From a virus: DNA of 35,110 bases. Location: positions 1 to 35,110 of the IMG/VR virus record IMGVR_UViG_3300044823_000422. The stretch is one strand, 5' to 3'. The position numbers were made by a program, and so were the translations under genes. Positions within the stretch are counted from its first letter, which is position 1; the number at the start of each line of letters is the position of its first letter. Under the pieces are notes generated by a model, which ran no database searches, had not been told where the DNA came from, and worked only from the letters and a program-made list of their open reading frames with translations. Shown here piece after piece: positions 1 through 35,110 of this stretch.

Positions 1-1
1 T

Positions 2-142
2 ATGAAATCTCACGTCCCACTCGAAACTGGTAATCCCGGACGCCCGCTGACCGACTCAACACCGGCCAGCGGGCACATCCATCTGCGCGTGACGATGGAG
101 CGCAAGAATCGCTACGTCCGCGCCGCTCGCTGGCCGGAATGA
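2..142 (+). CDS. small protein, unknown function
   Basis: An open frame of 46 codons starts with ATG at base 2 and ends in TGA. The product is basic in its second half (RVTMERKNRYVRAARWPE). I recognise no domain. The region upstream lies outside the window, so the start could be further 5' and no ribosome binding site can be judged. It is followed after 28 bases by another small gene on the same strand, which fits a phage early or accessory run of short genes. It could be a chance frame; the in-phase neighbours make it moderately likely. Confidence 0.5.
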   Translation: MKSHVPLETGNPGRPLTDSTPASGHIHLRVTMERKNRYVRAARWPE

Positions 143-170
143 ACCGGACAGCATTAACCAAAAGCAGACC

Positions 171-341
171 ATGAAAGAAATTGAAATAGTAATGAAAAAG
201 GTGAAAGACTGCAAAGGCAGTGTGAGATTCGGCACCGACGATGAAAAAGCCCCGATCAGCGACGTTTATGTTTCCCGCGCCACCGAAGGGGTCAACAATG
301 CTCAGTCCGTCACCATCAAGCTGACCATCGGGCAAAAGTAA
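171..341 (+). CDS. small conserved-type phage protein, unknown function
   Basis: The 56-codon frame begins MKEIEIVMKKVKDCKGSVRF and ends VTIKLTIGQK. It alternates charged and beta-forming residues and resembles the short all-beta proteins found in phages and some bacteria that begin MKEIE and carry a K(D/E)(C/T)KxxVRF stretch; this is recollection, not a search. No membrane segment or metal site is visible. The leader is A-rich (ttaaccaaaagcagacc) with no clear Shine-Dalgarno site. A GC-rich hairpin follows directly after the stop codon. Confidence 0.6.
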   Translation: MKEIEIVMKKVKDCKGSVRFGTDDEKAPISDVYVSRATEGVNNAQSVTIKLTIGQK

Positions 342-349
342 ACTAACCC

Positions 350-379
350 AGGCACTCCGGCGAGCTTGCCGGGGTGCCT
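350..379 (+). terminator. GC-rich hairpin, possible weak terminator
   Basis: AGGCACTCCGGC and GCCGGGGTGCCT pair across a 6-base loop (GAGCTT) with a single G-T wobble. The hairpin lies 8 bases after the stop of the preceding gene and just before the ATG at 388. Only GTTAAAAAATG follows rather than a T-tract, so it may attenuate, protect mRNA 3' ends or act weakly instead of terminating fully. Confidence 0.45.
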
Positions 380-387
380 GTTAAAAA

Positions 388-576
388 ATGACCACCGAAC
401 CGACCCCGGCCGAACGGCTCGCCGCGCTGGCCAAGCGTTGCCATGAAGGCAATCTGTCCCTGGCCAGAGCCAAGGCGGTGCTGGACACTGGGGTTCTGGT
501 TCAACTTCAACTTTTAACCACACAGAAAAATTATGAAACACACCAAACAAGAAAAAAACAGATCAACCAAAACTAA
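388..576 (+). CDS. small protein, unknown function
   Basis: A 62-codon frame begins MTTEPTPAERLAALAKRCHE. The N-terminal 35 residues look like an amphipathic helical segment; the C-terminal 20 residues are Q/N/K-rich and overlap the following gene by 44 bases, which is longer than the other overlaps here and suggests the 3' part may be read-through. The ATG directly follows the hairpin at 350-379. No family is recognised, and a real gene is only moderately likely. Confidence 0.45.
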   Translation: MTTEPTPAERLAALAKRCHEGNLSLARAKAVLDTGVLVQLQLLTTQKNYETHQTRKKQINQN

Positions 577-802
577 ACGCCACGGCACCGGATTTTACAT
601 AATCAAAGGGGCTTTGCAGTGGTTGAAAAAGGGTGATCCAACCGAAGCCGTCCGCGTTTTAAACACCGTATTGAACGCAGCAAAAAAATACAACATTCAC
701 TTGATCCATCTGAAACAAATTGAAAAGGCGCGGGACGAAGCCGACATCGGCAACCCCGCCACGGCTGAAACCTTCTTGGAAATGATACTATCTGACTTAT
801 GA
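533..802 (+). CDS. helical small protein, unknown function
   Basis: An 89-codon frame begins with the basic stretch MKHTKQEKNRSTKTKRH. It continues with helices (ALQWLKKGDPTEAVRVLNTVL, then HLKQIEKARDEADIGNPATA) that resemble a short tetratricopeptide-like or helical-hairpin fold; this is inferred from residue pattern only. The stop overlaps the next start as ATGA at 799-802, so the two genes are probably translationally coupled. The leader (accacacagaaaaatt) is A-rich with no strong Shine-Dalgarno site. Confidence 0.6.
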   Translation: MKHTKQEKNRSTKTKRHGTGFYIIKGALQWLKKGDPTEAVRVLNTVLNAAKKYNIHLIHLKQIEKARDEADIGNPATAETFLEMILSDL

Positions 803-1143
803 AACACACCAGCACCTACACCCTGACACGGGACAAAACCGGCCAGCCGGTTTGCACCGTTGAACATCACGGCCAGACCTACCCGCTGACCCCGGAAGCC
901 AGCCAGAAACTTTACAACCATTCCCCGGACGGGTTTGAATGGGGCTATGCCGGCAGCGGGCCGTCCCAGCTTGCCCTGGCCATCCTCGTTGATTACTTGG
1001 CGCAACGGGACTTTGTCCCATCACTGGCCTTGGCGATGTACCAGGAATTCAAATCCTCCTTTCTTGTCCCGACCCCGAAGGCCGGGCGGGTGATAACCTC
1101 CAACGAGATCGAAAACTTTATTTACCATGAAACGCACCAATAA
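799..1143 (+). CDS. DUF6166 family protein
   Basis: The 114-residue product carries the motif GFEWGYAGSGPSQLALAIL at about residues 45-63, which is the signature of the DUF6166 family as I know it (F-x-WGYxGSGPxQLALAxL followed by a C-terminal helix). The family is common in phages and mobile elements and has no known activity. The C-terminal ITSNEIENFI also fits the family. Start ATG 799 overlaps the previous stop. The end overlaps the next gene by 17 bases, indicating a compact operon. Confidence 0.8.
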   Translation: MKHTSTYTLTRDKTGQPVCTVEHHGQTYPLTPEASQKLYNHSPDGFEWGYAGSGPSQLALAILVDYLAQRDFVPSLALAMYQEFKSSFLVPTPKAGRVITSNEIENFIYHETHQ

Positions 1144-1264
1144 AAAAATGACCCGGGCCGAGGCGGGCCGGCTGGGGGGGCAATCACGGTCGAAAGCCAA
1201 AAAGACGGCCAGTGCCAAGAACGGAGCCAAAGGCGGCCGACCCGGAAAGGACAAAACTCCATGA
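1127..1264 (+). CDS. small basic KGG-type protein
   Basis: A 45-codon frame encodes a strongly basic, glycine-rich peptide with AEAGRLGGQSRSKAKK and AKNGAKGGRPGKDK, like the short KGG/GRLGG-type repeats of stress proteins and many phage ORFs. Two copies of the R/K-GG motif suggest nucleic-acid or polyanion binding, which is inference only. It overlaps the DUF6166 gene upstream and shares ATGA with the membrane protein gene at 1261, so it sits inside a coupled operon. It is real by context despite its length. Confidence 0.65.
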   Translation: MKRTNKKMTRAEAGRLGGQSRSKAKKTASAKNGAKGGRPGKDKTP

Positions 1265-1506
1265 ACAAAACCGACCAAAGAACATCCCTGCTATTGACCC
1301 TCTGTGCGGTTGGCATTTTCGTTTGGGCAATAATTGACGGGACCAACCAGACCGTTACACCCCTTGAACGGGCACAAGCGGAACAGTCAAAGCGCGCCTT
1401 CATTATCCACATGCAGAGCACGCCCCAGGGCGGATGGTGCCGCGATTACTTCGACACGAACGGCGTAATTCTGCCGCCCGACAAGTGGCCAACCAACTCA
1501 CCTTAA
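1261..1506 (+). CDS. small single-pass membrane protein
   Basis: The 81-residue product has a short polar N-terminus (MNKTDQRTS), one hydrophobic segment at about residues 10-26 (LLLTLCAVGIFVWAIID) and a soluble C-terminal part with two cysteine/tryptophan-containing stretches (GGWCRDYF, PPDKWPTN). This predicts an inner-membrane anchored protein. In phages such genes may be holin-like, spanin-like or exclusion proteins, but nothing here decides between these. It is the last gene before the terminator at 1525-1561. Confidence 0.65.
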   Translation: MNKTDQRTSLLLTLCAVGIFVWAIIDGTNQTVTPLERAQAEQSKRAFIIHMQSTPQGGWCRDYFDTNGVILPPDKWPTNSP

Positions 1507-1524
1507 AACCGTCCTTAAAACGTC

Positions 1525-1561
1525 AAGGCGCACGGCGGGTTGTTCCGCTGTGCGCCTTTTT
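1525..1561 (+). terminator. rho-independent terminator
   Basis: GGCGCACGGCGG and CCGCTGTGCGCC form a 12-bp stem with one wobble around a 6-base loop, preceded by AA and followed by TTTTT. It closes the plus-strand operon of small genes 19 bases after its last stop codon. Confidence 0.85.
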
Positions 1562-1745
1562 GCGTGCCACGGATAAGGTATCGCACGCTTGGGCCGCGCG
1601 ACAGGCACGGCCCGTCCGGGAATGACTTCAACCCGGACAAAATTGACCGGGCCGGCTTCCTAGGACCGGCCCGGCCCCGGCGCGCTTGGATTGACCCGCG
1701 CCAGCCTCCGATCAGGAGCAGACCTGGCCCTGACCGGATAAAACC
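1562..1745. other. convergent intergenic region with several hairpins
   Basis: This gene-free stretch separates the plus-strand operon ending at 1506 from the minus-strand gene ending at 1746. It contains a perfect 7-bp inverted repeat GTCCGGG/CCCGGAC (1614-1620 and 1632-1638) and a perfect 9-bp one CCGGGCCGG/CCGGCCCGG (1647-1655 and 1666-1674) whose loop holds the palindrome TCCTAGGA. No coding frame is convincing. A role in transcription stop or RNA stability is likely; more complex roles are unproven. Confidence 0.5.
1640..1674 (-). terminator. probable terminator of the minus-strand pair
   Basis: Read on the minus strand, the perfect 9-bp stem CCGGGCCGG/CCGGCCCGG (coordinates 1674-1647) is followed by TCAATTTT. 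It lies about 70 bases downstream of the minus-strand stop codon at 1746. The imperfect U-tract and distance limit confidence. Confidence 0.5.
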
Positions 1746-2147
1746 CTACTCGGTTTTGATAATCACGCTCTGTAATTCTTTTGCTTCGCGCTTTTCAAGG
1801 TATGCCCGGAAAATCTTCTCAAGCATTTCCCCATCAAGGTTGCCGGCCATCGTCACGCCCGCGAATGCCCCTTGCCCCTTTTGTTCCTCGGCCACGGGTT
1901 GCATCGTGATGACAAAAAACCTAATGCTGGGCATGGTGAGGGCAAGGAATTTGCAGATGGTTGCGGTCTTGTTCATGACGGCGGCTTCGGCGCCGGCATT
2001 CAACAAATTATCCGCCCCATCGTGCCAATGGTTGCAGTGACCGCAATAATGAAACGCCACGTCGTTTGGATTGTGACTGGTCCTGCCGCAACGGTGGCAG
2101 GTGATGGTCTTGCCGTCCTCGCTGATGGTGCAGGTAGCTTTGCTCAT
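1746..2147 (-). CDS. zinc-ribbon protein with C-terminal extension
   Basis: I place the start at the ATG at 2147, one base after the stop of the upstream gene, giving 133 residues; the longer frame would run through the neighbour. The N-terminal 45 residues (MSKATCTISEDGKTITCHRC, then YCGHCNHWH) hold CHRC and CGHC pairs typical of a small phage zinc ribbon. The rest (MNKTATICKFLALTMPSIRF onward) is a different, mixed alpha/beta region ending in charged helices. The two halves look like a fusion of separate small modules. Function is unknown; the zinc site is a motif-level prediction. Confidence 0.65.
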   Translation of the reverse strand: MSKATCTISEDGKTITCHRCGRTSHNPNDVAFHYCGHCNHWHDGADNLLNAGAEAAVMNKTATICKFLALTMPSIRFFVITMQPVAEEQKGQGAFAGVTMAGNLDGEMLEKIFRAYLEKREAKELQSVIIKTE

Positions 2148-2148
2148 G

Positions 2149-2370
2149 TCAATTCCCCTTGGCCAATTCGGCCTGTTGTTTGGCGTCCTGTTCGATCTGC
2201 CCGGCCACTTGCCGTAAAACATTGGGGATCATGTCAAACCCCTCGGCAGGAATCTGGGCGGAAAACCCTGTCCCCCTGTCCCCATTCAGGACAAGGAGAA
2301 TGACGCCCTGCGCGCCCGCCATTTTGCGGACGTGTTCACATTCCAAATCGTATTTGCCCGGCCCAAGCAT
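2149..2370 (-). CDS. small conserved-type phage protein
   Basis: The chosen start is ATG 2370, because a canonical promoter ends six bases upstream; this gives 73 residues, while a longer frame would start at 2424 inside that promoter. The protein begins MLGPGKYDLECEHVRKMAGA and continues QGVILLVLNGDRGTGFSAQI. I recall similar short phage and prophage proteins with the LGPGKYD...VLLxVxxGxxGxGFS pattern; no function is known. Its C-terminal helix is Q/E/K-rich. It appears to be translated from a leaderless mRNA, followed by the zinc-ribbon gene after a 1-base gap. Confidence 0.65.
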   Translation of the reverse strand: MLGPGKYDLECEHVRKMAGAQGVILLVLNGDRGTGFSAQIPAEGFDMIPNVLRQVAGQIEQDAKQQAELAKGN

Positions 2371-2376
2371 GATCCG

Positions 2377-2406
2377 ACTATAACGGGCCGGTGTTGGTGG
2401 TGTCAA
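2377..2406 (-). promoter_or_regulatory. sigma70-type promoter placed for leaderless mRNA
   Basis: On the minus strand, TTGACA (2406-2401), an 18-base spacer and TATAGT (2382-2377) precede the ATG at 2370 by six bases. Transcription should therefore begin at or near the A of the start codon. The spacer begins CCACCAACACC, echoing the two plus-strand promoters at 2884 and 4961. Confidence 0.75.
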
Positions 2407-2415
2407 CCGTGAAGT

Positions 2416-2433
2416 TTCCACCAAAGTTGTCCC
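2416..2433. repeat. 18-bp divergent-region element, copy 1
   Basis: TTCCACCAAAGTTGTCCC here is identical, in reverse complement, to 27529-27546. Both copies lie between divergently oriented genes and just upstream of a promoter. This copy starts 10 bases upstream of the minus-strand -35 box. An operator, activator site or other protein-binding element is the simplest reading. Confidence 0.7.
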
Positions 2434-2663
2434 CCTTTAATGAGCGGTTTTGGCACCGGCAATGCTGCTTTTCAGCCAGGCTCGGAGCAGGAAGCTGTAT
2501 GAAAGCCCCAAGTCGGACAAAATTAAAGTTGACCAGTTTGGCTATCAGACATTACATTGCTGGTGGTGGTGGTATAGCACGGGCGGGATGGTTCATCCCT
2601 GCCGGTGCGCGCCGGGCCGGGCAGCCCGGCGTATCCCCGCCAACATGCGAAGGAAAAATAATT
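2425..2663 (+). other. leader region without a confident gene
   Basis: The stretch between the 18-bp element and the GTG at 2664 contains a 20-codon frame (2440-2502, MSGFGTGNAAFQPGSEQEAV) overlapping as ATGA with an ATG at 2499 that is in frame with the next gene. It also contains TTGACC (2529-2534) with TACATT 18 bases on, and a GGTGGTGGTGG run. Any of these could be a real leader or promoter, but none is convincing alone. Confidence 0.35.
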
Positions 2664-2879
2664 GTGAATTTTGTTTTCACACCCAAATGCGCCGGCAAGC
2701 CGATGAACGGCATTCAATTGACATTCGCCGGCACCATGAAGGAAGCCCACACCCGCGCCCACAACCTGGCGGCTGGCCTCACGGCCCTGCTGGGCGGGCA
2801 GAAATTCAGCGTCCGCATTGACCGCACCGACCGGGCCGCTTCGGGCTATGAAATCGGCCCGGACGGCCATACCGTTTAG
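2664..2879 (+). CDS. small protein, unknown function
   Basis: I chose GTG 2664, which follows GAAGGA with a 9-base gap and gives 71 residues (MNFVFTPKCAGKPMNGIQLTF onward); an in-frame ATG at 2499 would give 126 residues with an unconvincing, low-complexity N-terminus. The product has a beta-rich start, a helix (MKEAHTRAHNLAAGLTALL) and a beta-like end (KFSVRIDRTDRAASGYEI). No family is recognised. The stop codon lies just before the leaderless promoter of the pseudopilin gene. Confidence 0.5.
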   Translation: MNFVFTPKCAGKPMNGIQLTFAGTMKEAHTRAHNLAAGLTALLGGQKFSVRIDRTDRAASGYEIGPDGHTV

Positions 2880-2883
2880 CCCC

Positions 2884-2913
2884 TTGACACCCACCACCAG
2901 CAAGGATTATATT
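2884..2913 (+). promoter_or_regulatory. leaderless-type promoter of the pseudopilin unit
   Basis: TTGACA (2884-2889), an 18-base spacer beginning CCCACCACCAGC, and TATATT (2908-2913) are followed after exactly six bases by ATG at 2920. The geometry is the same as that of the minus-strand promoter at 2377-2406, and implies that the mRNA begins at or next to the start codon. Confidence 0.75.
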
Positions 2914-2919
2914 GGAACG

Positions 2920-3747
2920 ATGAAAGTAAGTCCTCGCGTAAAACTTCCGGCTTTCACACTGATTGAATTGCTGGTGGTCATATCCATTCTCGGCATCATG
3001 GCGGCGCTGACCGTGCCGGTGCTCAAAAACTTCGCCCAATCGGATTCCACCCTGGGAGCCTCACGCCAGTTGCTCGACGGCGTTGCCCGCGCGCGGCAAC
3101 TGGCCGTCAGTCACCACACCACCGTTTACATGATTTTCGTGCCGGTGGATTTTTGGAACTACACCAACGGAACATGGCCTAACGGCTGGTGGACCAGTCT
3201 GACCCCGGCGCAGCAAGCCGCCGTTTCCAATCTGTGCGACAAGCAATTGACCGGGTACAACTTTGTCAGTTTGCGCCCGGCAGGGAACCAGCCCGGTCAG
3301 GCAACCCCCCGCTATCTCGATCAGTGGCAGACCCTGCCCGATGGGATGTTTGTTGCCGTGACGAAATTCACCGAGTTGCCTTCCCAATTCTATCCCGTCA
3401 TTGATCCGGTTTCCGGCGCGGTTTTTGATATTTATGGTTTCCACAATCTCCCCATTCCCTTTCCCACAGCGGACGCGCCGCCCGTCCCCATGCCTTGCGT
3501 CGCGTTCAATTATCTCGGCCAACTGACGGATGATGGCCAGGCCGTCGCCGGCGCGGACGAATACCTTCCGCTGGCCAAAGGCAGCGTCATTTACGCCAAG
3601 GATGCCGCCACCAAAACTTTCAAATTCAATTCCCCGGACGTGCTGGAAAGTCCGCCCGGTAACAGCATTGATTCCTCGTACAATATCGTTCACATTGAAC
3701 GCTTGACGGGCCGCGCTTTCTTGGAGTTCCAAAAAATTAACCACTAA
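2920..3747 (+). CDS. prepilin-type N-terminal cleavage/methylation protein (GspH/FimT-like pseudopilin)
   Basis: The 275-residue product begins with a short basic leader (MKVSPRVKLPA) followed by FTLIELLVVISILGIMAAL, a classic type IV prepilin/pseudopilin signal. Cleavage is expected before F12, and the conserved glutamate E16 is at mature position 5. The next segment (SRQLLDGVARARQLAVSHH) resembles the GspH/FimT helix and the remainder is a large beta-rich domain (WNYTNGTWPNGWW, YNFVSLRPAGN). Such proteins are exported to the inner membrane and enter type II secretion or pilus-like fibres. Proteins of this style are very abundant in PVC bacteria and unusual in phage genomes. The start at 2920 is fixed by the promoter six bases upstream; longer in-frame starts would lie inside the previous gene. 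It is followed 24 bases later by a secreted protein gene. Confidence 0.8.
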   Translation: MKVSPRVKLPAFTLIELLVVISILGIMAALTVPVLKNFAQSDSTLGASRQLLDGVARARQLAVSHHTTVYMIFVPVDFWNYTNGTWPNGWWTSLTPAQQAAVSNLCDKQLTGYNFVSLRPAGNQPGQATPRYLDQWQTLPDGMFVAVTKFTELPSQFYPVIDPVSGAVFDIYGFHNLPIPFPTADAPPVPMPCVAFNYLGQLTDDGQAVAGADEYLPLAKGSVIYAKDAATKTFKFNSPDVLESPPGNSIDSSYNIVHIERLTGRAFLEFQKINH

Positions 3748-3771
3748 ACAAATCCAGGAAAAGAAAGAATC

Positions 3772-4863
3772 ATGAAAACATCAAAGTTAAATATCGGCCT
3801 CGTGTGCCTTGGCGTCTTTGTCACCGCTCTGGTTCGAGGGGATTCCTATAGCGGCACAAATCTTTGGCTTGAAATCACGGGAAGGAGCAACCAGCTATTC
3901 TCCTTCAATATTCATAACACGCCCCAGTACCAATACTACGAGATTCTTGCCAAAACCGATTTGACAAGCCCGGTTTGGATTCCGACGGGTGCGTTTTACG
4001 CTACTCCGGTAAACGGAGTGGTATCCCTTCTCAATCAAGACGAAAGTTGTTATTGGTGGGCAAACAGTGAATGTTATTGGGTAGCGGCTGGGTCAATGCC
4101 CAAGACCTTGTATTTCAGGGCCTGTGCAGGGAATGCAGACCTTCGTTTTTACCCCTGCAACGGCACTTATATTCTTGGTCAGCCCCCCTCCACAAACATG
4201 CCGGGTCAAAGTCTGACCTTCAACATTGATTCCGACAAAATGCCGGCCCCCCTCCCGGTAAATTTCCAACTGATCGGGTCCGCAGTTAATGGCCTTGATT
4301 ATTCCATCACGGGAATGCAAGTGGTCGGATCAACCGGGTCAATGGTTATTCCTGCCGGGGCTAATTGGTCCTCAAACATTGTCATCACCCCGCTGCCCGG
4401 CAAAACCAACGGGATTTCAACAACGCTGACAATTGCAATGGCTTTGGGGAGCAATTATGTTTTCGATTTGGGGAATGAAGCAATTTCACTGATTTTTACC
4501 AATAAATACACCAATACAATCCCTGTTATTATTACCAATATTTCGCCGAATCCTTTTGACATGACCACAACCAATCCCATCACGATTCTTGGTTCCGGTT
4601 TTTTCCCCGCGCTTAACATGGAAATTCATGTTGAAGATGCTCTTGGCGGAATGGATTCAGACGGTTACTGGATGAAAGCAACCCTTGTCAATTCCGGGGA
4701 AATGACTGCCGTTTATGGCGGGTCCGGCAATGGCGTCGTGGGACCGAGTCCCGGCCCGATGCTTGTCTATTACCAGGACGCGACCGGAAAACAGTCCAAT
4801 GTTCTTAATGCCATAAGAACAAACACAATCGTAGTTCTCACTAATGAAGTGCCACAAATTTAA
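3772..4863 (+). CDS. secreted protein with C-terminal IPT/TIG-like domain
   Basis: The 363-residue product has an N-terminal signal peptide (MKTSKLNIGLVCLGVFVTAL, cleavage likely near VRG/DS). The first ~130 residues (NLWLEITGRSNQLFSFNIHN, YYEILAKTDLTSPVW) resemble verrucomicrobial secreted beta-sandwich proteins. Residues ~252-350 form an IPT/TIG-like beta domain (ISPNPFDMTT, ILGSGFF, VYGGSGNGV, LVYYQDATGKQSN) closely matching the C-terminal half of the tail-module gene at 30997-31548. The gene is A/T-richer than its neighbours, which suggests separate origin. AGGAAAAGAAAG lies upstream of the ATG. It is co-transcribed with the pseudopilin-like gene and closed by a terminator. An adhesin or receptor-masking role is inference. 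Confidence 0.75.
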   Translation: MKTSKLNIGLVCLGVFVTALVRGDSYSGTNLWLEITGRSNQLFSFNIHNTPQYQYYEILAKTDLTSPVWIPTGAFYATPVNGVVSLLNQDESCYWWANSECYWVAAGSMPKTLYFRACAGNADLRFYPCNGTYILGQPPSTNMPGQSLTFNIDSDKMPAPLPVNFQLIGSAVNGLDYSITGMQVVGSTGSMVIPAGANWSSNIVITPLPGKTNGISTTLTIAMALGSNYVFDLGNEAISLIFTNKYTNTIPVIITNISPNPFDMTTTNPITILGSGFFPALNMEIHVEDALGGMDSDGYWMKATLVNSGEMTAVYGGSGNGVVGPSPGPMLVYYQDATGKQSNVLNAIRTNTIVVLTNEVPQI

Positions 4864-4910
4864 AACTGACTCATTAACCCCACATCCATCAATCAGAAAG
4901 CCTACGGCCA

Positions 4911-4943
4911 AGGCGCACTTCCAGCGAAGTGCGCCTGTTTCTT
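4911..4943 (+). terminator. rho-independent terminator
   Basis: AGGCGCACTT and AAGTGCGCCT form a perfect 10-bp stem around CCAGCG, followed by GTTTCTT. It ends the pseudopilin/secreted-protein unit. The stem shares the GGCGCAC core with the terminator at 1525-1561. Confidence 0.75.
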
Positions 4944-4960
4944 GGCCTCCAAAATCACGC

Positions 4961-4990
4961 TTGACACCACCACCAGCTATTTTCTAATCT
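4961..4990 (+). promoter_or_regulatory. promoter of the 5-9 kb operon
   Basis: TTGACA (4961-4966), an 18-base spacer beginning CCACCACCAGC, and TAATCT (4985-4990) precede an ATG at 4999 by eight bases. The -35 plus spacer start (TTGACACCACCACCAGC) is almost identical to the promoter at 2884. Transcription would start at or within a base or two of this ATG. Confidence 0.7.
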
Positions 4991-4998
4991 CCTTTCTC

Positions 4999-5061
4999 AT
5001 GAGCAAGATGACTCGAATTTTCCCAAAACCGGGCAGATTCCTGACCCGTCTTTCTCCCTAA
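4999..5061 (+). CDS. possible 20-residue leader peptide
   Basis: ATG 4999 opens a 20-codon frame, MSKMTRIFPKPGRFLTRLSP, that ends 20 bases before the next gene. It sits where a leaderless start is expected relative to the promoter at 4961-4990. The peptide is basic. It may be a leader ORF that loads ribosomes for the downstream gene, or a chance frame. Confidence 0.4.
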   Translation: MSKMTRIFPKPGRFLTRLSP

Positions 5062-5081
5062 CCAAAAAACAAAAAAACATC

Positions 5082-5576
5082 ATGAAAACAGGCAAAAAAA
5101 CAGGCAAAAGATGGACCCCGGAAGAAAAAGAACAGGTATTCACCAAAGCCCTCGAAGTCTTGCGCAGCGGATACGAAGGATCAATGGCGTCGGTCTGGCA
5201 ACAGGCGCAAATGGTTTTACCTGCCGAACGGCGCTATGACGAATTTTCAAATTCTTATCCGACCATCCTGACGAAGGGATTCAAGGAATGGCGCAAGGCC
5301 CAGCCCGGCCCGCACCCGGAACTGGACAAACTGCCCCAGACTAAAAAACCCCAGGCCCGCAAGAAAAAACTCCTCACCCCAAAACAGCGTTCCAGAATCG
5401 CGCGCAAAGCAAACCGCGCCCGCTGGGAGAAAAAACGCCAGGCACAATCCCTCGCAGCCGGGTCCCTTACTGCTGTGCCCATGCCCCTTGCGTTTTGTCC
5501 CCAATGCGGGACCGACCGGAACCTTTGCAGCAAATGCGGATTTGATTTCCGCTCGGTCAAATTTATTGCCGCATGA
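5082..5576 (+). CDS. basic protein with Myb-like N-terminus and C-terminal zinc ribbon
   Basis: The 164-residue product has a helical N-terminal domain (RWTPEEKEQVFTKALEVL, then VLPAERRYDEF, GFKEWRK). A lysine/arginine-rich linker follows (KKPQARKKKLLTPKQRSRIA, KANRARWEKKRQ), and the C-terminus is a zinc ribbon with CPQCGTDRNLCSKCG. The whole is strongly basic, suggesting DNA or RNA binding. The N-terminal domain is clearly similar to that of the next gene: W, acidic pair, an AQ motif, LPxERR and a terminal W. The leader (accaaaaaacaaaaaaacatc) lacks a Shine-Dalgarno site. A regulatory role is inference. Confidence 0.7.
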   Translation: MKTGKKTGKRWTPEEKEQVFTKALEVLRSGYEGSMASVWQQAQMVLPAERRYDEFSNSYPTILTKGFKEWRKAQPGPHPELDKLPQTKKPQARKKKLLTPKQRSRIARKANRARWEKKRQAQSLAAGSLTAVPMPLAFCPQCGTDRNLCSKCGFDFRSVKFIAA

Positions 5577-5644
5577 CCTTTGGGGAGCAGTCAACTGCCC
5601 GCTGACTGCTTCACTTAAAAAACTCAAACCACCACCACACCACC

Positions 5645-6427
5645 ATGAAAACACGAGTCCATTGGGACGAAGATCAAATCGAGAGTATCGCCGCCGCCTT
5701 TGTAAGGTTGCGCACCAAGGAACCATTTGTTGCCTACACCAAATATTTAGCCAAAGCACAGGAGGAATGTATCGTGCCAGATGAACGCCGAAAATTATGT
5801 ACCGTCAATGCCGTGCCCTTGCTGAAAACCCGCATTCAGGCGCTTTGGGAAAAGGCGATCCAGTCCGAACCAACACCCCCACAGATCATCGAAATCCCGG
5901 TGGAAAAAACCCCGGACTTTGCCGAAATAGCTGCCCGACTGGACGCCCCAACCCTGGTGGCCATGCTGACCAAACGGGTCACGGACGCTTTGAGCGGATT
6001 GCACCTGGCCAATGGCCTCGAACGTCCGCTTGCTCCCACCAAAGCCGCCCCGCTCGCTTCCATTCTTACCCCGCCGCCCCCGCCGCCGCGCCCGCCCCGG
6101 GTGGCGTTTTTGCATGTGGAACTCAAATTCTTTTCCGAACTTCAAGCCGAAGTTGAAAGACTGAAAATCCCGGTGGAATTGCGCGGCGTGGACATTCACC
6201 ACAAGGGAGCACCCAAGATTCCTATGAGTGCCGACTTCGTTGTGTTTATGAAAAACGCCACGGGGGGGCTGGCCATGAAAACCGCCCTCGTCGGCTGGCA
6301 CCGCTCGCGCGTCTATGTGCTGGAACAGGACACGATGCAACAAGCCGTGAAAACATTGTACGACATCCTTTCCAAAAAAATCCACGTCCCGGCCACGCTT
6401 CCCGCTCCCGCCCCGGCCCGCGTATGA
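5645..6427 (+). CDS. Myb-like N-terminal domain protein with a DUF2325-like C-terminal domain
   Basis: Residues ~1-75 (HWDEDQIESIAAAFVRL, KAQEECIVPDERRKL, RIQALWEKA) are paralogous to the N-terminus of the preceding gene. A middle helical region is followed by a proline run (ILTPPPPPPRPPRVAF, ~residues 139-154). The C-terminal ~100 residues form alternating strands and helices (VELRGVDIHHKG, ADFVVFMKNATGG, SRVYVLEQDTMQQAVKTLYD) that recall a small Rossmann-like DUF2325 domain, where a D-F/V-V-V strand precedes a conserved site. I am unsure of that assignment. The 260-residue protein ends in ATGA shared with the next gene. The leader has an ACCACCACCACACCACC run and no Shine-Dalgarno site. Confidence 0.65.
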   Translation: MKTRVHWDEDQIESIAAAFVRLRTKEPFVAYTKYLAKAQEECIVPDERRKLCTVNAVPLLKTRIQALWEKAIQSEPTPPQIIEIPVEKTPDFAEIAARLDAPTLVAMLTKRVTDALSGLHLANGLERPLAPTKAAPLASILTPPPPPPRPPRVAFLHVELKFFSELQAEVERLKIPVELRGVDIHHKGAPKIPMSADFVVFMKNATGGLAMKTALVGWHRSRVYVLEQDTMQQAVKTLYDILSKKIHVPATLPAPAPARV

Positions 6428-6891
6428 CCGAAGCCGAAGCCAGAAAAATCACGGACCCCTCGGCCATCCCGTGGAGCGAGCCGTGTTTTGTTTTTGTATC
6501 GGGCCGTTATTATCTGGGCATGTGTTTCCTGGCGGTGCCACAAGGAAAGGAATGGCCCAAGGGCGGCAATGTGACCGCCCAATTCTGGCGTTTCGACTCA
6601 ACCCCCAATGAATGGGTTTGTACCTGGCGCTTTCGCTATTACGTCAGTGAAGATGCCTGGGACAACAAGGACAAAAAATCCTGGCATGTCGGGAAACTGT
6701 CCGGCAATGAAACAATGATGGAAAAAGAAATGGCCGGATTCGGCAACATCATTGCGGGCGTGGCCGGTTTATATTTCGGGGCCGCACCGCCGAAAGTTCA
6801 CTCCTTGATCTTCAAAGGTGACAGCGAAAAGGCGCTCGGCATCGTTGCCCGTGAAAAGCCCTTCTGGCTGCAAATGAAGGAATCAAAATGA
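6424..6891 (+). CDS. unknown protein, probably a conserved phage family
   Basis: The 155-residue product is rich in tryptophan and aromatic residues (EPCFVFVSGRYYLGMCFL, QFWRFDSTPNEWVCTWRFRY) and ends in a soluble K-rich tail. It has no signal peptide. I recognise no family. ATGA overlaps occur at both ends (6424-6427 and 6888-6891), so it is translated with its neighbours. The aromatic beta pattern suggests a compact beta-sheet fold. Confidence 0.65.
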   Translation: MTEAEARKITDPSAIPWSEPCFVFVSGRYYLGMCFLAVPQGKEWPKGGNVTAQFWRFDSTPNEWVCTWRFRYYVSEDAWDNKDKKSWHVGKLSGNETMMEKEMAGFGNIIAGVAGLYFGAAPPKVHSLIFKGDSEKALGIVAREKPFWLQMKESK

Positions 6892-7463
6892 TCGAAGTCA
6901 CCAATTTCCATGCCCGTGCCGACCTGTATGTGGCGAAATGTCTGGTTTCGCGGCCACACCTGAAACCCTGTTGTGCCATTGGCTGTTTCGCTTGTTGCTC
7001 CGAGGCGGTTTATGCCGGCGAAGCCGAAGCCCTGCACATCCTTGAATATCTTACCCCGGAACAAACCGCCGAGGTCAAGATGAAGCTCCCCGAATGGCTG
7101 GCCAAAACCAGGCCCGTGATGAACCAGCACCAGCCCGACGCGATGGATTATCGCCGGCTCAACGCCCCGTGCGTGCTGCTCAAAAACGGCCTCTGCTCGA
7201 TTTATCCCCGCCGGCCTCTGGGCTGTCGCACCTGGTACGCTTTAAAAAATCCATCCGACTGCGACCTGCCCCAACGGCAACACCAAAAATATGCCGAATT
7301 CATGCCGGGCCTGGCCGTGGCGTGCGGCCTCCTGGCTGTCAATGGCGTGGCCATGCTCGATCATCTGGGCGTATTACTTGCCGAGAACTTGCTGGGTTTG
7401 TCCATTCCCAGCGCCAGCCGGGAAACCTGTAAGCCGTCCGAAATAAAATTCCATGCTGAATAA
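6888..7463 (+). CDS. YkgJ-type cysteine cluster protein
   Basis: The 191-residue product carries the cysteine-cluster layout of YkgJ/Fe-S or zinc-chelating proteins: CCAIGCFACC at about residues 25-34, then CVLLKNGLCSIYPRRPLGCR around residues 95-115. This matches the family pattern of a CxxxCxxCC-like cluster followed by C-x(n)-C-x2-Y-x2-RPxxCR. Members bind a metal; their reaction is unknown. It is coupled by ATGA to the previous gene and overlaps the next by 11 bases, and it opens a run of cysteine-rich genes. Confidence 0.8.
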   Translation: MIEVTNFHARADLYVAKCLVSRPHLKPCCAIGCFACCSEAVYAGEAEALHILEYLTPEQTAEVKMKLPEWLAKTRPVMNQHQPDAMDYRRLNAPCVLLKNGLCSIYPRRPLGCRTWYALKNPSDCDLPQRQHQKYAEFMPGLAVACGLLAVNGVAMLDHLGVLLAENLLGLSIPSASRETCKPSEIKFHAE

Positions 7464-7926
7464 AATCATATCCCCTGCCGGACAGGAAATGCTCCTGGCC
7501 GGCTTTTGTCCCGATTGCGGCGCGGCCATGCTGTTAAACGGCCCGCGTGGCGGACTGGCCCGCAACGTCCTGTGCGGTGCCTGCCGCACGGAATTCAACG
7601 TCAGCCCCCTGCAATGTGAACGCCTCGCCGCCCCCTCTGATCCCGCCCGCCAGAAAGAAGTTTACGGCGTGGATGAACAGAATTTTCCCGTCGCGTCTTT
7701 CCCACTCCGGTCCCTGCTCACCCGGAAGGAATTGGACGCGGGACTGGCTCGTGGTTGTGGCGATCCCCATTGCACCCACCATCACGAACCCCAGACGGAA
7801 ATCTTTCTCAAATCCAACTGTCATCCCAACGCCGGATTGTCCGCTTGTTACTACAAGGACGGCACCCTGATTTTAACCTGTCGCCTTTGTCACCGGCTGG
7901 TGGTGAAGATTCTGGTTGCTTCCTGA
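7453..7926 (+). CDS. zinc-ribbon protein
   Basis: Start ATG 7453 lies within the end of the YkgJ-type gene. The 157-residue product has a zinc ribbon at about residues 18-45 (GFCPDCGAAMLLNGPRGG, then LCGACRTEFNV) and a second metal-binding-like region with CGDPHCTHHH and TCRLCHRLV. The first resembles phage proteins with CPDCG...GPxGGxxxNxxC. It probably binds two zinc ions. Function is unknown. Confidence 0.7.
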   Translation: MLNKIISPAGQEMLLAGFCPDCGAAMLLNGPRGGLARNVLCGACRTEFNVSPLQCERLAAPSDPARQKEVYGVDEQNFPVASFPLRSLLTRKELDAGLARGCGDPHCTHHHEPQTEIFLKSNCHPNAGLSACYYKDGTLILTCRLCHRLVVKILVAS

Positions 7927-7927
7927 T

Positions 7928-8263
7928 ATGAATGACCCCATTCCCATGCTGGTCGGAATGCCCGTCAGTGCGGAAAGTCTCCGCAAAGTTGGCGTCCTGA
8001 AATATGTGCATTCCCTTGGAGCCGTGCCGGCCCCCTGCGACCGCTGCGCCCAGCCCACCTGGATTGGTCCCCGGCAGCGGGAACTCAAACGCACCCGCCC
8101 GGAACTCGAATTCATTTGCGCCAATTGTCTTGGGGCAGACTTTAAAGCCTCGGGCATTACCACCCAGGACGAAGTAGTCGTCCAAAGTTGCGGCGGCAAC
8201 AGTGGCAGTTATTTCATGGCCGACGGCACCGCCATCCTCCCCAAACCGTCCCCAGCAAACTGA
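7928..8263 (+). CDS. small zinc-ribbon protein
   Basis: I choose ATG 7928, one base after the previous stop, rather than the in-frame TTG at 7916; this gives 111 residues. A four-cysteine site is visible (CDRCAQPTW and ICANCLGADF, ~residues 38-76). The rest is beta-like (DEVVVQSCGGNSGSYFM). It is the third consecutive metal-binding-type gene. Function is unknown. Confidence 0.65.
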   Translation: MNDPIPMLVGMPVSAESLRKVGVLKYVHSLGAVPAPCDRCAQPTWIGPRQRELKRTRPELEFICANCLGADFKASGITTQDEVVVQSCGGNSGSYFMADGTAILPKPSPAN

Positions 8264-8306
8264 CCGGGGCTTGAAACTACCCCTTACCCGTGCCACGTTC
8301 TAAGGC

Positions 8307-8984
8307 ATGGCTGTCCGGTTGAAATCACGTCGTGAATGTCCGCCCAATGGGTTTTTAGTCACCATCGGCGCGGTGAACCAAAAAGAACCACGCCAATTCT
8401 GGAATTTCACCGAGGCGGTGGCCTGGTTTCAGTCTGTCGCCGCCAGCAACCCCGGTTTGCAACTGCCCACGGACCCCGCCGTCATCGGCAACTTCATTGA
8501 CCAGCAAAATGCGCTCCGCTGTCTGGCCATCCCCGGCGCGGACGCCTATGTCGTGAAAGGAGGGCCGGCCCATGTGGAAACAAAAAAAGCGACCCTCCTA
8601 AAGCCACTCGTTGTTGTGGGGGATAAACTGCGGCAACTCTCTGCCGGCGTTTCCTTGCTCGAAGAATGGCAGGCCCAGGGCTATCCCACCGTGCCCGCCA
8701 CCGAAGCCACTCGCCGCGCCGTCATCTGTGCCACCTGCCCCCAAAACGGCCTCGGCGATCTCACCCGCTGGTTCACCATCTTTGCCAGCGAACAAATCCG
8801 CCGCCGCATCGCCAACGTGCAAAAACTGGAACTGAAAACCCCCTCCGATGACCAGCTTGGCATTTGCGAAGCCTGTTTGTGCCCGCTCAAACTCAAGGTC
8901 CATGTCCCCCTGGCCAATATCAAAAAGCATCTGACCCCGAAAACCTCCGCCGCCCTCGACCCCCGCTGCTGGATTTTAAAATAA
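8307..8984 (+). CDS. cysteine-rich protein, unknown function
   Basis: The 225-residue product has an N-terminal domain of mixed structure (FLVTIGAVNQKEPRQFWNF, EAVAWFQSVAAS). Its C-terminal half carries CATCPQNGLGDLTRW and CEACLCPLKLKVHVPL with a final DPRCWIL, which together offer about six cysteines for one metal site. I recall similar phage proteins with C-x2-C-x-C-x-L-x2-K-V near the end but know of no function. It ends one base before the start of the glycosyltransferase cassette and so may be co-transcribed with it. Confidence 0.65.
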   Translation: MAVRLKSRRECPPNGFLVTIGAVNQKEPRQFWNFTEAVAWFQSVAASNPGLQLPTDPAVIGNFIDQQNALRCLAIPGADAYVVKGGPAHVETKKATLLKPLVVVGDKLRQLSAGVSLLEEWQAQGYPTVPATEATRRAVICATCPQNGLGDLTRWFTIFASEQIRRRIANVQKLELKTPSDDQLGICEACLCPLKLKVHVPLANIKKHLTPKTSAALDPRCWILK

Positions 8985-8985
8985 C

Positions 8986-10422
8986 ATGCTTTGCGTTTTT
9001 CCAGTCTATGCCGGGGACGCCTTTTTGCTGCTCAACCTCCTGCGTTGGATCAAACAGCTTGGCGGCTGTCCCGGGCACTCGGCCCTCATTGTCGCCGATG
9101 CCGGCCTGCCCTGGAACCATGCCGAAGATATTATCACCCTGGTCAGCGAAAGTTTCGACCACACCGACTTTATCACCAACGGCCAGTCCGTCGCCGGCTG
9201 GATTCCCGGCAGCAACTCGCTCTGGTACACCGCCGCCAAATTTTGCGCCACCGACGTTGTCGGCTGGCTCTGGCTCGAACCGGACGCGGTCCCGTTGAAA
9301 CCCGGCTGGCTCGACGCCCTGGACCGCGCCTACGATGGCACCGTCAGCGATTTTCTCGCCAGCATCTATTCCTGCAACCGTTTGGATTGCCCGTTGACCA
9401 TGATGACCGGCGTGGCCGTTTACCCCGACAATGCCATTGCCTTTTACAAGGACGTGGTCGAAGCGTTCGACGTGCAACTGTCCCGCACCGCCATTGATTT
9501 CGTTGAGGACACCCACCTCATCCAACAGTTTTGGGGCCAGCCCGGGTTGCCCCCCACTTTCCGTCCAACCAAAAATGGCGCGCCCCTTCATGCCTTCACT
9601 CTGGCCGATCTCAACCCGGAAGCGGTTCTGTTTCACCGGAACAAGGACGGCACCCTCATCGAACTGCTCCGCGCCCAGGCCGGCATCCCCGCGCCGCCGC
9701 CCCTCCTGGTGGCCCTGCCCGTCTGTGTCAAGGACGCGGCCATCATGGTCAAGGCCCTCGATTGGATGGTGGAACTCGATGGTCAAAACCAGTTTGACTG
9801 CCTCCTTTCCTACGACCCCACCCTTGGGCCGGTCTGGCTGTCCCGCTTGCGCGAGTCCGCCAGCCGCGCTTTTCGCACCGTCCATGAATTCAGCTACCCC
9901 CGCCCGGTGCGCGAAATCTGGCCGGACGCCTGCAACATTTCGTTCCAATCCACGGCGCACCACATCCAGGCCATCCATCACCGGCCCTGGCTCTGGTTCG
10001 AGGCCGATTGCGTCCCGCTCAAACCCGACTGGTTGCCCGCGCTCTGGCTCGAATACCAGAATTGCGGCTACCCGGTCATGGGGCCAATCATCCCCGAAGC
10101 CGGCCACATGAACGGCACGGGCCTTTATCCGGCCAATTTCGCCAACCTCTCCCCCCGGGCCATGTCCGCCGTGGAAGTTTCCTGGGACACGTCCATGACC
10201 CCCGATCTGGTCGGCAAGGTCCACGATTGCAGCCGCCTGTTTTGCCACCGCTGGGGCATGGTGGATGGCCAGCTACACCTCTCGTCCGGCCCGCCCGCGC
10301 ATTTTTCCACCACCCTCTCCGTGGACCTGTGGATTCCGCCCGAGGCCGTTCTGTTTCACCGCTGCAAAGACGGCTCGCTCGTTGACCAACTCCGCGCTAA
10401 AAAAGCACTCCATGACCACTGA
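8986..10422 (+). CDS. tandem-duplicated GT-A-like glycosyltransferase
   Basis: The 478-residue product consists of two copies of a ~240-residue unit. Unit 1 has WLWLEPDAVPLKPGWLDAL (residues 95-113) and unit 2 WLWFEADCVPLKPDWLPAL (335-353). Each unit ends similarly: PEAVLFHRNKDGTLIELLRA (211-230) and PEAVLFHRCKDGSLVDQLRA (about 452-471). The E-P/A-D-(A/C)-V-P-L motif lies where GT-A enzymes carry their metal-binding acidic motif, but it is not a canonical DXD, so one or both units may have altered chemistry. The protein is predicted to be cytoplasmic and to transfer sugars onto a glycan or other acceptor. It overlaps the next gene by 11 bases and leads the cassette. Confidence 0.75.
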   Translation: MLCVFPVYAGDAFLLLNLLRWIKQLGGCPGHSALIVADAGLPWNHAEDIITLVSESFDHTDFITNGQSVAGWIPGSNSLWYTAAKFCATDVVGWLWLEPDAVPLKPGWLDALDRAYDGTVSDFLASIYSCNRLDCPLTMMTGVAVYPDNAIAFYKDVVEAFDVQLSRTAIDFVEDTHLIQQFWGQPGLPPTFRPTKNGAPLHAFTLADLNPEAVLFHRNKDGTLIELLRAQAGIPAPPPLLVALPVCVKDAAIMVKALDWMVELDGQNQFDCLLSYDPTLGPVWLSRLRESASRAFRTVHEFSYPRPVREIWPDACNISFQSTAHHIQAIHHRPWLWFEADCVPLKPDWLPALWLEYQNCGYPVMGPIIPEAGHMNGTGLYPANFANLSPRAMSAVEVSWDTSMTPDLVGKVHDCSRLFCHRWGMVDGQLHLSSGPPAHFSTTLSVDLWIPPEAVLFHRCKDGSLVDQLRAKKALHDH

Positions 10423-11221
10423 AATTTTCATCTGTACTTACGTCAAGGATTTTTCCTACCTCAAGTATTGCCTCCGGTCCATTGCCAAATCCGCCACGGG
10501 CTTTGCCGGCCTCACCATCCTGGTGCCCAAGGAAGATCATGCCGGCCTGGTCAGTCTCGTGGCCGAAGTCGCCGCCTTCAAACCCCTGCCTTGCCCCGTC
10601 CAGCTGCTCGCGGGCGATGAATGGCCCGGCCTGGGCATGGTCTGGCACATGAACCAAATCATGCACGCCGACCAGTTGTGTCCCGCTGCCGACTTTATTG
10701 CCCACCTTGACCCGGACTGCGTTTTTACCGGCCCGGTCACCCCCGAAACTTACATCGTGGCCGGCAAGCCCATTCTCCGCTTTGAAAATTTCAACTTCAT
10801 CGGCTTCCGCCATCCCGGCGTGATCCGCTGGCAGGAAGCCACCGCCAGATGTCTGCCGTTCCCCGTCCATTACGAAACCATGCGGTGTCACCCGGAAGTT
10901 TATCATCGCGCCCTCTACGCCGCCGCGCGCCAGCAAATGGAACAAAAGACCGGCCAGCCGGTCCCCGATTACATCCGGTCCCAACGCAACGAATTCCCCC
11001 AAACCTTTTGCGAATTCGTCACCCTGGGCAACGTGGCCATGCACCTGTTCCGCGAGCAATATCACCTCGTCGAACAGTTCGATGACCACACCACCCCGCC
11101 CAACCATTTGCAACAGTTCTGGTCCCACGGCGCGCTCGACCAATACTGGGAAATATGGGTCGGCGGGGAAAAGAAAAGCACCAGCCCCATAGCCGTGATG
11201 AAAGAACTTGGATTGACATGA
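10412..11221 (+). CDS. DUF6492-like glycosyltransferase
   Basis: ATG 10412 is preferred because it lies within the end of the previous gene; the longer frame would run through it. The 269-residue product begins FICTYVKDFSYLKYCLRSI, as DUF6492-type glycosyltransferases do. It has an acidic motif in a strand-turn context (FIAHLDPDCVFTGP, ~residues 94-107) and IVAGKPILRFENFN. The family belongs to the GT-A fold. Its C-terminal region (NLHLFREQYHLV-like, then FWSHGALDQY) is helical. The end overlaps the radical SAM start as ATGA, so it is coupled. Confidence 0.7.
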   Translation: MTTEIFICTYVKDFSYLKYCLRSIAKSATGFAGLTILVPKEDHAGLVSLVAEVAAFKPLPCPVQLLAGDEWPGLGMVWHMNQIMHADQLCPAADFIAHLDPDCVFTGPVTPETYIVAGKPILRFENFNFIGFRHPGVIRWQEATARCLPFPVHYETMRCHPEVYHRALYAAARQQMEQKTGQPVPDYIRSQRNEFPQTFCEFVTLGNVAMHLFREQYHLVEQFDDHTTPPNHLQQFWSHGALDQYWEIWVGGEKKSTSPIAVMKELGLT

Positions 11222-11973
11222 TTACCCTCGAAAAATGCGAAGTGAACATCACCCGCCACTGCAACAACCATTGCGCGGCCTGTAATCACGGCTCCCCCTT
11301 CGCGGACCCGTACTACATGGACCCGGAAGTCTTGCGGCGCGATCTGGCCGTGCTCTCCCCCTTCCTGCATCTCGGGTTTTTTTGTCTGCAAGGCGGGGAA
11401 CCCCTCTTGCACCCCCGGCTCATCGAACTCATGGACGTGGCCATGAATTCGGGCATCGCCGACAAGTACGGCATCCTCTCCAATGGCCGGTTGCTGTCCT
11501 CAATGCCGGAGGCGTTCTTCCAAAAAGCCGGCCAGATGAAATGCGAACTGCGCGTCTCGGCCTATCCCAACCTCGACCGGACCACCCTCGTCGAACCCAC
11601 CCGCAAAGCCGTCCAGTACGGTTTTGAAATCCGGCCCGGGGGCATTGAATCGTTCCAGAAATTATTCCGCGAACAACCGGATGGCGGCGTCACCATTTGG
11701 AGAATTTGTCCCTGGAAAAATTGCTACACCGTGCATGAAGGCTGGTTCTTTCATTGTCCGCTGGCCGCGTTTTTCCCGGAACAGTTTTTCGGGCTGCCCC
11801 GGAACACGGACGGCCTTCCCCTGGCCGGCCTGACCGAAGCCACACTCGCCGAATTTCTGGCCCGGACCATTCCGCTGAAAACTTGCACACATTGCAATGG
11901 TGCCAGCGGCACCTGGATTGGCTGGCATCAGGTTTACAACCGCGACCAATGGATCAAGGAGTCAACCGAATGA
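11218..11973 (+). CDS. radical SAM enzyme
   Basis: The 251-residue product has the radical SAM cluster motif CNNHCAAC (Cys15, Cys19, Cys22; C-x3-C-x2-C), which binds a [4Fe-4S] cluster and S-adenosylmethionine. It is followed by GGEPLLHPRL (~residues 59-68), the usual SAM-binding GGEP motif. The C-terminal part has further cysteines (ICPWKNCYTVHEGW, FHCPLA, CTHCNGA), reminiscent of an auxiliary-cluster (SPASM-like) region. The start at ATG 11218 overlaps the previous stop; the longer frame starts inside the neighbour. Similar enzymes occur in polysaccharide clusters, where they modify sugars or peptides, but the substrate here is unknown. It is coupled to the first methyltransferase by ATGA. 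Confidence 0.85.
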   Translation: MITLEKCEVNITRHCNNHCAACNHGSPFADPYYMDPEVLRRDLAVLSPFLHLGFFCLQGGEPLLHPRLIELMDVAMNSGIADKYGILSNGRLLSSMPEAFFQKAGQMKCELRVSAYPNLDRTTLVEPTRKAVQYGFEIRPGGIESFQKLFREQPDGGVTIWRICPWKNCYTVHEGWFFHCPLAAFFPEQFFGLPRNTDGLPLAGLTEATLAEFLARTIPLKTCTHCNGASGTWIGWHQVYNRDQWIKESTE

Positions 11974-12626
11974 GCCTGGCTAAAACCATTTCCCAAAAAC
12001 TTCTTCCCGGCGTTGACCCCTACACCGGCTTCCCCGCCGCCCAATGGGGCGGTTACGAAAACGTGGATGGCTCGACCCGCGCCATTTTCGAGCGGTCCAT
12101 TGACCTCTGCCAGCCGGGCGTCATCATCGAAGTCGGCACGTTCCTGGGCGGCAGCGCCCTCCACATGGCCGGCCTGTGCAAAGCCAAACGCCTGGACGCC
12201 GCCATCATCTGTGTGGATACCTGGTACGGCGGTTTCGACCACTGGACCAAGGCCCGCGAGAAGCTGCACTACCACTTTGGCCGGCCCGCGCTCTATTACG
12301 AATTCGTTTCCAACGTCATCAAGTACGGCCATCAGGACATGATCATCCCCTTGTGCCTCGATTCTGCCAACGCCGCGCGTTACCTGACGGCTTGCGGCAT
12401 CACCGCCCGGATGCTTTACATAGACGCCAGCCACGAGCCAGGCGATGTCATGCGCGATTACGAAGCCTATTACCCGCTCCTGTCCCAGGGCGGCGCGTTT
12501 CTGGTGGATGATCTCACCAACTGGTTTCCCGGCGTGGTGTCGGATTGGGAATCCTTCACCCGTGCCCGCAACCTGCGCGACCTGGCTCAGGTCGAAGGCG
12601 AGAAAGGACTGATCATCAAACCATGA
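11970..12626 (+). CDS. class I SAM-dependent methyltransferase (Methyltransf_24-like)
   Basis: The 218-residue product has motif I IIEVGTFLGGSALHMAGLC (~residues 52-70), an acidic motif II (IICVDTWYGG) and the characteristic YIDASHEPGDVMRDYEAYYP followed by GGAFLVDDL. This places it in the Methyltransf_24/CmcI-like class I group, whose members often methylate sugars or small molecules, with a metal bound at the D-A-S-H region in some cases. The acceptor is unknown. The start is fixed by the ATGA overlap with the radical SAM gene. Confidence 0.85.
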   Translation: MSLAKTISQKLLPGVDPYTGFPAAQWGGYENVDGSTRAIFERSIDLCQPGVIIEVGTFLGGSALHMAGLCKAKRLDAAIICVDTWYGGFDHWTKAREKLHYHFGRPALYYEFVSNVIKYGHQDMIIPLCLDSANAARYLTACGITARMLYIDASHEPGDVMRDYEAYYPLLSQGGAFLVDDLTNWFPGVVSDWESFTRARNLRDLAQVEGEKGLIIKP

Positions 12627-13237
12627 ACCTCACCTTTGCCGACCCTTTGGAAACCGCCCTCAATGCCGCCCTGAACGGGCACGAAATCCAGCAACACGAA
12701 TGGGAACTGCGCGAGTTTTTCTCCAGGGTGCTGGCCGAATTGAAACCGCAACGCACCGTTGAACTCGGCACCTACAAAGGCTGGATGGCCATGCTCTTGA
12801 GCCACGTCACCACCGGGCAAACCGTTTCCCTGGACATCCACGATTACGGCACCCAGGACGCGCGTTCTTATGGCCACAACCTGGCTCTGGTCATTGCCAA
12901 TGCGTGTAACCCCGCCACCCCGCAACAGATTGTGGACACAAACTTTTCCGGCCAGCCCATTGACCTGTTGTTCATTGATGACGGCCATTATTACGAGGAC
13001 GATGTCGTCGAATTCAAAATCTGGAAACCAATGGTCCGGCCCGGGGGCTGGATTTGTTTCCACGACATCAACCCGCTCGCCAACATCGGCCCGCACGGGG
13101 TGCAACCGCCCGAATGCCAGACCGCCAGGTTCTGGCAGGAATTGACCGGCAACAAAGAAGAAATTATCGCCACGGAAAAACATAAAATATTTCGCGGGCC
13201 GATCCCCCACGGCGGCATTGGCATCCTCCGCGTATGA
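12623..13237 (+). CDS. class I SAM-dependent methyltransferase, second copy
   Basis: The 204-residue product carries TVELGTYKGWMAMLLSHV (motif I, ~residues 45-62), a SAM ribose-binding acidic strand (VSLDIHDYG) and LLFIDDGHYYEDDVVEFKIW with GGWICFHDI. It is in the same group as the preceding gene but the two differ in sequence, so they probably have different acceptors. The start at ATG 12623 overlaps the upstream stop. The C-terminus (KIFRGPIPHGGIGILRV) is beta-like. Its end overlaps the next glycosyltransferase as ATGA. Confidence 0.85.
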   Translation: MNLTFADPLETALNAALNGHEIQQHEWELREFFSRVLAELKPQRTVELGTYKGWMAMLLSHVTTGQTVSLDIHDYGTQDARSYGHNLALVIANACNPATPQQIVDTNFSGQPIDLLFIDDGHYYEDDVVEFKIWKPMVRPGGWICFHDINPLANIGPHGVQPPECQTARFWQELTGNKEEIIATEKHKIFRGPIPHGGIGILRV

Positions 13238-13962
13238 CGGCCTGGCTTTATTGCATTTGCCGCAACGAGGCCCGGCTCATGCCGTACCTGTTGCGGCATT
13301 ACACCACCTTCGTTGACAAACTGATTTTCTACGACGACCAAAGCGATGACGGCACGCGCCAGTTGATCCAGTCCTGTCCCCAGGCCGAACTGCGCGACTG
13401 GCCGGGTTCGCATGGGATCGTGGATGACGAATTCATGGACTTTGCCAACCAGCAATGGAAGGAAGCCCGGGGCAAGGCCCACTGGGTCATCTGGATTGAT
13501 GCCGATGAATTCATTTATCACCCCCAGATTGTCGAAGTGTTGGACCGCCTGTTGGCAGCGGGGGTGGACCTGCCCCAGCTTCACGGCTACACGATGGTTG
13601 CCGACCATTTCCCCACTACCACCGGCCAGATTTACGACGAAATCAAAACCGGCTTCTATGACGAAGCCTGGTCCAAGCCGGCCATTTTCCGGGCCGACAT
13701 GAAATGGAATGTGGGCCGTCACAGTTACGATCACGTCGCGGTCAAGCTCCGGCTGAGTGACCAGGTCGAATTGAAACTGCTGCACTACCGCTGTCTGGGC
13801 ATGGATTATTTGCGCCAGCGGCACGAGCGGAATTGGGACCGCGTCCCCGACCGCTGCCGCCGGCTTGCTTACGGAACCAACTGCGCTCCCGACCAAACCG
13901 GCCATCATACCGTCACCTGGTTCGATCAAATCTCCAAAAGTAAATTCCCGGAAATTATATGA
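13234..13962 (+). CDS. GT2-type glycosyltransferase
   Basis: The 242-residue product begins WLYCICRNEARLMPYLLRHY, then shows IFYDDQSDDGT (residues 34-41 hold DDQSDDGT) and WVIWIDADEFIYHP with the metal/sugar-nucleotide site at Asp88-Ala-Asp90. These are the elements of an inverting GT-A, family 2-like enzyme of the Glyco_tranf_2_4 type. It is closely paralogous to the gene at 14663 with the same spacing of motifs. No membrane segment is present, so it acts in the cytoplasm. Both ends are coupled by ATGA. Confidence 0.85.
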   Translation: MTAWLYCICRNEARLMPYLLRHYTTFVDKLIFYDDQSDDGTRQLIQSCPQAELRDWPGSHGIVDDEFMDFANQQWKEARGKAHWVIWIDADEFIYHPQIVEVLDRLLAAGVDLPQLHGYTMVADHFPTTTGQIYDEIKTGFYDEAWSKPAIFRADMKWNVGRHSYDHVAVKLRLSDQVELKLLHYRCLGMDYLRQRHERNWDRVPDRCRRLAYGTNCAPDQTGHHTVTWFDQISKSKFPEII

Positions 13963-14666
13963 ATGCCAAACCCGTCTGTGTCTCCACCTGGTGTGACGCC
14001 CGTAAACATTTCAGCGCCTTTCAGGAAACCGCCAGGCGCAACGGCATTGACCCGCAAAATGCCGACCCCGAATTGTGGCCGGGCCGCGAGTGGTACGAAA
14101 TCCCCTGGTGGCGCAAGAGCGATGCCCAGGCCCGCTTTGTCCGCGCCCATGCCGCCGAGTACACCCACTTCCTGTTTTGCGACAGCTACGATATTTTCTT
14201 TGCCGCCGGCTGGGACGAAATCCTCGCCAAGTACGAAGCCCTGAACAGCCCCATCGTCTTCGGCACCGAACGCTATTGCTGGCCGAAATTGGAACAAGCC
14301 GGACTTTACCCGCCATGCCCGTACCCCACCCGTTTCCTCAACGCCGGCATGTGGCTCGCCACCACCGAACACGCCTTGAAACTGGCCGAAATCCTGGCCG
14401 CGCGGGCCAGGGAAAACGCCGACCCGGCCAAGGTAAACAAACAGTGCGACAGCGGCATTTGCGTTGACCTGTTTTTGTCCAGGCAACTGCCCATCGCCCT
14501 GGACAACAAATGCTCGCTGCTCTACTGCTGCAACATGGATTCGATGGACCATTTAACCCTTGAGAATGGCCGGATCAAGGCGGTGGAAACCGGCGAAAAT
14601 CCCTGCCTGTTCCACGGCAACGGCAATGCCAATGTCAGCAAGCTCTATCCGTGGTTGAAATTATGA
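13959..14666 (+). CDS. PLOD-type glycosyltransferase
   Basis: The 235-residue product shows HFLFCDSYDIFFAAGWDEIL (acidic S-Y-D motif, ~residues 69-88), RFLNAGMWLATTEHA, CDSGICVDLFLSRQL and a late LFHGNGNAN. This order is that of the procollagen galactosyltransferase/lysyl hydroxylase (PLOD) glycosyltransferase domain, a GT-A fold enzyme, as found in many large phages and algae-infecting viruses. In animals it modifies hydroxylysine; in phages the acceptor is usually unknown. It lies between two GT2 paralogs and is coupled on both sides. Confidence 0.75.
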   Translation: MNAKPVCVSTWCDARKHFSAFQETARRNGIDPQNADPELWPGREWYEIPWWRKSDAQARFVRAHAAEYTHFLFCDSYDIFFAAGWDEILAKYEALNSPIVFGTERYCWPKLEQAGLYPPCPYPTRFLNAGMWLATTEHALKLAEILAARARENADPAKVNKQCDSGICVDLFLSRQLPIALDNKCSLLYCCNMDSMDHLTLENGRIKAVETGENPCLFHGNGNANVSKLYPWLKL

Positions 14667-15388
14667 CCGTCGCCGTTTGCAGCCTGTGTTACAACGAACG
14701 CGCCATCCTGCCATTTTTCTTGCGGCACTATGCAACCATTGCCGATGAAATCAACGTCTGGGATGACCACAGCACGGACGGCAGCCGGGATATTTTAAAG
14801 GCCCACCCCAAAGTCGTCCTCCACGACTGGCCGCACAATAACGGCATTGCCGAGGATTATTTCCTCGAACATTGCTACCAGACCTACCCCCAGTTTGCCG
14901 GCCTCGCCGACTGGGTCATGTGGCCGGACCTGGACGAATTCCTTTATCACCCGCAAATGGCTTCGGTCCTGGCCGATGCCAAAAAGGCCGGGCACAAGGT
15001 TTTGGCCAGCCTTGGTTTCAACATGGCCAATCAGGGCTTGCCCCCCGATGACGGCAAGAGTCAGATTTACGACCTGGTCAAACTGGGCGTCCTCGCGCCG
15101 GTTTACGGCAAACCCGTCATCTTCCAACCAGATTCCGCCGTTCGCTGGGATCGGGGCAAACACCATCTGGAAAGTCCCCAGCCGGCCCATGACGCCGGCA
15201 TTAAATTGCTGCATTACCGTTACCTGGGCTACGAATATACCAAGGCCAAGAACGCCAAAAATTACGCCCGCTGCGGCCTCCTGACCGGCGACAAGGGCGC
15301 GGCCTGGTCCTGTTCCCCAAACTACACCGGCGAACATTCCGCCGACTGGTCGGAAAAAATGTTGAAACTGGCCTTCCCGGTGATCTAA
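14663..15388 (+). CDS. GT2-type glycosyltransferase, second copy
   Basis: ATG 14663 is preferred to the in-frame GTG at 14651 because it overlaps the preceding stop as ATGA. The 241-residue product repeats the pattern of 13234: VCSLCYNERAILPFFLRHY, WDDHSTDGS and WVMWPDLDEFLYHP with Asp89-Leu-Asp91. It continues KLLHYRYLGYEYTKAKNAKN, matching KLLHYRCLGMDYLRQRHERN of its paralog. Clear local duplication has therefore occurred, with the PLOD-type gene between the copies. Its stop is followed by 12 bases before a small gene. Confidence 0.85.
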   Translation: MTVAVCSLCYNERAILPFFLRHYATIADEINVWDDHSTDGSRDILKAHPKVVLHDWPHNNGIAEDYFLEHCYQTYPQFAGLADWVMWPDLDEFLYHPQMASVLADAKKAGHKVLASLGFNMANQGLPPDDGKSQIYDLVKLGVLAPVYGKPVIFQPDSAVRWDRGKHHLESPQPAHDAGIKLLHYRYLGYEYTKAKNAKNYARCGLLTGDKGAAWSCSPNYTGEHSADWSEKMLKLAFPVI

Positions 15389-15400
15389 CCTCTCACCACC

Positions 15401-15604
15401 ATGAGAACATTTAAATTGGATTGCGTTGACTGGAATGAGATACACGTAAAATTTAACGTGTTTGATCCGCGTGGTGCGGCTTGCGGCTTGCTGACCATCA
15501 GCCGCGCGGACGTAATTAACTTTGTCAAATATAGTTGGAAAGGCAACATCTTCTGGCACGGCAAGATGCCGGAAGATGTCGTCATGTCCGCACATGGATT
15601 ATGA
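15401..15604 (+). CDS. small protein in the cassette, unknown function
   Basis: The 67-residue product (MRTFKLDCVDWNEIHVKFNV onward) looks like a small alpha/beta protein with a KGNIFWHGKMPED segment. It is preceded by CTCACCACC and overlaps the next gene as ATGA (15601-15604). No domain is recognised. Its position within the coupled cassette makes it likely to be real. Confidence 0.6.
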   Translation: MRTFKLDCVDWNEIHVKFNVFDPRGAACGLLTISRADVINFVKYSWKGNIFWHGKMPEDVVMSAHGL

Positions 15605-16242
15605 TTATCGTTTCCTCCTTCCGCCCCTTTGAAACCTGTTCCAACATCGTCTGGTTGCAACAGGAAGCCGCCAACCGTTCCTGGGTCCGCCTCTTTGACC
15701 GGATTTTTTATTTCAACCATTCCGACACCCGCATGAAGTCCGCCAAAACCGCCTTCCTCCCCACCAACGGCAAACCGGCCATCAAAAAACTGGCCGCGTT
15801 TTGTGGCGGACTCAACGACTGGTCCTGCCTCGTCAATGCCGACATCGTCATCCCCCAAAACTTTCGCCGCGTCGAAGAAGCCTTGCGGGGCCAGCCCGCC
15901 GGCTGCGCCGTCAGCCGGCGTTACACCCTGCCTGCCGATGGCGACACCGCCACCGCCCGCCTCACCGACCTGGGCCTGGACTTCTTTGCCGCCACCAACA
16001 CCGTCTGGAAAGCTGTCGCCGAAAAAATCCCCGAAGGGTTCTGTTTGGGCCGCACGAAATGGGACAACTGGGTGCTCAACTTTTTCATGGCCGAATTCGG
16101 CAACCATTGTTACGACCTCACCAACTCCCGCGTCGTGTTCCATCCCATGCACGAGGACCGGGCCGACCAGAACTGGGACTATCCCAAAGACGATCCCTAC
16201 CTCAACAAAAACAACTGGCCCTTCCACGCCATTGAAATATGA
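15601..16242 (+). CDS. glycosyltransferase-like protein
   Basis: The 213-residue product begins MIIVSSFRPFE and contains SCLVNADIVIPQNFRRVEEA, where NADI takes the place of a DXD motif (~residue 78). It then has AVSRRYTLPADG and DLGLDFFAATNTVWKAVAEK. The pattern is that of short GT-A-like proteins that describe a sugar-binding strand-helix unit. Length is short for a complete transferase, so it could be a minimal or helper enzyme. It is coupled on both sides and is the last glycosyltransferase-like gene in the cassette. Confidence 0.6.
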   Translation: MIIVSSFRPFETCSNIVWLQQEAANRSWVRLFDRIFYFNHSDTRMKSAKTAFLPTNGKPAIKKLAAFCGGLNDWSCLVNADIVIPQNFRRVEEALRGQPAGCAVSRRYTLPADGDTATARLTDLGLDFFAATNTVWKAVAEKIPEGFCLGRTKWDNWVLNFFMAEFGNHCYDLTNSRVVFHPMHEDRADQNWDYPKDDPYLNKNNWPFHAIEI

Positions 16243-16646
16243 AATTGCGCCCCTTGGTTTTAACCGAAACTGAACGCGCCCTGATCCGTCAGGTCATTGA
16301 CCATGCCGCACATCACGTCCTCAATCGCTCACGAATTGAAAAAATAATCGCCGGAAAAGAAGAACCCCCCGGCAATACCCCGGAATTTACTTGCGTTATT
16401 CCACTGGGTTATCGGTGCGTTTTTACTTTGGAGGAACAGCCCCCCGGCATTTGCCGACACTTATCCATCAGTGTGTTGGGTGAGGGAGCCGCGCCGAATC
16501 CCGAAGCCGTTGAAGCCTTGGCCACCGAATTCGGTTTCCGGGGCGGGTTGACGGAAATGGACGCCGTTTATCCCGAAACAATTGCCAAAAACAAATGTGC
16601 GGTCAACTTGGTGCAATCATTTGATGCAATCAGAAATGTTTCGTGA
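16239..16646 (+). CDS. conserved-type phage protein, unknown function
   Basis: The 135-residue product has a helical N-terminus (RALIRQVIDHAAHHVLNR) followed by CVIPLGYRCVFTLEEQPPG, CRHLSISVLGEG and a helix-strand end. I recall this arrangement (IPxGYRxVFTxExQPxGxxRHLSxS) from unnamed phage proteins near structural genes; no function is known. It is coupled to the glycosyltransferase-like gene upstream by ATGA and to the next gene by GTGA. Confidence 0.65.
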   Translation: MKLRPLVLTETERALIRQVIDHAAHHVLNRSRIEKIIAGKEEPPGNTPEFTCVIPLGYRCVFTLEEQPPGICRHLSISVLGEGAAPNPEAVEALATEFGFRGGLTEMDAVYPETIAKNKCAVNLVQSFDAIRNVS

Positions 16647-16990
16647 AAGTCCTGGGTAAAATCTTTCCTGCCTCTATGGATGTTGCTTTCGCCACCGGGT
16701 ACATCCATTTTATTACGCCCCAGGGCGTAGATGGCTTGGTCAAGGTTCGCGCCCCCCGGCTGGACATCCTTTTTATTGGCACGAGTCATCCCGGCTCTGG
16801 CCAGTTCCGCCACTTCATCAAACAAGCCAAAACCGAATTCGACACCATCTGTATCTGGGAAATCTGGTCCGACCTTTTAATGATCATCCTGCCCCGTTAC
16901 GGCTTCGAGCCGACCACAGACGTTCAGGATGGCGTGCATCTCACCGGCTTCCGCTGGGATAAACCTTCACAAGTCCCATTGGTCCCATAA
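16643..16990 (+). CDS. GNAT-like small protein, unknown function
   Basis: GTG 16643 shares GTGA with the previous stop and gives 115 residues. The region IGTSHPGSGQFRHFIKQAKT is reminiscent of the acetyl-CoA-binding turn of GNAT proteins, and ILPRYGFEPT resembles their late RxGF motif; the fold assignment is tentative. The C-terminal residues (QVPLVP) and the stop codon are encoded by GTCCCAT 9-mer repeat units. It is the last gene before the portal promoter. Confidence 0.6.
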   Translation: MKVLGKIFPASMDVAFATGYIHFITPQGVDGLVKVRAPRLDILFIGTSHPGSGQFRHFIKQAKTEFDTICIWEIWSDLLMIILPRYGFEPTTDVQDGVHLTGFRWDKPSQVPLVP

Positions 16991-17006
16991 GTCCCATAAG
17001 TCCCAT
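16971..17006 (+). repeat. tandem 9-mer repeat, four units
   Basis: Four consecutive 9-base units of the form (AA/TG)GTCCCAT occur, three of them identical (AAGTCCCAT). The second unit supplies the TAA stop of the upstream gene. The same unit recurs at 25612-25638, also at an operon end. Confidence 0.85.
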
Positions 17007-17019
17007 CTTCCGCCACCCC

Positions 17020-17047
17020 TTGACGTATAACTGTTCCCCGTTATCGT
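17020..17047 (+). promoter_or_regulatory. promoter of the portal operon
   Basis: TTGACG (17020-17025), a 16-base spacer and TATCGT (17042-17047) are followed after six bases by the GTG at 17054. Two direct CGTTA half-sites (17040 and 17045) flank the -10. The spacing to the start again implies a leaderless or nearly leaderless message. The -10 is weak for sigma70, so a phage regulator may be involved. Confidence 0.6.
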
Positions 17048-17053
17048 TAAAGA

Positions 17054-19441
17054 GTGGAATTCACCCATGCTCAAGCCGTCGAGCAAGTAGTCTGGCAAAT
17101 GCGTTTGGCCGACTGGCCACGCGCCCAAAATCGCGCCCGGATCAACAATCTGGCCAATGGCTGGCCCCCCTACGACGAGGCCGAAGTCGCCGCCAACAAG
17201 ATCGCCGTCAACTACAACGACCTCTCCCTTTCCAACATTTCCCACGCCGCCCGCCGCCAGTTGTCCAATGCCCTCATCACCCCCGACCCGCTGTTCACCG
17301 TGGAACTCGATTACGGCCCGGTCTGGCAGCGCCGCGATTGGGCCGGCATCATCCAATCCAAGCTCAATCGCATCATCCGGGGTTCATTGCCTTACCTCGA
17401 AACCCGCCGTAGCGTCTTTGCCCTGTTGTCCCTGCACGGCATCGCCCCGTCCTCTTGGGAAGATACTCATGCCTGGTGTCCCGAAGCCGATGGCGTCGAA
17501 GATATTCTCGTCCCCTCCAACACCCTGCTCTCGCTCAAAAATCTCCCCTTCCTCGCCCGCTTCCGTCAATACACCGGACGCGAGTTGTGGGAAATGACCC
17601 ACCGGCCCCAGGTGGACCCCGGCTGGAACGTGTCCCTCGTCGAAAAGGCGGTCAAGTGGGTGGACCAACAGGCCAAACAACTTCTCTCCGCCTCCTGGCC
17701 GGAAACCTGGTCCCCGGAAAAAATGGAGGAACGCATCAAACAGGACGGCGGCCTCTATTCGTCCGATGCCATCCCCACCGTGGATTGCTTTGAATTCCTG
17801 TATTGGAATGATGAGGGAAAACACTCCGGCTGGCGCAAAAAAATCATCCTCGATGCCTGGGGCGAACCCGGCGTCGGCGGCGTGGGCGGTATAAGCATTA
17901 ACACGAGCGGCAGTAAAACCCCCGGCAAGTACGGCGTGTGGAATTTTGACAAGTCGGAATTCCTTTACGATTCCGAGGAACGCGCCAACCCGGTTTTTTG
18001 CGAGAAGCTCAACCAGACCGTCCATTTTCAGTTTGCCGATTGTTCCTGTGTCGCCCCGTTCCGTTATCACAGCGTCCGCTCCCTGGGCTTTTTGCTCTAC
18101 TCCATCTGTCACCTGCAAAACCGCCTCAACTGCAAGTTCGACGAAGCCACCTTTGAATCCCTCATGCAGTATTTCCGCGTCACCAATTCTGCCGACGCCG
18201 AACGCGCCTGGAAAGTGGACCTCACGGATAAAAAAGCCCTGCCCGATGGTTTGCAATTTGTCAAACGCGATGAGCGGTGGGAAGTGGATGCGCAGCTCAT
18301 CACGATGGCCCTCCAAAAAAACCGGCAGATGATGGCCGATAATTCCGCCTCGTTTACCCAGGACTATGACCTGGAACAGGGCGAGAACGAAACCGCCACC
18401 CGCACGATGGCCAAGGTCAACACCAGCGCCGCCCTCGTCAGCGGCATGTTGAGCCAGGCTTACAACTACCAGAAATTCCAGTACGACGAAATCTGCCGCC
18501 GCTTCTGCCTCCGCAATTCCCGCGATCCCGACGTGCGCAAATTCCGGCTGTCCATTTTGCGGGCCGGCATCCCGGAAGAAGCCCTGAACATTGACCGTTG
18601 GAACGTCCAGCCCGTCCGGGTCATGGGGGCCGGCAATAAAATGCTCCAATCCGCCATGATGGATAAAATCATGGTGCTCTACTACAACAAGCTTGATCCG
18701 TCCGCCCAGCGCCATTTCTTGCGCCTCGGCCTCGCCGTCACCACCGACGATTACGAACTCGCCCGCCAATCCATCCCTGACGAGCCGGTGATTAGCGATT
18801 CGGTCCACGACGCCGAACTGGCTGCCGCCGCCCTCTTAATGGGCCTGCCCGTCTCGCTCAAGGAAGGCGTCAACCATGCCGAGTACGTCGAACGCCTCTT
18901 GCTGGCCCTGGCCATCAAGACCCAGCAAATCGGCAAGCGCGGCACCCCCATCACCCCGGACGAACTTAACGGCCTGCAAAACCTGGCCGGGGAATCCATC
19001 CAGGGCCAGCCCATCCCCGGCAATGGCGTGCGCAATCACCTGACCCTCCTGGCCGAAGACGAAAAGCCGCTGCACGTCAAGGGCGTGCCCCCGGATCATT
19101 CCGTCAAGGAAAAGGTCAAGAAATACTCCGATGCCCTCGCCAAAGTGATGAACCAGGTCAAGGCCCTCGCGCAACGCGCCGCCCAGGCCGCCCAGAAACA
19201 AAAAGGCCGGAACGGCGGCGGACTCGACCCCGAAACCGCCACCAAACTGCAAGGCCAGATGATCCTGAACAAGGCCAAGGCGGACAACGCGCGCGAGTCA
19301 CACGCCCAGCGTACCGCCCAGCGCCAGATTCAATTCGAGCAGCAGATGCAACAGGACGCCCAGAAACATGTACAGGACCTTGCCGCCGACCGGATGGAAC
19401 AAATGTTCAAGTATGGCAATAACGATGCCTCAACCAACTAA
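17054..19441 (+). CDS. phage portal protein
   Basis: The 795-residue product is the right size for a podovirus-type (P22-like) portal. It has an early RxxNLANGWPPYDE segment, NKIAVNYNDLSLSNISHAAR, a central core with FRYHSVRSLGFLLYSICHLQ and NRLNCKFDEATFESLM, and a helical C-terminal region rich in Q, A and K (~residues 680-795) fitting the barrel/crown. Portals form the dodecameric gate for DNA packaging. GTG 17054 is the first start after the promoter. The TAA stop runs directly into CTCAACC repeats. Neighbouring head genes support the call. Confidence 0.8.
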   Translation: MEFTHAQAVEQVVWQMRLADWPRAQNRARINNLANGWPPYDEAEVAANKIAVNYNDLSLSNISHAARRQLSNALITPDPLFTVELDYGPVWQRRDWAGIIQSKLNRIIRGSLPYLETRRSVFALLSLHGIAPSSWEDTHAWCPEADGVEDILVPSNTLLSLKNLPFLARFRQYTGRELWEMTHRPQVDPGWNVSLVEKAVKWVDQQAKQLLSASWPETWSPEKMEERIKQDGGLYSSDAIPTVDCFEFLYWNDEGKHSGWRKKIILDAWGEPGVGGVGGISINTSGSKTPGKYGVWNFDKSEFLYDSEERANPVFCEKLNQTVHFQFADCSCVAPFRYHSVRSLGFLLYSICHLQNRLNCKFDEATFESLMQYFRVTNSADAERAWKVDLTDKKALPDGLQFVKRDERWEVDAQLITMALQKNRQMMADNSASFTQDYDLEQGENETATRTMAKVNTSAALVSGMLSQAYNYQKFQYDEICRRFCLRNSRDPDVRKFRLSILRAGIPEEALNIDRWNVQPVRVMGAGNKMLQSAMMDKIMVLYYNKLDPSAQRHFLRLGLAVTTDDYELARQSIPDEPVISDSVHDAELAAAALLMGLPVSLKEGVNHAEYVERLLLALAIKTQQIGKRGTPITPDELNGLQNLAGESIQGQPIPGNGVRNHLTLLAEDEKPLHVKGVPPDHSVKEKVKKYSDALAKVMNQVKALAQRAAQAAQKQKGRNGGGLDPETATKLQGQMILNKAKADNARESHAQRTAQRQIQFEQQMQQDAQKHVQDLAADRMEQMFKYGNNDASTN

Positions 19442-19475
19442 AACCCTCAACCACCAACCCTCAACCCTCAACCAC
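19442..19475 (+). repeat. CTCAACC heptamer tract
   Basis: Imperfect CCCTCAA/CTCAACC units fill the gap from the portal stop codon to the next start. It is one of seven such tracts in the window. Confidence 0.85.
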
Positions 19476-19476
19476 T

Positions 19477-19893
19477 TTGGAACTGACGCCTCAACAAATT
19501 GACGAGATTCGCACCCGGGCCGAGATTGAGCGGAAGGTAAAAGCTTCATTCGTGACCATGCCCCACGAGGCAACCGAAAAGCTCGCCTTGTCCCAGCACC
19601 CCCCCGTCTTTCAGCAGACCCAGCCGGTCCCGCCCCTGATCCGCAATGTCCAGTCACAAATCACCAAAGCCGCCCCGCCGCATTCCCCCTCTCCGGGGGG
19701 AGAGGGCCGGGGTGAGGGCGGGCGTAAGGAACAACCTCCCGCACCCCCACCAACCACTCAGCCCGCCGTCATTCCCGTTGCTCCTGCCCCAAAAGGTGAC
19801 GTTAAAGAAATCCCGCAACCACTGAAAAAAAGCAAAATCGCCGGGGGGGAGGGCGGCCGTACCCCAAAACGCAAACGTCACGTCCTGCCATGA
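19477..19893 (+). CDS. low-complexity protein containing an in-frame REP-like repeat
   Basis: The frame opens with TTG 19477 (ELTPQQIDEIRTRAEIERK, helical) and gives 138 residues; a later start is possible. The middle is proline-rich and holds HSPSPGGEGRGEGGRKEQPP, encoded by a 59-bp GC-rich palindromic element (19683-19741) also found in the scaffold-like gene. The C-terminus is basic (LKKSKIAGGEGGRTPKRKRH). The helical head and basic tail suggest a flexible linker or nucleic-acid-binding protein next to the portal; this is inference. It ends in an ATGA overlap. Confidence 0.6.
   Translation: MELTPQQIDEIRTRAEIERKVKASFVTMPHEATEKLALSQHPPVFQQTQPVPPLIRNVQSQITKAAPPHSPSPGGEGRGEGGRKEQPPAPPPTTQPAVIPVAPAPKGDVKEIPQPLKKSKIAGGEGGRTPKRKRHVLP
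19683..19741 (+). repeat. 59-bp REP-like element, copy 1
   Basis: This block contains CCCCCTCTCCGGGGGGAGAGG, a strong hairpin, followed by a GGTGAGGGCG tail. It is identical to 23556-23614 except for one base. It is read through in frame as SPSPGGEGRGEGGRKEQPP. Similar palindromes are widespread in some bacterial genomes. Confidence 0.8.
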
Positions 19894-20267
19894 ACATCAC
19901 CATCAAAGTCATCCCCCACACGGAACAACGCTACCCCACCGCAGGGGATTGGTTCTATAACGGTCAGGATTTGGAAATTCACGTTTCTAAATTGTCCGAC
20001 TGGCGGCATGAAATGCTCGTCGCCGTCCACGAACTTTACGAGGCGTTGCTCTGTGAACACGATGGCGTCACCCAACAGGCCGTGGACGATTTCGATAAAG
20101 CGTATGAAGCCAACCGGGACCGCGACGACGACTCCGAACCCGGCGACTCCCCGAAAGCCCCCTATCGCCGGCAACATTTCCGCGCCACCAACATTGAACG
20201 CCAGATGGCCGATGCCCTCGACGTGAATTGGCAGGAATATGAGGCCGAATTAAACGCCCTGCCTTGA
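19890..20267 (+). CDS. HELYE-motif conserved phage protein
   Basis: The 125-residue product contains DWRHEMLVAVHELYEALLCE with HELYE (~residues 47-51), suggesting a short metal-binding or protease-like motif; the second metal ligand is not certain. I recall such proteins (W-x2-E-x-LVAxHEL-x-E...FDxxYE) from many phages near head genes, function unknown. The sequence DDFDKAYEANRDRDDDSEPG follows, then a basic end. The start is coupled to the previous gene by ATGA. Confidence 0.65.
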   Translation: MNITIKVIPHTEQRYPTAGDWFYNGQDLEIHVSKLSDWRHEMLVAVHELYEALLCEHDGVTQQAVDDFDKAYEANRDRDDDSEPGDSPKAPYRRQHFRATNIERQMADALDVNWQEYEAELNALP

Positions 20268-20281
20268 TTCGTCCCATCCCC

Positions 20282-21592
20282 ATGCCCGAAGATTTTTCCA
20301 GCAAAACCTGTCTCGTCTTTGACCACGGCTTCTTCCTCCCCCTGGCCCGCCGCCTCGCTGAATCCTTTGGCCGGGTACTCTACTACACCCCTTGGGAAAA
20401 GGGTTACCCGATCCTGAACGAAGGCATCATCGGGGCCGGGTTTGGCGACCTCATCCGCTGTAACGATTTCTGGCCGCTCAAAAAGAGCATTGACCTGTTT
20501 GTGTTCCCGGACATTTATCATGCCGGCTTGCAGGCCGAATTGCGGTCCCAGGGCTGTCGCGTCTGGGGGGCCGGGGCCGGAATGAAACTGGAACTCGACC
20601 GCGAATTTTTCCTGAAAAAACTGGACGAGCTTGGCCTGGCCGTCGCGCCCCACAAACGCATCGTGGGCCTCACCGCCCTGGCGGAATACCTCAAGGACAA
20701 AACCGACCAGTACATCAAAGTCTCCCTGTGGCGCGGGTCCTGGGAAACCAAACACTGGCGTAGCTGGGCGGAAGATGCCGACAAACTGGACCTCTGGGCC
20801 GTGCGCCTGGGCGGCCTCAAGGAACACGTCCCCTTTCTCGTGTTCAGCGAAATCAAAACCAAACTCGAAATCGGCGGCGATACCTACTCTGTGCATGGAC
20901 AATGGCCGGCCTTTATGTTACACGGCATTGAAAAAAAAGATGAAGCCTACTTTGCCGCCGTCACGCCCCGGCGCGAAATGCCAGAAGAACTTACGCATAT
21001 TCTGGATTCATTTGCGCCCTTTCTGGCCGAGAATCGTTATGCGGCCCAGTGGTCTATGGAAGTCCGCGTCACGGACGACGAAGCTTTCTTCATTGATGCC
21101 ACCACGCGCGGCGGCCTGCCCTCCACCGCCTCTTTCCTGAGTGCCAAAAACATTCCCGAAGTCCTCTACCACGGCGCGGACGGGGACCTCGTTGAAATTG
21201 ATTACGGCTACAAGTTTTCCGCCGAGTGCATGGTTAAAATCCACGGCGAACCGGATGCCTGGGCCTCGATGATCCTGCCCCCGGAACTTGATCCCTGGTT
21301 CAAGGTGTCGGATTGTTGCCAACTGGACGGCAAGCTTTGGTTCCCCTCGGACGGCAACAAACCCATTGAAGAAACCGGCTGGCTCGTCGCCCTCGGGGAC
21401 ACCCCCACCGAAGTCGCCCGCAAAATGAACGAACTGGCCGACCAACTGCCCGATGGGGCCGAAGCCAGCGTTGAGAGCCTGGCCGATATCCTCCGCGAAA
21501 TCACCGCCGAGGAAGAAGCCGGCATCAAGTTCACCGACCAGGAAATCCCCCCGCCCGAAATCGTCCTCGAAACCTCAACGGTCGGCGAGTAG
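20282..21592 (+). CDS. ATP-grasp domain protein
   Basis: I prefer ATG 20282 over the in-frame TTG at 20264 that would overlap the previous stop. The 436-residue product reads CLVFDHGFFLPLARRLAESF then VWGAGAGMKLELDREFFLKK, typical of the ATP-grasp region around the central helix. It has VSLWRGSWETKHW in place of the Lys/Gly-rich strand, and later YAAQWSMEVRVTDDEAFFID, TTRGGLPS. This is close to phage proteins labelled phosphoribosylglycinamide synthetase C-domain-like. ATP-grasp enzymes ligate a carboxylate to an amine or similar nucleophile; the substrate here is unknown. It lies in the head module. Its end overlaps the minus-strand neighbour by 18 bases. Confidence 0.7.
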   Translation: MPEDFSSKTCLVFDHGFFLPLARRLAESFGRVLYYTPWEKGYPILNEGIIGAGFGDLIRCNDFWPLKKSIDLFVFPDIYHAGLQAELRSQGCRVWGAGAGMKLELDREFFLKKLDELGLAVAPHKRIVGLTALAEYLKDKTDQYIKVSLWRGSWETKHWRSWAEDADKLDLWAVRLGGLKEHVPFLVFSEIKTKLEIGGDTYSVHGQWPAFMLHGIEKKDEAYFAAVTPRREMPEELTHILDSFAPFLAENRYAAQWSMEVRVTDDEAFFIDATTRGGLPSTASFLSAKNIPEVLYHGADGDLVEIDYGYKFSAECMVKIHGEPDAWASMILPPELDPWFKVSDCCQLDGKLWFPSDGNKPIEETGWLVALGDTPTEVARKMNELADQLPDGAEASVESLADILREITAEEEAGIKFTDQEIPPPEIVLETSTVGE

Positions 21593-21973
21593 GTTGCGCA
21601 TCGCGGCGTCCCCCTGGCCCACGTAATGTTCCAGTTGAATCCGCGTTTTTGCCTGCATTGCCCCCAACATGCTCTTGCGCAAAGTCCGCAAGTAGTGGAA
21701 ACGACGGCGGTAGCGCAGTCCCATCCATCCCAAAACCATCGCGGCAATGCCCGAAAAACTGCCCGCAAAAATTCCATACCCCAAGTGGTCTAGGGTCCAG
21801 GCCATAATTAGATTCCGCAGACCCAGTCCGGCGTTCAAGGCGCAGAACAGCATGTCCATGGCAAAAAAACCTCCCGCCTCGCGAATGTCTCTTTCCAATG
21901 TGGCCAAAAATTTTTCACAGGCCGCGTGGTGCAGACGTTGGGCCTTTTCCTCGTCATCAATCCATTCGTCCAT
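21575..21973 (-). CDS. two-pass membrane protein
   Basis: The 132-residue product has a charged N-terminus (MDEWIDDEEKAQRLHHAACE), then two hydrophobic segments (AMDMLFCALNAGLGLRNLIM and IFAGSFSGIAAMVLGWMGL, ~residues 38-85) and a basic, helical C-terminus. It is probably an inner-membrane protein with cytoplasmic ends. It may be a holin-like or superinfection-related protein, but there is no lysin next to it. It converges on the ATP-grasp gene and overlaps its 3' end by 18 bases. Confidence 0.65.
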   Translation of the reverse strand: MDEWIDDEEKAQRLHHAACEKFLATLERDIREAGGFFAMDMLFCALNAGLGLRNLIMAWTLDHLGYGIFAGSFSGIAAMVLGWMGLRYRRRFHYLRTLRKSMLGAMQAKTRIQLEHYVGQGDAAMRNLLADR

Positions 21974-21975
21974 GG

Positions 21976-22179
21976 TCAGATTTCCTCAAAACCTAAGGTG
22001 GCAATTTCTTCCGCCTTCAACCCGTGCAACGCAATCCAATGGCGCGGCACCAGCCAGGTGCGGTCCTCCACCACCACCGGCACCGTCGCCCCCAACTTCT
22101 TGACCATCGCCCGGATCAGGTACTCCACTTTCGGATCGGTGTAATGCAACGGCTTCCCGCAATGGCATGATTCAGTCAT
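21976..22179 (-). CDS. small conserved-type phage protein with CxC motif
   Basis: The 67-residue product (MTESCHCGKPLHYTDPKVEY onward) has CHCGKPLHYTDP near the start, resembling short phage proteins with a half zinc-binding site, followed by PRHWIALHGLKAEEI. The N-terminal Cys/His pair may bind metal. It is coupled to the next gene upstream by ATGA (22176-22179). The downstream gap to the membrane protein gene is two bases, so they form one operon. Confidence 0.65.
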   Translation of the reverse strand: MTESCHCGKPLHYTDPKVEYLIRAMVKKLGATVPVVVEDRTWLVPRHWIALHGLKAEEIATLGFEEI

Positions 22180-22505
22180 TCAACAAAACCTTTCTGCTGC
22201 GCGAGCAGGAACAATTTGCGGCTGGCCTTTTCCAACGAGTCTTTGTCGTGCTCGTCGAAAAATTCGATTCCATCCGCCAGTTTCTTTACCTTCTCCGGCA
22301 CCACGGTTCCCTTTTTCACCAGCAAATAAATTGGCTTGTCCAGCATGATCGCCACCGCAAATTGCAACATGCTGTCCAACCCCTTCTTGTAGTTGTCGGT
22401 GAACAGGCTCAAACAAATGGCACAGCCCCCCATCTGTCCCGCCATGCCCACAACATATTTTTCCAGTTCACGCCGGATCGGATCAAGTTCGCACAGGTGG
22501 CTCAT
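22176..22505 (-). CDS. small Rossmann-like protein, unknown function
   Basis: The 109-residue product (MSHLCELDPIRRELEKYVVG onward) includes LSLFTDNYKKGLDSMLQFAV and IMLDKPIYLLVKKGTVVP, then ADGIEFFDEHDKDSLEKASR. It recalls small phage proteins of nucleoside-deoxyribosyltransferase/TIR-like architecture, in which a helix precedes an AxxLDKPxxLLV strand; no catalytic residue is certain. The start at 22505 opens a minus-strand operon of three genes, divergent from the basic-peptide run at 22591. Confidence 0.6.
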   Translation of the reverse strand: MSHLCELDPIRRELEKYVVGMAGQMGGCAICLSLFTDNYKKGLDSMLQFAVAIMLDKPIYLLVKKGTVVPEKVKKLADGIEFFDEHDKDSLEKASRKLFLLAQQKGFVE

Positions 22506-22590
22506 GTCCGTTCACGCTGCCAACCTCACCACCACCAGTCAAGCCATTTGACAAACCCGCAACCTGATGCTTGAGTAATAACGATAAAGT
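22506..22590. promoter_or_regulatory. divergent control region
   Basis: This 85-base gap lies between divergent genes. It contains CACCACCACCAG, TTGACA on the plus strand (22548-22553), TTGACT on the minus strand (22543-22538) and TAACGATAAAG (22579-22589), which ends one base before ATG 22591. I cannot match a clean -35/-10 pair here; the TAWCGWTAAA box is shared with 17042 and 27617. Confidence 0.45.
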
Positions 22591-22842
22591 ATGAGCGAAT
22601 CAGCCACCGTCATCGTGCCCGCACTGCCCACTTTTCTGCCCCGGCCTGCCGGAATTCCTGTCGCCCCCTTCTCCATGCAGAAAATTCTTAGCAAGGTCAT
22701 CCGCTCCCACGCCGATAATCAAAACCTCGCCAACACCAAAGTTAAAGGCCCGGATAAAATGGGCGGCAAGCGCGGCGGCACTCGTGCCGGACGGGCCGGA
22801 CGCTCTGGCAAAACCGCAACCGCAACCGCAACCCGCAAATGA
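22591..22842 (+). CDS. small protein with basic GGKRGGTRAG tail
   Basis: The 83-residue product has a proline-rich start, a central helix (MQKILSKVIRSHADNQNLAN) and a glycine/basic end (MGGKRGGTRAGRAGRSGK, then TATATATRK). The tail is like a KGG or histone-tail-like motif and should bind nucleic acid or other polyanions. It is coupled by ATGA to the next two small ORFs. Confidence 0.6.
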   Translation: MSESATVIVPALPTFLPRPAGIPVAPFSMQKILSKVIRSHADNQNLANTKVKGPDKMGGKRGGTRAGRAGRSGKTATATATRK

Positions 22843-23006
22843 ACACCAAACCCCCGCACAATTTTCCCAGCCGTTCTTCTTCTGAACCATTGGCGGCCAG
22901 GGCCAGTTTCGACAAACGGCTGGCCTCCAAGGGACCGGACGTTGGCCGTACTGATCCACCCTCACGCCGGCCCCGGAAAGGGAAGCATAATCCGCGCTTC
23001 CTATGA
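22839..23006 (+). CDS. small basic protein A
   Basis: This 55-codon frame (MNTKPPHNFPSRSSSEPLAA onward) ends RRPRKGKHNPRFL. It overlaps the previous stop and the next start by ATGA. Its C-terminal basic stretch plus (P/K)-(R/K)-FL end resembles that of the following small gene. Likely real by coupling; function unknown. Confidence 0.6.
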   Translation: MNTKPPHNFPSRSSSEPLAARASFDKRLASKGPDVGRTDPPSRRPRKGKHNPRFL

Positions 23007-23155
23007 ACAACGCGCCTTCGGGTAATTCCCAAAGTGGTGCCAGTTGCAGCTACCCCCAAACCCTCGTGAACCAGGGACCCGTTTACGACCGCAAGTTAAA
23101 GGTCCATCGGCCGCGCAAGAAAAAGGGACGCGGCAGCCAGCCCAAGTTTCTATGA
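23003..23155 (+). CDS. small basic protein B
   Basis: This 50-codon frame (MNNAPSGNSQSGASCSYPQT onward) ends HRPRKKKGRGSQPKFL. The end is similar to protein A, suggesting a small shared module or duplication. It overlaps both neighbours by ATGA. It is too short to identify by fold. Its conservation can be tested only by comparison with related phages. Confidence 0.6.
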   Translation: MNNAPSGNSQSGASCSYPQTLVNQGPVYDRKLKVHRPRKKKGRGSQPKFL

Positions 23156-23421
23156 CCCCCCGCGAAACATTTCGCGCCAACCGCGCCCTCACGCGCGGCT
23201 ACAACGATTATATTCTCGGCGACCAGATGCAGGCCGCCCTGGACACCGCTTCGCGCGAACATGACTTGTCCCTGACGCTGGCCCAGGATGTCACCACCGC
23301 CGCCGCCAACCGCTGGCGCAAGGAAGGCGCGGACAAATTCCGCAACCTCCTCGAAAACTTGAACGCCCCCGGGGTTGCTGCCACCGCCCCAGCCACCAAC
23401 CAACTTAACCATAAGGTTTAA
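23152..23421 (+). CDS. helical protein, unknown function
   Basis: The coupled ATG 23152 is preferred to a longer frame. It gives 89 residues (MTPRETFRANRALTRGYNDY onward), mostly helical, with charged residues and a glycine/alanine-rich C-terminus that ends NQLNHKV. It may be a head-completion, linker or scaffold helper by position alone. The stop codon is followed by the CTCAACC tract and the scaffold-like gene. Confidence 0.6.
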   Translation: MTPRETFRANRALTRGYNDYILGDQMQAALDTASREHDLSLTLAQDVTTAAANRWRKEGADKFRNLLENLNAPGVAATAPATNQLNHKV

Positions 23422-23437
23422 CCCTCAACCCTCAACC
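23421..23437 (+). repeat. CTCAACC heptamer tract
   Basis: Two units of ACCCTCA/ACCCTCA plus ACC run from the last base of the previous stop codon to five bases before ATG 23443. Confidence 0.8.
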
Positions 23438-23442
23438 ATTCT

Positions 23443-24741
23443 ATGGCCGAAGCCGCCACCGCCCCGCCACCGCCTGCCGCCACCACCGCATCGCCCGGCC
23501 CCAATATGGTCGAATCCTTTGCCGGCTTCGACGCCCTCGTGGCCGCCCCGCCGGCTTCCCCCTCTCCGGGGGGAGAGGGCCGGGGTGAGGGCGAGCGTAA
23601 GGAACAACCTCCCGAAGACGAAAAAACCGCCCCGGAAACCAAGCCGGAAGTCGAAACCAAGCCCCCCGGCGATGAAAAACCCTCAACCCTCAACCCGCCA
23701 CCCGCAACCAAGGTAAAAGCCGCCACCTTGCGCGAGGAACTGGACCGCACCCGCGCCGAAGCCACCGATTGGAAAGGCAAGTACGAAAAGTTGCAGGCCG
23801 AAAGTTCCAAACCCAAGCCCGACCCGGAAAAGGAGCAGTTGCTCAAGGACCGCGAAACCTGGAACAAGGCCCGCACCGACCTTGAAACCGAACTCAAGTT
23901 TGCCAACTACGAACGCAGCCAGGAATACAAGGACAAGTACCAGCAACCCTTTCTCAATGCCTACGCCCAGGGCCACAAACTCATTGCCGCGCTCACGTTC
24001 AAGTCTCCTGACCAAAAAGATGCCTTCGGGGAAGTCGTCGAAGCCGGCCAGGCCCGCAAGGGCACCGAGGCTGATTGGGACCAGCTTATGGCCATCACCG
24101 ACGAGGAAACCGCCGCCACTTTCATTGCCGAACACTTCGGCCATAGTGCCGCCCGCGTCACGCTCATGCGCGACAAGGTGCTCGATCTCCACGGCCAGAT
24201 GCGCGCCGCCGCCGAGGACTTCCGCAAACAATCCGGCGAACGCGAAACCCAGTTCCGCGATTCCGTCGCCAAACAGCAAAAGGAAATCAGCGAACGCTGG
24301 CACGCCGCCAATAATCGCGCCGCCGAAAAATACCCCCAGTATTTCGCCCCGGACCCCGCCGATCCCAAGGGCAATGCCCTCTTGGAACAAGGAATGCGTT
24401 TGACCGACCTGGCCTTTGGCGTCCTGGACTCGTCCGAATTTCCCAAGCTGCCCCAGGCCCTCCAGGACAAATTGGTCAATGGCCGGCTGCCTCCGGGCGA
24501 ACTCACCTTGTTGCATAGCGCCATCCGCAACCGGGCCGCTGCTTATGACCGCCTCGTGGCCCGCCTGAATCAGCGCGAGGCCGAGAAAAAGGAGTTGCAG
24601 GCCAAACTCGACGGCTTTGAAAAATCCGAGCCGGGCCGGGGCCAGGCCCGCAAGGTCGAAGCAACCGGCAAAAAAGGCCCGGCCTCGTCCTTCGCCGAAA
24701 TTGATGCCGAGTTCGACCGGCTCGCCGCCGGCAATGGATAA
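23443..24741 (+). CDS. scaffold-like coiled-coil protein
   Basis: The 432-residue product has an acidic, proline-rich N-terminal region with an in-frame 59-bp REP-like insertion (SPSPGGEGRGEGERKEQPP) and a CTCAACC tract (PSTLNPPP). A long helical part follows (ATLREELDRTRAEATDWKGK and LLKDRETWNKARTDLETELK), then a helical core rich in charged residues. The C-terminal helix is NQREAEKKELQAKLDGFEKS. Its size, acidity and coiled coil, plus its place after the portal, are those of an internal scaffolding protein that guides capsid assembly and leaves before DNA packaging. The assignment rests on features rather than a recognised family. Confidence 0.6.
   Translation: MAEAATAPPPPAATTASPGPNMVESFAGFDALVAAPPASPSPGGEGRGEGERKEQPPEDEKTAPETKPEVETKPPGDEKPSTLNPPPATKVKAATLREELDRTRAEATDWKGKYEKLQAESSKPKPDPEKEQLLKDRETWNKARTDLETELKFANYERSQEYKDKYQQPFLNAYAQGHKLIAALTFKSPDQKDAFGEVVEAGQARKGTEADWDQLMAITDEETAATFIAEHFGHSAARVTLMRDKVLDLHGQMRAAAEDFRKQSGERETQFRDSVAKQQKEISERWHAANNRAAEKYPQYFAPDPADPKGNALLEQGMRLTDLAFGVLDSSEFPKLPQALQDKLVNGRLPPGELTLLHSAIRNRAAAYDRLVARLNQREAEKKELQAKLDGFEKSEPGRGQARKVEATGKKGPASSFAEIDAEFDRLAAGNG
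23556..23614 (+). repeat. 59-bp REP-like element, copy 2
   Basis: Identical to 19683-19741 except for one base (GCGAGCG versus GCGGGCG). It lies in the same reading frame of its gene, so both insertions keep the host gene open. Confidence 0.8.
23678..23696 (+). repeat. CTCAACC tract inside the scaffold-like gene
   Basis: AACCCTCAACCCTCAACCC encodes part of the peptide KPSTLNPP in the scaffold-like gene, so the repeat has entered coding sequence without breaking the frame. Confidence 0.75.
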
Positions 24742-24743
24742 TT

Positions 24744-25049
24744 ATGAAAAACCCCACCGAGAAATTTCAATCCACCGTCATTGCCGCCGTCACCGAGGCC
24801 TCTCAAAACGGGGTTCATCCCGCCATCGTCTATTGCGTTCTGGGCGGATTGCAAAGCGACGTGCTCACCGCCATCAAACAATCCAACCGCATGGCCAAGG
24901 CGGACGCCGTTGCCCAGACCGCCGAAACCATCGTGAAATCCAACAACTCGAAACCGGCCCCGCCCGCTTCCCCCGCTCAACCCCCAACTCTCAACCCTCA
25001 ACCGCCCCAAAATGTCATTCAACTACCAAAACCTGATTCCGCTGACTGA
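24744..25049 (+). CDS. small protein, unknown function
   Basis: The 101-residue product has a helical N-terminus (PTEKFQSTVIAAVTEASQNG), a segment GVHPAIVYCVLGGLQSDVLT and a low-complexity tail (PAPPASPAQPPTLNPQPPQN) whose middle is encoded by a CTCAACC-like tract. Its 3' end overlaps the GroES start by 38 bases in another frame. No family is recognised; a head-associated role is inferred from position. Confidence 0.6.
   Translation: MKNPTEKFQSTVIAAVTEASQNGVHPAIVYCVLGGLQSDVLTAIKQSNRMAKADAVAQTAETIVKSNNSKPAPPASPAQPPTLNPQPPQNVIQLPKPDSAD
24975..25003 (+). repeat. CTCAACC-like tract
   Basis: Imperfect CTCAACC and ACTCTCA units lie in the 3' part of the preceding gene and just upstream of the GroES start at 25012. 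They encode the peptide TLNPQPP. Confidence 0.7.
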
Positions 25050-25317
25050 CCGCGTCATCATTGAAACGGTCCAAGGCCCGGAAAAAACCGCCGGCGGCAT
25101 CATCATCCCCGACCAGGCCCGGCAGAAGAACACCCAGGGCATTGTCGTTGCCGTGGGACCAGGCCGCGTGTCGGAACACGGCGTCACCATCCCCATGACC
25201 GTCCAGGTCGGCGATGAAGTCGTGTTCAACGAATACACCGCCAGCCAGATCAAGGTGGATGGCCATGACCTTTGCATGATCCACGAAAACGAAATCAACT
25301 GCATCGTAAAAAAATAA
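25012..25317 (+). CDS. groES: phage GroES co-chaperonin
   Basis: The 101-residue product reads LIPLTDRVIIETVQGPEKTA, GGIIIPDQARQKNTQGIVVA, VGPGRVSEHG and VQVGDEVVFNEYTASQIKVD, and matches the GroES/Cpn10 pattern over its full length. The mobile loop region is EKTAGGIIIPD, where the GGI(I/V) stretch contacts GroEL. GroES forms a heptameric lid over host GroEL to fold proteins, and phage versions such as T4 gp31 and T5-type homologs can replace the host lid for capsid folding. The gene lies where a coat protein gene would be expected. It overlaps the previous gene and has no strong Shine-Dalgarno site. Confidence 0.9.
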   Translation: MSFNYQNLIPLTDRVIIETVQGPEKTAGGIIIPDQARQKNTQGIVVAVGPGRVSEHGVTIPMTVQVGDEVVFNEYTASQIKVDGHDLCMIHENEINCIVKK

Positions 25318-25322
25318 AACCT

Positions 25323-25613
25323 ATGCACTACAAAAATGGCAGAGCCGCCCACATCGCCGAGCCGGTCATCGTCCCCCGTGACTACAATGGCAAGTTGACC
25401 GTGGGGGTCATTTACAACCTGCGCGAAGGTGTCACCTGTAATTGCGATGTCGCGGTCATCATCCCCGGCGGGGTGGCCCAATTGACCTGCCAGGATGTCT
25501 CCCAGCTTTACCACGCCGCCGACGCCTTCGCCGCCATTGAATTGCAAATTACCTGTCCTGCCGTGGAAGTGGCCGCGCCGCCGCCCGATGGGGCATCCTG
25601 CCAGACGGCATAA
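25323..25613 (+). CDS. small protein, unknown function
   Basis: ATG 25323 gives 96 residues and fits the five-base gap after the GroES stop. The product (MHYKNGRAAHIAEPVIVPRD, later LREGVTCNCDVAVIIPGG, QDVSQLYHAADAFAAIEL) resembles a common short phage protein beginning MxYxNGxxA...GD and ending in YHADDA-like segments; no function is known. Two cysteines (CNC) could bind metal. It ends in the 9-mer GTCCCAT repeat with TAA as part of the first unit. Confidence 0.65.
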   Translation: MHYKNGRAAHIAEPVIVPRDYNGKLTVGVIYNLREGVTCNCDVAVIIPGGVAQLTCQDVSQLYHAADAFAAIELQITCPAVEVAAPPPDGASCQTA

Positions 25614-25638
25614 GTCCCATTCGTCCCCTGCGTCCCAT
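25612..25638 (+). repeat. tandem 9-mer repeat, three units
   Basis: Three 9-base units with the GTCCC core (AAGTCCCAT, TCGTCCCCT, GCGTCCCAT) start within the stop codon of the preceding gene. They lie between it and the 3' end of the minus-strand terminase. Confidence 0.75.
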
Positions 25639-25641
25639 TGC

Positions 25642-27510
25642 TTAAAACGTCAGCGCATGTTGCTGACGTTGCTCCCGCATTTTATTCTGCCGCTCTTCAA
25701 ACCAATTCCAAACCCCGCCTTCAACCGGCACGTCCGCCCCCAGCCGCTTGATTTTGAACCCATGCCGCCGCGCCCCTTCCAGGGCAATCGCCAGCCAGTC
25801 GAACAGGTCCGGGCTTTTCCCCATCCGTTCTTTCAACTCGTCCTTCGGCTCCACTTCAATCTTGTCCCCGGCCACCGTCGCATACTCGCGCCAGCAACCC
25901 TCGGCCATCACGTCCTCCGGCAGCTCGCGCATCTGCCGGCTTTCAATCGTCTCCCGCACCGAAAACCACATCTCCGTTATGAACTTGCTGTAATGTTCAT
26001 CGCACCGTTTCAGCCGCCGCCGTCCGTCCTTTTCCGTCACCCACAAATCATACCGCACCGGGCGTTGCGTCGTCCGCGCCCCGGCATCCACCGGCACCGG
26101 GGGATTGCTCCCAAACTTGCGCGCAAAGGCAAAACCCACCGTGCCCTTGCCGAAGGAATCATAAAAACAATTCTCCGGGGGAATGCCGTACTGCTCCAAA
26201 TCGTCCTTCACCAGGTCCGCAATCTGATCTTCCGGCGGCAGGGTCGGATTCACCACAATCTTCAAAGTCCGGGGCGGATTCACCCGCAAAATCTGGGTGC
26301 CCTCCATCCCCTCGCCAAATTCAATCCACCCGCCCACACACCGGTCCCCGCCGCCATAGGCCGGATCAACGGAATAAATCCGGGTGCGCGGTTTGCCTCC
26401 CCAGATGGCCTTTTCCTGGGCTTGATGCAGCCGGCACAGCTGCCGCGTTATCACGCGCGAATGTTCCAGGCCAATCCGCATCCGGCCCATGATTTGCGTC
26501 TCGTACTCCGGTGAATTTTTCCCGTAATCATGCGCGATGATCCGCTCGTAAGTATGGCCAATGAGTCCGCGATACCTGTCCTCCGGCTCGTCAAAATTCG
26601 GACTGTCCAGGCCAATCAAATTCACGCACACCCCGCCCAGCAGCTTGATCGGCCAGATGGTGGTTTTTTCCAGGCCATCCACCGCCGGCCAGCCTTCCAA
26701 CGGTTCCGCCACAATGCCGAGCTGGTCGTTGGGATCGTGACGCGGATTGCCCGACCCGACCACCTTCAACCCGCCCGCCCCCGTGTTGCTCCGCATGTTC
26801 GGCAGACAGCCCAGAAAAGTCGGGGCCATGAACTGTAATTCGTCACATTGGAAACGAAACCGTTTTTGTTTGATGCCCGCGAAGTTGCCCAGCCCCACCC
26901 ATTGCTTGCCCACATAACAGGCCTTGCAGAAAATCCCCTTGCGCAAGTCCCGCGCGTCCTCACTGTCCGCCGCGCGGTCATCGGTGGCAATGCGCTGTTT
27001 GTATTCAATCAGGTGTCCCGCCAGCCACGAGTAGTTTTCCCGGCCCGCTTTCCACAGGCTTTTCATCTCCCCCCACACCGCATCTTCCAGTTTGTCCTTG
27101 GTCGTGCTGCTCACCAGCACCGCCGTCTCCTCCGGGTAACACCAGTAATCAATCAAACTGAACTCGCTCGCATGACTCGTTTTTTGGCTGCTCGCCGCCC
27201 CCATCAAAATCGTGATGCTGTTCTTGATGATTTCCCGGTAAATCAATTCCGACCAGCGGTGACAGTAACGCTCGGGCCAGATCAACTTGCGCGCCGCCAG
27301 AAAATGTTTCACCAGCTCAACAATGGCCGCCTGGCAGGACGGCGCTGCCGCGCCGCCTTCCCCCTCCAACTTTGGACTCTGGACTTTGGTCTGTGGACCC
27401 AGGACTGCTTTCCACCCGCGCCGGATCATGTTGAACTCAACTTGCAACGCATCCGGTTTGCGCGGCCACTTCTGCCCGTATTGATCCGAGTAAATCATTT
27501 CGTATGCCAT
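25642..27510 (-). CDS. terL: large terminase subunit
   Basis: The 622-residue product holds the packaging ATPase motifs: Walker A-like MGAASSQKTS (~residues 103-112), Walker B FRFQCDE (218-224) and the coupling motif GSGNP (252-256). The nuclease domain starts with YSVDPAYGGGD (379-389) and continues with DSFGKGTVGFA (~451-461) and DLFDWLAIALEG near residue 580. This is a TerL that cuts and pumps DNA into the prohead. Unusually, residues ~37-55 hold a peptide (GPQTKVQSPKLEGEGG) encoded by TTGGACT-type heptamers. It is alone on the minus strand, without an adjacent TerS, and its end lies 29 bases from a convergent gene. CCTCC lies 22 bases upstream of ATG 27510. Confidence 0.9.
   Translation of the reverse strand: MAYEMIYSDQYGQKWPRKPDALQVEFNMIRRGWKAVLGPQTKVQSPKLEGEGGAAAPSCQAAIVELVKHFLAARKLIWPERYCHRWSELIYREIIKNSITILMGAASSQKTSHASEFSLIDYWCYPEETAVLVSSTTKDKLEDAVWGEMKSLWKAGRENYSWLAGHLIEYKQRIATDDRAADSEDARDLRKGIFCKACYVGKQWVGLGNFAGIKQKRFRFQCDELQFMAPTFLGCLPNMRSNTGAGGLKVVGSGNPRHDPNDQLGIVAEPLEGWPAVDGLEKTTIWPIKLLGGVCVNLIGLDSPNFDEPEDRYRGLIGHTYERIIAHDYGKNSPEYETQIMGRMRIGLEHSRVITRQLCRLHQAQEKAIWGGKPRTRIYSVDPAYGGGDRCVGGWIEFGEGMEGTQILRVNPPRTLKIVVNPTLPPEDQIADLVKDDLEQYGIPPENCFYDSFGKGTVGFAFARKFGSNPPVPVDAGARTTQRPVRYDLWVTEKDGRRRLKRCDEHYSKFITEMWFSVRETIESRQMRELPEDVMAEGCWREYATVAGDKIEVEPKDELKERMGKSPDLFDWLAIALEGARRHGFKIKRLGADVPVEGGVWNWFEERQNKMREQRQQHALTF
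27372..27399 (+). repeat. heptamer repeat inside terL
   Basis: Four 7-base units (TTGGACT, CTGGACT, TTGGTCT, GTGGACC) lie in the 5' part of terL, where they encode a short extra peptide on the minus strand. It is a different heptamer from CTCAACC but has the same period. Confidence 0.7.
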
Positions 27511-27528
27511 CCTGAGCTAAAAAAAGGA

Positions 27529-27546
27529 GGGACAACTTTGGTGGAA
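27529..27546. repeat. 18-bp divergent-region element, copy 2
   Basis: GGGACAACTTTGGTGGAA is the exact reverse complement of 2416-2433. It lies 19 bases upstream of the terL start and 49 bases upstream of the -35 box of the plus-strand promoter at 27595. Confidence 0.7.
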
Positions 27547-27550
27547 GTTT

Positions 27551-27584
<34 letters not shown>

Positions 27585-27594
27585 ACTATCCCCC

Positions 27595-27622
27595 TAGACA
27601 ATACACTTTTCAACGGTATCGT
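27595..27622 (+). promoter_or_regulatory. promoter of the tail operon
   Basis: TAGACA (27595-27600), a 16-base spacer and TATCGT (27617-27622) precede ATG 27637 by 14 bases. CGTTA-AAA-TAACG (27620-27632) is a perfect 5-3-5 inverted repeat overlapping the -10. The pattern of -10 and spacer is the same as that at 17020. Any leader would be only about seven bases long. Confidence 0.55.
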
Positions 27623-27636
27623 TAAAATAACGCATT

Positions 27637-28434
27637 ATGAGCATTTTAAGCGATTGTTGCACTCCTTGTCCCTCCGTCCCGGCTGTCAACGTCCCCGGCT
27701 CCCCCGGCACCACCGGCCTCAACGCTTTTACCACCCTCGCGGCTCCCATCACCCTCCCAGCCCAAAATGCCACCGTCATTGTCACCGTGGCCAATACCCA
27801 ATGGATGGCCGTTGGCGAGATTGTGTTCAGCAGTGACGGAACTCACCAAGGCACGTTTTCCGTGGTCAGTGTTCCCGCCGTTGCTCCCTTCACTTCCGCC
27901 ACCTTGAAATTTTTGCTCTACGCGACGGATTCCGCCCAGGGCCAGATTATTGCCACCGGCTCTTTGCTGACCCCGGCAGGCATCCAGGCGGCCATCAGTT
28001 ATCCCACCAGTGTCATCAATGGCGGCACCGGAGCCACCACCGCCAGCACCGCCCGGTCCAATCTCGGCGCTGCCGCCAACGGCGCGAACAGCGACATCAC
28101 TTCGCTCAACGCCTTGTCCACCCCCTTGAGTCTGAGCCAGGGCGGCACGGGCGTTACCACCGTTGCGGCCCTGCTCGCCTTGTTGGTCATTCAAACCGGC
28201 ACGGCCTTGCTGGCAGCCGGAACCTTTACCGTCAGCACCAAAAATATCACCAACAACAGCATTATTGTTGTCGGCCTTAAAGTCATCGGTGGCACCCGGA
28301 CCAGCTTCGCCGGCTACAATCTGACCAGCATCACCAACGGCACGCCCGGCTCCTTCATCATTACGGCCGTCAGCGATGCCGGCGCAACACTGGGGTCCTG
28401 CACCGATACCGTCTATTATCACATCATTGGTTAA
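27637..28434 (+). CDS. tail fibre-like protein
   Basis: The 265-residue product is threonine-, alanine- and glycine-rich and carries the phage fibre-type motif INGGTGATTASTARSNLGAA (~residues 126-145), followed by SDITSLNAL and SLSQGGTGVTT; similar motifs occur in many tail fibres near the trimerisation region. The N-terminal half has a beta domain (PITLPAQNATVIVTVANTQW) like those in the next gene. Fibres bind the host surface. It is the first gene of the tail operon, with ATG 27637 and no Shine-Dalgarno site. Confidence 0.75.
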   Translation: MSILSDCCTPCPSVPAVNVPGSPGTTGLNAFTTLAAPITLPAQNATVIVTVANTQWMAVGEIVFSSDGTHQGTFSVVSVPAVAPFTSATLKFLLYATDSAQGQIIATGSLLTPAGIQAAISYPTSVINGGTGATTASTARSNLGAAANGANSDITSLNALSTPLSLSQGGTGVTTVAALLALLVIQTGTALLAAGTFTVSTKNITNNSIIVVGLKVIGGTRTSFAGYNLTSITNGTPGSFIITAVSDAGATLGSCTDTVYYHIIG

Positions 28435-28435
28435 T

Positions 28436-30994
28436 GTGCCTGCTGATCCCCAAAAATTGGTTTACGATTTTCTTGGCTCTTTCCCCCAGGGCATGAACAG
28501 CGGGGTGGACCCGCTCCTGCTCCCCCGCGCCCAACTGGCCTATGCCCAGAACGGAACCGTGCGCGGTGACTTTTTCCTCCAACGGCCCGCCTGTCAAACC
28601 ATCAACCTGTCTTACGCCAATTCCGCCGCCCAAAACAACTTTCAAACCGGTTTGTTTCAGGGGGCCGGTTATTACCAGCCCGATTCCGGCGCGCAATCCG
28701 TCATGGCCCTGGTGGCCGGCCATCTGTTCCAGATCATCCCCGACCAGTCCGGCAATGCCACCATCACCGACCTTTCCATTCCCGGCAATCTCAATCCCGC
28801 CAATGTTACCCAGGCGTGGATGTTTCAAGCCGAGAATTATTTGATCTGCAATGACGGCGTAACTGCCCCGCTCATCTATAACGGCACCACTGCTTTCCGT
28901 TCCAACAATGGCCAGCAAACCTTGCTCGGCGTGGTCGGCACCAGTTTCACCGTCCCCGCCGTCGGGTCCGATGTCAATGTCACCTTGCAAAACCCGTTCT
29001 TGGGCACACCCGGCCAGACGATTTTAATTGGCGAAGCCACTTACCAGGTCGTTGCCCCCATCGGAACTTTTCAGGCTAATTTGACCAACGAAAATGATTC
29101 ATCGGGCGCAACTTATCCCATCGGCACCAACATCATTCAGAACCCCAACGTCCTGTTTTATACCGGGCCAACCCAGTTCGCCAGCGTCATTGTCGCCTCC
29201 GCCGCCATTGCTCCCGGCGCGAACGTGGGGAATCTGAGTATTTCAACATTGGTGAATTATACCGGAGCCATCGGAGCCACCTTGGTTTGGGGAGGAATCA
29301 CCTGGCAGGTCCTGGGCTGGGTTGACACCGCCGGGGTCCAACATGGTGGCGGCATTGAAGGCAGCAACATTCTGCCGTATGTCATTATTTCAAACACTCA
29401 AACCGTTCCCCAAGGTTGGAGTCAGACCATTTCCCCCTTTCAAGCCTTTTATACTTCCGGCTCAAACCTGCCCAATGTTACCGTGGCCACCTTGTCCCTG
29501 ATGATGACCGCTCCCGGCCTGAATGCCACCATCACCGTCACCATTGCCACGGGTTATACCGGCCCCGCCAACCAGCCCGTCCAAATCGGCCAGTTCCTTT
29601 ATACCATCACGGCCCTTGTGCCCACTTCGTCCGGTGCCACCATCACCGTCGAAAATGAGAATGATACGCCCCTCAATACCGTCACCGCGCCAACGAATGT
29701 CTATTCCATCCCCCAACTGCCCGCCGGCCGCATGGGCACCTACGGCATGGGCCGCATCTGGCTCTCCCTCCCGGATGGACTGAGTTTTATCGCCGGCGAC
29801 ATCGTCGGCGGCCAAAGCGGTTCCCTCCAAAATAACTTCCGCGATGCCGTCTTGAACATCACCGAAAATGAGTACCTCGCCGGCGGCGGCACTTTCCGCG
29901 TGCCCGGCACGGTCGGGTCCATCCAGGCCATGCAGTTCATCGCCCTCCTGGACGCCTCGCTTGGGCAGGGACCGTTGCAGGTGTTCACCAACCAAACCGT
30001 GTTCGGCTGTCAGGCCCCCGTTGACCGTTCCACCTGGCAATCCCTCACCAACCCCATCCTGGGCGAATCCCTCATCGGCTCCGGCGGCATCAGTCAGGAC
30101 GCCTGTTCCCTCGCCAATGGCGACCTCTTGTTCCGTTCCGGTGATGGCACCGCCCGGTCCCTGCTCATGGCCCGGCTCGACTTCAACCGCTGGGGCAATA
30201 CCCCCGTCAGCCGCGAAATGCAGCGCGTGCTCCAGCTCGAAAACCTCTCGCTCCTGTCTTTTGACAGCGCCGTGGTGTTCGACAATCGCTGGCTCCTGGC
30301 CGCCATGCCCACCCAAGCCCTGCGCGGGGTTTATTTCACCTCCATTCTCGCCTTGAACTTCGACCCCTTGAGCAGCCTCCGTGAAAAACAACAATCGGTT
30401 TGGGATGGTGAGTGGACCGGCCTCAACGTCCTCAAACTCGTCGCCGGCTGGTTCAATGGGGTCCGCCGTTGTTTTGCCCTCTGCCTGGGCACCGATCTTA
30501 CCCAGATTGAACTGCACGAGATTCTCCCCACCGGCGCGGCCAATTACGATAATGGTTCCATCCCCATCCCCGCTTACTTTGAGTCCCCCGTGCTCGATTT
30601 TGGCGACCGCAAAGCCGGCACCCACAATTTCAAACGCCTCGATTACGGCGAAATTTATCTCGACTCCCTCGTTGGTCCCGTCCAGTTCCAGGCCTTCTAC
30701 AAGCCGGATAAATGGCCCGCTTGGGTTCCTTGGTATTCCTGGACCCAATCCTACTCTCAACCCTCAACCCTCAACCCGCCACCGGCTCCCGATCCCGGCT
30801 TCCGTCCCCGTGTCGGCCTGCCCACCCCGGACGGCACCGTCTTTGACCCCGTCAACAGCCGCCCCTTGCGCGAAGGCTACAGCTTTCAATTCAAACTCAT
30901 CGGCACCGGACCTTTCCGCTTCCTCGGTGCCCGGCTCGAAGCCATCGTCATCCATGAAACCAAACGCGCCCCGCCCGTTGACCCCCTGTTCTGA
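28436..30994 (+). CDS. P22 gp10-like tail protein with beta repeats
   Basis: GTG 28436, two bases after the previous stop, gives 852 residues; a longer in-frame start at 28376 would overlap it. The start (DFLGSFPQGMNSGVDPLLLP) and the later GRIWLSLPDGLSFIAGDIVG, TVGSIQAMQF and SRSLLMARLDF-like segments (ARSLLMARLDFNRWGN) are those of P22 gp10-type tail stabilisation/hub proteins. Between them lie beta repeats with GQTILIGEATYQVVAPIG and QPVQIGQFLYTITALVP. A CTCAACC tract (30755-30777) is read in frame as QPSTLNPPP. The protein probably closes the portal exit below the adaptor. Confidence 0.75.
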   Translation: MPADPQKLVYDFLGSFPQGMNSGVDPLLLPRAQLAYAQNGTVRGDFFLQRPACQTINLSYANSAAQNNFQTGLFQGAGYYQPDSGAQSVMALVAGHLFQIIPDQSGNATITDLSIPGNLNPANVTQAWMFQAENYLICNDGVTAPLIYNGTTAFRSNNGQQTLLGVVGTSFTVPAVGSDVNVTLQNPFLGTPGQTILIGEATYQVVAPIGTFQANLTNENDSSGATYPIGTNIIQNPNVLFYTGPTQFASVIVASAAIAPGANVGNLSISTLVNYTGAIGATLVWGGITWQVLGWVDTAGVQHGGGIEGSNILPYVIISNTQTVPQGWSQTISPFQAFYTSGSNLPNVTVATLSLMMTAPGLNATITVTIATGYTGPANQPVQIGQFLYTITALVPTSSGATITVENENDTPLNTVTAPTNVYSIPQLPAGRMGTYGMGRIWLSLPDGLSFIAGDIVGGQSGSLQNNFRDAVLNITENEYLAGGGTFRVPGTVGSIQAMQFIALLDASLGQGPLQVFTNQTVFGCQAPVDRSTWQSLTNPILGESLIGSGGISQDACSLANGDLLFRSGDGTARSLLMARLDFNRWGNTPVSREMQRVLQLENLSLLSFDSAVVFDNRWLLAAMPTQALRGVYFTSILALNFDPLSSLREKQQSVWDGEWTGLNVLKLVAGWFNGVRRCFALCLGTDLTQIELHEILPTGAANYDNGSIPIPAYFESPVLDFGDRKAGTHNFKRLDYGEIYLDSLVGPVQFQAFYKPDKWPAWVPWYSWTQSYSQPSTLNPPPAPDPGFRPRVGLPTPDGTVFDPVNSRPLREGYSFQFKLIGTGPFRFLGARLEAIVIHETKRAPPVDPLF
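30755..30777 (+). repeat. CTCAACC tract inside the gp10-like gene
   Basis: Three CTCAACC units are translated in frame as part of the peptide SQPSTLNPPP near the C-terminal region of the gp10-like gene. Confidence 0.8.
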
Positions 30995-30996
30995 CT

Positions 30997-31548
30997 ATGA
31001 GCACGTTTGTTAAATCATCCGTGACTTTTCCCGATGCCACCCAGGTTTTTGGCGACAGTATCGTGTCGTTGCAACTGAACGGCACCAGCGTTTATGTCGG
31101 CATCGGAAGCACTCTCAATGCCTATAACTATTCCTTTGTGGATGCCGGGACCGCTTACCGCATGTCCCAGATTATTCTCGCCCTGGTCAACGGCACTCTG
31201 GCCGGCCAGATCATGCTCAATAACAATCCCACCACCTACACCATCTTGAGCATTACCCCCGCGTCCTTCGATATGACCACCGATCTGGTTACCATCACCG
31301 GCCTTGGTTTTCTCGCGCCCTTCATCGGTCAGTTACACATTGAGGACCTGATCGGCGGGCCGGATTCAAACGGATACTATATGAATTGCTCTTACGTCAG
31401 TCCCACGCAACTGACGGCCAGCTATGGCGGGCCGGGCGATGGCGTCATTTCGCCAGCAGTCATACTCTATTACCAGGACACCCTTGGCCTCCAATCCAAC
31501 TTGATCAATGGAACCAATCCCAGCGGAACTTTGATTACTATTCCCTGA
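30997..31548 (+). CDS. tail-module protein with IPT/TIG-like domain
   Basis: The 183-residue product has an N-terminal beta/helix part (FVKSSVTFPDATQVFGDSIV onward) and an IPT/TIG-like C-terminal domain (SITPASFDMTTD, ITGLGFLAPF, HIEDLIGGPDSNGYYM, ASYGGPGDGVIS, LYYQDTLGLQSNLI). That domain matches the C-terminus of the secreted protein at 3772-4863 over nearly its full length. Start ATG 30997 is two bases after the previous stop. IPT/TIG domains are immunoglobulin-like and occur in cell-surface and virion proteins; here it is probably exposed in the tail. Confidence 0.75.
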   Translation: MSTFVKSSVTFPDATQVFGDSIVSLQLNGTSVYVGIGSTLNAYNYSFVDAGTAYRMSQIILALVNGTLAGQIMLNNNPTTYTILSITPASFDMTTDLVTITGLGFLAPFIGQLHIEDLIGGPDSNGYYMNCSYVSPTQLTASYGGPGDGVISPAVILYYQDTLGLQSNLINGTNPSGTLITIP

Positions 31549-31586
31549 CCCATTGCCAGCCGACCAAACCGGACTACTTTGTTTTT

Positions 31587-32612
31587 ATGTTACTGACCTA
31601 TGACGATATTAAAACTTCGCGCGTGCTGCAAATCGCTTCCGCCCCGCCCGGCAGTAACGAATTTCTCTCGCTGCTCAATGCCGGCATCCGTCAGTTGATG
31701 AACCGGGGTAACTGGTTCGGGACCGTCCAGCCGATGGAAGGTTGCGTCGTGGACGGCTGCATTGCCTGGCCGCGTTACGTCGCCACGCCCCTGGCCATCA
31801 ATGTTTGTGGCCGGCCCACGGAAATGCAAAACCGCTGGTATCGCTTTCTGCCCTGGGACCCCGGCCATGTTGCCAATGCCTGCAATTATTTCGCGCACGG
31901 ACGCGGCGGCTCCCTTACCGCCGAAATGGACGGGTCAACGCCCGTGTTCAATCCCATCGCCTGCAATGCCGGCATGTACCTCCAGTTTTACATTGATAAC
32001 ATCCTCGATGCCGGCGCTACCATCACCATTTTCGGTCTTGATGCCAACGGCCAGATCATCCGCACCCAACACGCCGACGGCGTCTGGCAGGAAGGCGTTG
32101 AACTTACCCTTGCCGTTCCCTACGTCCAAACCCCCATGCTCGTCCGCAAGGTGACGCGCGTGCTCAAGGACGTTACCAATGGCATGGTGCGCGGTTATCA
32201 GTGGGATGGTTCTTCCCTTTCCGGTTCCAGCCCGTTGCTGCTCGATTTGTGCGTCTATTCACCCGCCGAAACTTCCCCGGACTATATGCACAGCCGCCTT
32301 CATGGCTTCCGTCCGCACCAGGCTGGCTGCGCCTTCACCCGCGTCACCGCCCTCGTCAAGCTCGGCTTTGTGCCGGTTGTCAATGGTGATGATCTCGTGT
32401 TGATTGAAAATGAGGATGCCATCCGCGACATGATCATGGCCATCAAGGCCAAGGAAGCCGAGGATGTTGCCGCCGCCACCGCCTTCGAGGCCAATGCTTT
32501 CCGCGAATTGAACTATCAAATGCGCAACCGTTTCCCCATCGAACAATTCACCGCCGATTTCCGCCCCTTCGGCAGCGCCGGCCTTGCCCGTGTCACCAGC
32601 GGCTTTATGTAA
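31587..32612 (+). CDS. tail adaptor-like protein
   Basis: ATG 31587 gives 341 residues, beginning MLLTYDDIKTSRVLQIASAP and continuing SNEFLSLLNAGIRQLMNRGN, WFGTVQPMEGCVVDGCIAWP. I recall similar phage proteins starting LLTYxxV...LNxAxxxLMxRGxWxGT that occur next to gp10-like genes; they are thought to form the ring between portal and tail, as T7 gp11 or P22 gp4 do, but this is by position. It is mostly helical at the start and end and beta-rich in the centre. It is in the same operon as its neighbours. Confidence 0.65.
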   Translation: MLLTYDDIKTSRVLQIASAPPGSNEFLSLLNAGIRQLMNRGNWFGTVQPMEGCVVDGCIAWPRYVATPLAINVCGRPTEMQNRWYRFLPWDPGHVANACNYFAHGRGGSLTAEMDGSTPVFNPIACNAGMYLQFYIDNILDAGATITIFGLDANGQIIRTQHADGVWQEGVELTLAVPYVQTPMLVRKVTRVLKDVTNGMVRGYQWDGSSLSGSSPLLLDLCVYSPAETSPDYMHSRLHGFRPHQAGCAFTRVTALVKLGFVPVVNGDDLVLIENEDAIRDMIMAIKAKEAEDVAAATAFEANAFRELNYQMRNRFPIEQFTADFRPFGSAGLARVTSGFM

Positions 32613-32615
32613 CCT

Positions 32616-33044
32616 ATGGCCATGATCCGCACCTTCCCTTGGGTTGGAGTTCACGCTTTGGCGTGTGCTTCGTTGTTTCTCGCCGCCTGCTCCGCGCCGG
32701 CCAGGACCCCCGCCACCATTGCCCCGCCGCTGCCCGAGGCGAGGCTCCTGGTCGCCACCCCCCCGCGCGTGACCAAAATCGGCATGCTTGGTGATTGTGT
32801 GATTTACACCAACAACCTCCTCCATTTTTGCGGCACGAATTGTCCCGTTCCGCCCCTGACCAATTTTACCTTTCTTTTTTACCAAAATCCCATCCCGGCA
32901 ACCAGCCCGACTCAGGTGCTCGCCAAAACGCTCAAGGGCACCACGAATTTCCGCGACTGGTATCTGGTGGCCAGCAATGTCACCTGGCGTTCCATCGTCG
33001 TCGTCCCCAACAACAAACCCTGCGAATTCTTCCGCCTCGAATAA
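32616..33044 (+). CDS. predicted lipoprotein
   Basis: The 142-residue product has a basic start (MAMIRTFPWVGVH), a hydrophobic segment and a lipobox LAAC at residues 22-25 (ASLFLAACSAPA), so Cys25 would be lipid-modified after export. The mature part is proline-rich, then beta-like (VIYTNNLLHFCGTNCPV). Its style (FRDWYLVASNVTWRSIVVV) is that of secreted verrucomicrobial proteins. In the middle of a virion operon such a protein might act in superinfection exclusion or lysis, or be virion-associated; the sequence does not decide. Confidence 0.7.
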   Translation: MAMIRTFPWVGVHALACASLFLAACSAPARTPATIAPPLPEARLLVATPPRVTKIGMLGDCVIYTNNLLHFCGTNCPVPPLTNFTFLFYQNPIPATSPTQVLAKTLKGTTNFRDWYLVASNVTWRSIVVVPNNKPCEFFRLE

Positions 33045-33069
33045 CCCTCAACCCTCAACCCTCAACCCT
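33042..33069 (+). repeat. CTCAACC heptamer tract
   Basis: Three CCCTCAA units and a partial unit extend from the stop codon of the lipoprotein gene (33042-33044) to four bases before ATG 33073. Confidence 0.85.
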
Positions 33070-33072
33070 TTC

Positions 33073-33918
33073 ATGGCCACCATCCCCTCTCTCGCCAGTT
33101 ACAACGTCAACCCCTCACCCCTGACGGTTGGCCAGGGGGCTTACGGGGCCGTGCCCGGTCCCATTGGCCTGCCGCCCTCCACCTATTCTCAAGTAGGGGA
33201 TGTCCTGCCCTCTCTCGACCAGCTAACCAGCCAGGCCGGCAATGTGGTTGGCAGTCAACTGGCCGGCCAGGTGCCCAGCGGCACCATCGGCCAAATCCAG
33301 GACGCCGCCGCCGCCTTTGGTGTGGGCAGCGGCATGCCCGGCAGCGGCTTGTCGGCAAACTTGGGGGCGGAAACGCTCGGCCTGGACGCAATGAAGTTGC
33401 AGCAACAGGGCCTTCAAAATTATCAAAGCCTCATCCCCTCCATCGGCAGCACCATGCTCAGTCCCAATCTCGTTTCCGGCATCGCTCAACAAAACGCCCT
33501 GCTCGGAGCCGCGCCCGATCCCGGCCAGGCCGCCAATGTTTTAACCAGCTTGGCCAACCCCAAGGGCGGCGGCGGCATAACCATCGGCGGTGGCGGGGGC
33601 GGCGGGGCCAAAACTGTTCCGGGCGTTACCACCAATAACCCCCAACTGGCCGCCCAGCAAGGTTTGCCATTGACCGGCGCAACGGGGACTCCGGCCCCGA
33701 CTACCGGCAGCGGCACCGACGCTGCCGGACAATCCGCTGTGGACCTCCAAAGCTTGTTGAGTTATCTCAGCGGAAACAATACCGGGGCCGGCACTCCCAC
33801 TACGACCGGCACCGGTGACGACTTTACCAATTCCCTCGACGCCATTTTGGCGGGTTTTAACAACCTCGGCCCCGGCGCCTCTGACTACGGCGCCTCTGAC
33901 TCTGGCGCTAACCCATAA
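33073..33918 (+). CDS. glycine-rich internal virion-type protein
   Basis: ATG 33073 gives 281 residues; the longer frame would run through the repeat tract. The product (MATIPSLASYNVNPSPLTVG onward) has LGAETLGLDAMKLQQQGLQN with YQSLIPSIGSTMLSPNLVSG, a glycine run (GGGGITIGGGGGGG, ~residues 157-170) and Thr/Gly/Asp-rich C-terminal repeats ending GASDYGASDSGANP, encoded by a 15-base duplication. The pattern of small residues and location after the tail genes fits an ejection or internal head protein as in podoviruses. No family is certain. Confidence 0.6.
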   Translation: MATIPSLASYNVNPSPLTVGQGAYGAVPGPIGLPPSTYSQVGDVLPSLDQLTSQAGNVVGSQLAGQVPSGTIGQIQDAAAAFGVGSGMPGSGLSANLGAETLGLDAMKLQQQGLQNYQSLIPSIGSTMLSPNLVSGIAQQNALLGAAPDPGQAANVLTSLANPKGGGGITIGGGGGGGAKTVPGVTTNNPQLAAQQGLPLTGATGTPAPTTGSGTDAAGQSAVDLQSLLSYLSGNNTGAGTPTTTGTGDDFTNSLDAILAGFNNLGPGASDYGASDSGANP

Positions 33919-33923
33919 CTTTT

Positions 33924-34643
33924 ATGCCCCTCCCTCCCTGGCTTGACATCTCCCCGGCCCAATTCGGCCAGGCTGCCGCCGAAGGTTCGCGCATCCGTCT
34001 GCAACGCGCCCAACTCCAACAATCCGCCGCCGACTCTGCCGCCCGGCTCGGCATGGAACAGCAACGTCTCAATGACGCCGAGAAACAGACGGCGATGGAT
34101 AACCAAATCCGTCAGCAACAAATCGCCGCCAACTTTCAGCGCGCCCAAACCCAAACCGCCGTCACCCAGGCATACCACCAGGCCATGATCGGCCTCGGCA
34201 AACAACGGATCGAAGATGCCGCCACCAAAACCGCCACCGCCCACCAGACCGCCGCACGAATGTTGGACGACCGCGAAAAAGAAACCTTTAAACGGGTTTC
34301 CGACAGCCCGGAACAACCGCCTAAACCGGCCACGACCGCCACCATTCCTTTTCTCTCCCGGCTTGGCATCACCACGGGCATCACGCCGGGGAATTCGTAT
34401 CAACCCGGCATGGAAAAAGGAACCCTGACCGAAACCGTCAAGGCCCCGGTCGGCACTTCCCCCGCCGACGCCTTCCGCGCCGCCGCCCCCGGAGCGCCGG
34501 GCACCGCCCCGGCGGCCCCGGCCCCCAACGCAACGCCCAAACAATTCACCGATAAATCCGGGGCCGTTTTCTCCTACACCGGCACCAGCGACGACCCCGC
34601 CAGCGACCAGGACCCGTCTCACTGGCAAACCGCCGCCCAATAA
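33924..34643 (+). CDS. coiled-coil internal virion-type protein
   Basis: The 239-residue product has a long Q/A-rich helix from residue ~15 to ~115 (RIRLQRAQLQQSAADSAARL, EKQTAMDNQIRQQQIAANFQ), like ejected or tape-like virion proteins of T7 and related phages. A proline/alanine-rich linker follows (PGAPGTAPAAPAPNATP), and the C-terminus is GAVFSYTGTSDDPASDQDPS. It may cross the host envelope during DNA delivery, by analogy only. Its ATG is 6 bases after the previous stop. Confidence 0.6.
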   Translation: MPLPPWLDISPAQFGQAAAEGSRIRLQRAQLQQSAADSAARLGMEQQRLNDAEKQTAMDNQIRQQQIAANFQRAQTQTAVTQAYHQAMIGLGKQRIEDAATKTATAHQTAARMLDDREKETFKRVSDSPEQPPKPATTATIPFLSRLGITTGITPGNSYQPGMEKGTLTETVKAPVGTSPADAFRAAAPGAPGTAPAAPAPNATPKQFTDKSGAVFSYTGTSDDPASDQDPSHWQTAAQ

Positions 34644-34649
34644 CGTCCT

Positions 34650-35110
34650 ATGCCGCTGCCCGATTTTGACACGTTGGCTCCCGTTCAATCAAAATCCGCC
34701 CTCCCGGATTTTGACTCCCTTAAACCCTACGTCCCATCCGCACCGCGCTTCGACCCGTCCAAAATCCAACTCGACCCCTACCAGGACTATTACAAGAAAA
34801 CCGGATTGACCGAACCGGCCAGTGAAAACTTTCAATCCTGGCAGTCCCGGCAACCGCCCGAAAAATCCGCCATCGGCCCGGCTACCGGAATTGGCGCGCT
34901 TACCGGCTTGGACCGGGCAAAATATTTTATTCAAACCAAGTTGGAGAAAGTGTTCCCCGGCATGGCGGAAAAGGGCAGCCCCTCTCCGGCCAGTGTTGTC
35001 GGTGGCGCGGCAATGGTTGCTCCCTTGGGTTTGCCCGAAACTTTGGGCAAATTGTTGCTGGGTTATTTCGCGTATCGCACCGCCGCCGCCCAGCCGGATA
35101 TTTACCGCCA
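34650..35110 (+). CDS. N-terminal part of a large virion-type protein (runs off the window)
   Basis: The frame starts at ATG 34650, 6 bases after the previous stop, and is open to the last base of the window, giving at least 153 residues (MPLPDFDTLAPVQSKSALPD onward). LPDFD(T/S)L is repeated twice at the start. A glycine/alanine-rich hydrophobic segment (ASVVGGAAMVAPLGLPETLG, LLLGYFAYRTAAA) near the end could be a membrane-active stretch. By place and style it should be the beginning of a long internal virion or ejection protein; the remainder is missing. Confidence 0.6.
   Translation, partial: MPLPDFDTLAPVQSKSALPDFDSLKPYVPSAPRFDPSKIQLDPYQDYYKKTGLTEPASENFQSWQSRQPPEKSAIGPATGIGALTGLDRAKYFIQTKLEKVFPGMAEKGSPSPASVVGGAAMVAPLGLPETLGKLLLGYFAYRTAAAQPDIYR

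Follow-up and report, generated by a model that had tools for sequence, protein, structure and literature searches.

Why does a phage carry one domain twice, once in an apparently exported protein encoded at the left of its sequence and once in a gene of the tail module at the right? The DNA analyzed here, called the window, is the linear IMG/VR virus sequence IMGVR_UViG_3300044823_000422 over its full length of 35,110 bases, a fragment representing 35 of about 54 kb. The virus probably infects uncultured Verrucomicrobiota, and because of the affinity of its pseudopilin, described below, we infer a host among the Limisphaerales. Relatives were found with the protein encoded at 17054–19441 (46–86% identity), and those with nearly complete genomes measure about 50–56 kb. 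This protein matched no family and is called a portal by its position only. The closest relative, G002, has a terminase 87–90% identical to that of the window, whereas the tail domains of the two phages are 61% identical. The left end is unlikely to be host contamination or a misassembly, since the genes at 533–2879 and 5082–8263, on the two sides of the left cassette, are matched by homologs in the same arrangement in G002, and several of them also in a second relative, G006. The features discussed in the following are collected in Table 1.

Table 1. Positions of the features in the window, with the evidence for each.
Feature	Position	Strand	Evidence
Promoter-like site TTGACA-18-TATATT, possibly of a leaderless transcript	2884–2913	+	11/12 consensus matches; 6 nt upstream of the pseudopilin start codon
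Minor pseudopilin, GspH / Verru_Chthon cassette D-like	2920–3747	+	Apparently captured from a Limisphaerales T2SS-type locus; PF07963
P0001 gene, apparently exported chimeric protein (363 aa)	3772–4863	+	Export-signal-like N-terminus; atypical composition
P0001, signal-peptide-like segment, residues 1–24	3772–3843	+	K-containing start, hydrophobic stretch, mean hydropathy 2.76
P0001, host-type backbone, about residues 25–250	3844–4521	+	tblastn to Limisphaerales secreted proteins
P0001, TIG-type domain common to the tail-slot protein	about 4525–4821	+	Alignment with P0002; alignment limits
Intrinsic-terminator-like hairpin closing the two-gene unit	4911–4936	+	11-pair stem, loop of 4, T-rich tail; fold z-score −4.5
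P0002 gene, tail module: N-terminal domain (residues 1–79) and TIG-type domain	30997–31548	+	Slot ortholog in G002; modeled TIG fold
P0002, shared domain	about 31234–31527	+	Alignment limits

First, the products of 3772–4863 (P0001, 363 aa) and 30997–31548 (P0002, 183 aa) were compared. Residues 254–347 of P0001 aligned with residues 83–172 of P0002 at 45% identity (42/94 identical, 64/94 similar; E 9e-24). The local alignment score was 218, while shuffled sequences (n = 500) scored 43 on average (sd 7, maximum 77). The motifs that the first-pass annotation had read in both proteins were all present and in the order it gave. The two proteins have this one domain in common, and no similarity was found beyond it, as residues 1–251 of P0001 against P0002 (score of 37) and P0001 against residues 1–79 of P0002 (score of 32) remained at shuffle level. 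In the DNA comparison, 40% of the third codon positions of the two domain copies were identical, and the same codon was used at 24 of the 42 identical residues. Since silent sites are thus near saturation, the kinship of the copies is old and does not reflect a recent copying event; likewise, the fusion or split must be old because 60% of the third codon positions differ. A recent duplication of the phage's own tail domain was considered as well and is disfavored by the near-saturated third positions. When the tail copy of G002 was included, the P0001 domain was found to be equidistant from both tail copies (47–49% and 48% identity), which were 61% identical to each other; three sequences do not suffice to place the root. 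The best-conserved part of the three copies was the loop ED..GG.DS[ND]GY.M, which was picked after the alignment had been inspected and in which 9/14 positions were invariant, as compared to 26/78 elsewhere (p 0.04). This is weakly compatible with a common ligand of the three copies.

Second, the fold of the domain was modeled by AlphaFold with P0002, its G002 ortholog and the P0001 domain as input. Residues 80–181 of P0002 were modeled as a beta sandwich (block pLDDT of 65–92), and residues 1–79 were not modeled confidently. The model of full-length P0001 (mean pLDDT of 40) was set aside. The top structural matches of P0002 80–181 were NF-kB dimerisation domains, the TIG domain of CAMTA1, cyclodextrin glycosyltransferase (CGTase) and the TIG domain of EBF3 (Z of 7.6–8.4, with a Z of about 8 being near background; rmsd mostly 2.5–3.0; about 81–92 residues aligned), and they agree on one fold family, the IPT/TIG type. 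The gathering score of the Pfam family TIG (PF01833), 20.9 bits, was not reached by P0001 (13.1 bits, E 0.096), and P0002 did not match this family. In a viral structure library, tail-fibre and IPT proteins matched at E about 2e-3, and no match was at or below 1e-3. Thus, the domain models as a probable TIG-type Ig fold that is not filed in the Pfam family, and its IPT/TIG-like nature, previously read from the letters, agrees with the modeled fold and its structural matches.

Third, the distribution of the domain was analyzed with a three-row profile of the P0001, P0002 and G002 copies, which themselves score 162–170 bits. Nothing was found at E 0.001 in 293 genomes of the order; 49 genomes of the family yielded one fragment (E 0.07), and 388 genomes of the phylum yielded fourteen marginal matches, the best with 20.4 bits. 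A pattern scan with the three-row alignment retrieved none from 84,980 species genomes and G002 alone from IMG/VR; the pattern step requires short exact peptides, and distant relatives can escape it. Fifty related phage records contained no further copy. Neither P0001 nor P0002 had a direct sequence match in INPHARED phages or solved structures or was assigned to a PHROG, and none of the IMG/VR pattern scans in which P0001, P0002 or the pseudopilin served as a single query sequence gave a match. Thus, the domain was found twice in this phage and in the tail slot of G002, and nowhere else in the samples. As far as these samples and first-look filters allow, the domain is not one that is common in hosts, and the special link between the two copies that the first-pass annotation had claimed held up against about 700 Verrucomicrobiota genomes.

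The conserved slot of the P0002 gene supports its proposed placement in the tail module. It is flanked by 28376–30994 and 31563–32612, both conserved in relatives, and the preceding gene at 27637–28434 matches tail-fibre PHROGs. The G002 ortholog in the same slot shows about 48–52% identity to P0002 (61% in the TIG part). In 36 loci of relatives in which both flanks are present, the length of the slot varied from 41 to 4743 bp, and six of these loci were without any ORF of at least 80 aa. The scanned occupants carried FN3, LamG, He_PIG or DUF6242 domains. Variable occupants of this kind are what a receptor-recognition slot would be expected to hold. A counterpart of the N-terminal domain of P0002 was found in the slot protein of L070/L084 (E 9e-6), and the C-termini of the slot proteins of L070 and L078 look TIG-like by reading, with no significant match. 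So, P0002 appears to belong to a variable recognition or decoration slot, in which a conserved N-terminal part is combined with exchangeable Ig-type domains. By slot position and occupant variability, it is a candidate receptor-binding protein, and it could be a decoration protein. The tail module also contains a lipoprotein-like gene (LFLAAC) at 32616–33044 without a homolog in the relatives compared.

P0001 is built differently. By tblastn, its residues 28–251 matched secreted proteins of Limisphaerales (E to 1.2e-10 (genomes) and 6e-15 (local)), and the second half of this backbone is Calx-beta-like by motif reading alone. Homologs spanning the whole backbone continue with an unrelated C-terminal region, in place of which P0001 has the tail-type domain. 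Since the C-terminal region is thus swapped relative to the host homologs, P0001 is chimeric, with a backbone of host type joined to a domain of phage-tail type. The GC content of its gene (47.6%; GC3 of 51%) is lower than that of the window (about 58% and 72%, respectively) and clearly below that of the tail gene. As predicted from sequence, the signal-like N-terminus of P0001 and the pseudopilin motif of its partner may direct both products to the envelope, and P0001 is probably exported.

The left unit had been called moron-like, and this description is borne out by the predicted promoter and terminator, the atypical composition of the second gene, its absence from relatives and the interchangeable slot. 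The segment from 2884 to 4936 thus has the predicted anatomy of a phage moron, with promoter-like and terminator-like sites, placed between genes that are conserved in relatives lacking the cargo; the genes on both sides are shared with G002 and G006. Very similar promoter-like sites, TTGACAC[TC]CACCACCA...TTAAATT, occur at the equivalent place in G002 and G006 with different cargo. Promoter and terminator are consensus-based predictions, and the region contains about as many such sites as expected from shuffling; the promoter call carries weight because its position and sequence are conserved in three phages. In G002 and in G006, the left-slot cargo comprises two proteins, one small and hydrophobic, the other with a predicted N-terminal membrane segment. 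The larger cargo proteins of the two phages are related to each other (E 5e-8), and no kinship was found between the N-terminal part of P0001 and this membrane cargo. Thus, the left slot may be regarded as a promoter-led port for apparently envelope-directed cargo.

Promoter-like sites that are TTGACACC-rich, with an 18-nt spacer and TATA(T/G)T, were seen at 2884–2922 (+) and 2406–2368 (−), i.e., on both strands 6 nt before an ATG. They hint at possible leaderless phage transcripts, and a similar site is present in G006 at 35605. In the equivalent left slot of G006, a 156-aa protein with the Fic-type motif HPFTDGNGRSGR is encoded at 33856–33386 (−), adjoining the membrane cargo.

The pseudopilin gene lies directly upstream of the P0001 gene, with a gap of 24 nt. 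Its product has the leader MKVSPRVKLPA followed by FTLIE, and the prepilin cleavage/methylation motif with E+5 was found above the respective cut-offs (PF07963: 23.0 bits, cut-off of 21.2; TIGR02532: 22 bits, cut-off of 16.3). The closest named profiles, GspH (TIGR01708; 25.7 bits, cut-off of 80) and Verru_Chthon cassette D (TIGR02596; 36.2 bits, cut-off of 70), remained below theirs, as they did for the host ortholog in L037 (33.9 and 43.5 bits). This host ortholog is present, almost always as a single copy, in 162 of the 293 genomes of the order (up to 70% identity, E to 8e-123) and is located downstream of T2SSE- and T2SSF-domain genes, among other pseudopilins. By sequence, the phage protein is thus an ortholog of the pseudopilin of the Limisphaerales T2SS locus. 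In a tree, it nests in one host clade (99/98), with G192 as sister (96/79), and it retains 67 of the 71 columns conserved in at least 90% of the hosts. Since these columns are kept and the protein nests within a host clade, it is a captured and maintained host gene. It resembles GspH and cassette D in that these are its best named profiles and its ortholog locus has T2SSE and T2SSF; it differs in being phage-borne, lacking the rest of the locus and staying below both curated cut-offs. None of 46 related phages encoded a protein with a PF07963-type prepilin motif, the alignment search of IMG/VR gave no other phage with this pseudopilin, and a literature search found no paper on a phage-encoded pseudopilin. 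P0001 and the pseudopilin may be unrelated passengers. Neither the pseudopilin nor the host-type backbone of P0001, the two features most telling for the mechanism, was part of the shared-domain finding of the first-pass annotation.

We propose that the two genes form an interchangeable moron-type cassette altering the envelope of the Limisphaerales host, most likely for superinfection exclusion, and give this reading a probability of roughly 0.4. The first gene would add a host-compatible minor pseudopilin to the T2SS-type pseudopilus of the host, and this extra subunit would alter or jam the secretion machine. The second gene would export a host-type protein bearing at its C-terminus a soluble relative of the tail TIG domain, which would occupy the surface ligand recognized by the tail TIG domains of related phages. 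Superinfection exclusion explains most of the features at once, and it is favored by the restriction of the domain to the phage copies in the samples, the variable tail slot, the conserved pseudopilin and the fact that all left-slot cargo in the three phages looks envelope-directed. There are also precedents: the secretion machine is known as a phage receptor in other bacteria, with phage VP2 using the T2SS secretin (PMC8101328), and overexpression of the pseudopilin gene gspG gave phage resistance (PMC9765573); exclusion proteins that are soluble or secreted and a prepilin-type gene of phage F10 are compared below. The chief point against it is that we identified no lysogeny gene in this incomplete record, and a strictly lytic phage would gain less from exclusion. 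Moreover, TIG copies with 45% identity need not share a ligand, which counts against exclusion, and the host-like backbone of P0001 may mean a host-type role apart from phage adsorption.

Exclusion proteins seldom show their target from sequence alone. The cassette would name two candidates, i.e., the ligand bound by the tail domain of the phage itself and the T2SS-type pseudopilus of the host. Should the exported domain prove to compete with tails, the rapid change of the tail slot and the swapping of left-slot cargo would belong to one arms race, and the small purified domain could be used to fish the receptor of many uncultured Verrucomicrobiota phages.

Conversion of the host without exclusion is a somewhat less probable alternative. 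Here, the cassette would modify adhesion, polymer use or secretion, and the TIG domain would serve as a handy adhesive module. TIG and Ig folds are often adhesive, and this habit fits the idea, as do the P0001 backbone, which is a common type of Limisphaerales exported protein, and the pseudopilin, which is conserved as if functional. It leaves unexplained, however, why the C-terminal domain is of the phage-tail variety, which was not found in about 700 Verrucomicrobiota genomes.

It is unlikely that the two TIG copies were taken up in separate events from a host or phage protein family outside the samples, with a shared donor pool and no functional tie. The identities of P0001 to the tail copies (47–49% and 48%, as compared to 61% between these), the nearly saturated silent sites and the lower GC content of the P0001 gene relative to the tail gene would fit such a history. 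However, none of the genomes searched (49 of the family, 293 of the order and 388 of the phylum) yielded a donor, and neither did IMG/VR or the 84,980 species covered by the pattern scan. Moreover, tail domains evolve fast (61% identity, with terminase at 87–90%), and about 47% identity would also be expected if the P0001 domain had descended from a tail copy.

An extended form of the exclusion reading has little probability. It would make the cassette a two-part lock of self-mimicry, with the T2SS as entry door of the phage, a modified tip subunit and a soluble relative of the tail's receptor-binding domain exported through the T2SS itself. If the lock exists, the left slot would serve generally as a port, led by a promoter, through which such locks are exchanged.

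That P0001 is a virion component, which would be released to the periplasm and there picked up by virions as they assemble or lyse, is very improbable. It has a domain in common with the tail-slot protein, but it lacks the N-terminal domain that tail-slot proteins share and carries an export-signal-like N-terminus; its gene lies far from the structural genes and has its own promoter-like and terminator-like sites. The earlier idea of a soluble virion part is therefore not favored. Least credible of all is an unremarkable resemblance through a common host domain, for which the weak Pfam TIG match (13.1 bits) might indicate distant kinship to a widespread domain, but the best Verrucomicrobiota matches reached 20.4 bits, as compared to 162–170 bits for the phage copies.

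Taken singly, morons, exclusion proteins and Ig domains of phages are known kinds; as far as searched, their combination here is undescribed, in which a subunit of the secretion machine, captured from the host, is paired with an apparently exported chimera whose C-terminal domain is related to one on the tail of the same phage. Soluble periplasmic or secreted exclusion proteins include Glo, and a secreted derivative of Ltp blocks infection (PMC3952083). As proposed for P0001, Ltp of Streptococcus thermophilus phage TP-J34 and Glo of a Vibrio cholerae phage are phage-encoded, exported past the cytoplasmic membrane and directed against incoming phages. In contrast to P0001, they have neither a pseudopilin partner nor a domain of their own tail, and a sequence link was neither found nor expected. 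Gp11 of Pseudomonas phage F10 and its relatives (NC_007805.1) also represent a gene with a prepilin N-terminal motif among structural genes, in F10 between the major tail protein and tape-measure genes. Resemblance to the window pseudopilin is confined to residues 11–67 (33–35%), the hosts differ, and no exported partner with a tail domain was noted. T4 Hoc (PMC10385173) and the IPT domain protein A0A6J5L8Z0 of an uncultured Caudovirales phage carry variable, probably adhesive Ig-type domains on virion proteins; in the window, by contrast, a close relative of the tail domain is found also in an apparently exported, host-type protein of the same phage that is not virion-like.

Further observations were made in the remainder of the window. 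The structural module includes a phage-borne GroES (Cpn10, E 6.6e-31) at 25012–25317, with homologs in most relatives. A cluster of glycosyltransferase-like, methyltransferase and radical-SAM genes (8986–16242), which separates the left module from the structural genes, differs in membership among relatives. A 73-nt direct repeat (19669–19741 and 23542–23614; 96% identical) lies within two different ORFs, and interspersed repeats of the AACCCTCAACCCTCAACCC type were seen at 19425, 23411, 23661, 24955, 27536, 30735 and 33026, several of them near gene boundaries of the structural region.

Follow-up and report, generated by a model that had tools for sequence, protein, structure and literature searches.

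Organization of the cassette

The window analyzed here, a 35-kb stretch of viral DNA, contains a cassette of twelve genes (positions 8986 to 16990) on a single strand (+), located between two genes conserved in its relatives (Table 1). Re-reading the coordinates from the DNA confirmed what a first-pass annotation had described, i.e., twelve codirectional genes nearly all linked by overlaps: 9 of the 11 junctions are 4-base overlaps, the other two being an 11-base overlap between the tandem glycosyltransferase (tGT) and the DUF6492-like glycosyltransferase and a 12-base gap between GT2b and the following small ORF. This ORF has no relative in the loci compared and may not be a gene. The genes downstream are co-oriented with the cassette and include a tail-fiber-like gene (27637-28434). 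An Rfam scan of the window and five loci returned one tRNA only, in locus L002. Pfam scores, obtained for ten cassette proteins, are quoted as bits against the curated cutoff.

Table 1. Genes of the cassette and the two borders of the slot that holds it
Feature	Positions	Strand	Basis or remarks
Left slot border, conserved 225-aa gene, Cys pairs near C terminus	8307-8984	+	Upstream of portal-like gene in relatives
tGT, predicted tandem GT-A glycosyltransferase, two related halves	8986-10422	+	Profile identity of halves, predicted fold
DUF6492-like glycosyltransferase	10412-11221	+	Subthreshold Pfam DUF6492
Radical SAM enzyme, C-terminal Cys motif (twitch-like, judged by eye)	11218-11973	+	Pfam Radical_SAM
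MT1, Methyltransf_24 methyltransferase	11970-12626	+	Pfam
MT2, Methyltransf_24 methyltransferase	12623-13237	+	Pfam
GT2a, Glyco_tranf_2_4 glycosyltransferase	13234-13962	+	Pfam
PLOD-type glycosyltransferase	13959-14666	+	Pfam GT_PLOD
GT2b, Glyco_tranf_2_4 glycosyltransferase, paralogue of GT2a	14663-15388	+	Pfam
Small ORF, 67 aa, uncertain gene	15401-15604	+	Weak DUF7585 match, 19.5 bits (cutoff, 27.4)
GTx, predicted small GT-A glycosyltransferase, right end of glycosyltransferase set	15601-16242	+	Predicted fold, invariant residues
s1, small gene	16239-16646	+	Relative in L007 only (loci compared), outside the L007 slot
s2, small gene	16643-16990	+	Full-length relatives in L003 and L007; short matches in L002 and L010
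Right slot border, conserved 795-aa portal-like gene	17054-19441	+	Relatives in 50 IMG/VR loci

Glycosyltransferases

Most of the glycosyltransferase, radical SAM, and methyltransferase assignments made in the first pass are backed by Pfam matches above the cutoff. GT2a and GT2b match Glyco_tranf_2_4 with 54.3 and 57.1 bits (cutoff, 27.5), and the PLOD-type enzyme matches both GT_PLOD (74.7 bits; cutoff, 27) and the glycosyltransferase domain of LH3 (6wfv_A; E value, 3.9e-11). The usual acceptor of PLOD enzymes is collagen. Compared with PLOD/LH3, the cassette has no hydroxylase partner gene, and a collagen-like acceptor was rejected for the window, where no Gly-X-Y run of at least six triplets occurs in the + frames. 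The DUF6492-like enzyme, with relatives in 14 of the 42 nonredundant relatives, reaches 20.7 bits against DUF6492, under the cutoff of 22.9.

Neither tGT nor GTx has a Pfam match at an E value of 1, and both were assigned by predicted fold. The first of them was correctly described as a tandem, since its halves are 29% identical to each other by profile, and its model (pLDDT, 84.3; pTM, 0.63) predicts a GT-A fold, with LgtC as the best solved match (Z, 14.7; root mean square deviation [rmsd], 3.4 Å; 204 residues aligned) and glycogenin at a Z of 14.5. Each half contains an ExD motif (E98-P99-D100 and E339-A340-D341, invariant in 10 sequences) that may be the equivalent of DxD. A GT-A fold is likewise predicted for GTx (pLDDT, 90.9; pTM, 0.88), the best solved match of its model being the fucosyltransferase WrtF (Z, 14.2; rmsd, 3.1 Å; 179 residues aligned) and SpsA having a Z of 12.4; Foldseek also ranks nucleotidylyltransferases, which have a related fold, high for this model. 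Across 22 sequences, residues D81, D127, H181, and H184 of GTx do not vary and N79 hardly does, giving an acidic motif N79-x-D81, and the GTx members of L012, L013, and L051 are just 15 to 17% identical to that of the window. Searching the PDB with profiles of tGT and GTx gave a single weak match apiece, and tGT had no match in the phage collection. When the profiles of the slot glycosyltransferases were compared with each other, the only clear join was between the two halves of tGT (tGT-GTy probability, 51), and two GTy/GTz-type clusters with five members gave a single chance match in Pfam (Rz1; E value, 0.78).

Radical SAM enzyme and methyltransferases

By its sequence, the third gene product is a member of the Radical SAM superfamily (Pfam Radical_SAM, 34.7 bits; cutoff, 29.5) and is predicted to cleave SAM, with C15, C19, and C22 of the CxxxCxxC motif and a GGEP motif invariant in 4 sequences. 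Its likeness to the solved chain 7wzv_A (a 4Fe-4S cluster-binding domain-containing protein) is near full length (residues 5 to 245 of 251; E value, 1.5e-25), a match that does not fix the reaction of the window enzyme. Among its NCBIfam matches, all far under the cutoff, are maturases of peptides and cofactors as well as BlsE, a sugar-nucleoside enzyme. We found one partial match in the phage collection and no relative in a scan of the viral contig collection, and literature searches on phage, radical SAM, and glycosyltransferase jointly returned at most one paper. MT1 and MT2 match Methyltransf_24 with 52.7 and 54.1 bits (cutoff, 26.3) and RMNT_CmcI with 31.5 and 27.4 bits.

A slot with conserved borders and variable content

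The cassette was compared with a nonredundant set of 43 genomes, the window and 42 relatives, after dropping eight loci whose portal DNA was 90% or more identical to that of another locus (L005, L039, L041, L042, L043, L046, L048, and L050); L019 and L044 (90.1%) were both retained. One scan covered 45 records (two redundant and one MAG among them), a further group of scans covered 42, and those for DNA modification covered the 24 records of >50 kb. Gene clusters were made for this analysis by single linkage and HMM merging; cluster 0 lumps the left-border gene, tGT, and a GT9-like group and was split by eye, and a GT9-labeled gene (L008:6880-7809) matches no Pfam family. Several genes missed by the ORF calls were recovered by tblastn or direct reading (GTx in L002, the PLOD-type gene in L024, and a tGT-like gene in L038 and L040).

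Both borders are present in 33 of the 43 genomes, and in the remaining ten relatives the left border is absent from the available sequence. In 14 nonredundant relatives we found the same order on one strand, with a TerL homologue upstream, followed by the left-border gene, the slot, and the right-border gene. The left-border gene has no Pfam or NCBIfam match. The first-pass annotation had placed the block directly upstream of the portal gene, and it does adjoin the gene in that position, but this gene matches nothing in Pfam, PHROGs, or the PDB, its profile finds neither the portal of P22 nor the head-tail adaptor of phage AF, and a search of 50,697 phage records gave no match; we call it portal-like from synteny alone. 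These phages form an undescribed group, perhaps with hosts among the Verrucomicrobiota.

All 33 slots with both borders contain a glycosyltransferase-like gene, and their contents vary. Pfam family matches are concentrated here, with 74 of 82 lying on the strand of the portal-like gene within 10.5 kb upstream of it, a stretch that makes up 20% of the bases (42 records). Sugar-pathway genes in the slots of relatives include an epimerase (145.6 bits), a C-methyltransferase (164.6 bits), and RmlD-like (53.3 bits), TylF (178.1 bits), and FkbM (56.4 bits) genes. The radical SAM gene is absent from most slots, the glycosyltransferases being the constant part. In 11 of the 42 relatives, the slot contains HNH endonuclease clusters. 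The slot of L006 carries genes for the ribosomal proteins bL35 and bL20, and L022 and L027 have slot genes on the opposite strand.

The complete set of the window is found in four relatives (L002, L024 [the same as L050], L025, and L049), of which the last three are distant (portal-like gene, 43 to 45% identical), and a six-gene core recurs in distant relatives. L003, L006, and L007, with 85 to 86% portal identity, have the set only in part. With the full set in distant relatives and a partial one in close relatives, the block is neither fixed nor randomly acquired. The slot is what stays in place, and the cassette is one of several alternatives that can fill it. Absence from close relatives together with disrupted frames, the pattern that the earlier annotation associated with random acquisition, was not found, as the set is complete in L002 and no frame is disrupted.

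Selection and possible exchange

Nine cassette genes compared with their L002 counterparts have dN/dS values of 0.14 to 0.34 and no internal stop, so these genes are intact and under purifying selection. Purifying selection, together with families that recur in the slot of the relatives, indicates a block beyond chance. A mere hotspot of passing genes with no common role, to which the HNH endonuclease clusters and the ribosomal protein genes of L006 would fit, is the least probable explanation that we considered, in view of the selection on all nine genes tested, the glycosyltransferase-like gene in 33 of 33 slots, and the six-gene core in distant relatives.

As for exchange, the ratio of far to near distances is clearly under that of the portal-like gene for five of nine cassette genes (those for the radical SAM enzyme, MT1, MT2, GT2a, and GT2b). 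The ratios of the DUF6492-like gene and tGT overlap that of the portal-like gene slightly, and the PLOD-type gene, which follows the portal-like gene in this ratio, and GTx show no downward departure. The highest dN/dS values (0.33 to 0.34) belong to MT1 and MT2, so faster evolution may account for part of the low ratios. The approximately unbiased (AU) test on the radical SAM tree (P = 0.338) does not support lateral exchange. Recombination would be the presumable cause of slot turnover.

Putative function

Families and predicted folds support the earlier proposal of a block that builds or edits a sugar structure, and we consider it very probable that the cassette transfers and edits sugars and that the slot holding it is exchangeable. 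Most likely, it would glycosylate a virion protein in the cytosol, using O-methylated sugars and a single sugar edited by the radical SAM enzyme. tGT and the DUF6492-like enzyme would start or extend a short glycan, to which GT2a, the PLOD-type enzyme, GT2b, and GTx could add further sugars. MT1 and MT2 would O-methylate sugars, and the radical SAM enzyme may alter one sugar carbon by epimerization or dehydrogenation, a peptide carbon being a less likely target. The acceptor would be a virion protein produced at the same time, to which we give about an even chance. We infer the order of the reactions, the time of expression, and the benefit. As the window has 35 kb and the genomes of relatives reach 50 to 60 kb, other parts of the system may lie outside it.

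In general, the slot holds GT-A and other transferases together with tailoring enzymes, most of them in the orientation of the late genes, and recombination would exchange the pathway wholly or in parts, leaving close relatives with different sugar types. We would tentatively go further and propose a phage lineage with its own serotype locus. This slot, so far always found occupied, would lie between packaging-side and portal-like genes and exchange entire glycan pathways, which would make the virion sugar type, radical-SAM-edited glycans included, a recombining trait. We know of no viral precedent for glycans edited in this way.

The main rival is that the cassette alters host surface glycans, for receptor masking or superinfection exclusion, by acting in the cytosol on lipopolysaccharide or lipid-linked precursors. 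Methyltransferases of the RMNT_CmcI and TylF types are typical of pathways for surface polysaccharides and deoxysugars, as are epimerases and C-methyltransferases, and distant Methyltransf_24 and Glyco_tranf_2_4 relatives occur in a mixed glycan cluster of an uncultured phage of 735 kb. However, no flippase, polymerase, or GtrA-type membrane protein was detected in the ten cassette proteins scanned (Pfam, E value of 1), the block sits among late genes, and eight of nine proteins lack a 19-residue stretch above the Kyte-Doolittle threshold of 1.6 (tGT reaches 1.85), so we regard a role at the host surface as rather unlikely.

A small molecule or peptide as the product or substrate of the radical SAM enzyme and its partners, with the linked glycosyltransferases pointing to a glycosylated secondary metabolite, is improbable. 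The maturases and BlsE among the subthreshold matches would agree with this, but we recognized neither a precursor peptide nor a biosynthetic core gene in the slot, and a metabolite pathway fits poorly with slots that mostly keep the glycosyltransferases and not the radical SAM gene. Decoration of phage DNA carrying hypermodified bases is, if anything, slightly more improbable. Virus-encoded glycosyltransferases that hypermodify DNA have been reported, as far as the available part of that account goes (Pyle et al. 2024), and the genome of the window is incomplete, but the thymidylate-synthase-like (dCMP/dUMP hydroxymethylase) family was found in 0 of the 24 relatives' records of >50 kb, with the control positive in 9 of 14 genomes, which weakens this explanation. 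A Tet_JBP search was negative in all 24 records and equally in all of the control genomes, so it carries no weight here.

Should the virion owe its sugar coat to the slot, near-identical late genes combined with differing slots would be a natural experiment on virion glycans, in which their roles in adsorption, escape from defenses, and stability could be addressed. The cassette also offers linked glycosyltransferases, methyltransferases, and a radical SAM enzyme for glycan chemistry.

Comparison with known systems

Glycosylation of phage virions is already known, and the exchange slot is the new part. Virion glycosylation of mycobacteriophages was reportedly described by Freeman et al. in 2023. 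In these phages, according to the available parts of the accounts, phage-encoded glycosyltransferases, possibly with methyltransferases, glycosylate capsid and tail proteins (PMC12619734, PMC11256854, PMC12894461). There the glycan was demonstrated, whereas ours is deduced from genes, and those parts make no mention of a fixed slot with exchanged pathways or of a radical SAM enzyme, unlike the window.

The gtrABC seroconversion clusters are also phage sugar-adding genes whose type varies among related phages, but they modify the host O-antigen with the help of membrane proteins; the ten cassette proteins scanned match no such membrane family, and the cassette lies among late genes. In bacterial capsule and O-antigen loci, sugar pathways are exchanged between conserved flanks. 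The organization of the slot is alike by analogy, but it belongs to a virus, is much shorter, and has no polymerase or flippase that we could see, so it is not a member of that class. A close tie to the glycan cluster of the 735-kb phage was rejected, with identities of 23 to 30% and a different gene set. The PLOD-type glycosyltransferase has cyanophage relatives with 25 to 29% identity, and in cyanophage S-CAM9 a relative is the third gene after a tail fiber gene and has two 2OG-Fe(II) oxygenases as neighbors.

Gene content and predicted folds

The cassette is filled by twelve plus-strand ORFs with 4-base overlaps at 9 of the 11 junctions, in agreement with the co-directional, overlap-linked block described in the first-pass annotation. 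Its calls of glycosyltransferase (GT), radical SAM and methyltransferase genes were also borne out, as matches to Radical_SAM, Methyltransf_24 (two), Glyco_tranf_2_4 (two) and GT_PLOD lie above the Pfam cut-off, with DUF6492 slightly under it. The first gene (tGT) and a later GT-like gene (GTx) had no Pfam family match, and their predicted models are GT-A-like: that of tGT (pLDDT 84.3) is, among solved GT-A enzymes, most like LgtC (Z 14.7, rmsd 3.4 Å, 204 aligned) and also resembles glycogenin, and that of GTx (pLDDT 90.9) is closest to the fucosyltransferase WrtF (Z 14.2, rmsd 3.1 Å, 179 aligned). The tandem nature proposed for tGT is supported by profile comparison, with its halves 29% identical; as an ExD is invariant in each half, the two could each be active. 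In the radical SAM protein (rSAM), CxxxCxxC and GGEP are retained, and its residues 5-245 align with the solved chain 7wzv_A (E 1.5e-25). Against the relative L002, the nine cassette genes other than the three small ORFs have no internal stop and a dN/dS of 0.14-0.34 (0.14 for the portal-like gene), ratios that are rough, as they were obtained by Nei-Gojobori with dS up to 1.27.

A slot with fixed borders

In IMG/VR, 9 loci were found with the portal-like protein as query and 50 with its alignment; removal of eight near-duplicates left 42 relatives, or 43 genomes with the window. Of the 43, 33 have the left-border gene upstream of the portal-like one (this border is absent from the available DNA in ten relatives), and at least one GT-like gene, by our clusters or tblastn, is found between the borders in all 33. 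This call comes only from clusters GTy/GTz in L035 and L037 (five members gave no plausible family against Pfam) and from a 27-32% match to tGT plus directly read ORFs in L038 and L040. Five Pfam families searched in the 42 records gave 82 matches (not genes, since PF00535 and PF13704 often match one gene, and some are under the family cut-off), 74 of them on the strand of the portal-like gene and no more than 10.5 kb upstream of it, a stretch that makes up 20% of all bases. Of the eight remaining matches, three fall in this stretch of L022 but on the other strand. The position of sugar-gene families in the slot region is specific. Slot genes of L022 (with methyltransferase and GT family matches) and L027 run opposite to the portal-like gene.

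Slot contents in the window and in IMG/VR loci with relatives of the portal-like gene (L numbers; MT24, Methyltransf_24; GT9 label assigned by cluster and eye)
Type	Contents	Genomes
A	tGT, DUF6492-like, rSAM, two MT24, GT2_4, PLOD, GT2_4, GTx	window, L002, L024 (= L050), L025, L049
B	tGT, DUF6492-like, FkbM and/or MT24, GTx	L006, L010, L015, L019, L023, L036, L044
B plus radical SAM gene		L003, L007
C	DUF5672 GT and/or GTy/GTz, with MT24 and/or longer radical SAM protein	L009, L016, L017, L020, L035, L037
D	GT9-like or GT2+GT9 with epimerase, RmlD-like or C-methyltransferase genes	L013, L032, L033, L045
D variant	GT9-like with GTx	L012, L030, L031, L051

A radical SAM cluster member occurs in the slot of 13 of the 42 relatives, and in L024, L025 and L049 the rSAM gene follows the two methyltransferase genes. 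The most distant relatives, L038 and L040 (portal identity, 31-32%), have only a single-domain tGT relative, perhaps the ancestral occupant. In the phage contig L006, ribosomal protein genes bL35 and bL20 lie between GTx and the portal-like gene; a literature search found nothing relevant on phage-borne copies.

Glycosylated virions and glycan gene clusters are both already known from phages; what is new, as far as could be seen, is a slot with this gene make-up, radical SAM enzymes included, that is fixed in place and exchangeable in content. Narrow searches of the open-access literature found no work joining phage virion glycosylation, glycosyltransferase, radical SAM and methyltransferase, nor any on phage radical SAM and glycosyltransferase auxiliary metabolic genes in Verrucomicrobiota; for FkbM together with terminase and portal, they turned up a prophage paper.

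Turnover of slot genes

Gene order in relatives, a comparison proposed in the first-pass annotation, gave a divided answer: the full set is present in L002, L024, L025 and L049 and incomplete in L003, L006 and L007, so that only one of the four genomes with 85-86% portal identity to the window (L002, L003, L006, L007) has it. In L024, L025 and L049, identity to the window is 43-45% for the portal-like protein, 34-40% for tGT, DUF6492-like and GTx, 43-46% for rSAM, and 51-64% for both methyltransferases (MT1, MT2), the PLOD-type GT and the two GT2 genes flanking it (GT2a, GT2b). The genes rSAM, MT1, MT2, GT2a and GT2b have far/near distance ratios of 1.36-2.77, and their intervals lie lower than the one for the portal-like gene (6.06; 5.04-7.52); tGT and DUF6492-like fall between, and PLOD (5.67) and GTx (8.96) show no downward departure. 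The simplest reading of these comparisons is gene exchange within the slot, and rate differences between genes could still account for the ratios; in the rSAM tree, a grouping of L003 with the window and L002 was not rejected (p 0.338). Of the 42 relatives, 11 carry HNH endonuclease clusters in the slot, labeled by a Pfam run on one member from each of two clusters, and these could drive the exchange.

Function and acceptor

The slot very likely encodes a sugar pathway, as slots of relatives contain epimerase, RmlD-like, TylF, FkbM and C-methyltransferase genes. We prefer a virion protein as the acceptor because of the late-gene setting, the soluble-looking cassette enzymes (8 of 9), the glycans reported on mycobacteriophage capsid and tail, and a PLOD-GT relative close to the tail fiber gene of cyanophage S-CAM9. 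A counter-example comes from one study, in which ten phages, including one with a methyltransferase gene, reportedly gave no glycoprotein signal, and the host surface is a real rival. DNA is a less likely acceptor, with no thymidylate-synthase family member in the 24 records of >50 kb; Tet_JBP gave no match in these records either, but nor did it in any control genome.

Neighborhood and host

The first-pass annotation had placed the cassette upstream of a portal gene; the position stands, and the 795-aa product is a putative portal, with TerL gene order as the one line of evidence. In tailed phages, TerL usually precedes the portal. The window TerL, 29% identical to a putative TerL from Pseudomonas phage AF (E 3e-6), is encoded in the opposite direction to the late genes; the gene is upstream of the left border on the slot strand in 14 relatives and downstream on the opposite strand in 10. 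The TerL genes of L002, L012, L026 and L031 contain an interruption of ~1 kb near residue 211-226 through which the frame stays open (segments of 871-943 aa), as would be the case with an intein; an Rfam search of the window and five loci found no intron. The single genome-collection match (61% identity), on a 4-kb contig assigned to a Pedosphaera sp. MAG, suggests a host in Verrucomicrobiota, the contig being possibly misbinned.

Coordinates of features in the window and in relatives
Feature	Position	Strand	Remarks
tRNA-Arg (ccg)	836-935	-	100 bases, ARAGORN; absent from Rfam at gathering score; may be false
Prepilin-like protein	2818-3747		N-terminal methylation motif; N_methyl 22.8 bits (cut-off 21.2)
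Protein with shared C-terminal stretch	3772-4863		adjoins prepilin-like gene
Left-border gene	8307-8984
Cassette	8986-16990	+
Portal-like gene	17054-19441
442-aa protein	20264-21592		ATP-grasp-like by eye; no match in Pfam or NCBIfam
Phage GroES/Cpn10	25012-25317		106.6 bits
TerL	25642-27510	-
Protein with shared C-terminal stretch	30997-31548		among virion genes
bL35	L006:8705-8914		72.5 bits
bL20	L006:8859-9329		124.5 bits
Opposite-strand slot genes	L022:3634-8648
Opposite-strand slot genes	L027:4407-9296

The GroES/Cpn10 gene lies among late genes and is conserved in several relatives, the 442-aa protein is conserved downstream of the portal-like gene, and the C-terminal stretches of the two paired proteins are similar by eye.
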